Of a stretch of DNA of 64,000 nucleotides, positions 1-64,000 are shown piece by piece (position 1 is the first letter of the stretch; every line of letters begins with the position of its first letter). A program made the position numbers and the translations under genes. The notes beneath the pieces are model-generated. The model made no database searches. It had not been told where the DNA came from and saw only the letters and a list, made by a program, of their open reading frames with translations. Source of the DNA: Neocallimastix lanati (nom. inval.) (taxonomy: Eukaryota > Neocallimastigomycota > Neocallimastigomycetes > Neocallimastigales > Neocallimastigaceae); contig JACVTC010000200.1 of NCBI GenBank assembly GCA_016946835.1, positions 1-64,000 of the forward strand, written 5' to 3'.

Positions 1-511
1 TTTTAAGAAATAGTTATTGCTATTACAGTGTTGTCGACAAGACTTTGGGTAAAATAGAAAAATTAATATATGTTGAAAACTTTATTAAATCTGGAAGTGA
101 AGGAAAATGTATAACAGGAAATGAAAATGAATATTTCATGAAATACAAAAAATCAAAATTCTTAGGGCACAGTGAACGCCCAGATCTCATAAGAGTAAAT
201 AAAGATTCAATTGTAAGTATTTATGAACCACAATTGGATATTCATTATTGACACAAAAGAAGGAAAAGGTATTACGGAAGATAAATATTTGAAAAAGACT
301 AGAATGTATATATGTCGAAAAAGGTAATTGTGAAGAAGAAAGAAAACCGAAGGAAAATGAAATTATATAAATAAGGCATCCTCCGAAAAGTTGGTTTAAT
401 TAGTAATGGAAAATGGGAAATTATGAAACAACGTTGTGATTTAATATCTGGAATGCTAGTAAATGTAAAATTAATGGTAATCAAATTAATAAAGGTGATA
501 TATTATACACG
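1..511 (+). pseudogene. Frame-broken upstream part of the giant GYY-repeat gene
   Basis: This stretch reads as more of the same cysteine-rich repeat protein that continues from position 512, but the coding sense jumps between frames several times. Recognisable pieces are a segment around 20-245 (SYCYYSVVDKT, then a Lys-rich part and VNKDSIVSIYEP), a C-x-x-x-C-type segment near 310-340, and ISNGKWEI then QRCDLI near 395-450. The last piece continues in another frame as NASKCKINGNQINKGD from about 452. A stop at 437-439 closes the downstream frame. No start codon with a signal peptide is visible, so the real N-terminus should lie left of the window. Either the 5' part of the gene has decayed, or indels remain in the assembly near the contig edge; sequence alone cannot separate these. 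Confidence 0.6.
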
Positions 512-3500
512 GTGGTTAATGACGCAATAAATGTGTATGCAACTAAAGTAGATGTAAAAGGTAGTAGTGTCATTACTAATAATGAACTATTAGTAAAGAA
601 AACATTTATTAATAATGGAAATTTATATCTATATAATGAAAATATGCAATCCTTTACAAGAAAAACTGGTCGTTATTATTTCTTTGAAAAAAGAGAGGAT
701 GATCTCGAGTATAATTTAACACCTTATAAATCAACAGTAAATGTTACTGTAAATGATGCTTTAATTACTAGTTCAAGTGAATATTATACTGAAGGATACT
801 ATTGGAATCAAGCCGATATTGATGGAAATGGTATTGTAATACAATCTATGATTATTCCGGATAAAGTGAAGGTAGAAGCCGTACTAGATAATGAAAATAC
901 AAATACAAGGGAAGAAATAAAAACTACTGCGGTAGTGAAAGCAATCTTAAATAAATGTATAATAAAGAGTAGAAATATTTGTATAAATACTCAGGAAGGT
1001 CAAACAATAAATAGAGGTAGTCCTTGTGTTGTAACCGAAGGAGATTATAAAGGACTATATATTGCGACAGCACCGATCACAAAATCTTCAGTTACCACTA
1101 ATTGTGTAAGATATGACTCAGGAGTATCCAATATATGTAATTATAATAATGGAATTTGTACTAAAGTGAGCGATGGAAAAGTATTATTAAATAATGAATA
1201 TTGTATTGTACCATCTGAAGGTGTCATGGTTGGTAGCCAAAATGGTATTTGTTCTTATACAAATATAAATAATTCATATCAATATATTGGAACTGGAAAG
1301 GAAAGAAATGCATATGTATTTGGTGAATTATATGAAAATATTTTATTAAATATTAATAAATATTCCATTGTACCATTTAAACACGATTATTTAACTGCAG
1401 TTAATGATGGTAGAGATGGTCACATTGATTATGGATATTATGTTTTTGATGAGGGTCAAACGGATGGTAAAATATTATTTAATTCGGAGACTCTTAAAAC
1501 TGGAACTGCCTATAAGTGCGATTATAAGAAGGAAAAATCTTCTGACAGTGAAGATGAAATAGAAATTGGATATTCTTGTGAATTGTTTAATAAAGCTAAT
1601 GGATACTACTATGTTGAAGGAATTGTTATGTATGGAAATAATGCCAAATGGAAAGTAGAAACTGCTGATGGTTATTACTTCTTTAATGAAGATCATTTAC
1701 CTGCTAAAATTTCAGAAGTAGATGGAATTGAGGATATTGATGAAATTAGTTCTAAATATAAAGTGTTAGGAAAGGCAGAAATAGCATATAATGGTAAATA
1801 CTTAAATAGTGCTGTTCCAGCAACTACTAAAAATGATAAACCTATAATTATTGTAACTGAGAATCATGAAGGTGGTGTCTCCTCTGATAATTATCAAATA
1901 TCAAAAGATTATAAATTGTGTGAGACTAGTAGTAATGGATCATGCAAATCAAGAAATACTGATGAAAGCTTAACTTCTGATGACGTTTGTTATGACTTTA
2001 AGACAGGAAAACTTTATGTAGTTGATGTAATAACACTTGATGATGAAAGTCAAACCCAAAATATAATGTGCTATACTGGTAATATGGATCATTATAAATA
2101 CAAATTAATTGGTAGTACTTTGTATCAATTGGATGGATTATCTGTACAAAAAGTTGATAAAGGCTACTATATATTAAATAGTTCCATGGAGAGATTTAAT
2201 AGTAATTATCCTGAAGTTCCATATACTATAATTTATTGTGAGGACGAAAGTTGTTTGGAACTCACTGAAAAATTGAATAAAGATCAAACCGTAATGGTTA
2301 ATAATGCTAAAGTTGATAAATATAGTAGCTATGATATGTTAATGTATTATAATGAAAATACAGAAGAAAAGTTTAAAGATATTAGTAGTTCTGATAATAA
2401 ATGCTATTGCTTAAATGTAGATTATGAGGTACCATCAACCGCTAGTGAGAATAATAGTTGTGAATATCAAACTGGAGATTGTTCTGGTGCAATTCATTTG
2501 AATTATGCAAGTACTGGAAGTAATATGATTTTAGAATCAAATTCAAATACAGATTCAGTAGATTTTAACTATAATTCAATTTTGGATGCTTTGGAATTCA
2601 AAGGGGAGTACAATTTGAATTCCAATAAGAGAGAGTTTAAATTTATTGATAAATATTTGTATTTATTATATCAGAAAAAAATGGTACGTCTAGTGGAAGA
2701 AGGTATTTATTTAATTTTAAATGGTGTTCCATTTGATAGTGATGAATGGACATCGTTAAGTGGAGATACTGAAGTATGTTACTATACTTATCCAGGTTGC
2801 AATACTGATTATATTAAAACATATCGAAAGTATAAGTACAATTTGAATAGAGCCGTCAATGGAATTTCCATTATTGAATATGATGAAGAAAGGGATATGT
2901 GGCGGACAGTGAAGGAGGATGGATTCTACTTCTTCTTTGTTGATGAGTATTCCATTACTGCTGAAGATCGTAGAGTTGAAGCTGTGTATGAAATAAAGAA
3001 TGGTATTACTGAAGACGTTACCTCCACTATGAAGAATAATGGATTCCATATATTTAATGATTTAGTGGTTGAGAGAACTAGTAAGTCATGGGAAGATGGA
3101 GAAGCCGTTGTTGAAAATGTTGAAACTGAAAGTAGAAAGAAATGCAAAGCCATTGAGACGAATGACACAATTGAAAATGATGAGTTCTGTTATTCAGGAA
3201 AGAATGGTCTCTGTGTCGTCAAAACAATGTTTAGCGATACTATTGTCAATGCAAATAATTGTATGTTTGGTGAGGAGAAGCCCTATTACTATATTATTGA
3301 TAATACCTTATATATTGTTAATGATAAATCATACCAAAAAGTAAATAATAAAGGATTATATGTTATTGGTAATGATAATTTAGCTTTTGATGATAGAAAA
3401 GAAAGTCAAGCAAATGCCTACCTATGTGAAAATGGTAAATGTGAATTACTGAATGAACTCGAAACTCAATATTACTATAATAGTGCTAATGGTGATGTAT

Positions 3501-6500
3501 TGTATTATAATGGAAATTCAAAATTATGGAAGAAGAACAATGAAAAGGGCGATTACTTCTTCAACGATTTAGGTAAACCTATTAACACTGGAGAAACTAT
3601 TGTTAATAAAGTAATAAATAGTAAAAGTAGTAATAGATATGTAAACAAGAGTAATCCAAATAAAAATATTATGGTAAAAAAAGTAAATAGTTTATATATT
3701 GCTATTGAAATTGCAGCATGTGAAATGAATGCAGGTATTATAAACTCAAAAATAAAGTTGAGTATTGGTGATAATTGTATTGCTGATGGAAAATTAATTT
3801 TGATTAGTGGCATTCAATCTAATAAACGTCAAGAAGAAGCAGAAGCAGAAGAATATAGTTACACAGGTTTTGAAATTGATGACGAAAGTACCACTGAAAA
3901 GATAATATATGATGAAAGTGAAAAGAAATTTATACGCGTGGTTGGAAATATTGTAACTGATATTGATATCCCAACAGGAACGGTAATTTTGAAAAAAGAA
4001 GATTCATCCATATTAAGTGGTTATGAACCGACAGAAGCTGAAGCCTATGATTGCAATAAAGAAAAGAAGGTATGCACCTTGATTGACAATGAGAATTTAG
4101 TGATTGATAAATTGTATGTAAATGCCATCAGAAACAATGAATTAGTGAAGTATATTGGAGAAGGACAATGGAAGGTACATGATGAAATCGGATACTACTT
4201 CTTTGACAGTAAAATTAATCCGGTTACTGAAAAAGCTATAGCTCAATACGCCTATGAAATATACAAAGAAAATGGTAAAATTATTCAAAAAAGTATTATT
4301 GACGAAAATATTGTTGGTTACTTCTTAAATAACGCAAACAATAATAAATACTTAATAAGCAATAATAGCCATTATTGGTCTAAAGGTACTTTGATGCATG
4401 CATGCAATGTTACAGTTGTTGAAGATGGTATTTTATGTAAGACGAATAATGAAACTATTTCCTATGCTACAGGAGATTATTGTTACAAATCCTCCACTAA
4501 AGAAATCTACCTTTTGCTTAGTGAGGCAAGTATATCAAGTGAAAGCGCCAATTGTATTTTAGCTAGTAATAGTCAACCAAAATACATAGATTCCAGTATG
4601 ATTGGACATGAACTTAATAATGTTGAAGTTAATAATCGTTTGATTGAATTAACTGGAAATGCTATCAGACCGGCTAAAGCAGGATATTATATTGTTGACG
4701 GAAATTACACACTTACCGACAATAATAATGAAGAAACAGAGACCACCATATACAGCTGTACTAATTCCGAATGTGAAACGATTGCAAATCTTGAAGATGG
4801 AGAAAAGATAATTGTTAATGATGGTACCATGTTTGAAGTTGATGAAGAAGGACATTTAAAGAAGGTCACTGAAGATGGTCTTTACTTCTTTAATTCCGAA
4901 GGAAAATTGTGTACAAATGAAGAATGTACCATTTCTGAAATTATTAGAATCACTGAAGGAGTATCTGAGGTGATCGAAAAAGATTTATTAAAGGAAGGTA
5001 TATATGTAAATGCTGGTGATAAAAAATCAGTAGGTATTTATGATGGTAATGATTGGAGTATTTCTTCATTAGAATGTACCTATGTTGAAAGCAGTAAGAG
5101 TTGTAGTAATGATGATATTGAATTAGGTATTGGTAGTTATTGTATCGCAGATGGAAAAATATATGTTATCTATGAAATTAATGAGGAAATGAATGAAAAG
5201 AAATGTATTCCAGGAAGTGATGAGAAACCATTATATATTACTAATGTAAATGGTGAATTAATGAAAATTAAGAAGGAAAACATTGAAATAATTGAAGTTG
5301 AAGGTTATTATGCATACAATGCAAAGACATTGGAGGCCCTTTCATCTGAAGAAGAAGTAGAAAGTAAATTAGTTCGCTGTGATAATGAAAAATGTAGCGT
5401 AGTAATTCCAAGTATTGGAAGCTACCTTAACAAATCACCAAATGAAAATAATATTGCCCAATTTACTGAGAATGAGGTAGGTAAAGCAAAGACTATTGAA
5501 AAACAATGCAGTGTCAATGGTGAATCCTGTACTGTCAATGACGGTAATAGTTTAAGTGTCGGTGATATTTGTATCAATGAATCCACTCTCTATTTAGTGG
5601 ATGAACAGAGCAAATGTTATATGGTGGATAGAAATATAGATAACTACAGAGTAGTAGGTGGAAAATTATATATGTTAGCCGATGATTCAGTTATTCAGAA
5701 ATTCGATGGATACTACTTCCTTAATAAAATGAATCGTGCCATTACTAATAAGAAGGAATATAGTGAATCAGGTGTTGTTGGCTATATGTGTAGTAATGTA
5801 GGTGACTGCTTCCAAATTCAACCTCGACCAGATCGTCTATATCCTGATTACACCACAAAGAAAGGTAATAAATTTACTGTGTTAAGATTTGATCCGGATA
5901 AGCTTTCTAAACGTGATGAAGGTAGTAGTGGCTATGAATCAATTACTGAGGAAGGTATCTTCAAAATGGATGATGGAAGCTATGCAGAATGTGAATTTGA
6001 TAATAATGATGAAATTACCTGTCATAACATTGAAAATGTCGGAACTTACAAGAGTGATGTCAGTGAAACTGGTGAAGGTGAATTGATTAATTGTACTAAG
6101 AATGAAGAAGGTGAAATTGAATGTATACAAGCTACAGAAGGTGGTTACTACGTTGTGAATGATAACTTGGTGTCCTGTGTTCCAAATGAAGATAAGAACG
6201 AATTAATTTGTAGTGATATGGATAAGGAAGGTTACTTCATTTCAAACTCTAATGGTGATCTCTACAGATGTGATGAAATACAAGAAACAGAAGAAGTAGA
6301 CACCGCCAGTATAAGTAGTGTGTTTGAAAAATTGGATGCAATGAATATAATGATAAAGCGCAGTGAAGAGGATCCTTTACCACCGGATACAAATCCAGTT
6401 CAAGAGGATACAAATCCAGTTGAAGAGGCAGAAAACGAAAGTAATGATAGTACCAGTACTATTGAAGAAACAACAGCAACTACAGAAGTACCAAATCCAA

Positions 6501-7120
6501 CGCCAACGCCAAAAGATGTATCATGTGCAGTGGTAAAATGTGAAAACGAAAATGAAAAGATTACCTTCTTAACGGAAGAAGGTGAAAAAGAGTTGTATAT
6601 TTGTAAGAATGTGAAAACAATTGAACCTGAAACGGGTGAACCAAATACTGAAGAAGAAGAAAAAGAAGAAGATATGAGATGGGTTGCTCAAGGAGATTGT
6701 ACTTGCTACGTTATGTTAGGAGAATATTACAGTTGTGATGATGATAAGGGTGAAATTGAGAAGATTGATAAACCCAATAAAGAACACACATCAACGAGTG
6801 CAGATTTCACCATAACTACAAAGAAAACTACGGTTACCGCCACCACAACAACATCGACGACAACTGAAAATGCTACAAATGAAGCATCCACAACTGATAA
6901 ATCAACTTCCAAAACGAAGAAAGCGACTTCAACGACAACAAAGAAAAGCGAAAAAACTACGACAAGTACAACAGCAGGTGGAGCTACTAGTAAGACAACA
7001 ACTACAACTAAACCAGCTGCTACTACCACAACAACAGGTGGTGCTTTATCAATAAGAAATATACCATCGTTTACTTTCTATCTTATTCTTTTAGTTTTTA
7101 CATATTTTATTTTATTATAA
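512..7120 (+). CDS. Giant GYY-repeat, cysteine-rich surface protein, scaffoldin-like (5' incomplete)
   Basis: The open frame encodes about 2200 residues. It is open back to about 440, and the GTG at 512 is not a credible start. About 17 repeats have a GYYFFN-like core (examples near residues 54, 387, 551 and 1456, the last GLYFFNSEGKL), followed by short cysteine pairs such as YLCENGKCELL. The cores resemble choline-binding-type repeats (aromatic pair, Asn, Gly). Acidic and Pro/Thr spacers follow. Residues about 2089-2172 are almost all Thr/Ser/Lys, a stalk likely to be O-glycosylated. The last 30 residues run from a small-residue Gly-Gly site through a spacer to a hydrophobic end (FYLILLVFTYFILL), as in GPI-anchor signals. 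Very large repeat-built, surface-anchored proteins are known as cellulosome scaffoldins in anaerobic fungi, and this is my best match; a generic adhesin is the alternative. A role in binding dockerin enzymes is inferred, not shown. Confidence 0.75.
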   Translation: MVNDAINVYATKVDVKGSSVITNNELLVKKTFINNGNLYLYNENMQSFTRKTGRYYFFEKREDDLEYNLTPYKSTVNVTVNDALITSSSEYYTEGYYWNQADIDGNGIVIQSMIIPDKVKVEAVLDNENTNTREEIKTTAVVKAILNKCIIKSRNICINTQEGQTINRGSPCVVTEGDYKGLYIATAPITKSSVTTNCVRYDSGVSNICNYNNGICTKVSDGKVLLNNEYCIVPSEGVMVGSQNGICSYTNINNSYQYIGTGKERNAYVFGELYENILLNINKYSIVPFKHDYLTAVNDGRDGHIDYGYYVFDEGQTDGKILFNSETLKTGTAYKCDYKKEKSSDSEDEIEIGYSCELFNKANGYYYVEGIVMYGNNAKWKVETADGYYFFNEDHLPAKISEVDGIEDIDEISSKYKVLGKAEIAYNGKYLNSAVPATTKNDKPIIIVTENHEGGVSSDNYQISKDYKLCETSSNGSCKSRNTDESLTSDDVCYDFKTGKLYVVDVITLDDESQTQNIMCYTGNMDHYKYKLIGSTLYQLDGLSVQKVDKGYYILNSSMERFNSNYPEVPYTIIYCEDESCLELTEKLNKDQTVMVNNAKVDKYSSYDMLMYYNENTEEKFKDISSSDNKCYCLNVDYEVPSTASENNSCEYQTGDCSGAIHLNYASTGSNMILESNSNTDSVDFNYNSILDALEFKGEYNLNSNKREFKFIDKYLYLLYQKKMVRLVEEGIYLILNGVPFDSDEWTSLSGDTEVCYYTYPGCNTDYIKTYRKYKYNLNRAVNGISIIEYDEERDMWRTVKEDGFYFFFVDEYSITAEDRRVEAVYEIKNGITEDVTSTMKNNGFHIFNDLVVERTSKSWEDGEAVVENVETESRKKCKAIETNDTIENDEFCYSGKNGLCVVKTMFSDTIVNANNCMFGEEKPYYYIIDNTLYIVNDKSYQKVNNKGLYVIGNDNLAFDDRKESQANAYLCENGKCELLNELETQYYYNSANGDVLYYNGNSKLWKKNNEKGDYFFNDLGKPINTGETIVNKVINSKSSNRYVNKSNPNKNIMVKKVNSLYIAIEIAACEMNAGIINSKIKLSIGDNCIADGKLILISGIQSNKRQEEAEAEEYSYTGFEIDDESTTEKIIYDESEKKFIRVVGNIVTDIDIPTGTVILKKEDSSILSGYEPTEAEAYDCNKEKKVCTLIDNENLVIDKLYVNAIRNNELVKYIGEGQWKVHDEIGYYFFDSKINPVTEKAIAQYAYEIYKENGKIIQKSIIDENIVGYFLNNANNNKYLISNNSHYWSKGTLMHACNVTVVEDGILCKTNNETISYATGDYCYKSSTKEIYLLLSEASISSESANCILASNSQPKYIDSSMIGHELNNVEVNNRLIELTGNAIRPAKAGYYIVDGNYTLTDNNNEETETTIYSCTNSECETIANLEDGEKIIVNDGTMFEVDEEGHLKKVTEDGLYFFNSEGKLCTNEECTISEIIRITEGVSEVIEKDLLKEGIYVNAGDKKSVGIYDGNDWSISSLECTYVESSKSCSNDDIELGIGSYCIADGKIYVIYEINEEMNEKKCIPGSDEKPLYITNVNGELMKIKKENIEIIEVEGYYAYNAKTLEALSSEEEVESKLVRCDNEKCSVVIPSIGSYLNKSPNENNIAQFTENEVGKAKTIEKQCSVNGESCTVNDGNSLSVGDICINESTLYLVDEQSKCYMVDRNIDNYRVVGGKLYMLADDSVIQKFDGYYFLNKMNRAITNKKEYSESGVVGYMCSNVGDCFQIQPRPDRLYPDYTTKKGNKFTVLRFDPDKLSKRDEGSSGYESITEEGIFKMDDGSYAECEFDNNDEITCHNIENVGTYKSDVSETGEGELINCTKNEEGEIECIQATEGGYYVVNDNLVSCVPNEDKNELICSDMDKEGYFISNSNGDLYRCDEIQETEEVDTASISSVFEKLDAMNIMIKRSEEDPLPPDTNPVQEDTNPVEEAENESNDSTSTIEETTATTEVPNPTPTPKDVSCAVVKCENENEKITFLTEEGEKELYICKNVKTIEPETGEPNTEEEEKEEDMRWVAQGDCTCYVMLGEYYSCDDDKGEIEKIDKPNKEHTSTSADFTITTKKTTVTATTTTSTTTENATNEASTTDKSTSKTKKATSTTTKKSEKTTTSTTAGGATSKTTTTTKPAATTTTTGGALSIRNIPSFTFYLILLVFTYFILL

Positions 7121-7856
7121 TTTAATACCACTATACTATTAATAAATTAATAATATATTAATATAAATTATATATAAGTAATATCCAAGAAAAATTATTA
7201 AATTTAATAGAAATATTAATCTACACATATAATATTAATATTTAAAATATATATATAAGTAAAAATCTAATATAATATAAAATGATAAAAAAAACCTTTA
7301 CTTTATAATAAATTATTCTAGTGATATAATTTAATAATAATAATAATAATAATAATAATTAATACAATTGTATTTAAAATTATAAAAAATATACTAAAAT
7401 ATTGTTTTTATTAAAATATTTATTAAAAATTTATTTACAAGTATTGAATGTTAGGATTAATGAAAAAATATAAATAATAATTATTTTGTTTTAAAAATTT
7501 TTAAAAAATACCAAATAATAATAATTAAAAATGTATTTTTTTAATATTTAATATGAAATTTAAATATAAATAAATAAGAAAATAGCAATTTAAAATATAC
7601 ATAAAATAATGAGTATTAAAGTGTTTTATAGTTATTTAAAATCAAAATTTATAAAGTTAATTTTATTAAAAAAAAAAAAAAAATAGTTATTGAAAGTACA
7701 GTTATTTAAAACTTTTTATTACGAATTTAATATATTTAAAATATTTTATTAAATATAAACTAAATTTATGGTTAATACTAAATGAAATAATTTTGATATA
7801 AATTTTTATAATTTTATTTGGATATACATAATTGATTGCTAAATTATTAGAGGTTG
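7121..7856. other. Gene-free AT-rich spacer
   Basis: No coding signal on either strand. Contains an (AAT)n microsatellite near 7332-7361 and short A runs near 7671-7683. It is the 3' flank of the giant repeat gene; AATAAA-like signals are too common in this base composition to name a poly(A) site. Confidence 0.7.
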
Positions 7857-8064
7857 AATTAGAAATATAAATATAAAGTTTTATAAGTATATTAATTTAA
7901 AGAGTAAAGTTATACATTTTAATACATCTATATAAGATATGCAATTAATAATAATAACAAGCCACATATTATGATAAATATAAATACCATTAAAATGTAT
8001 AATATATTAGAAACATACTATTCTTAATTCTTACATAATAAAATAGAGATTTTTACTTTTCAAA
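7857..8064 (+). repeat. Degraded solo LTR, family B
   Basis: Resembles the LTRs at 48687-48893 and 52204-52410 along its whole length. It starts with a TTAGAAAT-type end, has the shared block AAGCCACATATTATG in the middle and ends in a TTTTTACTTTTCA-type end. Clearly diverged, so old. No internal element sequence is attached on the left. Confidence 0.65.
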
Positions 8065-8700
8065 GGTTGGATAATTAATTTTATTTAATATTTGTTGAAT
8101 AATATGATTAATACCATATTTATTAGTATTATATGTATTTTTATTATAGTAAGTATAATCTACTCTGATTCGTGATATGGAATAAAATTTGAAATTTTGG
8201 ATAAGCATTTTTATGATAACTGTTTCCAGGATTGGATTTGAAAAAAACATCTAATCTTGATAGGATTATTTTATTAGTAGTAATATCTAAAATTTTATAA
8301 GCTGATAGATTTTCAGAGTATCCCTGGTTTAACATTGTTAACGAATTTTGATTTAAAGATTATAGATAAAAAAATAAATTTTGAATCCAAATAATTTAAT
8401 ATTTGGGTAGTTTATCTTTATTTTATTAATTATTTCTTAAGGGATTTTCAGATTTATACTTTTTTATGGAATACGATTATGGATATAAATAGGAGTAGAT
8501 GTAGCATTTTCCCCAAAATTGGTACCTATTTTTAGAATCCCTCAGCATAGCTTTGACTGAATTTATTAAGGTGCCATTGAAACGTTCCATCCTTCCATTT
8601 TGTTGTGAATTATATTATACAGTTAGGTGATGTTTAATACCATAAGATTTGAAGAATAAATAAAGTCATTATTACAAAATTTTCTACCATTATATATTTA
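8065..8700 (-). mobile_element. Ty1/copia integrase-region relic
   Basis: On the minus strand this stretch matches the C-terminal half of the integrase region of the copia element at 20734-26753. The recognisable parts are the AYKILDIT...KIILSR block and the preceding RxERFNGT-type block near 8560-8610. It is heavily broken, with many breaks, and old. Its right side touches a degraded family-A LTR. Confidence 0.65.
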
Positions 8701-8734
8701 ATTCTATTATTATACTTAATTTTAATAATTAAAA

Positions 8735-8945
8735 GCCAACTATAAAATGAATTAAATGTTATGAGTAATTTTATAAAATGTTTATTAAGAATATTTTATA
8801 ATAAAGATATTTCAAAGAGATAATTTTTTAAATTAAATTTATTTCACATTTTTATATCTTAGTTAATATTATTTAATTTACTTATATATTACTTGTTGAC
8901 TGATATAAGTTAATAATATAAATAAATATATAAACCAATTTTATA
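8735..8945 (-). repeat. Degraded LTR, family A
   Basis: Similar in order and spacing to the 269-bp family-A LTRs (20734-21002, 26485-26753). The TTATGAGTAAT block, the TTTATTTCA...TATATCTTAG block and the GTTGACTGATATAAGTTAAT block are all present but diverged. Probably belongs with the integrase relic at its left. Confidence 0.6.
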
Positions 8946-11010
8946 CTTTACAATTTTAATAAAATAAATGTAATATTTTTTTTACTAATAAATTATTAAT
9001 AAAAAATCACTGAATAAAAATAATTTATTAAGAGGAAATATTTTTACAATATAAAAATTTAAATAAATTCTTTTTATTCTTAATATATATATATATAATT
9101 ATAAATTTTATTAATCAGAGATAATAGTTTATAAACAAAATTAAATATCCATTATACTAAATATTTTATATACAATTAATTTAAATTTAATTTATATATT
9201 TACTAAAAATTATTTTTACAAGTTTTACATTATATTTTTATTTGAAAATGTTAAATGATAATATTAATGTGTTGAACATAATATTTATTAATCATATTTT
9301 ACATACAAACAAAATAAGATAAGAAATTTACAAAATAGTTCATAAAATTTGAAATCCTAAATATTCAAAGGAAATATAATAGAATGATAATTTCTTGTGT
9401 GAAGTGGATGCATTCTAACAATCATAGTTACTAAATGTGAAATTGATTTAAATAATAACTAACCTATATAATTATAATACAAACCTTCGTAATAAAAAGT
9501 ATGATAAAATAATAAATAATTCCACAAAGTTCTATATAAATGGAAGACATTTATTCATATATATACTATACTTATTGAATGTAAAGTAGTCAAGAGGTAT
9601 AAATATTAAACCATTATGATTAGAATTTTAATAATGAAAAAACTCAAATATTTAAAATCCTTTTAAAAATTTGGATTTTACGTAGGAGTGGACATAATAA
9701 TATTAAGAGCATAAATATTAAAGGATAGTTACTTAATTAATTCATTGTGTTGATTATTTATTAATTATATTTATTTAGGAAATGAATAAAAATAAATTTA
9801 AAGAGAAAATTAGCAAAAAATAATCCACAAGAAAAATTAATTAAAATTTAGAAATTTTATAAAATATGAAATAATCAATATTATTTACTAATAAGTTTAA
9901 ATTGTTAGAATAATATGAATTGTTATAATTATAATTCAATTTTAATAACAAAGATTATAATTTTATAAGTAAAACAATATATAATGATTAATAATCTATT
10001 TTAATAGTTATTGTTAAAACTATAAAGCGAAAATACATAAAAATTAATGCCAATCTATAAAGAAGATTATAATTGAAAGTAATATAAATCTTAAAAAATA
10101 AGAAACATTTGCTATTTATAAATTATCCTTTAAGAGAAAGATTTCCATTTTATTAATGATATTTAAAAGTCATAAATTATGATCTATTAGATACATCCTA
10201 TATTAATTGTGTAATAATATTAGATATATATATTTTGGAAAAATCATTTTATTACTAATATATTTAAAAAATTATTTTAGTAATATATAATCTAATAAGA
10301 AATTAATATAAATTGAAATTATTTTATTAATATAAATTTAAATTAGATTAGAAAATAAATAATTCATTGTTTAATAATAATTAAATATATAATATTATAA
10401 AATATGATAAACTTAAATATATTTATTCACCAGTAAACCCATTTATTCGTGATAGAATAAGGAGGAATATTAAAATATATAAAATAAATGAAAAATAATT
10501 TTCATTTGAATTGAAACATATAATAATATAGTTAATGTGTAAGTCACAATACAAAGTTATAATATAAAAGTATTTAATTTAAAATAATTAAATGAATAAC
10601 TTTAAATCTTAAAATATATTAATAAAGTTAACATAATAATGGGCCATAAATTCCTGACTCTCGACAATTATTATTATTATAATATTATTATTTCATTAAC
10701 TATAATTGATATTTTTTTTATAAAATTTTAACTTTAATTTGAAATTATTTAAGTAAAGAAAATAATTATTTATTAATAGAAATATTCTTTACATTAATGG
10801 TCTTTTTCTTATTATTTAAACTTTATAAGAACAAAATTAATGCTTAATTTTTGAATATAATTTAATTAAATAATAAATAATTATATATAAAATAAAATAA
10901 AATAAAATAAATAGTAGAAATATAAATATAAAGTACAGATTGAATAAAATAAAATAAAATATATTTTTTTAATAATATAAATCTAAATAAAATTACATAA
11001 ATTTTTTAAT
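8946..11010. other. Long gene-free AT-rich stretch
   Basis: No frame longer than chance, and no LTR, tRNA or splice-bounded coding pattern was found. The base composition is near pure A/T with scattered short repeats (for example an AAAATA run near 10890-10915). Confidence 0.65.
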
Positions 11011-11084
11011 AATGTAAATTGAAATAAAGTGGAGTTAATTCGTGAATAATGTAAATTGAAATAAAGTGGAGTTAATTCGTAAAT
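11011..11084. repeat. Tandem duplication, 37 bp x 2
   Basis: Two almost identical 37-bp units (11011-11047 and 11048-11084), each beginning AATGTAAATTGAAATAAAG. No coding content. Confidence 0.85.
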
Positions 11085-11402
11085 AATACAAAATAAATAA
11101 GCAAATAACCTCTCTACTATAATATAAATAATAATAAATAATTTATTTATTATATAATAAATAAAATATATTATATGAAATAATTGTAGTAATGAATGAA
11201 AAGTTATATATAATAATATTTAAAATAAACTGATTTTAATATATTTAATATATATATTAAATTATGTATTTAAAATAAAAATAAATAATCCAATTTTAAT
11301 GATAAACTTTATAATATAATGAAACAATATTTTAAAAGTTTATTATTTAGTATTCAATTGAAATATATATAAATAAAATTTAAAATAATAATTAAATATA
11401 AA

Positions 11403-11426
11403 TTAATAAATGTTTGATAGATTTAT

Positions 11427-11465
<39 letters not shown>

Positions 11466-12225
11466 TATATAGAATAAGTAATACTCCAATTCAAATGTAC
11501 TTCTAAAATAAAGAGTATATTTAGTAGGTGACGTAAAGGAAATACCATAGTGAAAAGTACTAAATTTTTCTTTATGACTATCGAATTCTTTCTCACTATT
11601 TAACACATTAATTTTTAATTCAAAAGTTCTATTTGCATTAGCAAAATAATTGGCATCGTAAGGTCGATACTCTATTAAATTATTTTTATTATCTTTAATA
11701 TATTCCTCATATTCAAAAAAGGCATCATTTGAATCGACATTATTTTCTGTAAAGTCTTCATTTTCCTTTATAATATTAAAGGAATGAAAGATATTATTCA
11801 TTTGGAAATTATATAGATATTCATTCTTGTACTCGAAGTTTTCCGGAAATATAAAATCAATTTGGTATTGACCTAATCGATAACCTGGTAAATTTTCAAT
11901 ATTATCAACAGTAGTAATATTACTGTTAATAATTTCAGGGATTTTAATTTCTTCTTCTTGCCACTGAGATTTATATCCTAATAGCAAAAAATAATAATAA
12001 AATTAAAATTAATAAATAGGAGTTAAAGTTTACTTCTGAGTAAATTTTCTTGTTTCTTTCGAAACATTCAGGAAATATTATCATGTACACTATTGAAAAT
12101 AAATCTTTTTAATTACCTATAATAACAATAATTATAAGTGGAATTAAAAATTCTAAAAATAAAAACGATGATCTTTTCTTTAATTTAATATTAAGCCATA
12201 TTAAAGTATTTATTTGACCAGCCAT
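11403..12225 (-). pseudogene. N-terminal stump of an ABCA-type ABC transporter
   Basis: Exon 1 (12225-12117) encodes MAGQINTLIWLNIKLKKRSS followed by a hydrophobic stretch FLFLEFLIPLIIIVII. This is the usual start of ABCA full transporters: a short cytosolic head, a basic patch, then membrane helix 1. A GT...AG intron (12116-11978, 139 bp) joins in phase to exon 2 from 11977, reading GYKSQWQEEE and about 165 residues of the first extracellular loop, ending in a GISFTSP...YTLYFRS segment as in ABCA loop 1. The similarity stops at a 27-base A tract (T on the coding strand). No ATP-binding cassette, second membrane domain or further exon is seen to the left, so about nine tenths of the usual protein is missing. 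It is a truncated relic or a gene cut by rearrangement. Confidence 0.6.
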
Positions 12226-12297
12226 AATAATAAATGATGTTTATTTAACTGTTATTTTACTGTATTGAAAATAATATTTGCTTATTTAACTTTTTTA

Positions 12298-12725
12298 GAT
12301 TTATTTATTTATTCATTTATTTATTAATTTATTTATTTATTAATTTATTTATTTATTAATTTATTTATTTATTAATATATTTATTTATTTATTTATTTAT
12401 TTATTTATTAATTTATTTATTTATTTATTTATTAATTTATTTATTTTTTGATTTATTGATTTATTTGTTTTTTGATTTATTGATTTATTGATTTATTGAT
12501 TTATTGATTTATTTATTTTAAAAATTTAATAAATTAATTAATTATTTATTCACTCATTTATATACTCATTTATTTAAATAAATAATTAATTAATAAATTT
12601 ATTATTTATTTATTAATTTATTTATTTATTAATTTATTTATTAATTTATTTATTTATTAATTTATTTATTTATTAATTTATTTATTAATTTATTTATTTA
12701 TTAATTTATTTATTTATTAATTTAT
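12298..12725. repeat. TTTA/TTAATTTA-type simple-repeat block
   Basis: About 430 bp of TTTATTTATTTATTAA-like units with interruptions (TTGATTTA variants near 12450-12510). It lies just upstream of the ABCA stump. Confidence 0.9.
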
Positions 12726-14144
12726 TCCAATTTATTTTTATAGTAATATATTAAAGGAAAATTTATTTTTATTTATATAGTTTTTAATTTAAATATTAAG
12801 TATAAAATTAATATTTTTATTTATATTTTCAAAATATACAATAGCATTGACAATAAAAATAAGGTTATTGTATAAGATTATACGTATTAAATAAATTTTT
12901 ATATATTTTATATATTATAGATTATATATATTTATATTTATTAAATATTATAAATTTTCCTAGTTTTATATTCATTTTTAGTAAAAGTTCAGAATAGAAT
13001 AAAATATATTAACCTATAATAAAATATAGCAGTATATTTTATAGTACACATTATATATATGAATATATATATATAAATATAAAAAAATAAATATTACATT
13101 ATTCTACATTAAAATTTATTCAATTAGAATTTTAGAAATTATTTAAATTATAATTTAGCCCTAAATTTAATTTAAATGATATGTTTTGAAAATTAAGATT
13201 ATAAAAAACTTTTTTTATAATTTATTAAAAATAATGTATATATTTTAAAAAATATACAAAAAAACAAAAAAAATTGAAATTGAAATTTAAAATTATTATA
13301 CTTTATTAATTTTTAATTAAAATAAAATAAAGAAAAATTTTAAATTATGAATATATAAAAATATATATAAAATTTCAATTTTAAGTAACACAAAATATTT
13401 AAATTATAAATGTATAAGATTTCGATTTAAAGTAACACAAAATAAAATTTATTAAAATTTCATTTTAATATATTAGAGATTGATATAAAATGAAATATTC
13501 AAACTTTAATTAATATAAAATTAGTTTTTATTATTCAAACATAAATTAATGATTTAAATCACATTTAAGTCTAATGATTTTAAAATATTCTTAATATATG
13601 GCTTGATTTCTTTATATTAATTATATTTATAATTAATAATAAATTTTATAGCATAAATCAATGTTTTAATTATATTCTTATTATTTTATATTTATATTTA
13701 TATAGTTATTAAATATTTCTTTAAATAATAATTATTAATTTTTTGTTTTAATCACAAGAACAATTAATTAAATAGTTAATTATAATTATTTAACATAAAA
13801 ATAAAGCATTTCTCTGAATTAAGAGAAGTGTCGCTGTTGTGAAGCTGTTGTGTAAAAGTTAAGATTAAAAGTTATATTATGTTTACTAATGTTAAGTTAG
13901 TTTGTAATTAAAAGTATAAGAAAGTTATTAAATAGCCTTTTTAAATATATGTAGTTTTTTTTTATATAAAATTAAATAAATAAATAAATAAATAATAAAT
14001 TAATAAATTTAATAAATAAATCCACAACAAAAGTACATCGAACTTTTGTGTTGTATATCAAAATATATTATTATTAGGTAATTATAGAAAAAGAATTAAT
14101 TACCGGAATAGCAAATTTAATATAATTTTAATTTATACAAAAAT
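12726..14144. other. Gene-free AT-rich stretch with a hairpin
   Basis: No coding signal. A short inverted repeat at about 14022-14052 (ACAACAAAAGT ... ACTTTTGTGTTGT) could form a hairpin. Another weak one sits near 13808-13830 (TTCTCTGAATTAAGAGAA). Function unknown. Confidence 0.6.
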
Positions 14145-14383
14145 TGTTAGAATATAAAAAAATAAATACTTAATAATGACTTTATTATATTTTACCCAAT
14201 CAGAATATTATTATATTTAAATAAAATTATAAAAGAAATAAAATGTAACCTTGTTAAAAATATATACACTTTTGTAATTATAAAAAAATAAAGATAAATA
14301 AAATTAAATATTAAGTATTATATATAAAATGTTATTCTAAAAATATATCTAATTTTCTCAATATTTGTTTTTGGTGTTTAATA
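14145..14383 (+). repeat. 5' LTR of the family-C element
   Basis: Starts TGTTAGAATAT and ends GGTGTTTAATA. Matches the 3' LTR at 20358-20596 over 239 bp with no difference I could find. The start is TG but the end is TA, not the common CA. Confidence 0.92.
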
Positions 14384-14417
14384 GATTAAGAGTCTCAGTC
14401 TACAACTGAGCTTAACC
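14384..14417 (+). promoter_or_regulatory. Primer-binding site complementary to the 5' half of tRNA-Lys(CUU)
   Basis: Starts GATTAAGAGTCTCAG directly after the LTR. Its reverse complement ends GAGACTCTTAATC, the anticodon arm of tRNA-Lys with CTT in the loop, and is preceded by a GCTCAGTTG-type D arm. So it pairs with the inside of a tRNA cut near the anticodon, as known for Drosophila copia (there with initiator tRNA), not with the tRNA 3' end. Confidence 0.7.
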
Positions 14418-14623
14418 ATAAATTAAGTTATAATTTACATAATTAATATATAAATATATTCATTTTATAAATAAATTGAACTAACGCTTTCTTATTTTTA
14501 ATATTAAAAATCATTTTTATATTTATCAATAATAACATCTAATTTTGAATTATCAAAGAAATAATTTAATTAATTATGAATCTACATAATTAACTTTGTT
14601 ATCTTCAAAATATATTATCAAAA

Positions 14624-14707
<84 letters not shown>

Positions 14708-15109
14708 AATAAATAAATAAATTAATGAGGGATTAATACAATTTAATAATATCACTATTTATTCATTGTATATAAAAATATACGTATATATTATAGTCAG
14801 TCAAATTATAATTCGAACTGAAAAAAATAATATAGTCAGTCAATTATAATTTGAACTGAAAATTAGTATTATCAATAAAATTTTATATTGAAATAAAAAA
14901 AAAAAAAAAAAAAAAAATTAATAATAAAATAAAATAATAAAATAGTCAGTCAATTATAATTTGAACTGAAAATCATATGGTCAGTCAAATTATTAATTTG
15001 AACTGTAAAAATAGTATAGTCAGTCAAATAATTAATTTGAACTGAAAATCATATGGTCAGTCAAATAATTAATTTGAACTGAAAATATTATTGTCAATTA
15101 TTAACAATA

Positions 15110-15166
<57 letters not shown>

Positions 15167-15636
15167 TATTTCCAATATTAATAAATGTAAATCAAATATA
15201 AATACCTTTTTCAAACATAAAAAACCAATAATATAAATGTTTAATTAAATTAATTTCAAATAGCATAATGAAAAATATTACATTAAAAAATAAGATAAAA
15301 ATAGAAACCAATCATAATTCTGAATTATATTATTTTATAATTTTTTATTAAGTAATAAATATAACTTAACCAATTATCAAAAAATATATATTATTAAAGT
15401 TCATTATAAATTATCAAGGAAATATTAAACAATATATATTTCAATTTACATTTATTTAATGAAAATAGAATAAGGTTTTAATCAATATATTGAATATGTA
15501 TAAATAAACAATCCAGACATACAACATATCCCTCATCAATTATTCTTTAAAATTTTAAAAAAAAAAAAAAAAATATTCGCATAATATAAAATATTAATAA
15601 ATTATTAAAAAATAAATTAATTTAAAATTCTCCACA
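14418..15636 (+). other. Leader with six near-palindromes and long A tracts
   Basis: Non-coding leader before gag-pol. Six copies of a 22-24 bp unit of the form CAGTCAA...TTTGAACTG (one copy TTCGAACTG) lie at 14798-14820, 14837-14858, 14947-14968, 14982-15005, 15021-15044 and 15058-15081. Each half pairs with the other, giving a short hairpin. A tracts of about 75 (14631-14705), 22 and 48 (15115-15162) bases separate the parts. Confidence 0.85.
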
Positions 15637-18600
15637 ATGGCTAACACAAGAAGAAACAATAGAAATGAAGTAATTACCATTGAAGAACCCATTGACATCA
15701 GGCCAACAATTAAATTTAACTACTCTGAAAATTTTAACAGAGTAGTTGAATTAAATACTGAAAACTATAATAGATGGAGAACCATAATCCTTCATCTATT
15801 ATCAATTAACAACCTAGTTAGCTATATCACCAAAGAAAAAGTTAAGAAATTAAGGAAGAGAGATATACAAGATGACCTATCTAAGTATATCGAAGATGAA
15901 TTTGATGACACATTGGTGTATGACAAAAGCACCAATGTAGTTGATATCAATAACGATATCACAACAAAATGGATCGTCCTAAACAGTATTGGAGAAAAAA
16001 CACAAGACATTGTGCAAGGATCAAATAAAACCGCCTTTGAATTGTGGAAGATTCTAAAAAGATCTTTTACCAAAAACATCAACACGCGTAAATTAGAACT
16101 TAAAACCAAACTCGATAATTTGAAGTATAACCCAGAAGTGGACATTAATATATTTATTGCTGAACTACAGAACACACTTGATGAACTCGAGAAAATAGAT
16201 AATGACATTGAATCAAGTGTTAAAGTAGGCATCCTTAACAGAAGCCTCCCAGAAGAACTCCGTTGGATTAATGTGTTTCAATTTAAAAATGATTGGAATA
16301 AATGCAGTGAATATGTTAAGGATGTATTGCCTGAAATAATCTCTTCAAACCTAAAAGAATCCTTAACAAATAATCAAAATAATAAAAATATATTTTCAAT
16401 AGAAAATAATACTAACATTAATACAAATAAGAAAAAACTTACTAAAATAAAAACATCTACTAAAAAGACCAAAAATGGTAGATGTAATTATTGTGGTAAA
16501 TGGGGCCATTTCTTTTATGACTGTAAAATTAGAAGAGATGATAAAAATAATAACAAAAGAAGAAAAATTTTCAAAAGAAGAAGAAATAATTTTAAAAGAA
16601 AATTTAATAAACGTAGAAATTATGCAAATTTCATGGGAAAAGAAAGGTACGATACAAGCTATGCCGATGCTTTTACCAAGGATTACAATTCTCAAGAAAA
16701 CCTTGATATTAATTTTGCCGAAGTAAATAAACAAAACGAAGAAAATAAACAAAAAGAAATGATGTGTTGGATATTGGACTCCGGTGCATCAATAAATATT
16801 ACTGGTCATTTAAATAAATTACATAATATTCAAAAGTGCAATGACAAGGTTTATTTAGCTAATAATCAAGTTATATCAACACAATTTAAAGGAGATCTCA
16901 TAGGATACATTAATAATCACAAAATAATCATTAAGAATGTTTATTACTCACCAAAAATAAATAAAAATTTATTATCAATTGGAAATCTAACACAACAAGG
17001 ATACAAAATAATTTTCAATAATACTAATAATAAATCATATGCACTAATTTATGACGAACACAATCAAAGAATATTATCAATTAAATCGAACCAATCTAAT
17101 ACATTTAAATTTTGGATTTCAACTCAACCATTAAATTTTCAAAACAACCAACATAATAATAATTTGGTTGAAATCAATTATACACATTTAAAATCAATTG
17201 ATAAACTAAATTTATGGCATCGTCGTTTTGCCCATTTTAATATCAATAGTATCAAAAATAAAATTTTAAAAATCAACGTAAACTCAAAGTGCCCTATTTG
17301 TAGTTATTCAAAACTTAAAAATAAGCCCTTCAAATCATCACATAATAGAGCCAAAAATATATTTCAACTCATACACATGGATCTTATAGGTCCAATACAA
17401 AACTCTATCTATGACAATAAATATATCTTAACCATTTTGGATGACCATTCAAGATTTGGGTGGACTCTCTTTATGAAGAGTAAATCAGAATCTTTTTATC
17501 ACTTCCTTAATTGGTTTAATAAAATAAAAAATCAATTTAACAAAAGAATTCAATATATCCGTACAGATAATGGTACCGAATTTAACAACAAAAATTTCAA
17601 ACAATTTTGCATTGACTTTGGAATACAACATCAATTTACTGTTCCCTACCACCCACAACAAAATGGTAGGATTGAACGATTCAACGGTACTATAATCAAT
17701 TCTGCAAAGTCAATGTTAAATGACGCAAAACTTAGCTTACAATTTTGGGAAGACGCCGTCTCTACTTCGAACTACATTCATAATCGAATCCCTCATAAAG
17801 GGATAAATAATAAAATTCCATATGAACTTTTAACCAATAACAAAGTTGATTATTCAAACATACGTGTCTTCGGATGTAAAGTTTTTTATTACGTTCCAAA
17901 ACTATTCCGTACCAAATTTCAAAATAACTCATCTCCTGGCATATTCTTGGGGTATGTTGATAATCCCACAGCATACAAAATTCTTGATATAACAAATAAT
18001 AAAATTATAATTTCACGAAATGTTGAATTCTTTGAATTTACACCAGGAAATTCACATTTATCTCATTGCGATAATGACATCTCAAATTTTATTCCCAATA
18101 ATATAATAAGGAGGAATGATAATACCTACTTTTATGATAACACGTATGATATAAACCATGGCAAAGACTTTAATAATACTAACAATAATAATCCGTATTA
18201 TCAATATAATAACAATAACTCAAATAATATTCAAATATTAGACAATAATACTCAAATAAATGAAAATAATATACCAAGTAAAAACATTCAAATAAAAAAT
18301 AAAAGAACATATAACAAAAGAAGAAACAACAATAATAACAACACCAAAAATATTAATAATAATCAAAACAAAGATTATAATAATAATATAGAATCTCAAG
18401 ATAATAACATTAACAACAACGACAATAATAATAACAATAACACAAGTAACAATAAAATTAATAACAACGATAACACAAACAGCAACAACAACACTACCAA
18501 CAGCAATAATAACAAAATAAATAATAATATTAATGAAAACGACAATATGATCACTGTCAGTAATAAAAACAATCATAATAATTCAAATATAGACAGATAT

Positions 18601-20304
18601 AATTCAAACAATAATAACGATAACAACAATGAACAACGAATCATTAATAACTTAACGAATAACAAATTATTTAACATAGAATCTTCCATACATTTAGGAA
18701 AAAGAAATAGAAATGAAAACTTCATATTAAATTCAAATAACAAAAAACAAAAATCATTAGAAGAATTACGCGAACCAAATAATTATGATGATATCTTTAA
18801 TTTAAATGATAAAAATGAATGGTTAAAATCAGTCGATAATGAACTCGACAATATGAGAAATCTAAAAGTATATGAAACAATTGATAAAATACCTAAGAAC
18901 GCAAACTTAATATCATCAAGATGGATTTTCAAATTCAAACGAAACTCAAATGGAGAAATAATCAAAAGAAAATCAAGATTAGTAGCAAAGGGATTTACGC
19001 AAGAATACGGCATAGATTATAAAGAAACCTTTGCACCTACCTTAAAACAGGATTCAATAAGAATCTTTACAGCAATTGCCACTCAGAACAATTTTGAAAT
19101 AAACCAAATAGATATAACTGCCGCCTATTTAAATGCTGAATTAAATGAAGATTTGTATATGAAACCTCCTAAAGGACATGAAGATTACAATAAGAAATTT
19201 TGGAAATTGAAGAAGGCAATATATGGACTGAAACAAAGTGGTGCCAAGTGGAATGATAAATTAAACGGCTATCTAATAAAAATTGGATATAAAAGACTTA
19301 TAAGTGAACCTTGTCTGTACGTTAAATTTAATAAAGGAAAACTTTTAAGTATGTTAGCTATATATGTGGATGATATTCTAATATCAGGATCAAAGAAAAC
19401 AATAGAAAGTGTAAAATTATTAATTGAGAAAAAGTTCAAAATGAAAGATATAGGTAATGTTGATTATATTATTGGAATAAAATTTATAAAACATAAAAAT
19501 GGTTACTTTTTACATCAACACAGATATATAGATGAATTACTTTCTAAGTTTAATATGAAAAATTGTACACCTCTTAGAATTATGACTCCAATTGAAAATG
19601 AAGATCTTAGGAAGGTAAAAGTAGATGAAACAAAATATAGAAGCATAATAGGAAATTTATTATATCTCAGTATATGTACAAGACCCGACATTATCTTCTC
19701 AGTATCAAAAGCAGCTAGAAGGGCAAAGGAACCAAATATGGAAGACTGGAATAACGTAATGAGAATATTAAGATATTTAAAAGGAACTAAAAAATATGGA
19801 ATAAATTTCACAAATAATCCGAATGTTAAAGCGTATGTCGATTCGGATTACGGAGGTGACTTGGAAACTAGACGTTCAACAACAGGATTCTTAATAACAT
19901 TTGGCGGTGCACCAACAAGCTGGTGTTCAAAGTTACAAAAATCAATATCGACTTCAACAGCCGAGTCCGAATATTACAGTCTTAGTGAATGCGGTAAACA
20001 ATGTATATGGTACTTAAATTTATTCGAAGAATTGAACTTAAATATTAAAAATATTGAAGTAAATGTTGACAATAAAGCAGCTATTTATAACGCTACAAAT
20101 CAAACTATCAACCCAAAAACTAAACATGTAGACATTAGGGTCCATTACATAAGAGAAATAGTCAAAGAAAATAAAATCTATCTTAAATATATAAAATCTG
20201 AAAACAATCTCGCTGATGGGTTTACGAAGTATTTAAATGGGACATTAATGGATAAATTTAGAAATTCCTTATTAACAAAAATTGATGATTTATATTTTAT
20301 TTGA
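15637..20304 (+). CDS. Gag-pol polyprotein of the family-C copia element
   Basis: Single frame of 1555 residues. In order: a gag-type domain (about 30-240), a CCHC zinc knuckle near 283, the aspartic protease near 380, a pre-integrase zinc domain and integrase core (about 520-700), a long Asn-rich linker (about 830-1030), reverse transcriptase (about 1050-1300, active-site block near 1243) and RNase H (from about 1400). The start MANTRRNN is the first ATG after the leader and begins the conserved gag segment. Ty1/copia elements often make Gag and Pol from one frame, and no frameshift signal is needed here. Length and domain order are normal for a full copia polyprotein. Confidence 0.92.
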   Translation: MANTRRNNRNEVITIEEPIDIRPTIKFNYSENFNRVVELNTENYNRWRTIILHLLSINNLVSYITKEKVKKLRKRDIQDDLSKYIEDEFDDTLVYDKSTNVVDINNDITTKWIVLNSIGEKTQDIVQGSNKTAFELWKILKRSFTKNINTRKLELKTKLDNLKYNPEVDINIFIAELQNTLDELEKIDNDIESSVKVGILNRSLPEELRWINVFQFKNDWNKCSEYVKDVLPEIISSNLKESLTNNQNNKNIFSIENNTNINTNKKKLTKIKTSTKKTKNGRCNYCGKWGHFFYDCKIRRDDKNNNKRRKIFKRRRNNFKRKFNKRRNYANFMGKERYDTSYADAFTKDYNSQENLDINFAEVNKQNEENKQKEMMCWILDSGASINITGHLNKLHNIQKCNDKVYLANNQVISTQFKGDLIGYINNHKIIIKNVYYSPKINKNLLSIGNLTQQGYKIIFNNTNNKSYALIYDEHNQRILSIKSNQSNTFKFWISTQPLNFQNNQHNNNLVEINYTHLKSIDKLNLWHRRFAHFNINSIKNKILKINVNSKCPICSYSKLKNKPFKSSHNRAKNIFQLIHMDLIGPIQNSIYDNKYILTILDDHSRFGWTLFMKSKSESFYHFLNWFNKIKNQFNKRIQYIRTDNGTEFNNKNFKQFCIDFGIQHQFTVPYHPQQNGRIERFNGTIINSAKSMLNDAKLSLQFWEDAVSTSNYIHNRIPHKGINNKIPYELLTNNKVDYSNIRVFGCKVFYYVPKLFRTKFQNNSSPGIFLGYVDNPTAYKILDITNNKIIISRNVEFFEFTPGNSHLSHCDNDISNFIPNNIIRRNDNTYFYDNTYDINHGKDFNNTNNNNPYYQYNNNNSNNIQILDNNTQINENNIPSKNIQIKNKRTYNKRRNNNNNNTKNINNNQNKDYNNNIESQDNNINNNDNNNNNNTSNNKINNNDNTNSNNNTTNSNNNKINNNINENDNMITVSNKNNHNNSNIDRYNSNNNNDNNNEQRIINNLTNNKLFNIESSIHLGKRNRNENFILNSNNKKQKSLEELREPNNYDDIFNLNDKNEWLKSVDNELDNMRNLKVYETIDKIPKNANLISSRWIFKFKRNSNGEIIKRKSRLVAKGFTQEYGIDYKETFAPTLKQDSIRIFTAIATQNNFEINQIDITAAYLNAELNEDLYMKPPKGHEDYNKKFWKLKKAIYGLKQSGAKWNDKLNGYLIKIGYKRLISEPCLYVKFNKGKLLSMLAIYVDDILISGSKKTIESVKLLIEKKFKMKDIGNVDYIIGIKFIKHKNGYFLHQHRYIDELLSKFNMKNCTPLRIMTPIENEDLRKVKVDETKYRSIIGNLLYLSICTRPDIIFSVSKAARRAKEPNMEDWNNVMRILRYLKGTKKYGINFTNNPNVKAYVDSDYGGDLETRRSTTGFLITFGGAPTSWCSKLQKSISTSTAESEYYSLSECGKQCIWYLNLFEELNLNIKNIEVNVDNKAAIYNATNQTINPKTKHVDIRVHYIREIVKENKIYLKYIKSENNLADGFTKYLNGTLMDKFRNSLLTKIDDLYFI

Positions 20305-20318
20305 AATAATATAAATTA

Positions 20319-20357
20319 AAAATATGACATTTTAGGAAAGTCATATTTTAGGAGGAA
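20319..20357 (+). other. Hairpin and polypurine tract before the 3' LTR (family C)
   Basis: Arms AAAATATGAC (20319-20328) and GTCATATTTT (20340-20349) form a perfect 10-bp stem with an 11-base loop, followed at once by the purine tract AGGAGGAA (20350-20357) and the LTR. Families A and B have a hairpin at the same place with different sequence. Confidence 0.8.
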
Positions 20358-20596
20358 TGTTAGAATATAAAAAAATAAATACTTAATAATGACTTTATTA
20401 TATTTTACCCAATCAGAATATTATTATATTTAAATAAAATTATAAAAGAAATAAAATGTAACCTTGTTAAAAATATATACACTTTTGTAATTATAAAAAA
20501 ATAAAGATAAATAAAATTAAATATTAAGTATTATATATAAAATGTTATTCTAAAAATATATCTAATTTTCTCAATATTTGTTTTTGGTGTTTAATA
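20358..20596 (+). repeat. 3' LTR of the family-C element
   Basis: 239 bp, same as 14145-14383, followed by the target duplication AAAAT. The bases 20602-20733 that follow, up to the next element, are AT-rich spacer without features. Confidence 0.92.
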
Positions 20597-20733
20597 AAAA
20601 TATTAGCAATTTTTCTTAAACACAATTATTATTTAATTTTTATAATAATATTTCTTAAAGACTTTATTTATATTATTATTAATTTTCTAAAATTAATCTT
20701 TTTCTAAGGAAAAAGTGAATTTGAAAACTATTT

Positions 20734-21002
20734 TGTTAAAAACAAATTTATAAATCTAAGACAAACACTGTATTAATAAAGACAATATAACAAAGTATTT
20801 TATGTTATGAGTAATATTATAAAATGTTTATTAATAATTTTTATTATGAGGATATATATATTTTTCTAAGAGATATTTTTACATTAAATTTATTTCATAT
20901 TTTATATCTTAGTTAATATTATTTAATTTAATTAAAGATTAATTATTGGTTGATATAAATTAATAATATAAATAAATGTATGTAACGATTTCGTCTCTAA
21001 CA
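20734..21002 (-). repeat. 3' LTR of the family-A element
   Basis: 269 bp. On the minus strand it begins TGTTAGAGACGAAATCG after a G-rich purine tract (GGGGGAA). Same length as the copies at 26485, 30136 and 59948. Confidence 0.92.
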
Positions 21003-21042
21003 TTCCCCCACAATTATAACCTATTTTTTAAGGTTATAATTG
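21003..21042 (-). other. Polypurine tract and hairpin of the family-A element
   Basis: Arms CAATTATAACCT (21011-21022) and AGGTTATAATTG (21031-21042) form a perfect 12-bp stem with an 8-base loop, right beside the purine tract at 21003-21010. Confidence 0.8.
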
Positions 21043-21071
21043 ATTATTTTTTTTATTTTAAAAAACTTAAG

Positions 21072-24000
21072 TTAATAAATTTTTAAGTCCATTGGCTGTG
21101 TTAATAATGAATTTCTAAATTTATCCATGGAAGATCCGTTTAGATATTTCGTAAAGCCATCTGCTAAATTGTTTTGAGATTTTACATATTTCAATATTAT
21201 TTTATTGCTCTTTACTAATTCTCTTACATAGTGCAATCTTATGTCCATATGCTTTGTTCTTGGATTAATCGATTGGTTTTTTGCATTATAGAGTGCGGCT
21301 TTATTGTCTATGTTGACTTCAATACCACTGATGTTGTATTTTAATTCCTTCAATAAATTTATGTACCACATGCAATGTTTGCTACATTCGCTAAGACTAT
21401 AATATTCGGCCTCAGCTGTGGAAGTCGATACACAATGCTGTAGTTTTGAACACCAAATAGTAGGTGAATCTCCTATTGTAATTACAAATCCTGTAGTCGA
21501 TCTTCTTGTTTTTGTGTCCCCAGCGTAGTCTGCATCTACGAAAGCTTTGACATTTGAGTTTCTTGATATGTTAATACCATATTTTATTGTTCCCTTTAAA
21601 TATTTTAATATTCGTTTTAAATTTTCCCAATCTTCCAAGTTAGGTTCTTTTGATTTTTGTGCCGCTTTGGATACTGCATATAATATATCGGGTCTAGTAC
21701 AGATACCTAAGTATAATAAGCTTCCAACAGCGCTTCTATAAGTAGTTTCATTCATTTTCGTTTTTCTCAATTCTTCATTTTCAATTGGTGTTATATTACG
21801 AATAGGAGTAGCACTTGACAATCCATATTTGATAATTATATCGTTTATATATCTTTCTTGATTTAAGAAATAACCGTTTTTATGCTTTACAAATTTTATT
21901 CCTATTATGAAATTGACTTCACCGATTTCTTTTATTTTGAATTTATTTTTTATCATATTTTTGATTTGATCTACTTTTGCTTTGTTACCTGCAAGTAGTA
22001 TATCGTCCACATAAACAGCTATGAGGCATGTAATCTTGTTATGTTTATCTGTTGTAAAGTATATACATGGTTCACAAGTCAATCTTTTGAAGCCAATGTT
22101 TAGTAGATGCCCATTTAATTCATTGTTCCATTCCATTCCGCTTTGCTTTAAACCATATATGGCTTTCTTGAGTTTCCAGATGTATTTCTTATGATCGGGA
22201 TGTCCTTTTGGAGGCTCCATGTATATTTCTTCCTTTAGATGAGCTTTTAAATAAGCAGCATTAACATCTATTTGTTCTATTTGGAAATTATTTCTTGCAG
22301 CTATATGTGTAAATATTCTTATCGAATATAGTTTTAAGGTGGGTGCAAATGTATCTTTATAGTCTATTCCATGTTGCTGTGTGAACCCTTTTGCTACAAG
22401 TCTTGTTTTTCTTTTGACTATGTCCCCTTTAGAATTTCTTTTGTATTTGAATATTAGTCTGGATTTGATAATATTAGCTTCTTCTGGGATTTCATCTTTA
22501 TTTACTTGTTCATAAACTTTTAGGTCTCTCAAGTTGCCAAATTCATTTTCAGCAGAGTTAAACCATTCTTCTTGATCTTCGAGGTTGTATATATCGTCAT
22601 AGTCTAAAGGTTCTCTTAAATTTTTATTTAATACTTGATTGTTACATATAAAAGTATTATTATTGTTAGGTGTTTGGTTTCCTTTAACTTTATTGTTTTG
22701 GTTGCTTATAATACTGTTGATATTCATATCGTTTGTTTCAGAATGAATGTTCGTATTTAAATGATTGTTGTTGTTTTTTGTTTGATTAGTGTTGATGTTA
22801 TTATCATTGCTTTGAGTAGTATTAATAGTGTTATTTTGATTATTATTGATGTTGTTATTTTTGATAGTGCTGGTAACTTTGCGTTGATTTGTGCTATTAG
22901 TTGTATTTAGAGTAGAAGTGTTATTAGTGTTTTGGTCTTTTCCTTGTTTATTGAAATGAACTGTGTTTTTGTTTATGCTGTTTTCTGGAATAAATATTGA
23001 TGCTGGTTTTGCGTTAATAGGATTTTTTTGTGTAAGAGTTATTGTAGTAATAAGAACTACTATTCCCCCAAATTTCATAATTGGGAATAAAATTTTGATG
23101 GTCAGTACAGCAATTAGTCGTATAAAAATCTCCAGGATTGGATTCAAAAAATTCAACACTACGTGAGAGTATTATTTTATTGTTAGATGTGTCTAAAATT
23201 TTATAAGCTCTGGGGTTATCTGAATAACCAAGAAAAATACCAGGAGAAGCATTATTTTGAAATTTTGTTCTAAAGGATTTTGGGATGTAGTAATAGACTT
23301 TACATCCAAATACTCTTATATTTGAATAATCTACTTTTGATTTGTTTAGCCGTTCATATGGGATGATGTTGTTGATTCCACGATGTGGTAGTCGATTATG
23401 TATATAATTAGAGGTTTGAACGGCGTCTTCCCAAAAGTGTTTACTCAGCTTAGCATCGTTAAGCATTACTTTGGCAGATGAGATTAGAGTTCCATTGAAT
23501 CGCTCAGCTCTTCCATTTTGCTGAGGATTGTGTGGAACAGTAAATTGTTGAATGATTCCGTAAGATTGACAGAAGTCCTTGAAGTTATTATTGCGGAATT
23601 CCGTACCATTATCAGACCGTAAATATTTTATTCTAGTATTGTACAAATTTTTTACGTTATTGAACCATTTATAAAAAGCGGGAAATGTGTAATCTTTACC
23701 TTTTAGAAAAAGAACCCATCCGTATCTAGAGTAATCATCTAAAATAGTAAAAAAATATTTGTTTCCGTGAATGGATTCAGGTAATGGACCTACCAAGTCC
23801 AAGTGTAGTAGTTCAAAGATATGCTTAGTTGTATTGATATTTTTTGAATAAGGTTTGTTTTTAATCTTGGATTGAGCACATAGAGGACATTTTAATTTGA
23901 TATCTGTCTTAAGTAATTTGTTTTTAATTGATTTTATATCGAAGTGACTAAACCTTCTGTGCCATAAATTTAATTTATCAGGAATCTTCATGTTAATATA

Positions 24001-25516
24001 GTTGATTTCATCATTTGTGTTTCTGGTATTATTGTCGTGTAGAAATATACGTTGGGTTGATAACCAAATGTTGAATGTGTTATTTGCATTTGAAATAATA
24101 TTGGCGATTTTGTTTTGGTATTTGTCATAGATCGTGACATATGATTTGTTGTGATTGGTGTTAAATAAAATTTTATAATTTTGTTTAATTAAGTTTCCAA
24201 TTGATATTAAATTTTTATTGATTAATGGTGAGTAATAAACATCTTCGATTGTAAATTCGTATTCATTAATGTATCCTATGAAGGTGCCTACTTTATTAAT
24301 GATAATCGATTGATTATTTGCAAAAAATATTTTTTCATTGCAATATTTAATATTTGTGAGTTTATCTAGTCTGTTGGTGATGTTGATTGAAGCTCCTGAA
24401 TCTAAGGTTTATTAATAGACTTTGTTGATTTATTTTTATTATCTATTAAGTCTATAGTATTTGATTCATTTGTGTTGTAATCTTGAGAAAAACACTCTGC
24501 ATATATATCGTTATAGTTGTTTCTTTGAATGTTATCTATAACCTTTTTGTTTTTTATATTTGATTTATTATAATTGTTTTTTCTTTTAAAATTTGTATTG
24601 CTTCGTCTTCTTAATTGGTTTCTTTTTCTTTTAAAGCAATTGTAAAAGAAATGCCCTCTTTTACCACAGTAGTTGTATTTTATATTTGGTCGTTTTGTAT
24701 TTTTATTGATATTCTTGATGTATCGTTTTGATTTTTCTTGATTCTTTTTGTATGTACTCTCAGCTGAAAAAATGTTTTTATTATTGTTTTCTTTAATGTA
24801 ATTTGATTCTGTTAGATTGGATAACAAGATTTGTGGTATTACATTTTTTACATAATCGGTACATTTTTCCCAATCACTGTTGTATTGAAATACATTGATG
24901 AATCGAAGGTTTTCCGGTAGCGCCCTATTCAAAATATCGACTTTTGTGCTGGTGCTTAGATCTTCATCTATTTTTTCTAATTCTTCAATAGTGTTTTGAA
25001 GATCTGCCATAAATATATTTATATCTTGTTCTTCTTCGAACTTTAACTCGTTTAGTTTTTTCTTTAGTTCTAACTTTCTAGATTCCTTTGATTTAGTAAA
25101 TGATTTCTCTAAGAGTTTCCAAACTTGATGAGCTGTTTTTCCATTTCCCTTTACTATTTCTTGAGTCTTTTCTCCTAAGGTGTTAAGTATCATCCACTTT
25201 GCTGTAATATCGTTGTTAATATCATTTTCATTAGTATTTTTAGCATATACTAATGTGTTGTCAAATTGGTCTTCCGTGTAGTTTAATATGTCCTCTTTGA
25301 TGTCTTTCTTAATTTCTTAATTTTTTCTTTAGTGGCGTAAAGTACTAGATCATTTATGGTCAATAAATAAAGGATGTTTCCTTTCCATCTCGGATAATTT
25401 TCAGTTGTTAATTCAATTACTCTATTGAAATTCTCAGAGTAATTGAAATTCACTATCTTCCTTGGATTGTCAGTAGCTTCCACGTTGATTACTTGATTAA
25501 TTCTTCTTGGTGTCAT
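21072..25516 (-). mobile_element. Gag-pol region of the family-A element, broken
   Basis: From right to left: gag with zinc knuckle (about 24.4-25.5 kb), protease and pre-integrase area (about 23.9-24.4 kb), integrase (about 23.1-23.9 kb), an Asn/Thr-rich linker (about 22.6-23.0 kb), reverse transcriptase and RNase H (about 21.1-22.6 kb). Clearly related to the family-C polyprotein but diverged. About four breaks; a fossil copy. Confidence 0.9.
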
Positions 25517-26233
25517 TTTATTCTTTATTAATAATTGAAGTAATATTAATATATCTTATATTTAATTTTTAATATTGTTTTAAATTATTTAATATCAGAA
25601 GAGAATTTTGTGTTTTAGGGTATTCTATTTTATATATATTATTTTTATTATTTTATTAATTATATATTAAAATTATATATATTTATATTAAAAATAAATT
25701 TTGTTTATATTATATATGTCCTTTGATTCGTGTGTAAAAATAAAAAATATAAACCATTTAAATTCATTGGGTACTATTAATAGTAACAAATTTTGTTTTG
25801 TATATATATATATTGTTGTGAACATTGAAATTACTTTGTCTATAACTATAAATGTATTTGATTGCTTTTATTCTATATTAATTTAATTTAAGTTTTATTT
25901 ATTTTTTAACCCCTAGTTTTAATGACATAAATTACTATTATTTATTTCAATTATTTTCAACATAGTTAGTTGTCAATTATTTTTATTTAATAGTCAATTA
26001 TTTACAACTTAACTAGTTGATATTTATTTTATTTTTATTTTTATTCAACCTAGCTAGTTGACAATTATTTATATTTTAATATCAATTATTTACAACTTAG
26101 CTAGTTTGCATTTATTTTTTATTTTCAATAATTCTCAACTTAGATGAACTAGTTGACTATTATTTTATTTTATTTTTTATTTTATTTATTTTATTATTTT
26201 TATTTATATAATTATGTATATATATTTATATTA

Positions 26234-26264
<31 letters not shown>

Positions 26265-26484
26265 TCAAAAATAACTATGGCCTATTACAATATATTCTCA
26301 CCTTTGTTTTGTAATATTTGTCTATTAATATTGGTTATTACTTTTTGTTTCTATAATGAATATTATGAAAATAATAAAAATATAATTTTATTAGTTAGGA
26401 TATTAATGATAAATTGATTTTATGTTTTATTTATTCCAACTTAGCTTTATTGATAGCTCAACTGAAGGGTTGAGACTCTTAATC
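25517..26484 (-). other. Leader of the family-A element with palindrome array and primer site
   Basis: Between gag and the 5' LTR. Five copies of a CAACTTAGCTAGTTG-type near-palindrome lie at 25958-25972, 26005-26019, 26046-26060, 26093-26107 and 26136-26155, separated by T-rich linkers. A 27-base T tract (A on the element strand) is at 26234-26260. Next to the LTR (26452-26484) is a primer site that on the minus strand starts GATTAAGAGTCTCAAC, complementary to the tRNA-Lys(CUU) 5' half. Parts of this leader match the leader of the family-B element at about 49.5-49.8 kb. Confidence 0.8.
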
Positions 26485-26753
26485 TGTGAAAAACAAATTT
26501 ATAAATCTAAGACAAACACTGTATTAATAAAAACAATATAACAAAATATTTTATGTTATGAGTAATATTATAAAATGTTTATTAATAATTTTTATTATGA
26601 GGATATATATATTTTTCTAAGAGATATTTTTACATTAAATTTATTTCATATTTTATATCTTAGTTAACATTATTTAATTTAATTAAAGATTAATTATTGG
26701 TTGATATAAATTAATAACATAAATAAATGTATGTAACGATTTCGTCTCTAACA
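26485..26753 (-). repeat. 5' LTR of the family-A element
   Basis: 269 bp with TG...CA ends on the minus strand, directly followed by the primer site. Confidence 0.92.
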
Positions 26754-27469
26754 ATCATTCTTTTCAATAGTTATAATTTATATATATATTAAGTATATTA
26801 AATAATAATTATTTTTACAATTTTAACTTAATTCGATTGATGGATTTTTAAAAGTATTAAATTAATAGTTTTAAATTGAATTTTAATAATATAAATAGTT
26901 TTTAAAAATAAAGTTATGTATTATTTTTAATATTTAATTTTTGAAATAAAAAAAAAGACTAAATTATTATTTTTTATATTGTAAATCATATAAAATAATA
27001 TATTAATATATTTATTTATTGACTAAATACTTTTATATGATTATGTATATTAAAATCGTTAAGATTGATTCTAATTTTACTTAATAAATAAAATTTTTTA
27101 AAACAAATTATATCATTATGACCATATATTATAAATTATGTGTTTGAGAGATTAAGAGTTTCAAATCTCATTTGATTAAAATTAACATTGAAAATTACGT
27201 ATTATCTTATTTTATAAACATTTTAAGCTCACTTATATCAAAAAAATAGTAGTAATGAAGAGTATAAATTAATAATAATAAAAATAGAAACAATATTATT
27301 AATAAGAGTAATAGTATTAATAATGAAAATAGGAATATTATTATTAGTGGTAATGAAAATAATAGTATTGTTACTAATAATGTAGTGAATTGATTGATAA
27401 GTGAAAATCTTGTAAATATTAGTAATTTTCTGAATAATTAATTAATACCGATTACATAACTTTTCCTTA
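26754..27469. other. AT-rich spacer with a possible primer-site relic and an Asn-codon-rich stretch
   Basis: At 27140-27170 a GAGATTAAGAGTTTCAAA-type sequence resembles the tRNA-Lys primer site, suggesting an old family-C-like insertion. At 27275-27441 an AAT-rich stretch reads as Asn/Ser/Ile-rich peptide and resembles 59590-59730. Neither is a credible gene. Confidence 0.4.
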
Positions 27470-27705
27470 GTATAATCGGCTGCTCTCTTTACAGAAATTA
27501 TGCCTTGAACTAGAACTTGACAATTGATACTATTTGATGTTATAAGCGTAATCTAAACAGGAGAGTCAATGCATTGACGCGGGCTAGTAAGACCAATGCC
27601 TCTGAAGGAGAAAGGAAGACCATAATTTCTTTCAGATATTCAATTCAAACTATAGTCAGTAATAAGAATTTCCTTTAAACAGAAATCTTATAATCAGGTC
27701 GTAAT
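27470..27705. other. Locally GC-richer island, unidentified (possible structured RNA)
   Basis: About 235 bp with visibly higher GC than the flanks and no long frame on either strand. Contains a perfect 14-bp palindrome GTCAATGCATTGAC (27565-27578) followed by GCGGGCTAG. I looked for tRNA, snRNA and SRP/RNase P signatures and saw none I could defend. Confidence 0.35.
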
Positions 27706-28639
27706 GTTTGTTGAATATGAACTTTTCTCTAAATTTAATAATATAACTTTATTTTGAATATTAGTTTTATTTCACGTTACTATTTTAAATGTTATTATGT
27801 TCTAATTGAACAAATAATATCTATTTTTTTTAATTCATCGTTTTTTTTTTTTAATAAAAAAATTTTCCAAAATGTAAAATTGAATAAGTAAATAAAGATT
27901 AAATTTTGAAATAATCGCTGTTGAAAAAAAAAAATCTAGATTGATTTTGATTATTAAAAAATTTCAAAGTCTATATTTTTTTTAAATTTTTCCATCATTA
28001 AAAAAAAAATTTTGTAATGTCTTTGTAATTCAATAAGTAATTTTATAAAATATAAAAGTATTACTATATTAATTTCTATACAGACATAAATTGTAAAATT
28101 ATTTTATTATATATAAAAATATGAGTAAAGTGGAATGTATTTCGAAATATATAAAATTTTACAGTTTAAAATATTTAAAAATTAATTATTTTATAGATAA
28201 ATAAATAAATCATTTTTAATATCTATATTTGATATAACAATATACAAAATTATGTTTTAAAATTTTAGTATATCTCATTTATGACCAAATGATATTACAT
28301 TTTATTTAATATTATAATATAGTTCAAATTTTATTATAAATATAATATAAATTGAAATAATAAACAATGATAACCCTTTTAATTTTTAGTAATGAAAAAT
28401 AAAAAAAAGAAAAATAAATATAAATTTCAAAGTAATATTCTTAAATGAAGAAATTAACACGAAAAAAAAAATTATATTATGTAATGAAAATTATTTATAT
28501 AATAAAAAATATATAAATATCTAAGAATTATATAATTCATACAAAATTATATATATATTTATTGTTGTAATTAATATATTTTATACGAATAATTTCATTT
28601 TGAAATTATAAAATATATATATAATTAATATTATTAAAA
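27706..28639. other. AT-rich spacer
   Basis: No coding or RNA signal; homopolymer T/A runs near 27840-27860 and 27920-27933. Contains the presumed upstream region of the glycosyltransferase at 28640, without a recognisable promoter motif. Confidence 0.6.
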
Positions 28640-29661
28640 ATGAATATAAATAATAAATTTTCAATTATTATAATAATTTTTATTGTATTACTTATTAAAT
28701 TGAACTATGGCTTTACCATAAAGAAATCGAATAGTAATAAGTTATTATTACGCTGTAAAAAAAAATGTCAAAATAAAAATATCAAATTAAAAAAATTTTG
28801 TAAAAAATGTCCATCCTTTGAAAGTAAAGAATTAACAAATGTTTTATCAAGTGAAAAACCATTAAACCAAAATAATAATAATAATATCAAACATTTCGTT
28901 ATTATTCGGTTTTATTCAGATAATATGATGGAAAAAGAAATAATGTTTGATTATTTGTTTTTACATAATGCAATTAATGATTTTAAGAAATTTACATTGA
29001 AATCTTTGGAAAATCAAAGTAATAAAAATTTTGAAGTAATAATAAAAATTAATAAGGACTTACCAGAAGATAATAAAGCAATATCAGAATTAAAACATAT
29101 ACAATCATCGATTAATATAAATGTAATCCGTTCAAATTTAACAGATAAATATATTATTGATAATACAATAAAGCTAAATTTGTAATAACCACAAGAATTG
29201 ATCATGATGATTTAATATATAACGATGCAGTAAAAGATATACAAAATAAATGTAATGTCAACATACCATTATATTATAATGGGTATAACAATGGAATTAC
29301 AATGATAAATGATAATATCAAAGACTGTTATAAATTTAATGGTAGTTATAAGAGAGGAAGTATCTCAATCTTTCAATCATTAATTATAAATAAAAATTTA
29401 TATAAAGATTATTTAAATATATACTCATTGGGTCCACACAATAATCAAATTGATAAATTTATTAAATTTTATAAAGGATTTGTATATAATAAATCATATT
29501 TTAATATAAATAAATTAGAAAATTCTTTCGTCTATGTTAAACATAATTTTAATCATTCGAGTCATTATAAGTTTAAAAAAAATTGGCATAGATCAAAAGT
29601 TAAAGTAGAAAAAGATAAAGATTGGTTTATAAAAAGATTTGGTAATTTTATTAATAATTAA
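28640..29661 (+). pseudogene. Secreted putative rhamnosyltransferase-family protein, one frameshift
   Basis: Begins MNINNKFS followed by a hydrophobic IIIIIFIVLLI signal-anchor, then a cysteine module (C39, C43, C54, C57: C-x3-C-x10-C-x2-C). From about residue 86 it reads VIIRFYSDN, then FTLKSLENQSNKNFEVIIKI, as in the putative rhamnosyltransferase (Rhamno_transf) family. The frame then slips by one base near 29168-29172 and continues as KAKFVITTRIDHDDLIYNDAV, a DHDD acidic motif expected for metal-sugar-nucleotide binding, then GYNNG and KRGSISIFQS to the stop at 29659-29661. Everything but the slip looks coding, so it is either a fresh pseudogene or a sequence error. If active it would transfer sugars in the secretory pathway; donor and acceptor are unknown. 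Confidence 0.65.
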
Positions 29662-30135
29662 TTATTGTTAATTAAATTATTTAATAATAAATTAAAATGA
29701 ACTGAAAATTTTATTATATTAATTTTAAAATTATGAAGTACTCCTTGAATAAAGAGTTTATCATTTTGTTAGAAAATAAAATTATATATATATTTTCAAT
29801 TAAAAATCTTTTATTTTAATAAAAAAAATTTATTATTGTAACATGTATATTAATTATCAATATTTTAATTAAAGAATTAAATATTAATATTTATTATTAA
29901 CTAATACTAAAAATTTATAACGATTTATCACTATTTTTTGATTTATACATTATTATTCTAGTTACTAACTTTTTTAAAAATAGAATTTAAACAAAGTAAA
30001 AATAAACATTAACTAAAAAATAAAGAAATATTATAATATATACATATATATATATATTAATTCAATTTTATTATTAAAAATATATATTAATTTAACTACT
30101 AATTTATTTTAAATTAATCAAATTAAATAATATTT
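29662..30135. other. AT-rich spacer
   Basis: 3' flank of the glycosyltransferase up to a solo LTR. No features seen. Confidence 0.6.
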
Positions 30136-30404
30136 TGTGAAAAACAAATTTATAAATCTAAGACAAACACTGTATTAATAAAAACAATATAACAAAGTAT
30201 TTTATGTTATGAGTAATATTATAAAATGTTTATTAATAATTTTTATTATGAGGATATATATATTTTTCTAAGAGATATTTTTACATTAAATTTATTTCAT
30301 ATTTTATATCTTAGTTAACATTATTTAATTTAATTAAAGATTAATTATTGATTGATATAAATTAATAATATAAATAAATGTATGTAACGATTTCGTCTCT
30401 AACA
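30136..30404 (-). repeat. Solo LTR, family A
   Basis: 269 bp, nearly identical to 26485-26753 and with the same TG...CA ends. The flanks TATTT and CAATT do not match, so no target duplication is seen. Confidence 0.9.
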
Positions 30405-30996
30405 CAATTTTTTTTTCGAATTTTCAATAAGCCATATATTTATTTGTAGCTTATAACTTTATATTATAACGCCATAAAATATAATATAATTTTAAGTAAA
30501 AAAAAAAAAATAAATGTATAAATAGAAAAGTAATAAATAAATAAATAAAGATTAAGAAGTTAAAAAAAAAAAAATATTAAATAATAAAAAATGCTTTATA
30601 TATATTTGTTATTTTAAAAAGACTAAAAAATTAAAAATTTAATTAGATTATAAAATAAATAATAAAATAAATAATTAATTTATAAATTCTTTATTAGTAT
30701 ATATTTAATTATTTATTCTAAATTATTATTAATTATTTATTTTTTTAAAAAAAGCACCTTTTTTTTTTATATATTAAATAAATAATTTATTTTTAAAAAA
30801 TAAAAATAAAAATATTTTCATATAATCTTTATGTATCCTTTTTTTTTAATTAAAAATAATAATTAAAAATTTTTTATTTTTTTAAATAATAAATTTAAAT
30901 TTTTAATTGTTCAGAATTAATACTAAAAAATAATATTTAGATAATTAATATAATAATTTAAAAGATATAATTAAAAATATATATTATTATTTTTAA
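30405..30996. other. Low-complexity AT-rich spacer
   Basis: Dense A and T runs and TAAATAAATAA-type repeats. No gene. Confidence 0.7.
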
Positions 30997-31740
30997 ATGG
31001 AAGAAAATATAAATATTTATATAAGTGAGACTAACAAAGGAAAAGAACAAATTATAATTAATAGACAATATAAATTTAAATTTTCACAAATAAGAAAAGA
31101 TAATTCAAACGTTTATAAATGTATCTAATATAAAAAAAAAAGAATAAATGTAAATCATTTATTATTTTAAGTAATGAGAAAAAAATCATTGAATATGCCA
31201 GTTCACATAATCATCCTGAAAGCGAATACAGTGTATCCCTATCCATAATGAAATATAAAATTAAAAATGAAATTAAAAAATATTCAAATCCTTTTAATAT
31301 AAAACGAAAAAACATATATAATGAAATTTCTAAAGAAATGAGATTTATATATCCATGTCTAGAATATATTTCAGTTAAAACACTAATATCAAAAATATTA
31401 AAGAAAAACTACCATCCAATGTAGCAACTTTTGATGAGATTCCTAATAAATCTGAATATTATATAACTGAACAAAATGAAGATTTTATGATATTCAAAGA
31501 TTCTAATTTAATAATTTTTCAATCCCCTTTTCAAGCAGAATTATTTAGGGAATATAATAATGATATATTTGTGGATGGTACTTTTTATATTGCGCCTAAA
31601 TTTAGTCATCAAGTGTTTATTACTAGAAATTATGTTAAAGAATTAAATAGTTTTTACACTACTTATGCATTATAAAAAAATAAAAAACAAACAACATATA
31701 AAATATTATTCAATGAATTAAAATATAACATAATAAATTT
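30997..31740 (+). pseudogene. FLYWCH zinc-finger/MULE transposase-like relic
   Basis: Begins MEENINIYISETNKGKEQII; the YKFKFSQ...VYKC part and a later SSHNHPE segment form a FLYWCH-type zinc-finger pattern (C, C, H, H). It continues with EIKKYSNPFNIKRKNIYNEI, IPNKSEYYITEQNEDFMIF and IIFQSPFQAELFREYNNDIFVDGTFY, the start of a MULE transposase domain with its first Asp in DGTF. The similarity ends after FITRNYVKELNSFYTTYAL and a short KILFNELKYN piece. The frame changes two or three times (near 31117-31140 and 31410) and the rest of the transposase is missing. Such FLYWCH+MULE genes are Mutator-type transposases or their domesticated kin; this one is dead. Confidence 0.6.
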
Positions 31741-32788
31741 TATAATATATTTAATTTACTTTTTATTTTTTTATATTAAATATTTATTTTATTTTCCGAA
31801 ATTTTGAATTTTATTAAATAATGTTTATTATTTTTTTGAAGATAAAATTTTATTTTAGGTTTATTATTTAAATATTACCAAAAAAATGATTAATATATTG
31901 TTTTTTTTTATAAAAATTTAATATATATTTAAATTCAATACACAATAATTATTAATAAGCAAATATACTAATTTTATATACTAACCCTTATTCTAAAATT
32001 AAATTCAATAATATCAAATATATTGGAATACTGATTTTTTTTTTATAATTTTCAAATATTAATATGAAAATTATTTATTGAAATTTCTTATGTGATTTTT
32101 AAAGAAAATAAGAATCTTATATTCTAATAAACTAAATATTCTTATTTTTATAACACAAAAATAAATTATTACTAATAAAATAGATTTCATTAAAAGAATT
32201 ATATTAATATTTATTTAAATAATTTATGTAATTGTTTTATTTAAGTTATATACAGTCATTTAGAAATATTATAATTTCAATTAATTTAATTAAATGCTGA
32301 ACTCATTATGAAGGCTTGAAATTTCGTAAAAAAAATTAAATATTTAAATAATGATTATAAATTTTCAAAAAAAGAAAATAAAAATAAATGTTCTTTTCAT
32401 TATTATAAAAATAAATTTTAATTTATAATTTTGTAATATTAGTAATAATTAAACGATATTACTATGTTCTAATTGAATAAATAATATTTATTTTTTATTG
32501 TGTTTTTATTTTTAAAAAATATTCATCTAGTTAATAAATATAGTTATAACTTTCTATATAACGAAAAATAAAATATAATAAAAATAAAATATATATTTTT
32601 GAGCTTTATATTTTCGCTATTTTGTATTTTAATAATTTTTAATTAAATTATTAAATTACATAATTTAAATATTAATAATAAAAATAATTTTTTATATATT
32701 TAATTAATTGACATTGCAACAATATAAATAAGGTTTGTTTTTTGAATATGAATTAATTCATTTCAATCAATAGAGTAATAATGATAAA
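31741..32788. other. AT-rich spacer downstream of the UDP-glucose dehydrogenase gene
   Basis: No coding signal on either strand. It separates the MULE relic from the convergent 3' end of the dehydrogenase gene. Confidence 0.65.
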
Positions 32789-35171
32789 TTATAATCTTTT
32801 TCCTATAGCTTCAACGGAAAAACCAATTTGTTTTAATTCCTTATGATTTAAAATTAGTCTTCCATCAAAAATAAAAGCAGGTTTTGTCATATGATTATAT
32901 ATTCTTTTATAGTCTAAAGTTTTAAATTCATCCCATTCAGTACAAATTACTATAGCATTGGCACCATAAGATGCTTCATAGCATGAATGGCAAACTCTAA
33001 TATTTGAAATATATTCTTTTTTTTTTTTTATTGAAATAAGAAAAATATAAATAAAAATGTTTATAATTAATAATTTTTTATTAAATAATATAATGTTTAA
33101 AATTAAAAAAATATATTCGTTTTATCCGTACCATTATATTCTTGAAAATCACAATTTTCTTTAATATCATTTTTTATTTGATCTTCAGGAACTTTAGGAT
33201 CAAATATTTTAATGATAGCACCTTCTTTTAATAGCGATAAAATAACGGTTATGGCAGGAGATTCTCTAATTTAATATTTTTATAATTTTTTATTTTTATT
33301 TATTGAATATTTTATATTTTAATAAAAGTCATTTAAAATTGTGTGATTTTGATTGATTTACCTTGTATCTTTAGTATTTTTTTTAAATGAAAAACCATAA
33401 ATTGCAATTATTTTACCAGTAATTGTATTAAAAAGTTTATTATAAATAGTTTTGACAAATCTTGTCTTTCTATAATCATTCATGATAATTACTTGTTTCC
33501 AGTAATCTGCAACATCAGGAAGATTAAAATAATTAGAAAGATAAACTAAATTTAAAACATCCTTCTTGAAGCAACTCCCACCGAAACCTATATAATGTTT
33601 TTTTTAAAATATAAATACACTAGTTAATTATTAATGGGTTCATTTATTATCTTATTGAATTACGAGTCACCTACCAACACTAGCATTAAGAAATTTTGAT
33701 CCAATTCTTGAATCTAAACCACAGGCCAAAGCTATTTCTTGGATATCAGCACCTGTTTCTTCACATAAAGCACTTAGAGAATTAATACTTGATATCCTCT
33801 GAGCCAATAAAGCATTGGCACTCTTAATAAATGTTTATAAAAAAAATTAAAAAATAAAATTTTTTAATGTATTTTAATAGAAATAAATATTTGATAATTT
33901 GATGCAAATAAATTAAAAAATTTGAAATATTTTATTATTTTTAGCAAAATAAATCTAATAAATAATAACTATATCATAATAAATTTAAAAAAGATTTTAA
34001 AAATATTACTAATTTTGATAATTCTGCAGACCAGAGACCTATTTTTATAATTTTTTCTTTCGGTACCCAATAGGAATATAATTTACATAAAACATCTTGG
34101 GCTATCCCACCTTCTTTTGTTTCATTACCACCAATTAATATTCTATCAGGATAGAGAATATCATTAACGGCTGTTCCTTCAGCAAGAAATTCTGGATTGG
34201 ATAATATTTCAAAATGAATGGATTTATTTTTATCATCAATATCAGTAAATATTGGTTCACAATCAGACTTTAAATCTTCATTATTTAAAGTTGAATTACT
34301 ACTTGAACGTGATATACTTAAATTACAAATATCTAAAATATTATTTTCTAGATTTTCATTTAATAATTTATTATCTTTCAAATTTAAATAAATTATTATA
34401 GGTATTTTAGTAAATTTAATATTTGTTTTTTATTAAAAATTTTATTTAAAATTATTTGATATACCATTATTATTTTTGTTTGCATTTAATATTGTTCTTA
34501 TGTGATCTGCCGTTTTACAAGGTACAGTTGATTTTTCTATAATAATTTTTGAATTTTTAGAAAATTTTGCAATTTTTCTTGCTGCCATTTCTATGAAACT
34601 TTATATATAAATAAAAAAAGTTATATTAGAATTTCCATAAGAAATTAATATTTTTTAATTTTACTTTTTTTTAAAAAAAAACCTTAGTTCAGCTGCTTGT
34701 CCAGCTCCAATTCCTTTTTTTTTAGTTGGAGTTCCTACTGAAATAAATATAATATCAGCTGAATAAATAGAGTTATCTATATCTTTCGTAAAGAATAAAT
34801 TTTTTCCTCTTTTCTTCTTAACAATTTCTTCTAATCCTGGTTCATAGATTGGAAGCTTTAATATTCAATTAAAATAATAATTATGAATATTATATTTTTA
34901 ACTTCTTTTAAATAATATTATAATTTACATTATCTGAATTCCAAGAATTTATTTTTTCTGAATCAACATCACAAACAGTTACAATAACTTCATCTTCTGG
35001 ACATTTATATGCCATTACAGAGCTTGATGTTCCTCCTACATATCCAGCACCTATATAGCAAACATTTAAAGGTCTATTTAAATACTTTTTAAAAGAGAAA
35101 TAATTTTTTTGGTGGTTAATAGTTTTATTATTATCTTCATTTTCATTAAGAGAAAAAATATTATTTATCAT
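32789..35171 (-). CDS. UGDH: UDP-glucose 6-dehydrogenase, eight exons
   Basis: Oxidises UDP-glucose to UDP-glucuronate with two NAD+, in the cytosol, supplying glucuronate (and often xylose) donors for glycans. Exons on the minus strand: 35171-34929, 34855-34683, 34598-34465, 34374-34010, 33822-33675, 33587-33362, 33265-33132, 33015-32789. All introns are GT...AG (73-187 bp); the exons sum to 1650 bp, 549 residues, in frame to TAA. The protein has the NAD-binding [11 protein letters not shown] start, [39 protein letters not shown], the [13 protein letters not shown] block with the catalytic Cys, [17 protein letters not shown] and a WDEFK...FIFDGR C-terminus. Unusual are a short N-terminal extension and a roughly 50-residue Asn/Ser/Asp-rich insertion at the exon 3-4 junction, before FEILSNPEF. 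Nothing indicates a pseudogene. Confidence 0.92.
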
Positions 35172-35990
35172 ATTTTGTTAAGAAACTAATGTATAATTAT
35201 GATACTAAAAAAAATGTAATTTATAGAAAATTTAATTTATAAATATTAAATATTTAAATTCTTTACAGGTTCTATTTTCAGTAAATAGTCATTCTTTATA
35301 TAAGAAAAATATTATTTTAGATAATTTTACTTTTATTTATTTTATATATTTAATAAAAATATGACTTTCTGTTTATTTAGAAATCATATCAAATATTTTA
35401 ATTTTTTTATTTTAATTAAAAATTTATTTTTTAGTTTATATTTTTAAATGAATGGTAAGTTGATTTATTAATAATATAATTAAATATTTTCGGAGTTTTT
35501 AATATTAAATAAATATTTATAAGCAATAAAAATTTATTATATTTAGAACATATTACAAAAATATACAATTATTAATATTTTTTATATGTTTACATTAAAT
35601 CTAATTTATATAATAATTTTTAATAATTTAATAAAGCTTAAAAAATTCAAAAAATTTGAACTAAACAATAAATAATAAATATTTATATAAAAAGTAAATT
35701 TAATATTTAATTTCAAATAAATATTTATAAATTTTCAAATTATAGGACATTTTAATAATTTGTAAATTACATATTTATTTTATATATAAATAGAAATAAT
35801 ATACCATTTAAAAATAATAAAATTAATAGAGTATAATTTCATTACCAAAATTTTTTATATAAAATATTAATATTAATTTCTTTATTATAATTTTTATTTT
35901 TTCAGTAATTAAAAATGAATTTAAAAAATTAAAAATCTTGTTATAAATTAATTATATATAATTATATTTATTTAATTAAAATTAACAATA
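35172..35990. other. AT-rich upstream region of the UDP-glucose dehydrogenase gene
   Basis: Presumably holds its promoter. No motif stands out from the A/T background. Confidence 0.5.
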
Positions 35991-35994
35991 AATT

Positions 35995-36320
35995 TCTTTT
36001 ATTTTATTTATATTAATGCAGTATAAAAATTTTAAAAAACTTAGGAATTGAAAATGCGATAAGAGAATTTATTTTATTGGTTGAATGTGGTGACAATATT
36101 AAAAAAGATTTTACCAAAATTGACTTCAAAAATTAAATGATTATGTTATTAGGGTAGGTCAATTTGTACTTTGTGGTAGCATTTCTAAATTTATAATCAA
36201 AGTAAATTTGAATATTATTTATTAATTTAAAATTCGATTTGTAGAAAGAAACTCTTAAAGAGAAAATATAAAGAAACTTTGAAAATTGGAAATGACCTTG
36301 CTTTTAAAATGTTAGCATAT
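35995..36320 (+). pseudogene. Possible relic of a medium-chain dehydrogenase/reductase
   Basis: Short pieces in shifting frames read TILKKILPKL, then NDYVIRVGQFVLCGSISKF, and later NDLAFKML. The order resembles the end of the cofactor domain of zinc-free MDR enzymes (ENVGG..L..VLP.LN.., then GR..LCG.IS.YN). Stops interrupt it and only about 100 residues are covered. Weak evidence; it could be chance. Confidence 0.25.
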
Positions 36321-37050
36321 AAATAAAATTAGAGAGTTTCAAACCTATCTGATGTAAGAATATATCATTATTATAACCGAAGAACATGTCCTCTCCGAAA
36401 TTTTTCAAAAAAAAAATTAAAAATATTTAATAAGAATGTTAATAAAAGTTTTAAAAATAGTAAAATATTATGTAAAAAAAAAAAAAAAAATATTATTTAA
36501 TTTTAATTTTAAATTGAATTATATAAGAAATAATAATAATTACTAAAAATTAAATTTATTATTTTTTATTATAAACATTATATATATTATTTCCTTATTA
36601 TAAATGAAATTTATATATTTGATTTTATATTTAATTTTTATTTAAAAAATTATCTATTGTAAATTAAATAAAATAATTAAATATTTAATTTTTATTTAAA
36701 AAATTATCTATTGTAAATTAAATTAAATAATTATAAAGTTTTATTAAATATTTAAATTTTAATAATAATGCTAATAATAAATACTTATTATAATAAAAAA
36801 AAAATATTAATTAATATTAAAGAAAAAAAAAAGAAAATGTAAAAATTATATTAATTTGTGGAATAACGTTTCATATTTAAATATTCCGGCCATAAAATAT
36901 ATGATTAATTCTATTAATCATATTATTATAAATACCATACTAACGTTTAATATTAAATTGCAATCAAATTTTATCTTATTATATAATAACAGATTAAAAG
37001 CCTCAATTTTGATTGAGGGAGAAATAATAGTCAAAAATAAATAAATTAAT
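36321..37050. other. AT-rich spacer with a tandem duplication
   Basis: A unit containing TTATCTATTGTAAATTAAAT is present twice in tandem (about 36630-36735). Several A runs. A short open frame at 36856-37044 has no recognisable content. Confidence 0.6.
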
Positions 37051-37260
37051 TTTATTTTTAGTTATTTCCTGCGTGTACTGCCCTTTCTTTCAGCAGTGGA
37101 AATATTGAGTTAGTACACATTTCCTTTTTATAAAGGCAGAATTGTCATTAGTTCTAACATTGGCTCTCTGAAATATATTTCTGAAATAAATGGGTTAGGT
37201 TATACTGTCTACTTATAAAAACATTATAACCTAATCCAGTGTTTTTCGTACAAACTACAT
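37051..37260. other. GC-richer island with two hairpins, unidentified
   Basis: Arms GTGTACT (37073-37079) and AGTACAC (37112-37118) pair, and TGGGTTAGGTTATA (37191-37204) pairs with TATAACCTAATCCA (37225-37238) over 14 bp with one G-U. No frame. Could be a structured RNA or the core of a small inverted-repeat element. Confidence 0.35.
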
Positions 37261-37379
37261 TGAAATTGTATAATTGTTAAATTTATTTTAATTAAATATA
37301 ATATATCTACATGGACAAATGGAATAATATACTTAATCTGATTAGTATTTATTCTTATTATATATATATGAATGACATA

Positions 37380-37520
37380 CTTTACCTGTAACCCTAACCA
37401 TCATATTCTTTAAAAACCTCTTTGTGGGGAAATCCTGGAAATGATCATACGGTTAGTTCGAACCTGGAACCTTTTATATGCTTGTTCATAGATTAACAAC
37501 CATTATATAACCTAGCTTGA
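37380..37520. other. GC-richer island with a tRNA T-arm-like motif
   Basis: On the minus strand the segment 37471-37451 reads GGTTCCAGGTTCGAACTAACC, containing GGTTCGAA as in the Pol III B box. The rest does not fold into a good cloverleaf, so a tRNA gene is not supported; a tRNA-derived repeat is possible. Confidence 0.25.
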
Positions 37521-38271
37521 CTAAATAAATAAAAGAAAATTATATCTATTAATATTAAAAATGAAAATTAAAATATATTTTATTGTAATATTCATACCAT
37601 TATTAATTCATATTTTATTTCTAATATAAATCTCTAAATAGTTTAAAATTAGAATTTAGAATTTATTGTTATTTAATATTAATATTAATAATATTTAAAT
37701 TTCTTATAAATTAAATATATAATTAATATATAAATTCAAATTACATATAATTTAAGAAAGAAATATTAAAATAAGTATTAAATTTTATTTTTAATTTTTT
37801 TATTTCTAATATTTTTGTAATGTTTTACAAAATAATAATGAATGAAATATATTTTTATACAAAGAAAATAATATAATTAAATAAAATTGATCTAATTAAT
37901 GTTAGATACTATATACAAAAAATAATTTTAAATTAAAATAATTTTATTAAATAATTAAAAATCAAGAAAATATTTATATAAAATATATAATATTCCTTTA
38001 ATAATATTATCTTAAAAATATAAAGTGTGTTAATCCTATTAATTTTAAAAAAAGTAAATGCTTAGTTTGTTTGGATAATAAAATACTTTAATTAAATTTT
38101 CTATATAAAAAATGTTTGAATTATCTATATAAAATTGACATTAGAGTAATTCTTTCATTCATAAATATTGAATATTCTAAAGTATAATCATGCTTAATAT
38201 ATGATATCATTTTATTTCAGATTAGCATTTATTTTAAAAATATTATTATTTTTGATAATTTTACTTTTATC
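37521..38271. other. AT-rich spacer
   Basis: No features seen. Confidence 0.6.
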
Positions 38272-39238
38272 TTACATATCTAATGAAAGACATTTTTTAC
38301 ATAATTTTCTTAAATTTATATTTTTATTTGAACATCTTTTCTTACAACGTAATAATAATTTCGGATTGTTTGACCTATTTTTCTTTAATTTATATAATTC
38401 TTTAAATTCATCGTGATAAATATGCCATATGCTATTAATATATTCATATTCAGGTTCATTTGAATTCCAAGGCTTTTTTATAATATAATGAATTATTTTT
38501 TCATTAGATACTTTCTTGTTATTACCATAAAATACTGTATTAATAGTATTATAGATATTAGGTCCTAAAGTTACTTCAATATTGTTTTCAATGAAATATT
38601 CTTGCATAATATCTTGATCTGGATATTCATTATAATGTGCAGACGATTTATTATATTTATATGCTAAATTTAACATTCCGTCAACATGACTTTTATCTAA
38701 CCTATTTTTATTTATAAATATTACACCATTATTGATATATGTATTTTTTGATCCATCAAAAATATTATTCCATATTTCTTTATCTTTAACTAAATGACTT
38801 TCATTGGTAAAGCATATTAAATCTTCATTTCTGTCAAATAATTACTTCTTCAAATCTTTCACCATTCAAATCATTATTATCTTATATGAATATTTTAGTT
38901 ATTCCTAAATTTATATAACATTCAACCCATTCTCTAATATATAAATTTTCATTTTTTTCAATAGCACAAACAGCTATTTTAAGAGGTATATCCCTTTTTC
39001 TTTGTGTTATTACATTTATATTTGAGTTGTTATTGTTTCTTTCTGAAGATACGGATGACAATTTGGTTAGTATTTTATCTGTATAACATTTTTTACAATA
39101 TTTTATTTTATTTTTATTATTAAAATTTTGGCATCTCAAACAGTGTTTAAATAAAGCATTTCTAGAAAAGGTATTGATTTTTCCAATCAAAAAACAAAGT
39201 ACGTAGATTATTAAAAACATTTTAAAGGAAATTTTCAT
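38272..39238 (-). pseudogene. Chimeric glycosyltransferase gene: GT92-like front, GT8-like back, broken
   Basis: The start at 39238 encodes MKISFKMFLIIYVLCFLIG (signal-anchor), a cysteine module (C-x2-C-x11-C-x2-C), then LKIAVCAIEKNENLYIREWVECYINLGITKIFI, the usual opening of GT92/GT2-like enzymes. A TAA (about 38883) stands where the family has IYDNND, followed by DNNDLNGERFEEVI. The frame then slips and the text becomes DRNEDLICFTNES, YINNGVIFINKNRLDKS, YPDQDIMQEYF, NTVFYG and IIHYIIKKPWN, which is GT8 (glycogenin/LgtC-like), not GT92. The protein ends with a second cysteine module, LLLRCKKRCSNKN...LCKKC. One stop and about one frameshift make it inactive as read. It probably arose by recombination between two glycosyltransferase genes. 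Confidence 0.6.
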
Positions 39239-39573
39239 TTTATTATTATTGAATATTAATTTCTATATAAATGAATTTATAGATAAAATTATTCAAGTAA
39301 GAAATCATTTAATAATTTATATTATTTTTAAAAAAAAGTTTAATGAAATTAGACGTTAAAATTCTAAAAGTTTATTTTGGATTTCAAAATACTATAATTA
39401 CTAAATTAATTACGTAATTGAATTGTTCCATTTCTTGAATTATTAATTTAAATTAAATATATTATATTTTAATTTTCTTTTATTTATATTTTAAAAATAA
39501 AATTTTATTCTATTTTAATTTTTTTATTTTATATTTACAAGTTTATTTATTTTCATAAATTTAATTATACTTT
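39239..39573. other. AT-rich spacer upstream of the chimeric glycosyltransferase
   Basis: No features seen. Confidence 0.5.
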
Positions 39574-39783
39574 ATTCTATTTTAAATAATTAGCAAAAAT
39601 CTAACTTTCTATTTATTTTAAAATTTTTATAAATATTATAAATTTTTTTACTTAATTAATAAATATTTTTTAGTTTATATTCTATTTTAAATAATTAGCA
39701 AAAATCTAACTTTCTATTTATTTTAAAATTTTTATAAATATTATAAATTTTTTTACTTAATTAATATATATTTTTTAGTTTAT
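39574..39783. repeat. Tandem duplication, 105 bp x 2
   Basis: Units 39574-39678 and 39679-39783 differ at about one base. Non-coding, so a recent local duplication. Confidence 0.9.
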
Positions 39784-40480
39784 AATTTTGAATAACTTAT
39801 AAAATAATTTTTTTAATTTAAATATAACAATATTAAGTTAAATTACATAAGTATTATGCATTAAAAAAATATAAAAAGATTAATATTCTTCTTACCAAAC
39901 AAAATATGAATAAATATATTAAAATTATTAAATGTGTTATGAATTACAATTAACAATTTAAAATTTCAAATTAAATTTCCGATAATAACAGATCCAATTT
40001 AAATTCAAAAATTGAAAAATAAATAAAATATTACATTACAACTATTAGAATCTGTACTTGATACTACATTATTCATATTTATGATAACAGTGCTTGCATT
40101 ACTATTGATATTAGAAAATATTTAGAAATTTCATAAAGAATTTCAATACTCTTAAAATATTTCATTCGAAATTCATGGAAAAGATAGCCTTAAGAGAACT
40201 AATTAGGGGTCCCTAAGTATTCATTGAATTTTTTTTTTTACACAGAGAAGAGAATACACTCCTATAATTTTATTAAATTTTATTATAAAAAATATATGTT
40301 GGTAAAAAGTATATTTGAAATTAAAAATATAAAATAAAAGTTAAAAAATAAAAAATAAAAAAGCTCAAAAATACTATGTATTTCGGCAAGTTGTACTATG
40401 CGGGAATTTTCCCTTCCCACCAAATAATAAAATAATAAAACTTAGAAGTAAAATCTTTGAAATCGATAATGTGGTGTCCA
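39784..40480. other. Spacer between the tandem duplication and the LINE relic
   Basis: AT-rich. A somewhat GC-richer part at about 40180-40260 (GAACTAATTAGGGGTCCC) has no assignment; it may be the 3' UTR of the LINE fragment. Confidence 0.5.
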
Positions 40481-41780
40481 CTAAACTTTAACTGGAATCA
40501 TCATTAATTGAACTACGAAGGCGAGATTCACCCTTCGTAGAAATAGATGATGATCCTGTATTATCATTGTACCTTATCAGTACAACGTCGACGCTCTTGG
40601 TTAAGTTTGGTATTTTGTAATACCTATTAAATAATAACTCAAACGAGCTACTATTGATAGGTACTGCGCTAATTAAGAATTCCGCCAAGCCCACAATTTT
40701 TGGAACAGGTGGCTTAGATGAACCTTTGAAAAGTAGTTCATTCAATTGTCTCTGTTCCCCACTATCTAACTGTAGCTCATTTAAAGCTGAAGTTCCACCA
40801 AGAAGGAACATGTATATAAAATGATTGATATAATCTTCAAAATAAGAAATAGAGTCATAAAAGAGGATTAAACGCTCTAATCTTCCTAACGAACAAAACA
40901 TAGAGATCATCGATGAAATTTAGATAATTCCATCTGAAAAATACAAGAGCATTGCATTTAAAAATCTAATGCTCAAAAGATTGATTACCTTCACCACAAA
41001 AGGAGCAAGTCTTGGGACAATCTTCTGAAATTTTACTCATTCTAATAGCAATAGTAGTATTGTATTTATAATCCACCAAAATCCTAAGTTGATTTGGGGA
41101 TATTTTAAGATAAGCATTATTATAACTTTATTATTTGAAAACTTGTTACTATTGTAATTTTGACCTGTAATACCTTGAAATTTGGAGACTGAATTCCAGT
41201 AACGTTCTATAATATCATCATATTTCATACATTTATACTTTTTGATTTTTTTGTAAAGTGTTCTAGATCTTTAGACCAGGAATAATAAAACATTTTGGGA
41301 ATAGACTTAATAAGATCCTTTATAATACAATTTGATTTACTCCATTTTGCAAAATATTTAACTTATAAGACTGCGCAGATACTAGCAGTAGGAGGGATGC
41401 ATAGATCTCGAGATAAAGCATAAGTACTCATAGTAGAATTATGTCTAATATAGTCATTGTTTTGTGAATTTGTTTTGCTATTTTTAAAGTACCCATCGAA
41501 AGCCAATGTTAAATTCAGATTATTTTAAGTTAATCTTTAGGTAGTCTCTAGTTTTTTCAAATTTATTTTTATTATTAGTTTTAACCTTAATTAGTTTTAC
41601 TGTCATATCTCTATCCCATTAAATGTTTAAAATTTCCTTTTTTGATGGAAATTAATCTAAATCTGATATATACTATTCATTTTCCATCAATTGTCAATGG
41701 CCCTTGAAAAACAATCCATATCATTGTGGGGTTTTGTTCTGGGTCATATAGAATTTTCAAAACTTTTAAATATAAGGAGA
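40481..41780 (-). mobile_element. LINE (non-LTR retrotransposon) 3' end, broken
   Basis: Minus strand, right to left: a stretch reading LTLAFDGYFKNSKTNSQNN and STMSTYALSRDLCIPPTAS (about 41380-41540), then WSKSNCIIKDLIKSIPKMFYY, then YNTTIAIRMSKISEDCPKTC followed by SFCGEGNQSFEH (about 41060-40950). The last is the C-C-H zinc pattern found at the end of LINE ORF2 proteins (zf-RVT type). A 140-residue open tail follows to the stop at 40488. No reverse transcriptase lies beside it, so the copy is 5'-truncated, as LINE insertions commonly are. Several stops and frame changes. Confidence 0.6.
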
Positions 41781-42968
41781 GAATATATAAGCTATATTTT
41801 AAAAGAATAAAAACATTTAATTTGTAATAATTTTATATTTGTAACTTTTTATTATAAAGAATATTAATAAAGTTGACATAATTTTTAAATCTAGTTTTTA
41901 TAACTTCAATAATATTAAAATATTCTTCTTATTTAGTGAAATTTAAAATAAATATTTTTTTTTTTTGAATTAAAATTTTTTATTAATTAAGTTTAAAATT
42001 AAAAATTTTTGGAATTTAAATTTAATAAAGAAATTTTATAGAAAATAATCAAAAATTAAAAATACAAATAAAAAGAATATAAAAAATAATATAAACATAA
42101 AAAATATTTTGAATTATAGAAAATTTACTAATAAAGAATAAAAATCAGTTCAAAATTAAAAAAATTTCAGTATTACGTAGATTAATAAATAGTAACATGA
42201 TAAGTAATAAAATTTAATATAACTAAAATAACACCTTTATAAAAAACTGTGTGGAACCCATTAAACTCTTCCTTGAAAATAAAAAAAATTTCTCATTGAG
42301 AGAATTATTATTTATAGTTTCGTTGAAGGAAAGTAGACTGAAAAATATTACTGTTATAAAAACTAAAAGTAAACAAATAAATTTGTTTATAATAAAATAA
42401 TAAATTATTTAATAATATATTTTCATAAAAATAATATAAAACATTATAATATATATATAATATAATGTTTGACTTGAATAATCTATAAGACAAATACATT
42501 ATTTTTATTTAAATAATTATATAATTTTAAAGATATGCCTTTATAAATAATAAATATTTTTATTTAACTTTAATAAATGTCAGAAGTGAAAAAAAAAATT
42601 ATAAATTTTAGTTATAAATTTTTTTATTTATTAATAAATATTCAATAATTAAATATTTTTAATTTTTTATTAATCATCAAATTAATAGAAGCTATTGTAA
42701 ATTTACTGATTTTTATTATTGAATTATTTTAAAAAAGTTTACATATTTTAAAATTATAATATATTTTCTATAAAAAGCTTTTTGTATAAAAATTAAATTA
42801 ACAATAATAATAATTATATATCATAATTTCTTATTTTTTATTTTTTTTTATATTAAAATAATAAATAAATAAATATATATATATAAAATTTTATTTTAAA
42901 CTTTTATATAAAGTTTAGAAGACATACATACTTCATATTTTTTAATGATTTTAATTTTTTTAATCATA
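41781..42968. other. AT-rich spacer
   Basis: No gene. A short open frame at 42308-42499 is low-complexity Tyr/Phe/Asn and not credible. An imperfect inverted repeat TTTCTCATTGAGAGAA-type lies at about 42290-42305. Confidence 0.6.
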
Positions 42969-44792
42969 TCAAGCAGTATTAGTTTTTTTTGTACATACTC
43001 CATTATTACATTCAAATTCCAAAACATTTGTTATTTTGTTATCCTCCATTGGACATGTATCACCTTTTTCAATAACTTTTAGATTTCCACTACTACTATT
43101 ATTAACATAGACATATTTCACATTATTATTGTATTTTGAGTTTAATGTAATTACTTGATCCTTTATTGATATAATTGCAAATTTTCCTTTTGAAGTGAAT
43201 AAGGTATCCTCCTCTGAGTTACTACTACCATTGTCACTATTACCTTTTCTTCCACTACCAGTTACCATATAATTTCCGTTATTGCTTTTTAATATATCAA
43301 CTGAAATTTTACCATCAAGACAAATTGAAAGTTTATTGTCTTTATAAACAATTCTTCCAATTGCATTACTGTCACATACACCAACAGTATCATCTTTTCT
43401 ACAAGTAGTATTGGAACAGAAATAAATTGTATCCTTATCTACAATATAGTAACCTGTTTCTGTAATTTGTATACATTCTTTTTCTGTCTTACAATAGTAT
43501 AATAATCCAGATCCAGTAGCAATATTATTAAGTGTTTTTTCATGAACAAGATAATAGGAATTTTCAACACAATTTGTTCCTGTATTAATGTCACATTCTT
43601 TTGGGCAATATTTATCATCTACTGGAATAACACTTCCTTCCCCAATTTTAATGCAAACTTTACTACCATCACTAAGGCCTAAAAAATTATCTTCATCATC
43701 TTCATTATCAACAGGATTATTTACAGTAATTGAAATATATTTAATATTTTCCGTATTAGATTGAATTTCAATAATATCTTTTTCATCTTCAGAATCTGAA
43801 GTACAAATATAAACTTTTTTTGATCCATCTTTTTCTGTTTTTACAATAACATCACCAGCACCAAAACAAATATTATCATCTTCTACAATATCACAATATT
43901 CATTTTCTTTTTCACATACAATTATTTTCCCTTCAGAATTACCAGAATTTGTATTGATAAAATATCCTGAAATATTTTCCTCTACATAACATCCTTGTTC
44001 AGTACATGTAATAATACTATCTTTTTCTTCCTCCATTGAAATATAATGATCAACTGAATTATTTGATGCTCCATTGTTAATTTTTTCGCAGTTAAATTCA
44101 GCATTACTACTATCTCCATTACTTCTACGACTTTGATGATTGACATTATTTCCTTCACATTTTATTAATTCGTTATATTTATTTTCAGTATTTTTAGAAG
44201 CACCATCTAAGTAAAAGGTGGTTTCATTCGAATCTATTGGAGATTCAGTAATTAAACTACAGTTACCCTCACTTTTACATTTAAATAATTCATTACTTGA
44301 GTCATTTGATTTATTTTGATTTAAATAATACCCAGCTTCAGTTATTTCCGAACAACTATTAGAAGAAGAGCATTTAAATAAATATTTACCTGAATTATCT
44401 TCAGAGCATTCAGTTCCTTTATTACATTTTGCATTAAATAAATAATATTCTTTTACACCTACCATAATAATGTATTAATATTGAAATTTTTTTTCTTTAA
44501 ATTATTTATATATATTGGTAACTTACATCCATCCCATTGATTACTACTTGAATTAAAAGAACAGCCTGTACCTATGTATTAGATATTAAATTTAAATTTA
44601 TTATTAAAAAATTAAAGATTTTTTAATAAAGAAATATTTTTAATTTTTTTAATTAAATTAATTTATTTTATTTTTATTAATAGCTTCAATATTTTATTTT
44701 TTATTATTTTATTTAATGATATAAAATTTAACCTGCATATACTAAATTGAATATTAATGTGATTAATAATATTATAGACCTAATATTTTCAT
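42969..44792 (-). CDS. Secreted GYY-repeat cysteine-rich protein, scaffoldin-like, three exons
   Basis: Exon 1 (44792-44733) begins ATG and encodes a hydrophobic signal peptide, IILLITLIFNLVYA. Exon 2 (44571-44527) gives GTGCSFNSSSNQWDGC. Exon 3 (44458-42969) continues VKEYYLFNAKCNKGTEC for about 496 residues. Introns of 161 and 68 bp are GT...AG and join in phase. Repeats pair a GYYLN/GYFIN/GYYIV core with a following L-x-x-C...C segment (GKYLFKCSSSNSC, NELFKCKSEGNC, KIIVCEKENEYC), at least five times. There is no Thr stalk and no hydrophobic tail, so it should be secreted or wall-associated, not GPI-anchored. The signal-peptide frame is one base out of step with the ATG near 44780, so the gene is either slightly damaged, misread by one base, or starts elsewhere. 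Role inferred: scaffoldin or related cellulosome surface protein. Confidence 0.7.
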
Positions 44793-46479
44793 ATATTAAA
44801 TATAGTTAATATCTTATACTATTTAAATTATTCTATAAAAAAGTTATATAACTACCATATATAAATATATTAATATATTTACTTTAAAAAAAATCGTATA
44901 TCCATTTTTTAGAAATTATATTTGATTAGTTTTAATTATTTGAATTAAATAAAATAATAAACTTGATTTTAATAGTAATATGAAAAATTTAAATATTTAT
45001 TAATAATAATAAAAATGCAAATAATAAATATTTAAAAAATATTCATATTTTAATAATAATAATAATAAAAAGAGTGAAAAAGTATATTTATAATATAATT
45101 CAATCCTAATAATATATTTTACTTTATTCTTAATTATTTTTTATTTTAGAATATTACATTCAAATTTATATTCATTTTTTTTTGTAATATTTTCATTATT
45201 AAAAGGTTATTTTTGTTACTTTCTTATTAAATAATTCTAATAATTTTATTTTAATTCATTACAATAATAATTTACATCAATAAATAAATGAATATCAAAT
45301 TTTAATCATGAAAAATATTTTATATTAAATTAATATTATTAATGTTATTATTAATATTTTTGTTGATTTTTTATTTTCTATAAATTATTAATTATTATTT
45401 ATTATATAGAGTTTACTATAAATAATTTATTTTATTTTTATGTTTTATAATTCTATATATCTATATATCAATTTTTCAATATTAAAATAAAATAAAATTA
45501 ATTAATGCAAGATGTAAATGCAAACTTCAAATAAATAAATTAAAAAAAATTTTATAATATTAAATTATTATAAATCATTTATATTTTTACTTTAAATGTT
45601 ATTGTAAATTAATAATATTTTTTCATGTTAAATAAGATTATTTTAACATATAATGTCTCACTTTTATCAATTGAGCACTATTTTCAAATAAATGTTGTAA
45701 TATATATATATACTTATTTTATTAAAAACATAAGAAATAACTAATTTATATTTTTAATGATATTTATATTTAGAAAATAATATAAATCTTACATTAAATA
45801 TAATTTTAAATCAGAGTAATTAGAAAAAACTCAATTATATTTCACATTATTCAAAAAAATAAAATAAGTCATAATTTAAATAAAATTTTCATTAAAATAC
45901 AAATCTATATATAAATGAACTAGGAACAATGGTTAAACTCATAACCTAATTTGAAAAATAAATAAAAATATTCAAAAAATATTAATATATATAATTTTTA
46001 ACTGATAAAACTATTTATACCTATAAAAATTGTTACTGGTAAGCATAAAATAATCAATAATAAAAATATAACACACATAGGATTATCAATTACAATTATT
46101 TTGATAATTTTAACTTTACAAAAAGATTAGACAAATTAATGAATGCATATTGAATTGCAATTAAAAGTTATTTTTCTAAAATAATCTATTATTAAAATCA
46201 AAAAATCATTGTGACATCTAAATAATTTATTAACAATTATGAATAAACAATTGTAATGTTTATTATACAAACGCTGTCAACAAAAACTTATTATTAGAGG
46301 TTAATATATGAAAATAAAATTAAAAAATTATTTTAAATACTTAATAACAATAAATCATGTAGAACGTTTATGACAACTACAACAAATAATTAATGAAATT
46401 ATTTTGAAATTATAATTATAAACAGCTAGTTCTTTTAAATAATATTAATAATAAAATCAAGAATATAAGGATGAAAATT
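44793..46479. other. Long AT-rich gene-free stretch
   Basis: Upstream of the small scaffoldin-like gene. No coding, LTR or RNA signal found; (AAT)n near 45051-45068. Confidence 0.6.
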
Positions 46480-46940
46480 ATTTTTTAATTTTTCTTGGTG
46501 GTATTTTATTTTATATTAAAAATTAAGTTAATTCATATTATATCTATATTAGATTTTTTATATTGTTTTGAATTATATGATGTAAGAACAGATTTTGTGT
46601 GTGAGAATATACTATTTAATATTTATTAATTTTTATTATTATATAAATTATATATTTATTTATATTAAAAATAAATTATATTTGTATTATATTTTAATGT
46701 TAATATTAATGTTAATTTTTATAAACATTTTTATTTGTCTCTGTTAAGATTAATTGTTAATTTTTTATTTTATATTTCTCAACAATATTTAGTTAAAAAT
46801 AGTTATTATTAATTAAAATGAATAAACATGTTATTTTTATAAATTATTCTTAGTTTTAATGTCTTAAATGCCTATTATTTTATATTTAATTATTTACAAC
46901 TTAGCTAGTTGACTATTATTTATATTTATATTAATATATA
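46480..46940 (-). mobile_element. Inverted copy of the family-B leader, fragment
   Basis: Reverse complement matches 49480-49830, including the CACACACAAAATC block, the CAACTTAATTTTTAATATA block, a remnant of the gag start and one CAACTTAGCTAGTTG palindrome (46892-46906). It is a piece of a second family-B element in the opposite direction, cut on the right by the LTR at 46946. Confidence 0.75.
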
Positions 46941-46945
46941 TAACG

Positions 46946-47147
46946 TGTTAGAAATAAAAATATAAAGTTTTATAAATATATTAATTTAATGAGTATTATT
47001 ATACATTTTAATATATCCGTGTAAAATATGTAACTAATAACAAGGCACATACCACATTAATTATAAATACAACAAAAATATAAAATATTTTAGAAAAATA
47101 CTATTCTTTATACTTATATAATAAAAAAGAGATTCCTATTTTTCACA
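46946..47147 (+). repeat. Solo LTR, family B subtype
   Basis: 202 bp, TG...CA ends, with flanks TAACG and TAACA, a near-match target duplication. Inserted beside the inverted leader fragment. Confidence 0.8.
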
Positions 47148-47194
47148 TAACATTACTTCTTTAATTAAAATAATTATAATACTTGATATTTATA

Positions 47195-47880
47195 TTTCTA
47201 CCAAATTTAATAAAGGAAAACTTTTAAGCATGTTATCTATATATGTGGATGATATTTTAATATCAGGATCAAAGAAAACAATAGAAAGTATTAAATTATT
47301 AATTAATAAAAAATTCAAAATTAAAGATATAGGTAATGTAGATAATGTTATCGGAATAATATTTATAAAATGTAAAAATTGGTACTTTTTACATCAATAC
47401 AGATATATAGATGAATTGCTTTCTAAGTTTAATAAGAAAAATTGCATACCTCTTAGAATTATAACTCCAATTAAAAATGAAGATCTTAAGAAGGTAAAAG
47501 TTGATGCAACAAAATATAGAAATATATTCGGAAATCTATTATATCTCAGTATATGTACTAGCTAGACCTGATATTATTTTCCCTGTATCAAAAGCAGCTA
47601 GAGGAGCAAAGGAACCAAATATGGAAGACTGGAATAACATAATGAGAATATAAAGATACTTAAAAGCACTAAAAAAACATTAATGGATAAATTCAGAAAT
47701 TCTTTATTAACCAAAATTGATGATTTATATTTTAATTAAAATAATATAAATAAAAAATATAACATTTAACGAAAATCGTATTATATGAGAAATGCTAAAG
47801 TATAAAAAATAAATATTTAATAATGACTTTAATATAATTTATTCAATTAGAATATAATTATATTTGTTTTATTTTATTAG
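47195..47880 (+). mobile_element. Relic of a family-C copia element (RT region to start of 3' LTR)
   Basis: 47200-47650 matches the reverse-transcriptase region of the element at 14145-20596 closely. It then jumps to the very end of the polyprotein (about 47680-47740) and the first 80 or so bases of a family-C LTR (from about 47798). Internally deleted, with several breaks. Confidence 0.85.
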
Positions 47881-48686
47881 TTAATCTAATTAGTTGAAAT
47901 ACTATTATTAAATTTGTTGAATGATTGATGCTATTATTTTTTTATTTTTTTATTTTTTTGTTATATTTAATTGGTTAAGTAATAATAACAATAATTTTAC
48001 GTTTTAAATTATTGGTTTAAATTTTTGGTATGCTATTCTTCTTTATTTCATATATATTTATTTAGGACAAATTAAACACCTTATAATTTATTATTTATTT
48101 AATTTCTTTTTTATTTTTATTTTAAATTCTATTCATTAAATTTTATTTAATAATTTGTTCTTAACATGAATTATATTTACTTTTTAAATCTTATTAATTA
48201 TTTAAAATTTTAATAAGATTTTCGTTTTTGTCACAAACTATTTTCAATTGGACGTTTTTTATTTGATGCTGACTATTTCAGCATAGAATTATTTGCTGCA
48301 TACTCATGTAAGAGTTGTATTTTTTTCTTTTTTTGATATTAATATTTTAAGACATAAATTAGTAAGTATTTATTTTATTATTTATTCTTATACTATACAT
48401 ATTTTAATACTTAGCTTTATATTGGTTGAGGTCTTTATTAGGTGAATGAGACTCTTAATTTTTTAACAAAATTATAAAAGTGCACTTATAAAGTATAGGA
48501 TATTATTATAGTATTTTATTTTATTAAATAAAAATTAAAAATTACAATATTTTTGTGAACTATTTGTAATTTTCTTATCTTATTTTATTTACATGAAAAA
48601 TATAATTGGTAGATATTATATTCGACACTTAATATTGTCTTTTAATATATTATATAAATATGAAAAAAATTTTAGAACAACGATTT
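47881..48686. other. AT-rich stretch with a probable degraded minus-strand LTR element end
   Basis: At 48440-48458 GAATGAGACTCTTAATTT resembles the minus-strand primer site. What follows to 48686 vaguely follows the family-A LTR order (a TTGGTAGATAT block, then CAACGATTTTG). Very diverged, low confidence. A hairpin GATGCTGAC...TCAGCAT lies near 48266-48283. Confidence 0.35.
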
Positions 48687-48893
48687 TGTTAGAAACAAAA
48701 ATAATAAGATTTATAGTTATATTATTTAAAGGAGTAATGTTATATAAATTAATATATTAGTGTAAGATATGTGACCAATAGTAACAAAAAGCCACATATT
48801 ATTTTTACTATAAATACTATAAAGAAGTATAAAATTATGTATGTATACTATTCTTTATTCTTATATAATAAAAAGAGATTTATACTTTTCACA
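48687..48893 (+). repeat. 5' LTR of the family-B element
   Basis: TGTTAGAAAC...CTTTTCACA, 207 bp, preceded by GATTT. Confidence 0.92.
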
Positions 48894-48927
48894 GATTAAG
48901 AGTCTCAACTCTTCAGTTGAGCTATCC
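48894..48927 (+). promoter_or_regulatory. Primer-binding site of the family-B element, tRNA-Lys(CUU) 5' half
   Basis: Starts GATTAAGAGTCTCAAC directly at the LTR end. The reverse complement ends GAGACTCTTAATC, with a TAGCTCAACTG D-arm-like part before it. Same site as in families A and C. Confidence 0.7.
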
Positions 48928-49890
48928 ATATAGCTAAGTTGAAATATATAAAATATAAAATCATTTAAATATAAAATTATTATTAATCAAACTAATAAAT
49001 ATATATTTTTATTATTTTTATAAAATTTATTATAGAAGCAAAACGTAATAACCAATATCCATAAGAAAATATTACAGAACAATTGTGAGAATGTTAAGGA
49101 TATAAAATTTAAAATAAAATGCTTATTGTAATAGGTCATAGTTATTATTAATTATTAAAAAATAAAAAATGATATAAATACATATACATATAATTAGATA
49201 AAAAGAAAATATTAAAATAAAATAATAGTCAACTAGTCTATCTAAGTTGAGAATTATTGAAAATAAAAAATAAATGTCAACTAGCTAAGCTGTGAATAAT
49301 TGATAATAGAATAAAAATAATTGTCAACTAGCTAGGTTGATTAACAATAAAAATAAAAATAATTATTGATTAGTTTATCTAAGTTGTAAATAATTAACTA
49401 TAAAATGATTGTCAACTAGATTAACTAAATTGAAAATAATAGAAAATAAAAATAAAAATAATAGTCTAACTAATTACAAATAATCTGTTTATTCAAGTTA
49501 ATTAATAATAACTATTTTTAACTAAATATTAATGAAACACATAAAATAAAAAATTAACAACTAATTGAAAAAGAGACAAATAAAAATGATTTATAAAAAT
49601 TAATATTAACATTAATAAATAATATAAACATAATTTATTTTTAATATAAATAAATATATAATTAATAAAATAATAAAATTATTAAATATTAAATAATATA
49701 TCCTTACACACAAAATCCGTTCTGACATTATACAATTCAAAATAATTTAAAAGATATAATATACATTTATTATGAATCAACTTAATTTTTAATATACAAT
49801 AAAATACCATCAAGAAAAATTAACAAGTAATTAACGTTGAAACTAGAAACAATCCACAGAAAATATAATAATAGAAATTTTAATAATTAA
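48928..49890 (+). other. Leader of the family-B element with palindrome array
   Basis: Near-palindromes of the type CAACTAGCTAAGTTG lie at 49230-49249, 49278-49292, 49325-49339, about 49368-49386 and 49413-49432, in A-rich linkers. The part at 49500-49830 is homologous to the family-A leader, and the end (from about 49806) resembles the first codons of the family-A gag region. No open frame. Confidence 0.75.
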
Positions 49891-50509
49891 AGTTTTACAC
49901 TAAAATTTTAACAAATAATGTTCAAGAAATAAATTAAAATTAAAGTATCCGAGAAATTATTTTTAACAAAACTTTTATAAATCAATAAAATTTTAATTTA
50001 TTATAATATTTTTATTTAATACATTTCAAATTTTAATTTATAATAATTTTAAAATGTCCAATTATATCAATCTATTAAAAATAATATTAATGATTTATTA
50101 AATTAAAATTAAATTAAATTCAATCAATAAAATAAATTTCATTATTTTTGCTAAACTTTAATCAATAATATTTAATACATTCCATCAATATTAATAACAA
50201 TTTAAAATATTTTTAAAAAAAATTATATTATTAATAATATATAATATTTACAAAAATCTAATCTATCATTTATTAATCTAAATTTTGTTAAATCTCGAAA
50301 CTTGATATTTAAAATATTTATATAATTTTTTTATAACATATTTATTCATATAAAACCCATTTATATATCATTAACAATATTAGGGAAGATTAAATTTAGA
50401 TAATCTATATAAAAAAATTTAATATATATTATTTGAATTATTTATTATTCTCCAAATCAATGCTTAACATCTAAACATAAATGGGAATCATATATATATT
50501 TATATATAA

Positions 50510-51012
50510 AAAAGAAGTAGGAGATTTAAATGCTATTAAAAATATGATCGTTAATACCAGAAAACCTATGAATAGATTTGGAGGTATTTTATAACTAATA
50601 AATACATTTACCAATAAAAGATTTTTTGAAAAAGATTTTTTTTTATGAAATTAACTCATTTATCCGATGAATCTTCGCAATGGTGTTTTAATATTATTGA
50701 AAATAAGAAGTTACGTTTATCCTTCGCAATTTATTATTATTTAAAAGATATTACTTTGAATTAACAAATAAATGACAAATGCGTTGTAGATTTTGAAACA
50801 GTGTTATATTTATTTTATAAAAATAATAATTAATTTAATGGAGATATTCTAGTAATACATGATGAGAAATACAGCATTTTATCAAATGAATTAAATTTTA
50901 TTATTTATAATTAGTAAAAAAAAAAAAAAAAAAAAAAAATAATAATAATAATAAAAAACACACATTATTTAAATACAGTTATATACAATACTCTTAATAT
51001 AATCAATATATA

Positions 51013-51050
<38 letters not shown>

Positions 51051-51380
51051 TATATTAGTATAAATGAAATAATCAACAATAAACCAATATTATAAATTAT
51101 ATATTGTTATAGTTTTGTAATTTTTTTTATTTATTTTCAGCTTGCTTTAATCAAGCTTTTAAAGAACAAGTTAATGCTCAGTTTGGCTTTTTCTAACCAG
51201 TTAAAACTGTTGATCCAAAGGTTGATACAACTATTGATATACTTAATAGATTGAAGAAATATATCAAACAACCGAAGACAATATTAAAAAGATGATTAAT
51301 TGTATGAAAACCACTATGAACGAAACAAAAGCAATTTGCCTTTGTATCTAAAGATGCAAAATCAAAAGGAGATAAAGTTG

Positions 51381-51443
<63 letters not shown>

Positions 51444-51897
51444 ATAAATCTTGTTAGTTATTCTTTAAGTTCAAGTTCTAAAGATATTAATTATTTATAC
51501 TTACCTGTTATGGAAAACTTCCATGAATGGCTAAAAACTTTCTTAGATAAAACTATTCGTGATGCCGAAGATCCTGTTTACAATTATAATAATGTTCGTA
51601 CTGAAATGGATATTACTACTCAAATGATTGCTCAAACAAAATAAAGATTAAGTACCGAAATTAATGGCATTCAAGAATGTAGACGTGCTATCTCAATATT
51701 AAGGGAACATGAACAATTATAAAATAAAGAAGGATAAATATGAATTATTATGTGAAGAAGTCATTAAAAATATTGAATTATTAGAAGCTAAGGGTAAGGC
51801 TGATATACCAAATTACCTTCAATTTATGTATGATTCTATGAATATTTTCTATCATCAAACAATAAATTATTTCCCAGAAAGTGATTCATATAAATAA
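50510..51897 (+). pseudogene. Cargo: BAR-domain-like host gene segment inside the family-B element, broken
   Basis: The clear part is 51139-51897. It opens after a TTTATTTATTTTCAG splice-acceptor-like sequence and reads CFNQAFKEQVNAQFG, KTVDPKVDTTIDILNRLKKY and TTEDNIKKMINCMKTTMNE, later FHEWLKTFLDKTIRDAEDPV then YNYNNV, and VIKNIELLEAKGKADIPNYL. This is the pattern of membrane-curving BAR domains (KTVDP...; then a three-helix coiled coil with an R/K-D...L-Y-NY block). A 55-base A tract interrupts it. The preceding stretch 50510-50910 reads LSDESSQWCFNIIENKKLRL and is unassigned. GTAAAA at 50913 with the acceptor at 51138-51140 would be a retained intron. Broken in a handful of places and treated as a fossil; the original host gene would lie elsewhere. 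Confidence 0.5.
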
Positions 51898-52164
51898 AAA
51901 ATAATAATAATAATAAAATAAGATAAAAAGACATAATAATAATTTAAGTAAAGAAAGATTAATAAATAATTTTAATAATAAAAAAAATAACTCCAATCCA
52001 ATTTGAAAGTAAGGGGAAACGTTAGAATTTAAAGTATATAAAAAAATTTCTTAAGTTTACAAATAAAAATAAAAATAATTCTTTTCATATACTTAATAAT
52101 ATGTTAGTTGTATTATTATTAAAAATATTATTTTATATAGTAATACATTTGCAATATTTCTCTT

Positions 52165-52203
52165 CAACTCTAACTTTCACCCAAAGTTAGATTTGAGGGG
52201 GAA
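52165..52203 (+). other. Hairpin and polypurine tract before the 3' LTR (family B)
   Basis: Arms CAACTCTAACTTT (52165-52177) and AAAGTTAGATTTG (52183-52195) give a 13-bp stem with one mismatch and a 5-base loop, followed by the purine tract AGGGGGAA and the LTR. Confidence 0.8.
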
Positions 52204-52410
52204 TGTTAGAAACAAAAATAATAAGATTTATAGTTATATTATTTAAAGAAGTAATGTTATATAAATTAATATATTAGTGTAAGATATGTGACCAATAGTA
52301 ACAAAAAGCCACATATTATTTTTACTATAAATACTATAAAGAAGTATAAAATTATGTATGTATACTATTCTTTATTCTTATATAATAAAAAGAGATTTAT
52401 ACTTTTCACA
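52204..52410 (+). repeat. 3' LTR of the family-B element
   Basis: 207 bp, about one mismatch to the 5' LTR, followed by the target duplication GATTT. Confidence 0.92.
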
Positions 52411-52427
52411 GATTTGTTAAAGCTATA

Positions 52428-52631
52428 TGTTAGAAATATAAATATAAAGTTCTATAATATTTTAATTGAAAAAGTAATGCTAAATAATTTAATAAAATCA
52501 TGAAAAATATGTAACCAATAATAATAATAAGCCACATATTATGTTAACTATAAACACCTAAAAATGTACATTACTTTATTCATACACAATTAATATATTT
52601 TCATATAATGAAGAGATTTTTTTCTAAAAAC
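52428..52631 (+). repeat. Solo LTR, family B subtype, old
   Basis: Starts TGTTAGAAATATAAATATAAAG, closer to the LTR at 46946 than to 48687. The shared AAGCCACATATTATG block is present; diverged at the right end. The young family-B element inserted 12 bp to its left. Confidence 0.75.
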
Positions 52632-52689
52632 AATATTTCTATAAATAATATATAATAACAATTTTAATTTATTTTTATTCATTTTATTA

Positions 52690-53065
52690 ACTTAATTTTA
52701 AGAAATAATTTATATCTAATTTTAAAAAAAAATAAAATAAGTATAGAATTTTTTATTTATTTACAACTTTTATATAGAATTAATTAAAACTAATTATAAA
52801 TTTAGAAATATTAATTTTATTTTTCTTCATTTAATGAAGATAATATTCTGTCAATATCACTCGTTAGAATTATTTTAATTTTATGAAATAATTAATAACT
52901 AATTTTAAATAAGAACAAAATAAAAATAAAAGTATAGTATAAAATTATTTATCTATTTAAAACTTTTATATATAATTAATTAAAACTAATTTTAAATTTA
53001 AAAATATAAAATTTACTTTTCTTCATTTAATGAAGATAATATGCTATCAATATCATTCGTTAAAA
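52690..53065. repeat. Tandem duplication of the 3' end of the SGNH hydrolase gene
   Basis: Two similar units of about 185 bp. The left one (about 52695-52875) repeats the last 15 or so codons and 3' flank of the hydrolase (TTTCTTCATTTAATGAAGATAA and the following ATATCACTCGTTA part). The intact frame uses the right copy. The left copy is diverged at several bases. Confidence 0.8.
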
Positions 53066-54315
53066 TTTTATTTCCTTGTTCTGATAGGTGAGAATTTTTC
53101 CATAAATAATCTCTAATATTTTCTGTTTCATTATTTTTATAAGCATTTGTACAATCCTTAAATCCAAACATATAACAATTATCAATAATATTCTCAACCC
53201 GTTCTAAAATATTATAAATAATTATGTTTGCGTTTGAATGCTTATTAAAAAAATTTTTAGCATTTATTTTTATATAATTGTTAAACATTAAAACATCTTC
53301 TTTTTTCACTTTTTTATAAAATCTATATCTAGCTGGACCTCTGTATACTGGTAGAAGTTCAAATATTAATATATTTCTTGCCCCAACATTATATAAATCT
53401 TCTATTATATTAAAAAATCCATTTGTAATATTACTTATATCCATCTCAATATTTTCTCTACGCACTTTTTTCATATCATTATGTCCCGTAAAAATAACAA
53501 ATAATGAATTATTACTATTCCATTTTTGATAAAAAAATTTATTATTCAACATATTTTCATAAAAATATGAATACTGCTCTCTTAAATCATTTTTGCACCA
53601 TTTACAATCATTAATCCTATATATTATTTATGGAATATTTTTAAAACAATATTTTTTTAACATATGTATATAATATATAAAAAAACAGAATAAAATTTAT
53701 ATTATTCAATAGTAAATATTACAATTTTAGGTCATCAAGTCTATATAATATTATGATTATTTTTAATAGGAAAATATTTAAAATATTTAAAATATTAAAA
53801 AAACTAAATTAATAAATTAATAATTCAATATTAAATATTACAATTTTATGTCAATAAGTGACCCTCCCATTGAATAATTCCATAAAGTCATATTATGTAA
53901 ATCTTTTAATTGTAATGGCCAATTTTTTCCACCTGAATGATTCTTTTAAAAATTTTATTTTTAAAAATTTTATAATTTATAATATAAAATAAAATTAATA
54001 ATAATTTATTAAATTTTACCTTTCCTGTATAGGTCATATCAGTATAATTAGTATTAACAATAGAATGGGAGTCTCTTTTATTAGTTTTTTATGAATAAAA
54101 AATTTAAGAAATCAAAGTAAATTAATATTAGTCAAAATAAAATAAAAAAAATATTTATTATACTACCCAAATACAATTAAGTTTTCAATTTTATCATAAT
54201 TAAATATGAATGAATTAGAGAGAAATACTTCTGCTAATCCATTCTTTAAAATTTTATTTTCAATTAATTTGCAATTTAGAAGAATTATAATTGTGATAAA
54301 TATAAAGAATTTCAT
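53013..54315 (-). CDS. Secreted SGNH/GDSL hydrolase (CE16-like), five exons
   Basis: Probable exons on the minus strand: 54315-54167, 54074-54020, 53942-53842, 53740-53723 (18 bp, optional, frame-neutral), 53616-53013, with GT...AG introns. This gives 308 residues (302 without the mini-exon). Residues 1-15, MKFFIFITIIILLNC, form a signal peptide. The exon 1-2 join creates LIVFGDSHSIVNTN, the SGNH block I with the nucleophile Ser. Then come NHSGGKNWPLQL, WNYSMGGS, SLFVIFTGHNDM (block III Asn), VGARNILIFELLPVYRGPA and the C-terminal YLWKNSHLSEQGNK with the catalytic His. The residue three before that His is Lys, where the family has the catalytic Asp, so activity is doubtful. Related enzymes remove acetyl groups from plant-wall sugars; that role is inferred. 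A 185-bp duplication follows the stop. Confidence 0.75.
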
Positions 54316-55442
54316 TTCTTTTTAAATAAATATTGTATAAATAATAAAATAAATAATAAAATAAATAATAAAATAAATTTATTTTGTTAAAGAAAAAAAG
54401 AGTATTTATATAATAATTTTTGATATTATATTTTAATTATATTATAAGAATATTCTTAAGTTATATAAATAGAATATAAAAATCTAAAAAAATTTACTAT
54501 ATATATTATCTAAATATAGAAAGTTTTAACTATATTTATAAATAAATTACTTTAATTATTTTATACCTGAAAATTAAAAATATTTAAAATAGAACTCACT
54601 TTATACATAATTAATTAATGAATTATTTATATTTTCAATAAAAAAAATTATATTTAAATTAGTTAATATATTTTAGATTTTTTATAATATCTTTTTATAT
54701 AGAAATTATTTTAATATAATATAAATATATTAATATTATTATAATATATTTTATTAAAATATATAATGATAATAATGATAAGTATTTATAGTATAAAAAA
54801 TAATGAAATAATTAGTATTAAAAATAAGTATTATTAATAATTTTAATTTAATTAATTATTTTTAAAAAATTTTTAATTACTTTATAATTATTTTTTAATG
54901 TCTCAATTAAGTTATTGCAATTTATAAATTGATAATAAGTTATATAATAATAAAAAAAGTCTAAACATTATTAAATATAATATTAAAATAATTTTATTTT
55001 AGGAAAAGTTTTAATTTTAAAATTATAGTTTAAATTAGAAAAGAAGTGAATAAATAAATAATTATTTTATTTTATTTGGTATTGCTTTATATTAAATTAT
55101 ATATAATATTAATTAGGTAAATTTTTTTTTTACCTATTTTACTAAGTATATAATTTAAAAATTTTTATTAAAAAGCATACTTATAAAAAAATTTATTACG
55201 AATTATTTCTTTATTACGTTATATCTTTTTAATTTAATTTTTTTTTTAAAATACAAAAATAATATATTATATTTAGATTTTTTTTTTTAACGGCAACTAA
55301 CTTTTTTCATCTTTATTGATTAAATATTTGAAAATATACATATAATAAAAAAAAATAAATAAAAAAATAAATGAAACAAAAAAACACAAAATAAAACAAA
55401 ATAAAATTAAATAATGGTATAAAATATTCTAATTTCATTTAA
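54316..55442. other. AT-rich spacer
   Basis: Contains an AAATAATAAAATA microsatellite just upstream of the hydrolase (about 54338-54376). No gene. Confidence 0.6.
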
Positions 55443-56390
55443 TTAATATCTGTAAGACTTCACAAGGGCATTATTATACTGAAGTAAGATAATTAATTTT
55501 GACTTCATAATGTTAATTATAATTTTAAGATACGAAATTATGATATTCATCACCATCGTTGCACACTTGCTAATTCCAAAATTAATCATATTAAATTTAG
55601 CCAATTCCTCTACCTTCTTAAGCATTTTTTTTAACTTAGTTCTTGACGGTGCACAGAGAACAATATCATCTGCAATGAGTCCATCACAACATCTAGATTG
55701 GCCTAAGCGAATTCCAAGATCTGAAAATCATTAAAAATGTTATTAATAAATAGATTGAAAAGAATTGGTGATAGTGGACAACCATGTCTAACTCCTTTCA
55801 TAATATTAAAAGATTCTAAATATTGATCATCAATTTTAACACTGGCTTTGGTAGTCAAATATAAATTTTTTATAAATTGATAACATTTATCTCTAATACC
55901 TAAAGCATAAAGCATCTAATTTATATAAAATATTATGTATTGGAACAGAATCATATATATTTTTCAAATCTAGAAAAGCAAGGTAAGTTTCTTTATTATC
56001 ATTTTTACGCTTTTGACAAATTTCTCGAATTGAAATAAATAAACTAACGCTTTCTTCTTTATTACGAAATCCAAATGGTTCTGGCCTAGTAAAATTATTT
56101 TTAAGTCCATATTTCGAAATTCTTTTGGAAACTATTTTCGAAATGAGTTTTATATCATTGTCAATCAGAGATACTTCGATAATTGTCACAATTTGATAGA
56201 ACATCTCCTTTTTTAGGAATAGATATAATACTTGCTTCGTTCCATGTGCTAGGAAATTCTCCATTCCAAATTCTAGAGTATATCTTCTGTAAACAATTTA
56301 AACCAGAAGCAGAATTATTTACTGAATTTTGGTCATTCGGAGGAACTAAAGCTTTGTAAAATTCAGTAGGAATTCTATTATATTTAGATA
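55443..56390 (-). mobile_element. LINE reverse-transcriptase relic
   Basis: Minus strand, right to left: FPSTWNEASIISIPKKGD, NYRGISLIDNDIKLISKIVS, ETYLAFLDLKNIYDSVPIHN (first RT aspartate block), GVRHGCPLSPILFNLFIN, then LIADDIVLCAPSRTKLKKML (the second aspartate block, here ADD) and NMINFGISKCATMV. This is the central ORF2 RT of a non-LTR element. Two frame changes and a stop break it (about 55710-55735 and 55900-55915, and again near 56205). No endonuclease, zinc domain or poly(A) tail is attached. Confidence 0.8.
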
Positions 56391-58720
56391 TTTTTTATAT
56401 TAAGATATATAATTAAAACTAATTTAAAATATTTATATAATTAATACTATATTTAGAAAAAGATTAAAATTATTTTATAAAATTAATAAAATTAAACAAT
56501 AATTTTAGCATTTAACAAAATTAAAATTAAAATTTATAATTAAAAAAATTTTAACAGAATTAAAAATTAAAATATTATTTAATTAGAAAAGAATTAAATT
56601 TATTTACTTTTCCTTTGAAAATTTTAATATTTCAAAAAATTATAATATTAAAAAATATAAATTTCAATTAATTTTAAGTATTTTTTTTAAAACTAAGATT
56701 TTATTGAAATTGTAATAATTTTTAATAAACAAAAAAAATATTAAGTTTAACATATTAATATTTTTAATAATTTATTTATATTAAGAAATATTTAAGAAAA
56801 ATATTTAATAAATGACTTTAAATATTGTTTTTCATATTTTTAATACAGATTCATAATTATATATTTGGATAAATACAATTTTGAATTAAATATTAAAGAT
56901 TTTTAATTAATTTTAATTAATAATGAATCAAGGTATAATTTAGTAGAAAATTAGAAAGGATTTATAAAAAAACACAATTTAATTATTTTAAAATAATTAA
57001 ATATTCAAGAATGTAAAAATTGAAAATTTAAAAATTGAATTTATTGGATTCGTTGGTGATGATGACTATATTGATGTATACTAACAAAATTATCAAGAAA
57101 TAATAATTAATCTTTAATTCTTAATTAAATATATATTTCCTTATAACATGTTCAAATATGTATAATATTTTCTATTATAACATTAAATAAAATAATTTAA
57201 AATAAATTAATTATTATAAAAAATATAAAAATTGCAATATACATATATAATTATTAGTCTTTAATAATTTAATAAAAATTATAATAAAATATTTAATTTT
57301 TTTCTAAATTAGGTGAATAAATTTTTATTTTGCTCATTTTTTAAATTTGTATTAAGTTCTTTTCGTTCATTATTTATTTTTTATTTTTATTATTACTTTA
57401 TTTTTGTTTTTTGAACTCTTTGAAAACTTATTTATTTAAATTTTCTAATCACTCTTCGTTAAATTTATTTTATTAATATATATATATACAAAATTTTGTT
57501 AGATATTTTATATTTATGAAACTTTAAGCGTATAAAAATGTTAAAGATAATTCATCCTTAACTCTTATCCATTTTAAAAAATTAAATTTTATAGAAGCTT
57601 TTTGCCTTGATTTAGATTACTAAAATAATATTTAAAATAAAACAAGAATGGCAATAATAATTATTTTTATATTACTAACTATATTAAATTTTTATTAATT
57701 TATAGTAGTAGTGGAATAATAAATATATTTTATAGAAATTTATTCTATTGAGAAATATGGATTAGAAATTAAATATTTCTTTCTTTTATATTAATACTAA
57801 TAAATTCAGAAAAATAAAAATTTCTGTTTTTATTTATTTTTATTGAACTAATATTAATGAAAAAAATTATTTATATTTACTTTTTTTAATAATACAATTA
57901 TTATTTATTAAAAATATTATGTATTCAAAATTATAAATTTAGATAAAAAGGTAACATAAAATTTAAAAGATAATAAAGCTTAGTCTAAATTAATTTCATT
58001 GATTTTTCTCAATTTTAATTTAAAGTATTACAAATTAAAAAAAATTTTCCATAATTTAGATATAGACCAATAAATATTTTATGAATTGAATCTATTATAT
58101 AATTAATTTTATTTTTTTTCATTTATATTATATTAAATGAATTTATGAACATATTAATAAAAATTATTTTTAATTAAGAATTAATGATATTATCATACTT
58201 TTTAATACAGTTTTATATATATTTATTTGAAATAAAGTATTATTTTTAAAATTGTATTAATTTATATTTATTTAATATTCTAAAAATAATTATAAATTTT
58301 AATAATTTAATTTAAAAATTCTAAAATATTTTAAATTACAAAATATATATACAATTTAATTTATTTTAAAATTAAAGATTAAAAATATTATAAAATTTAT
58401 TAAGTATAATTTTTAATTTTAAAATCTCTTATTTTCAATATAATTTAAACTGCAAAATTAATTTTTTTTCAAAATCTCAAGAAAAATAATATATTATATG
58501 AAAATATAATAAAAATGTCTTAAATGACAAAACCTAAACGAAGATCTTATTTTTATTTTTTTTATATAATTTATTTATATATTAATTTTTTATTAATATT
58601 TGTATAATAATTACAATTGTTTTTCGATCATTAATGTAAAATTTAAAAATTTATCAATAATTTCGAATGGAATTAGTACATTGTGATATTTTTTTTTGAA
58701 ATGAAAAAAAATATAATAGT
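56391..58720. other. Long AT-rich gene-free stretch
   Basis: No convincing gene. A 15-codon piece at 57038-57081 (EFIGFVGDDDYIDVY) is reminiscent of GT2 glycosyltransferases but stands alone. Confidence 0.6.
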
Positions 58721-59545
58721 TTATTGGTTTCTATATGTGAAATTTGCCAAAAAAGAATAAAAACAGGCCAATATAGCTTTCTTGTTTTTCTTGATCGTAA
58801 AAAATGTTATAATTTCAGTACAAATTTATAATATACTTAAAAAACTTATTAGTACTGATATTCTGGTAAAGTTTATTACTAATCTATATATTACTTTGAA
58901 AGTTTGTTCAAATTTTAATTTCAAACTTATAAAGGAATTTCCAATTCATCCTTGGTATTCGTCAAGGTCTTCCATTATCATTTAATTAATTAAATATATT
59001 AATTAATTAAATATATTTATCAATGAAATATCTATTAAATGCAATAGATATAGTGTGATAATTGAAGAAGAAAGTATTGGGATAGCTATTTATCCATTAT
59101 ATTGTTTTGTTGACATTTAAAAATACTCTCTTAAAAGCATTTTTAATAAAGCTAACAATTTGGATATCAAAAATAAAGTAACTTTTGAAATTAGTGAATG
59201 AGCAACTCTAATAATAAAATTTAAAAACTTTATAACTACGAGACATTACATAAATTCTACATTTAAGATAGTCGTGAATTATTTACTAATCATTAATCAA
59301 AATACATATCTTATAATACTTTTCAATGAATCATCAATTATAGGAAGAATTATTGTTAAGAGAAATTGTAAAACAAATTATATAGTTAATTCTTTTTTTA
59401 AATATTTTTCTAATAGGATTGTATATTAAGAATATTAGTATAAAACTAATATTCTTGTTTCTTTTTATTTAATTAATTCTTTACTATTCACCTTGACTAG
59501 GATAACTGAAAAAGTTAAAACTGCTTTTATTCAAGGTTTATTTTA
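58721..59545 (+). mobile_element. LINE reverse-transcriptase relic, old
   Basis: Plus strand. QANIAFLFFLIVKNVIISVQ corresponds to the first RT aspartate block, with the Asp lost. NILKKLISTDILVKFITNLY, FKLIKEFPIH, NKVTFEISECATL-like and RITEKVKTAFIQGLF pieces follow in LINE order. Many stops and frame changes, more decayed than the copy at 55443. Confidence 0.6.
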
Positions 59546-59735
59546 AATTTTTGAAATTAAAAAAAATTTTTTTAATTCATATATACATAAATAGACATAG
59601 TATTGTTAATAATAGTAATAGTATTGATAATAGAATTATTAATATTAGCAATAGTAAAAATAATATTATTATTACTAATAATGCAATGAATTGGTAAATT
59701 AATGAAAATCAGTTAATATAAGTAATTTATCAAAT
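59546..59735 (+). other. Asn-codon-rich stretch similar to 27275-27441
   Basis: AATAATAGTAATAG-type sequence reading Asn/Ser/Ile. It resembles the stretch near 27.3 kb, including the ACTAATAATG and GAATTG steps. May be internal sequence of an old element next to the LTR fragment at 59736. Confidence 0.35.
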
Positions 59736-59910
59736 AAGAGTATTATTATATTTAAATAAAATATATAAAAGAAATAAAACGTAACTTTAATAAAATAACT
59801 TATATACATTTATAATTATAAAAATATAAAATTAAAAATTGAATATTATATATAAAATGTTATATTAAAAATATATCTAATTATCTTAATAATTTTTTTG
59901 GTGTTTAATA
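59736..59910 (+). repeat. 5'-truncated LTR fragment, family C
   Basis: Matches about the last three quarters of the family-C LTR and ends GGTGTTTAATA. Several differences, so old. Confidence 0.8.
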
Positions 59911-59947
59911 CCAATAATATATATTTGTGTAACCTTAATAAAATAAC

Positions 59948-60216
59948 TGTTAGAGACGAAATCGTTACATACATTTATTTATATTATTAATTTATATCAA
60001 CCAATAATTAATCTCTAAATAAATTAAATAATGTTAACTAAGATATAAAAATATGAATTAAATTAATGTAAAATATCTCTTAGAAAAAATATATATATTC
60101 TTATAATAAAAATTATTAATAAACATTTTATAATATTACTCATAACATAAAATACTTTGTTATATTGTTTTTATTAATACAGTGTTTGTCTTAGATTTAT
60201 AAATTTGTTTTTCACA
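59948..60216 (+). repeat. Solo LTR, family A, with target duplication
   Basis: 269 bp, TGTTAGAGACGAAATCG...TTTTTCACA, with a perfect 5-bp duplication ATAAC on both sides (59943-59947, 60217-60221). The internal region was presumably lost by LTR-LTR recombination. Confidence 0.93.
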
Positions 60217-61149
60217 ATAACAATAAATAACTTAAACGATTAATTTCTTTAATAACAATTCCTTATCCATAAGAAACTATATTCTTTTTATTCTAAAAAA
60301 AAGATATATTAAGAAATATTAACAAATAAATGAAAATTTGATTTATTATTACTTTATTATTTATTATATTTAAAATTGGATTATAATATTTTTATTATTT
60401 TTTATTGTTAATTTTAAATTATTTCTTGAAGTAATTGATATATTAATTATTACTAATAAATTTACTATTAGATTTATTTTATTAGTAATTTAAATAATTT
60501 TAAAAAAATAAGAATATTAATTTTAAGTATATTTAAAAAAAAAATAAACTTTTAATATAAACATATTTATTATTTGCATTTATCGCAATTATTGTAATTT
60601 TTATTATGCAAGTAAATTAAAATAAAATTATTAAAATTAATTTTTCATTTCAATGTTATTATCAAATACATTCAAACAAATAAAAATAAATAAATAAAAT
60701 AAAGAATAAAAAATATTTATGTTTATTTTATTATTAGTATTAATTTTAAAATATTTCTATTTTGGTTTTAATTTTGCTATGAAAACTTTAGTATTATTTA
60801 AAATTTTCTAATTTTTAATATAATTACTTATTAATTATTTTGTTTAAATATTTTTTCTTTTATATTCTTAAATATATTTATTCAATTAACCAATGTTTAT
60901 TATTTTATAAAATTTATTTTGAATAATTAGTAATAATATATTAAATATATTTTATTTTAAATGAAATTAAATAAAAATATTTATATATTTAAAATAAATT
61001 TAAATAATGAAAGTTAAATCTGAATACTTTAAATTATATATTCATTTAATATAAGATATAACTTTTTAAAGTTAAAATCTCATTAAAAAATATATTACTT
61101 AATAAAATAATTAATAAAATAGTTTTTATTATTATTCAAATAATATTAG
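60217..61149. other. AT-rich spacer
   Basis: No features seen. Confidence 0.6.
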
Positions 61150-61388
61150 AATAAGAATAACTTTATTATGTAAAAATAAAGAATAATGTCAATATATACA
61201 ATTATACATTTTTGTGGTATTTATAGTTGACATAATATACGGCTTATTATTATTACCTATTATATATCTTACGCATATATATTAAAATATATAATATTAC
61301 TCCTTAAATTAATCTAATTATAAAACTTTATATTTATATTTCTAACATTCTCCCTCAACTCCAACTTTATCCAAAGTTAGAGTTGAAT
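61150..61388 (-). mobile_element. 3' LTR and internal 3' end of a family-B element
   Basis: Minus-strand LTR (about 61150-61347) followed on the right by the purine tract and the hairpin arms TCAACTCCAACTTT and AAAGTTAGAGTTGA (61355-61385), the same layout as at 52165-52203. The element is cut off to the right of the hairpin. The LTR is diverged, so old. Confidence 0.75.
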
Positions 61389-61881
61389 AGAAATATAAAA
61401 TATATGTTACAATAAAATATAATATTTTATTCTTAATACGATTATACAAAAAATAAATTAAAAAATAGACAAGTCATTTTTACTTTTAATAATGAATTTA
61501 ATAAATTATTTGTATGTTTGAAATTATTTAATCTTTTGTTAATGATAATATTTATAATGTATAAATATGTCAACTTAATTAATATTATTGCAAACTTTCC
61601 TGTATTTTTGATTTGTAATTTTAGCAATAACTATTAAAATAAATTATTAGCTATTATATATCAATGTATATAATAAATCAAAATCTAAGAATATTAAAAT
61701 TGATGGAATTTATAATAAATTATTCTATTCATTTAAACTAATTGGTAAATTAGCAATTTCATAATTGATTAGTTTTATTTTTTTTTATGTTAATTTTTTT
61801 TTGGCTAATTTTCTCTATTATGCTATTTTTTATTTATTTTTTTTTATTTCCAAAATAAATGATATTTTAAATAATTAGCTT
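61389..61881. other. AT-rich spacer
   Basis: A 61-codon open frame at 61442-61627 has no recognisable content and is likely chance. Confidence 0.6.
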
Positions 61882-61982
61882 AAAGGGTAAGTGTAACGAA
61901 ACTAGCCAATTAGTAATCATGGTTCAATGGTAAGTTATCACAACCATCGGGCTGAACCCTTAGGGTTCGACACTTACTCTTT
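61882..61982 (+). other. tRNA-like Pol III-type element inside a 13-bp hairpin
   Basis: Arms AAAGGGTAAGTGT (61882-61894) and ACACTTACTCTTT (61970-61982) pair over 13 bp with one G-U. Inside are TGGTTCAATGG (61920-61930), which fits the A box and matches eukaryotic tRNA-Gly D arms, and GGTTCGACAC (61964-61973), close to the B box. A normal cloverleaf cannot be drawn because the T stem fails and the spacing is off. Best seen as a tRNA-derived repeat or pseudo-tRNA. Confidence 0.4.
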
Positions 61983-63190
61983 CCAAATTTTAATAACTTT
62001 TTATTTACTATAACTAGAATATTAAAGAAATTACTAGTGTTTATCGGTTAAACAATTGAACCGATAAAACTAGAAAAATCTATTTTATTAATATTTTTTA
62101 TCATTTTTTATCTAAGATTCATTTTCTAGAAAGAAAACTTGTTTTCTTTAATTTTCTTTAATTTTCTTTAATTTTCTTTTATTTCTAATAATTACTACTA
62201 ACAACTGATAACTTAAAATAATTAATTTTCCTGAAAAACTATAAATAGGTGTAAAATTTCATAATAAAATATTTTTACTTGTGCTTTTATTAATTAATTT
62301 TAAAGTAATTTAAAATATTACAATAATTAATTAATAAAATAATAATTTACATTTTTACTAATAAAAAAACTTATTTTAATAAAACATATTTTGAATTACT
62401 TTAGTGTCGAGAACCTTTTGTGTGAAAAAACCTTAAGACAATCTTAAGTAACATTAAGATTTGTTACAGTAAGTATTTTATGGTATTCATTTTATTATTT
62501 CTTATTTCTCCCTAAAATCCAAAATTTTATAAAATGAATTTATATATTTGAATATTTTATAATCACAAAATTTGTATAATAATTATTTTAAATTAGTTAT
62601 TATCTAAACCCATTTAAAGCTTTATTTAGTTAAAGTATTATATTTTTTATGAGCCCATTTCATAGTAGGAATCACTATTCAATTATGTTTTTCTGAAATA
62701 TTTAAATTTTATTATTTTTAAAATTATTTTATATTAGAGTTCCGATATATAGTCCTTTTTGTCATTTCTTTTTATATAAATATATTATATTGATATGTAT
62801 AAATACACGCTAAAATAACTAAATTCTAAATACAGCTTTGTGCTAAAAAAAATGTTTAATATATGATTTCTTAAATCTTTGTATATTATTATATTTTATT
62901 TCACATATTCATAGGATGGAAATAGTATATTACATAGTATAATCTTTTATATATAAATATAGTACATTTCTTATAGACCATAGTTTATTTATTAAAATAT
63001 CAAACTATAAATTTAGTTATTAATGTAGAAAGATATTGTTTTAATATGTGTTTATCATGTTATTATAATTTTATGTAAATGTAAATATATTAATAAAAAC
63101 AATTTAAGTGGATGTTTTTTAAAGTAACATAATGAGTAATTTTTTATATATATAATATTTGTTATATTTCAAATTTTATCATATCAATAT
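61983..63190. other. AT-rich spacer with a TTTTCTTTAA repeat
   Basis: Four 10-bp units at about 62145-62184. No gene. The stretch 62400-62470 (TTAAGACAATCTTAA) is an imperfect inverted repeat without assignment. Confidence 0.6.
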
Positions 63191-64000
63191 TTTAACATAA
63201 ATCTTCTTTTATACAGATTTTGATAGTTTTAATATAATATTGATCATTATTTGATTCTTTGATAACATAATAATCACCATAGGAAGTATATTTGCATTTT
63301 CACATTGGTGTTTATCAATGTAGTCATTGAAACCAAGGACGTTAATGTTACATTTTTGATTTTCAGCTTTATTGAATATATTTATCTCCAAGAGCTGCTT
63401 TTTTTTTTAAAATTTTTTATATTTTCTTTTAATAAATCTTTCAGTTGATTTAGTATAAAAATGATTTTAATAAACAGAAATATTATAATAAATTTCAAAG
63501 TCAATAGTCCTATTGAATACTTTTTTTTATAAACGTTTACGATAACCCATGCTTTATTTGGAAAACTACGTCTACCTTTTAATGACTCGTAATTATAGTT
63601 TTTAAATTTAATTATAATTTTAACTCCTTTAGAATGTTTAAAATTATCTTTACTTAAAGATCTTTCAATAACTGGTTTATTTTCAAAAAATAATTTTCCG
63701 TTGTCTCCGAGCATTCTCTACTGAACTTTAATTTCATCACATTCAATTGTTTAAAATTTAAAAACATTATTATATTAATAATTAATAGTAAGAAATTAAT
63801 CAATATCAAAGAAAGCATCTCAATTATATTTTGTATAATTATTATAATAATAATAATGATACGCTTTTCCTTGATTTGATTATCTATACTTACTATTCTG
63901 TATAACCGTTCCTTCTTCTATTATATACATCAACAAAACCAATTTTTATATAATTACTAATTATACCTTCTAATTTTTCACCATTTATATCATTATTATA
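63191..64000 (-). pseudogene. GT92-type glycosyltransferase relic, runs off the window
   Basis: Read from the right edge on the minus strand: YNNDINGEKLEGIISNYIKI then GFVDVYN, TKYNWDAFFDIDEFL (the acidic DID metal site), RMLGDNGKLFFENKPVIERS, SKGVKIIIK, and later QKCNINVLGF with KHQCENANI. The order is that of GT92 enzymes. The text changes frame several times, and between GVKIIIK and QKCNINV about 150 bases do not fit the family. The N-terminus lies beyond 64000. Dead as read. The missing front would look like the start of the gene at 39238. Confidence 0.55.

Follow-up and report, generated by a model that had tools for sequence, protein, structure and literature searches.

A non-autonomous LTR retrotransposon family carrying segments of two host genes in Neocallimastix lanati

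In plants, LTR retrotransposons are well known to capture host genes, and laboratory chimeras are known for yeast Ty1. The closest known case to the element described here is maize Bs1, which lacks a reverse transcriptase of its own and is present in few copies. Two papers describe Bs1 as an LTR retroelement that contains segments of three host genes, none of them full-length, acquired by transduction (PMC13317346, PMC7264820). As in Bs1, host gene segments lie inside an LTR element at positions 48687-52410 of the window, the 64,000-nucleotide stretch of contig JACVTC010000200.1 that we analyzed. In contrast to Bs1, this element belongs to a fungal copia lineage, carries segments of two other host genes and is present in at least 39 copies falling into several lineages, and its donor gene is still present with introns that are absent from the element. 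A new working chimeric protein is claimed for Bs1, whereas the copies found here indicate no such protein.

Other described systems show more distant similarities. For plants, one survey counts 672 LTR-captured host genes in rice, many of them decayed, and 1343 in sorghum (PMC3726574); these are likewise host genes enclosed by LTR pairs, but they are annotated genes in many different elements, whereas here a single family multiplied while carrying two gene copies side by side. In the fungus Magnaporthe, the WEIRD, Mg-SINE and MGL sequences are described in PMC2104539 as chimeric retrosequences formed by RNA template switches, one of them tripartite. Those chimeras are LINE-driven and fuse two retrotransposons with a non-coding RNA, in contrast to an LTR element with protein-coding host genes. 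Boty-like elements of Botrytis, which appear in PMC7264820 as the title of a reference, are fungal LTR elements with an additional gene, brtn, that is antisense there, whereas the BAR part is sense-oriented here. Fungal gene capture has also been described for hAT-type transduplication in Pyrenophora (PMC3538342) and for Helitron captures in Pleurotus (PMC4289320), but these are DNA elements and not LTR retroelements. Among the literature matches listed, which covered few subscription papers, we recognized no fungal LTR element with a captured host mRNA and no gene capture by a retrotransposon of a gut fungus.

The family described here is a well-supported further example of a transducing LTR retrotransposon, unusual in that its host is a fungus, that segments of two host genes adjoin within it, that its intron losses are exact when compared with a donor from the same genome, and that it has multiplied. 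Because a single genome contains the donor gene with its introns, the junctions and dozens of older and younger copies, capture, loss of coding capacity and amplification can be read step by step, making a process akin to retroviral gene capture readable in an early-diverging fungus.

Element architecture and coding relatives

The region from 48687 to 52410 is a copy of a Ty1/copia-derived non-autonomous LTR retrotransposon. Its LTRs, at 48687-48893 and 52204-52410, are 207 bp each with the ends TGTTAG...TTCACA, and they are identical at 206 of 207 positions. The pair is flanked by the target-site duplication GATTT, found at both 48682-48686 and 52411-52415. An earlier sequence-only reading of this DNA had recorded the near-identical LTRs and the perfect duplication, and both were found as described; the idea that the two LTRs might be independent insertions failed when tested, since they form a pair with a common duplication. 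The LTRs and all internal features given below are on the plus strand.

The primer binding site (48894-48927) complements, with a few mismatches, the 5' half of a tRNA-Lys(CTT), as judged by comparison with an ARAGORN-confirmed host gene. The complement of the site and the 5' half of that gene have TGAGACTCTTAATC and much of the D-arm in common, and the complementarity, with its mismatches, reaches just past the anticodon loop. Half-tRNA priming is known for Drosophila copia. An identical primer binding site was found at five other places. Six sites initially considered candidate tRNA genes were primer sites of other elements, and ARAGORN found no tRNA there.

The non-coding leader (48928-49823), which contains short internal repeats, is homologous to that of copia element C, an element with broken frames on the minus strand of the window (20729-26756) whose primer site is also homologous. 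Window positions 48886-49865, which include the primer site and the gag start, aligned with positions 265-1303 of element C at 70.6% identity (E 1e-148). The gag start itself (QVINVETRNNPQKI, 49824-49865) consists of 14 codons, with 10 of 14 amino acids identical to copia gag; this match has an E value of 0.23 alone, and the DNA around it is 77% identical to element C over 266 bp (E 6e-52). A decayed gag start, as proposed by the sequence-only reading, is therefore retained for these 14 codons. The AT-rich segment that follows (49866-50452) also occurs in sister elements and gave no convincing match to gag, to the glycosyltransferase or to the BAR gene discussed below. The window as a whole is AT-rich, with a GC content of 19%.

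At the other end of the element, a retroelement 3' region (51988-52203) precedes the 3' LTR and contains a hairpin (52170-52190) and a purine tract (52195-52203); hairpins also precede, as judged by eye, the purine tracts of element C and of the copia element at 14145. No pol-like open reading frame of at least 60 amino acids was present within 48687-52410, in agreement with the reported lack of protease, integrase and reverse transcriptase, and the primer site, leader, hairpin and purine tract of the earlier reading were likewise recovered. Comparison with the pol regions of the 14145 element and element C gave no match that we read as such, the hits to coding parts being few, short and A-rich, and no Rfam family reached its cut-off within 48687-52410.

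The copia element at 14145-20596, on the plus strand, is intact, with identical 239-bp LTRs and an open gag-pol frame of 1555 amino acids, and we took it to be the "family A" that had been proposed to supply proteins in trans. Between it and the element at 48687-52410 only short, weak or A-rich matches were found, and the absence of extended LTR or leader homology rejects it as the nearest coding relative or direct parent. Closer relatives are element C, with 71% identity over a leader of about 1 kb, and a copia element on contig C268 that contains integrase and RVT_2 domains, a leader 69% identical and a B-type LTR 84% identical over all 207 bases, although just one LTR of this C268 element appeared among the best 40 scored matches. 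On the strength of this closer LTR and leader homology and the weak matches to the 14145 element, the helper likely belongs to the side of element C and the C268 element. Family A is thus less well supported as the protein supplier, a claim that would be nearer the mark if the name had referred to element C.

Two captured host genes

The segment that the sequence-only reading had called BAR-like gave two matches to the Arfaptin profile PF06456, one at 51300-51641 (profile positions 67-149, E 3.8e-6, 27.1 bits) and one at 51709-51894 (profile positions 176-227, E 0.0018, 18.4 bits). The matches lie in separate open pieces and are colinear on the profile, and each alone is below the Pfam cut-off of 32 bits; host exon E4 scores 62.6 bits with the same profile, above that cut-off. 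The profile matches thus point to Arfaptin/BAR and not to a gag-type domain. A genome search with PF06456 gave 34 rows, with stretches both over the cut-off and free of stops on contigs C223, C36, C423 and C86. The gene on C423 (locus L041) is an intron-bearing host BAR gene; its exon is free of stops, and no family-B LTR, the type carried by the element, was found in its 8-kb locus. The host BAR exon matched nothing in the PDB.

The C423 gene is 88% identical to the main exon of the element, and alignment of the element with L041 gave five colinear blocks with gaps at the host introns. In our reading these introns occupy positions 2432-3222 (791 bp, GTAAGT...ATTTAG), 3302-3540 (239 bp, GTACGA...AAATAG) and 4003-4377 (375 bp, GTATTG...GATTAG) of L041; the host exon borders are predicted from splice motifs, homology and the paralogue on C86, which has an interruption close to this third site. 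In the element, the 5' exon U1 (50934-51056; host about 2324-2431; 84% over 102 bp) ends at the host GTAAGT, and exon U2 (51057-51138; host 3223-3301; 87% over 82 bp) starts directly after the host ...ATTTAG. The remainder of exon E3 follows (51139-51371, from the host alignment), without its first part including the start codon. Exon E4 (51372-51883), 88% identical to host E4, contains an in-frame TAA and a run of 55 A residues at 51386-51440, and host intron 3 is absent in front of it. The BAR-gene 3' flank or UTR (51892-51987; 91% over 96 bp to the host 3' flank) ends in an A-run, and the same type of junction was found in five other copies looked at. TTTTCAG at 51134-51140, considered as a splice acceptor, is instead a deletion joint, since the portion of exon E3 lost here is still present in some older copies.

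The intron-less joins in the element copies read TATATT joined to AGTATAAAT and AAAGGAG joined to ATGAAG, or close variants. The middle join, between U2 and E3 (TTCG joined to GGAAAA, or variants), is visible in six older copies (L033, L034, L039, L042, L043 and the second unit of L032), because the younger copies lost the start of exon E3. The join between E3 and E4 was readable in 33 loci, none of which kept intron 3 (0 of 33); in two of them, L043 and the L032 second unit, a small deletion affects the junction. In the junction search, rows from L021 and L045 were spurious. All three introns are absent in some older copies. Introns missing exactly at the GT-AG borders, together with the sense orientation, argue that the BAR part was captured from a spliced mRNA, in a copy starting near host L041 position 2313 and ending in the A-run. 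The proposal that an LTR element without gag-pol transduced a host BAR gene is upheld, with the donor gene on C423, elsewhere in the genome, still carrying its introns.

The BAR gene was not the only host gene captured. Positions 50453-50895, which the sequence-only reading had not set apart from decayed gag, match a 602-amino-acid host open reading frame at locus L046 (82% over 317 bp and 89% over 126 bp; tblastn E 1e-37) that contains a glycosyltransferase-8 domain (PF01501, E 1e-12), and this match rules out gag for that stretch. The earlier identification of a single captured gene was thus correct for BAR but incomplete. The fragment in the window copy is decayed, with stops and an internal loss of 141 bp, and several other copies have a longer left part. 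Host glycosyltransferase genes lie outside the element at L046 and L050; a paralogue on C390 that contains this domain is 86-88% identical. The fragment was found in 31 of the 35 loci with any hit, being missing from L028, L034, L039 and L045, and wherever present it precedes the BAR part in the same orientation, in a comparison that covered the plus strand only with loci oriented by their BAR matches (the reversed L036 and L037 gave no rows). Because the captured stretch of the glycosyltransferase donor contains no intron, we claim a spliced-RNA origin for the BAR part alone.

We consider it very probable that these copies form a non-autonomous, Ty1/copia-derived family in which copies of host transcripts took the place of gag-pol. 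Most probably, host BAR mRNA entered a virus-like particle together with element RNA, and reverse transcriptase then switched templates. The same template-switch route applies to retroviral gene capture. The resulting chimera would have retained the leader, primer site, purine tract and LTRs, which must act in cis, but nothing that can be supplied in trans. Protein-coding copia relatives that resemble it in LTR or leader would then provide the proteins that mobilize it in trans. Packaging followed by template switching is described for LTR elements in PMC13317346.

The main alternative, itself improbable, is that a LINE inserted a processed BAR retrocopy into an existing LTR element, which then amplified with its passenger, with no template switch by the LTR element. 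Such an origin would also account for the absent introns and for the end of host homology at 51987 in a poly(A)-like A-run. However, an A-run is present at that point in the host DNA as well, so that tail addition need not be invoked; inspection of the junctions, by eye only, showed no direct repeats flanking the insert; and the adjoining glycosyltransferase fragment would require a second event.

Decay and age of the captured segments

Exon E4 was analyzed in 34 of 39 copies, after four matches under 380 bases had been dropped and with L044 lacking the exon. In the resulting one-exon tree, a branch with support 98/96 parted the 34 element rows from the C423 and C86 genes, and the position of all 34 copies in one clade beside C423 points to one capture of a spliced mRNA. 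A young clade, with support 100/99, contains 25 of the 34 copies, including the window copy and its near-identical sisters, and the one-exon tree gives no resolution to the branching order among the copies outside it.

Read in the host frame, exon E4 contains stops in 33 of the 34 copies, the exception having lost 66 bases, which rules out an intact carried BAR protein. One stop is common to 25 of the 34 copies: it occurs in 24 of the 25 young-clade copies and also in L042, outside that clade. In addition, the young clade lacks the BAR start codon, and some older copies retain the missing part of E3. Several copy lineages, a common stop and a lost start codon together indicate that the capture is older than the recent jumps. 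The description of the element as recent therefore applies to its transposition but not to the capture, which took place before the copies diverged into several lineages. As read from these sequences, the likely order of events was capture, death of the BAR gene and continued jumping. With no start codon in the amplifying lineage and a common stop in nearly all of its copies, the BAR protein would have had no part in the recent spread.

The same decay bears on whether the element keeps the carried gene for its protein, in the style of accessory-gene retrotransposons, which is very unlikely and, for the copies in this genome, largely refuted. The insert does persist in most copies across lineages, and host-versus-copy differences by codon position (568/449/611) show second positions to be somewhat spared. 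This sparing may reflect the host gene's own evolution or constraint before decay, and against a retained protein function stand the stops and the lost start codon described above, as well as the even spread of variable columns among the copies over the three codon positions (69/58/65). We regard as a tentative and rather doubtful suggestion that the element benefits from the captured host sequence at the RNA level, with the leader-fused glycosyltransferase-BAR sequence aiding packaging, dimerization or transcript stability or evading small-RNA silencing; dead copies might also feed small RNAs onto the host BAR and glycosyltransferase genes.

Copies and insertion sites

The searched genome comprised 199 Mb in 762 contigs, and copy counts are lower bounds because most searches scored the best 40 candidates only. 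For the CBM_10 (fungal-dockerin) profile, 150 of 1440 candidates were scored, and all 150 were over the cut-off; such dockerins in an AT-rich genome are characteristic of anaerobic gut fungi (Neocallimastigomycota), and the result fits a host of that kind. The genome contains at least 41 matches to the family-B LTR. For the BAR segment, at least 50 matching stretches were found, which we merged into at least 40 places, representing one host gene and at least 39 element copies. Other genomic copies with the BAR segment thus exist, and these counts rule out the element as a singleton. With the exception of the host locus, each fetched BAR locus among those listed has a family-B LTR-like stretch.

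Two full LTRs were found at 21 loci. Identical 5-bp flanks were present in 16 of these (L009-L021, L029, L045 and the window copy), the remaining five pairs (L022, L025, L026, L027 and L032) lacking matching duplications, and in seven of the 21 pairs the two LTRs are identical. Since L017 and L018 have 100 bp of flank in common on both sides, they represent one insertion present twice in the assembly; merging them gives independent counts of 15 of 20 for duplications and 6 of 20 for difference-free LTRs. The captured segments move with the element, both parts being enclosed by 19 of the 21 LTR pairs (the exceptions are L032 and L045).

Although copia elements and LTR fragments are densely packed in this region, a DNA-level rearrangement, by recombination or nested insertion, that put the gene between two independently inserted LTRs is contradicted by the exact 5-bp duplications in many copies, as well as by the same internal order at many sites and the loss of the introns, and we consider it extremely implausible.

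Two further loci contain related structures. The copy on C25 was considered as a pre-capture form; it retains part of the BAR-gene 3' flank and is therefore likelier to be a deletion derivative. At C390:1151109, the leader, the glycosyltransferase fragment and an LTR are joined without the BAR part.

Purine tract, hairpins and A-run of the family-B element

Inspection by eye of the family-B element (the LTR element carrying decayed BAR gene pieces) and of two copia elements in the window, the intact 14145 element and element C, revealed a hairpin immediately before the purine tract in each case. These hairpins lie at 52170-52190 in the family-B element, at 20300-20357 in the 14145 element and at the 3' end of element C, and their presence in all three elements despite differing sequences suggests that the hairpin is a conserved structural feature. 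The 3' region of the family-B element also contains a second purine-rich stretch (52007-52027) followed by CGTTAGAA, an arrangement similar to a purine tract plus LTR start, which is perhaps a fossil LTR junction left by an earlier rearrangement.

Within the one-time BAR coding sequence is a pure A-run, 55 long (51386-51440), whose length differs between sister copies that are otherwise near-identical. At the matching position, the intron-bearing host BAR gene reads AAAACAAAAG.

Distribution of related elements and the putative primer tRNA

The BAR-carrying elements, found at 39 or more places, were confined among the matches listed to 12 of 762 contigs (C390, C379, C212, C75, C102, C90, C511, C155, C114, C41, C732 and C265). 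None of these contigs appeared among those with the best 150 of 1440 fungal-dockerin (CBM_10) matches, a possible sign that transposons are concentrated in a compartment of the genome of their own. Four further window sites (52428-52619, 46946-47147, 7859-8062 and 61162-61347) carry LTR-like stretches with 73-77% identity to the family-B LTR, probably older relatives.

The gene pattern of tRNA-Lys(CTT), the host tRNA whose 5' half is complementary, with a few mismatches, to the family-B primer binding site, had 73 matches in genome contigs, including C188 (72 kb long), C251, C266, C304 and C353; one gene was verified with ARAGORN. Many matches formed arrays in which the strand alternated at intervals of about 5-6 kb, an arrangement resembling palindromic tandem repeats.

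Cys/Lys-rich and repetitive proteins

Several ORFs (window 28640-29185, 38272-38676 and 38882-39238; genome loci L035, 1327-2349, and L039, 1599-2378) share a Cys/Lys-rich motif like RCKKKCQNKN...KKFCKKC next to differing domains, which by eye were glycosyltransferase-, esterase- and methyltransferase-like. These ORFs would represent a secreted-looking protein family located in the same transposon-rich regions. Two long repetitive proteins, of 2202 aa (512-7120) and 498 aa (42969-44465), contain recurring blocks around GYY.
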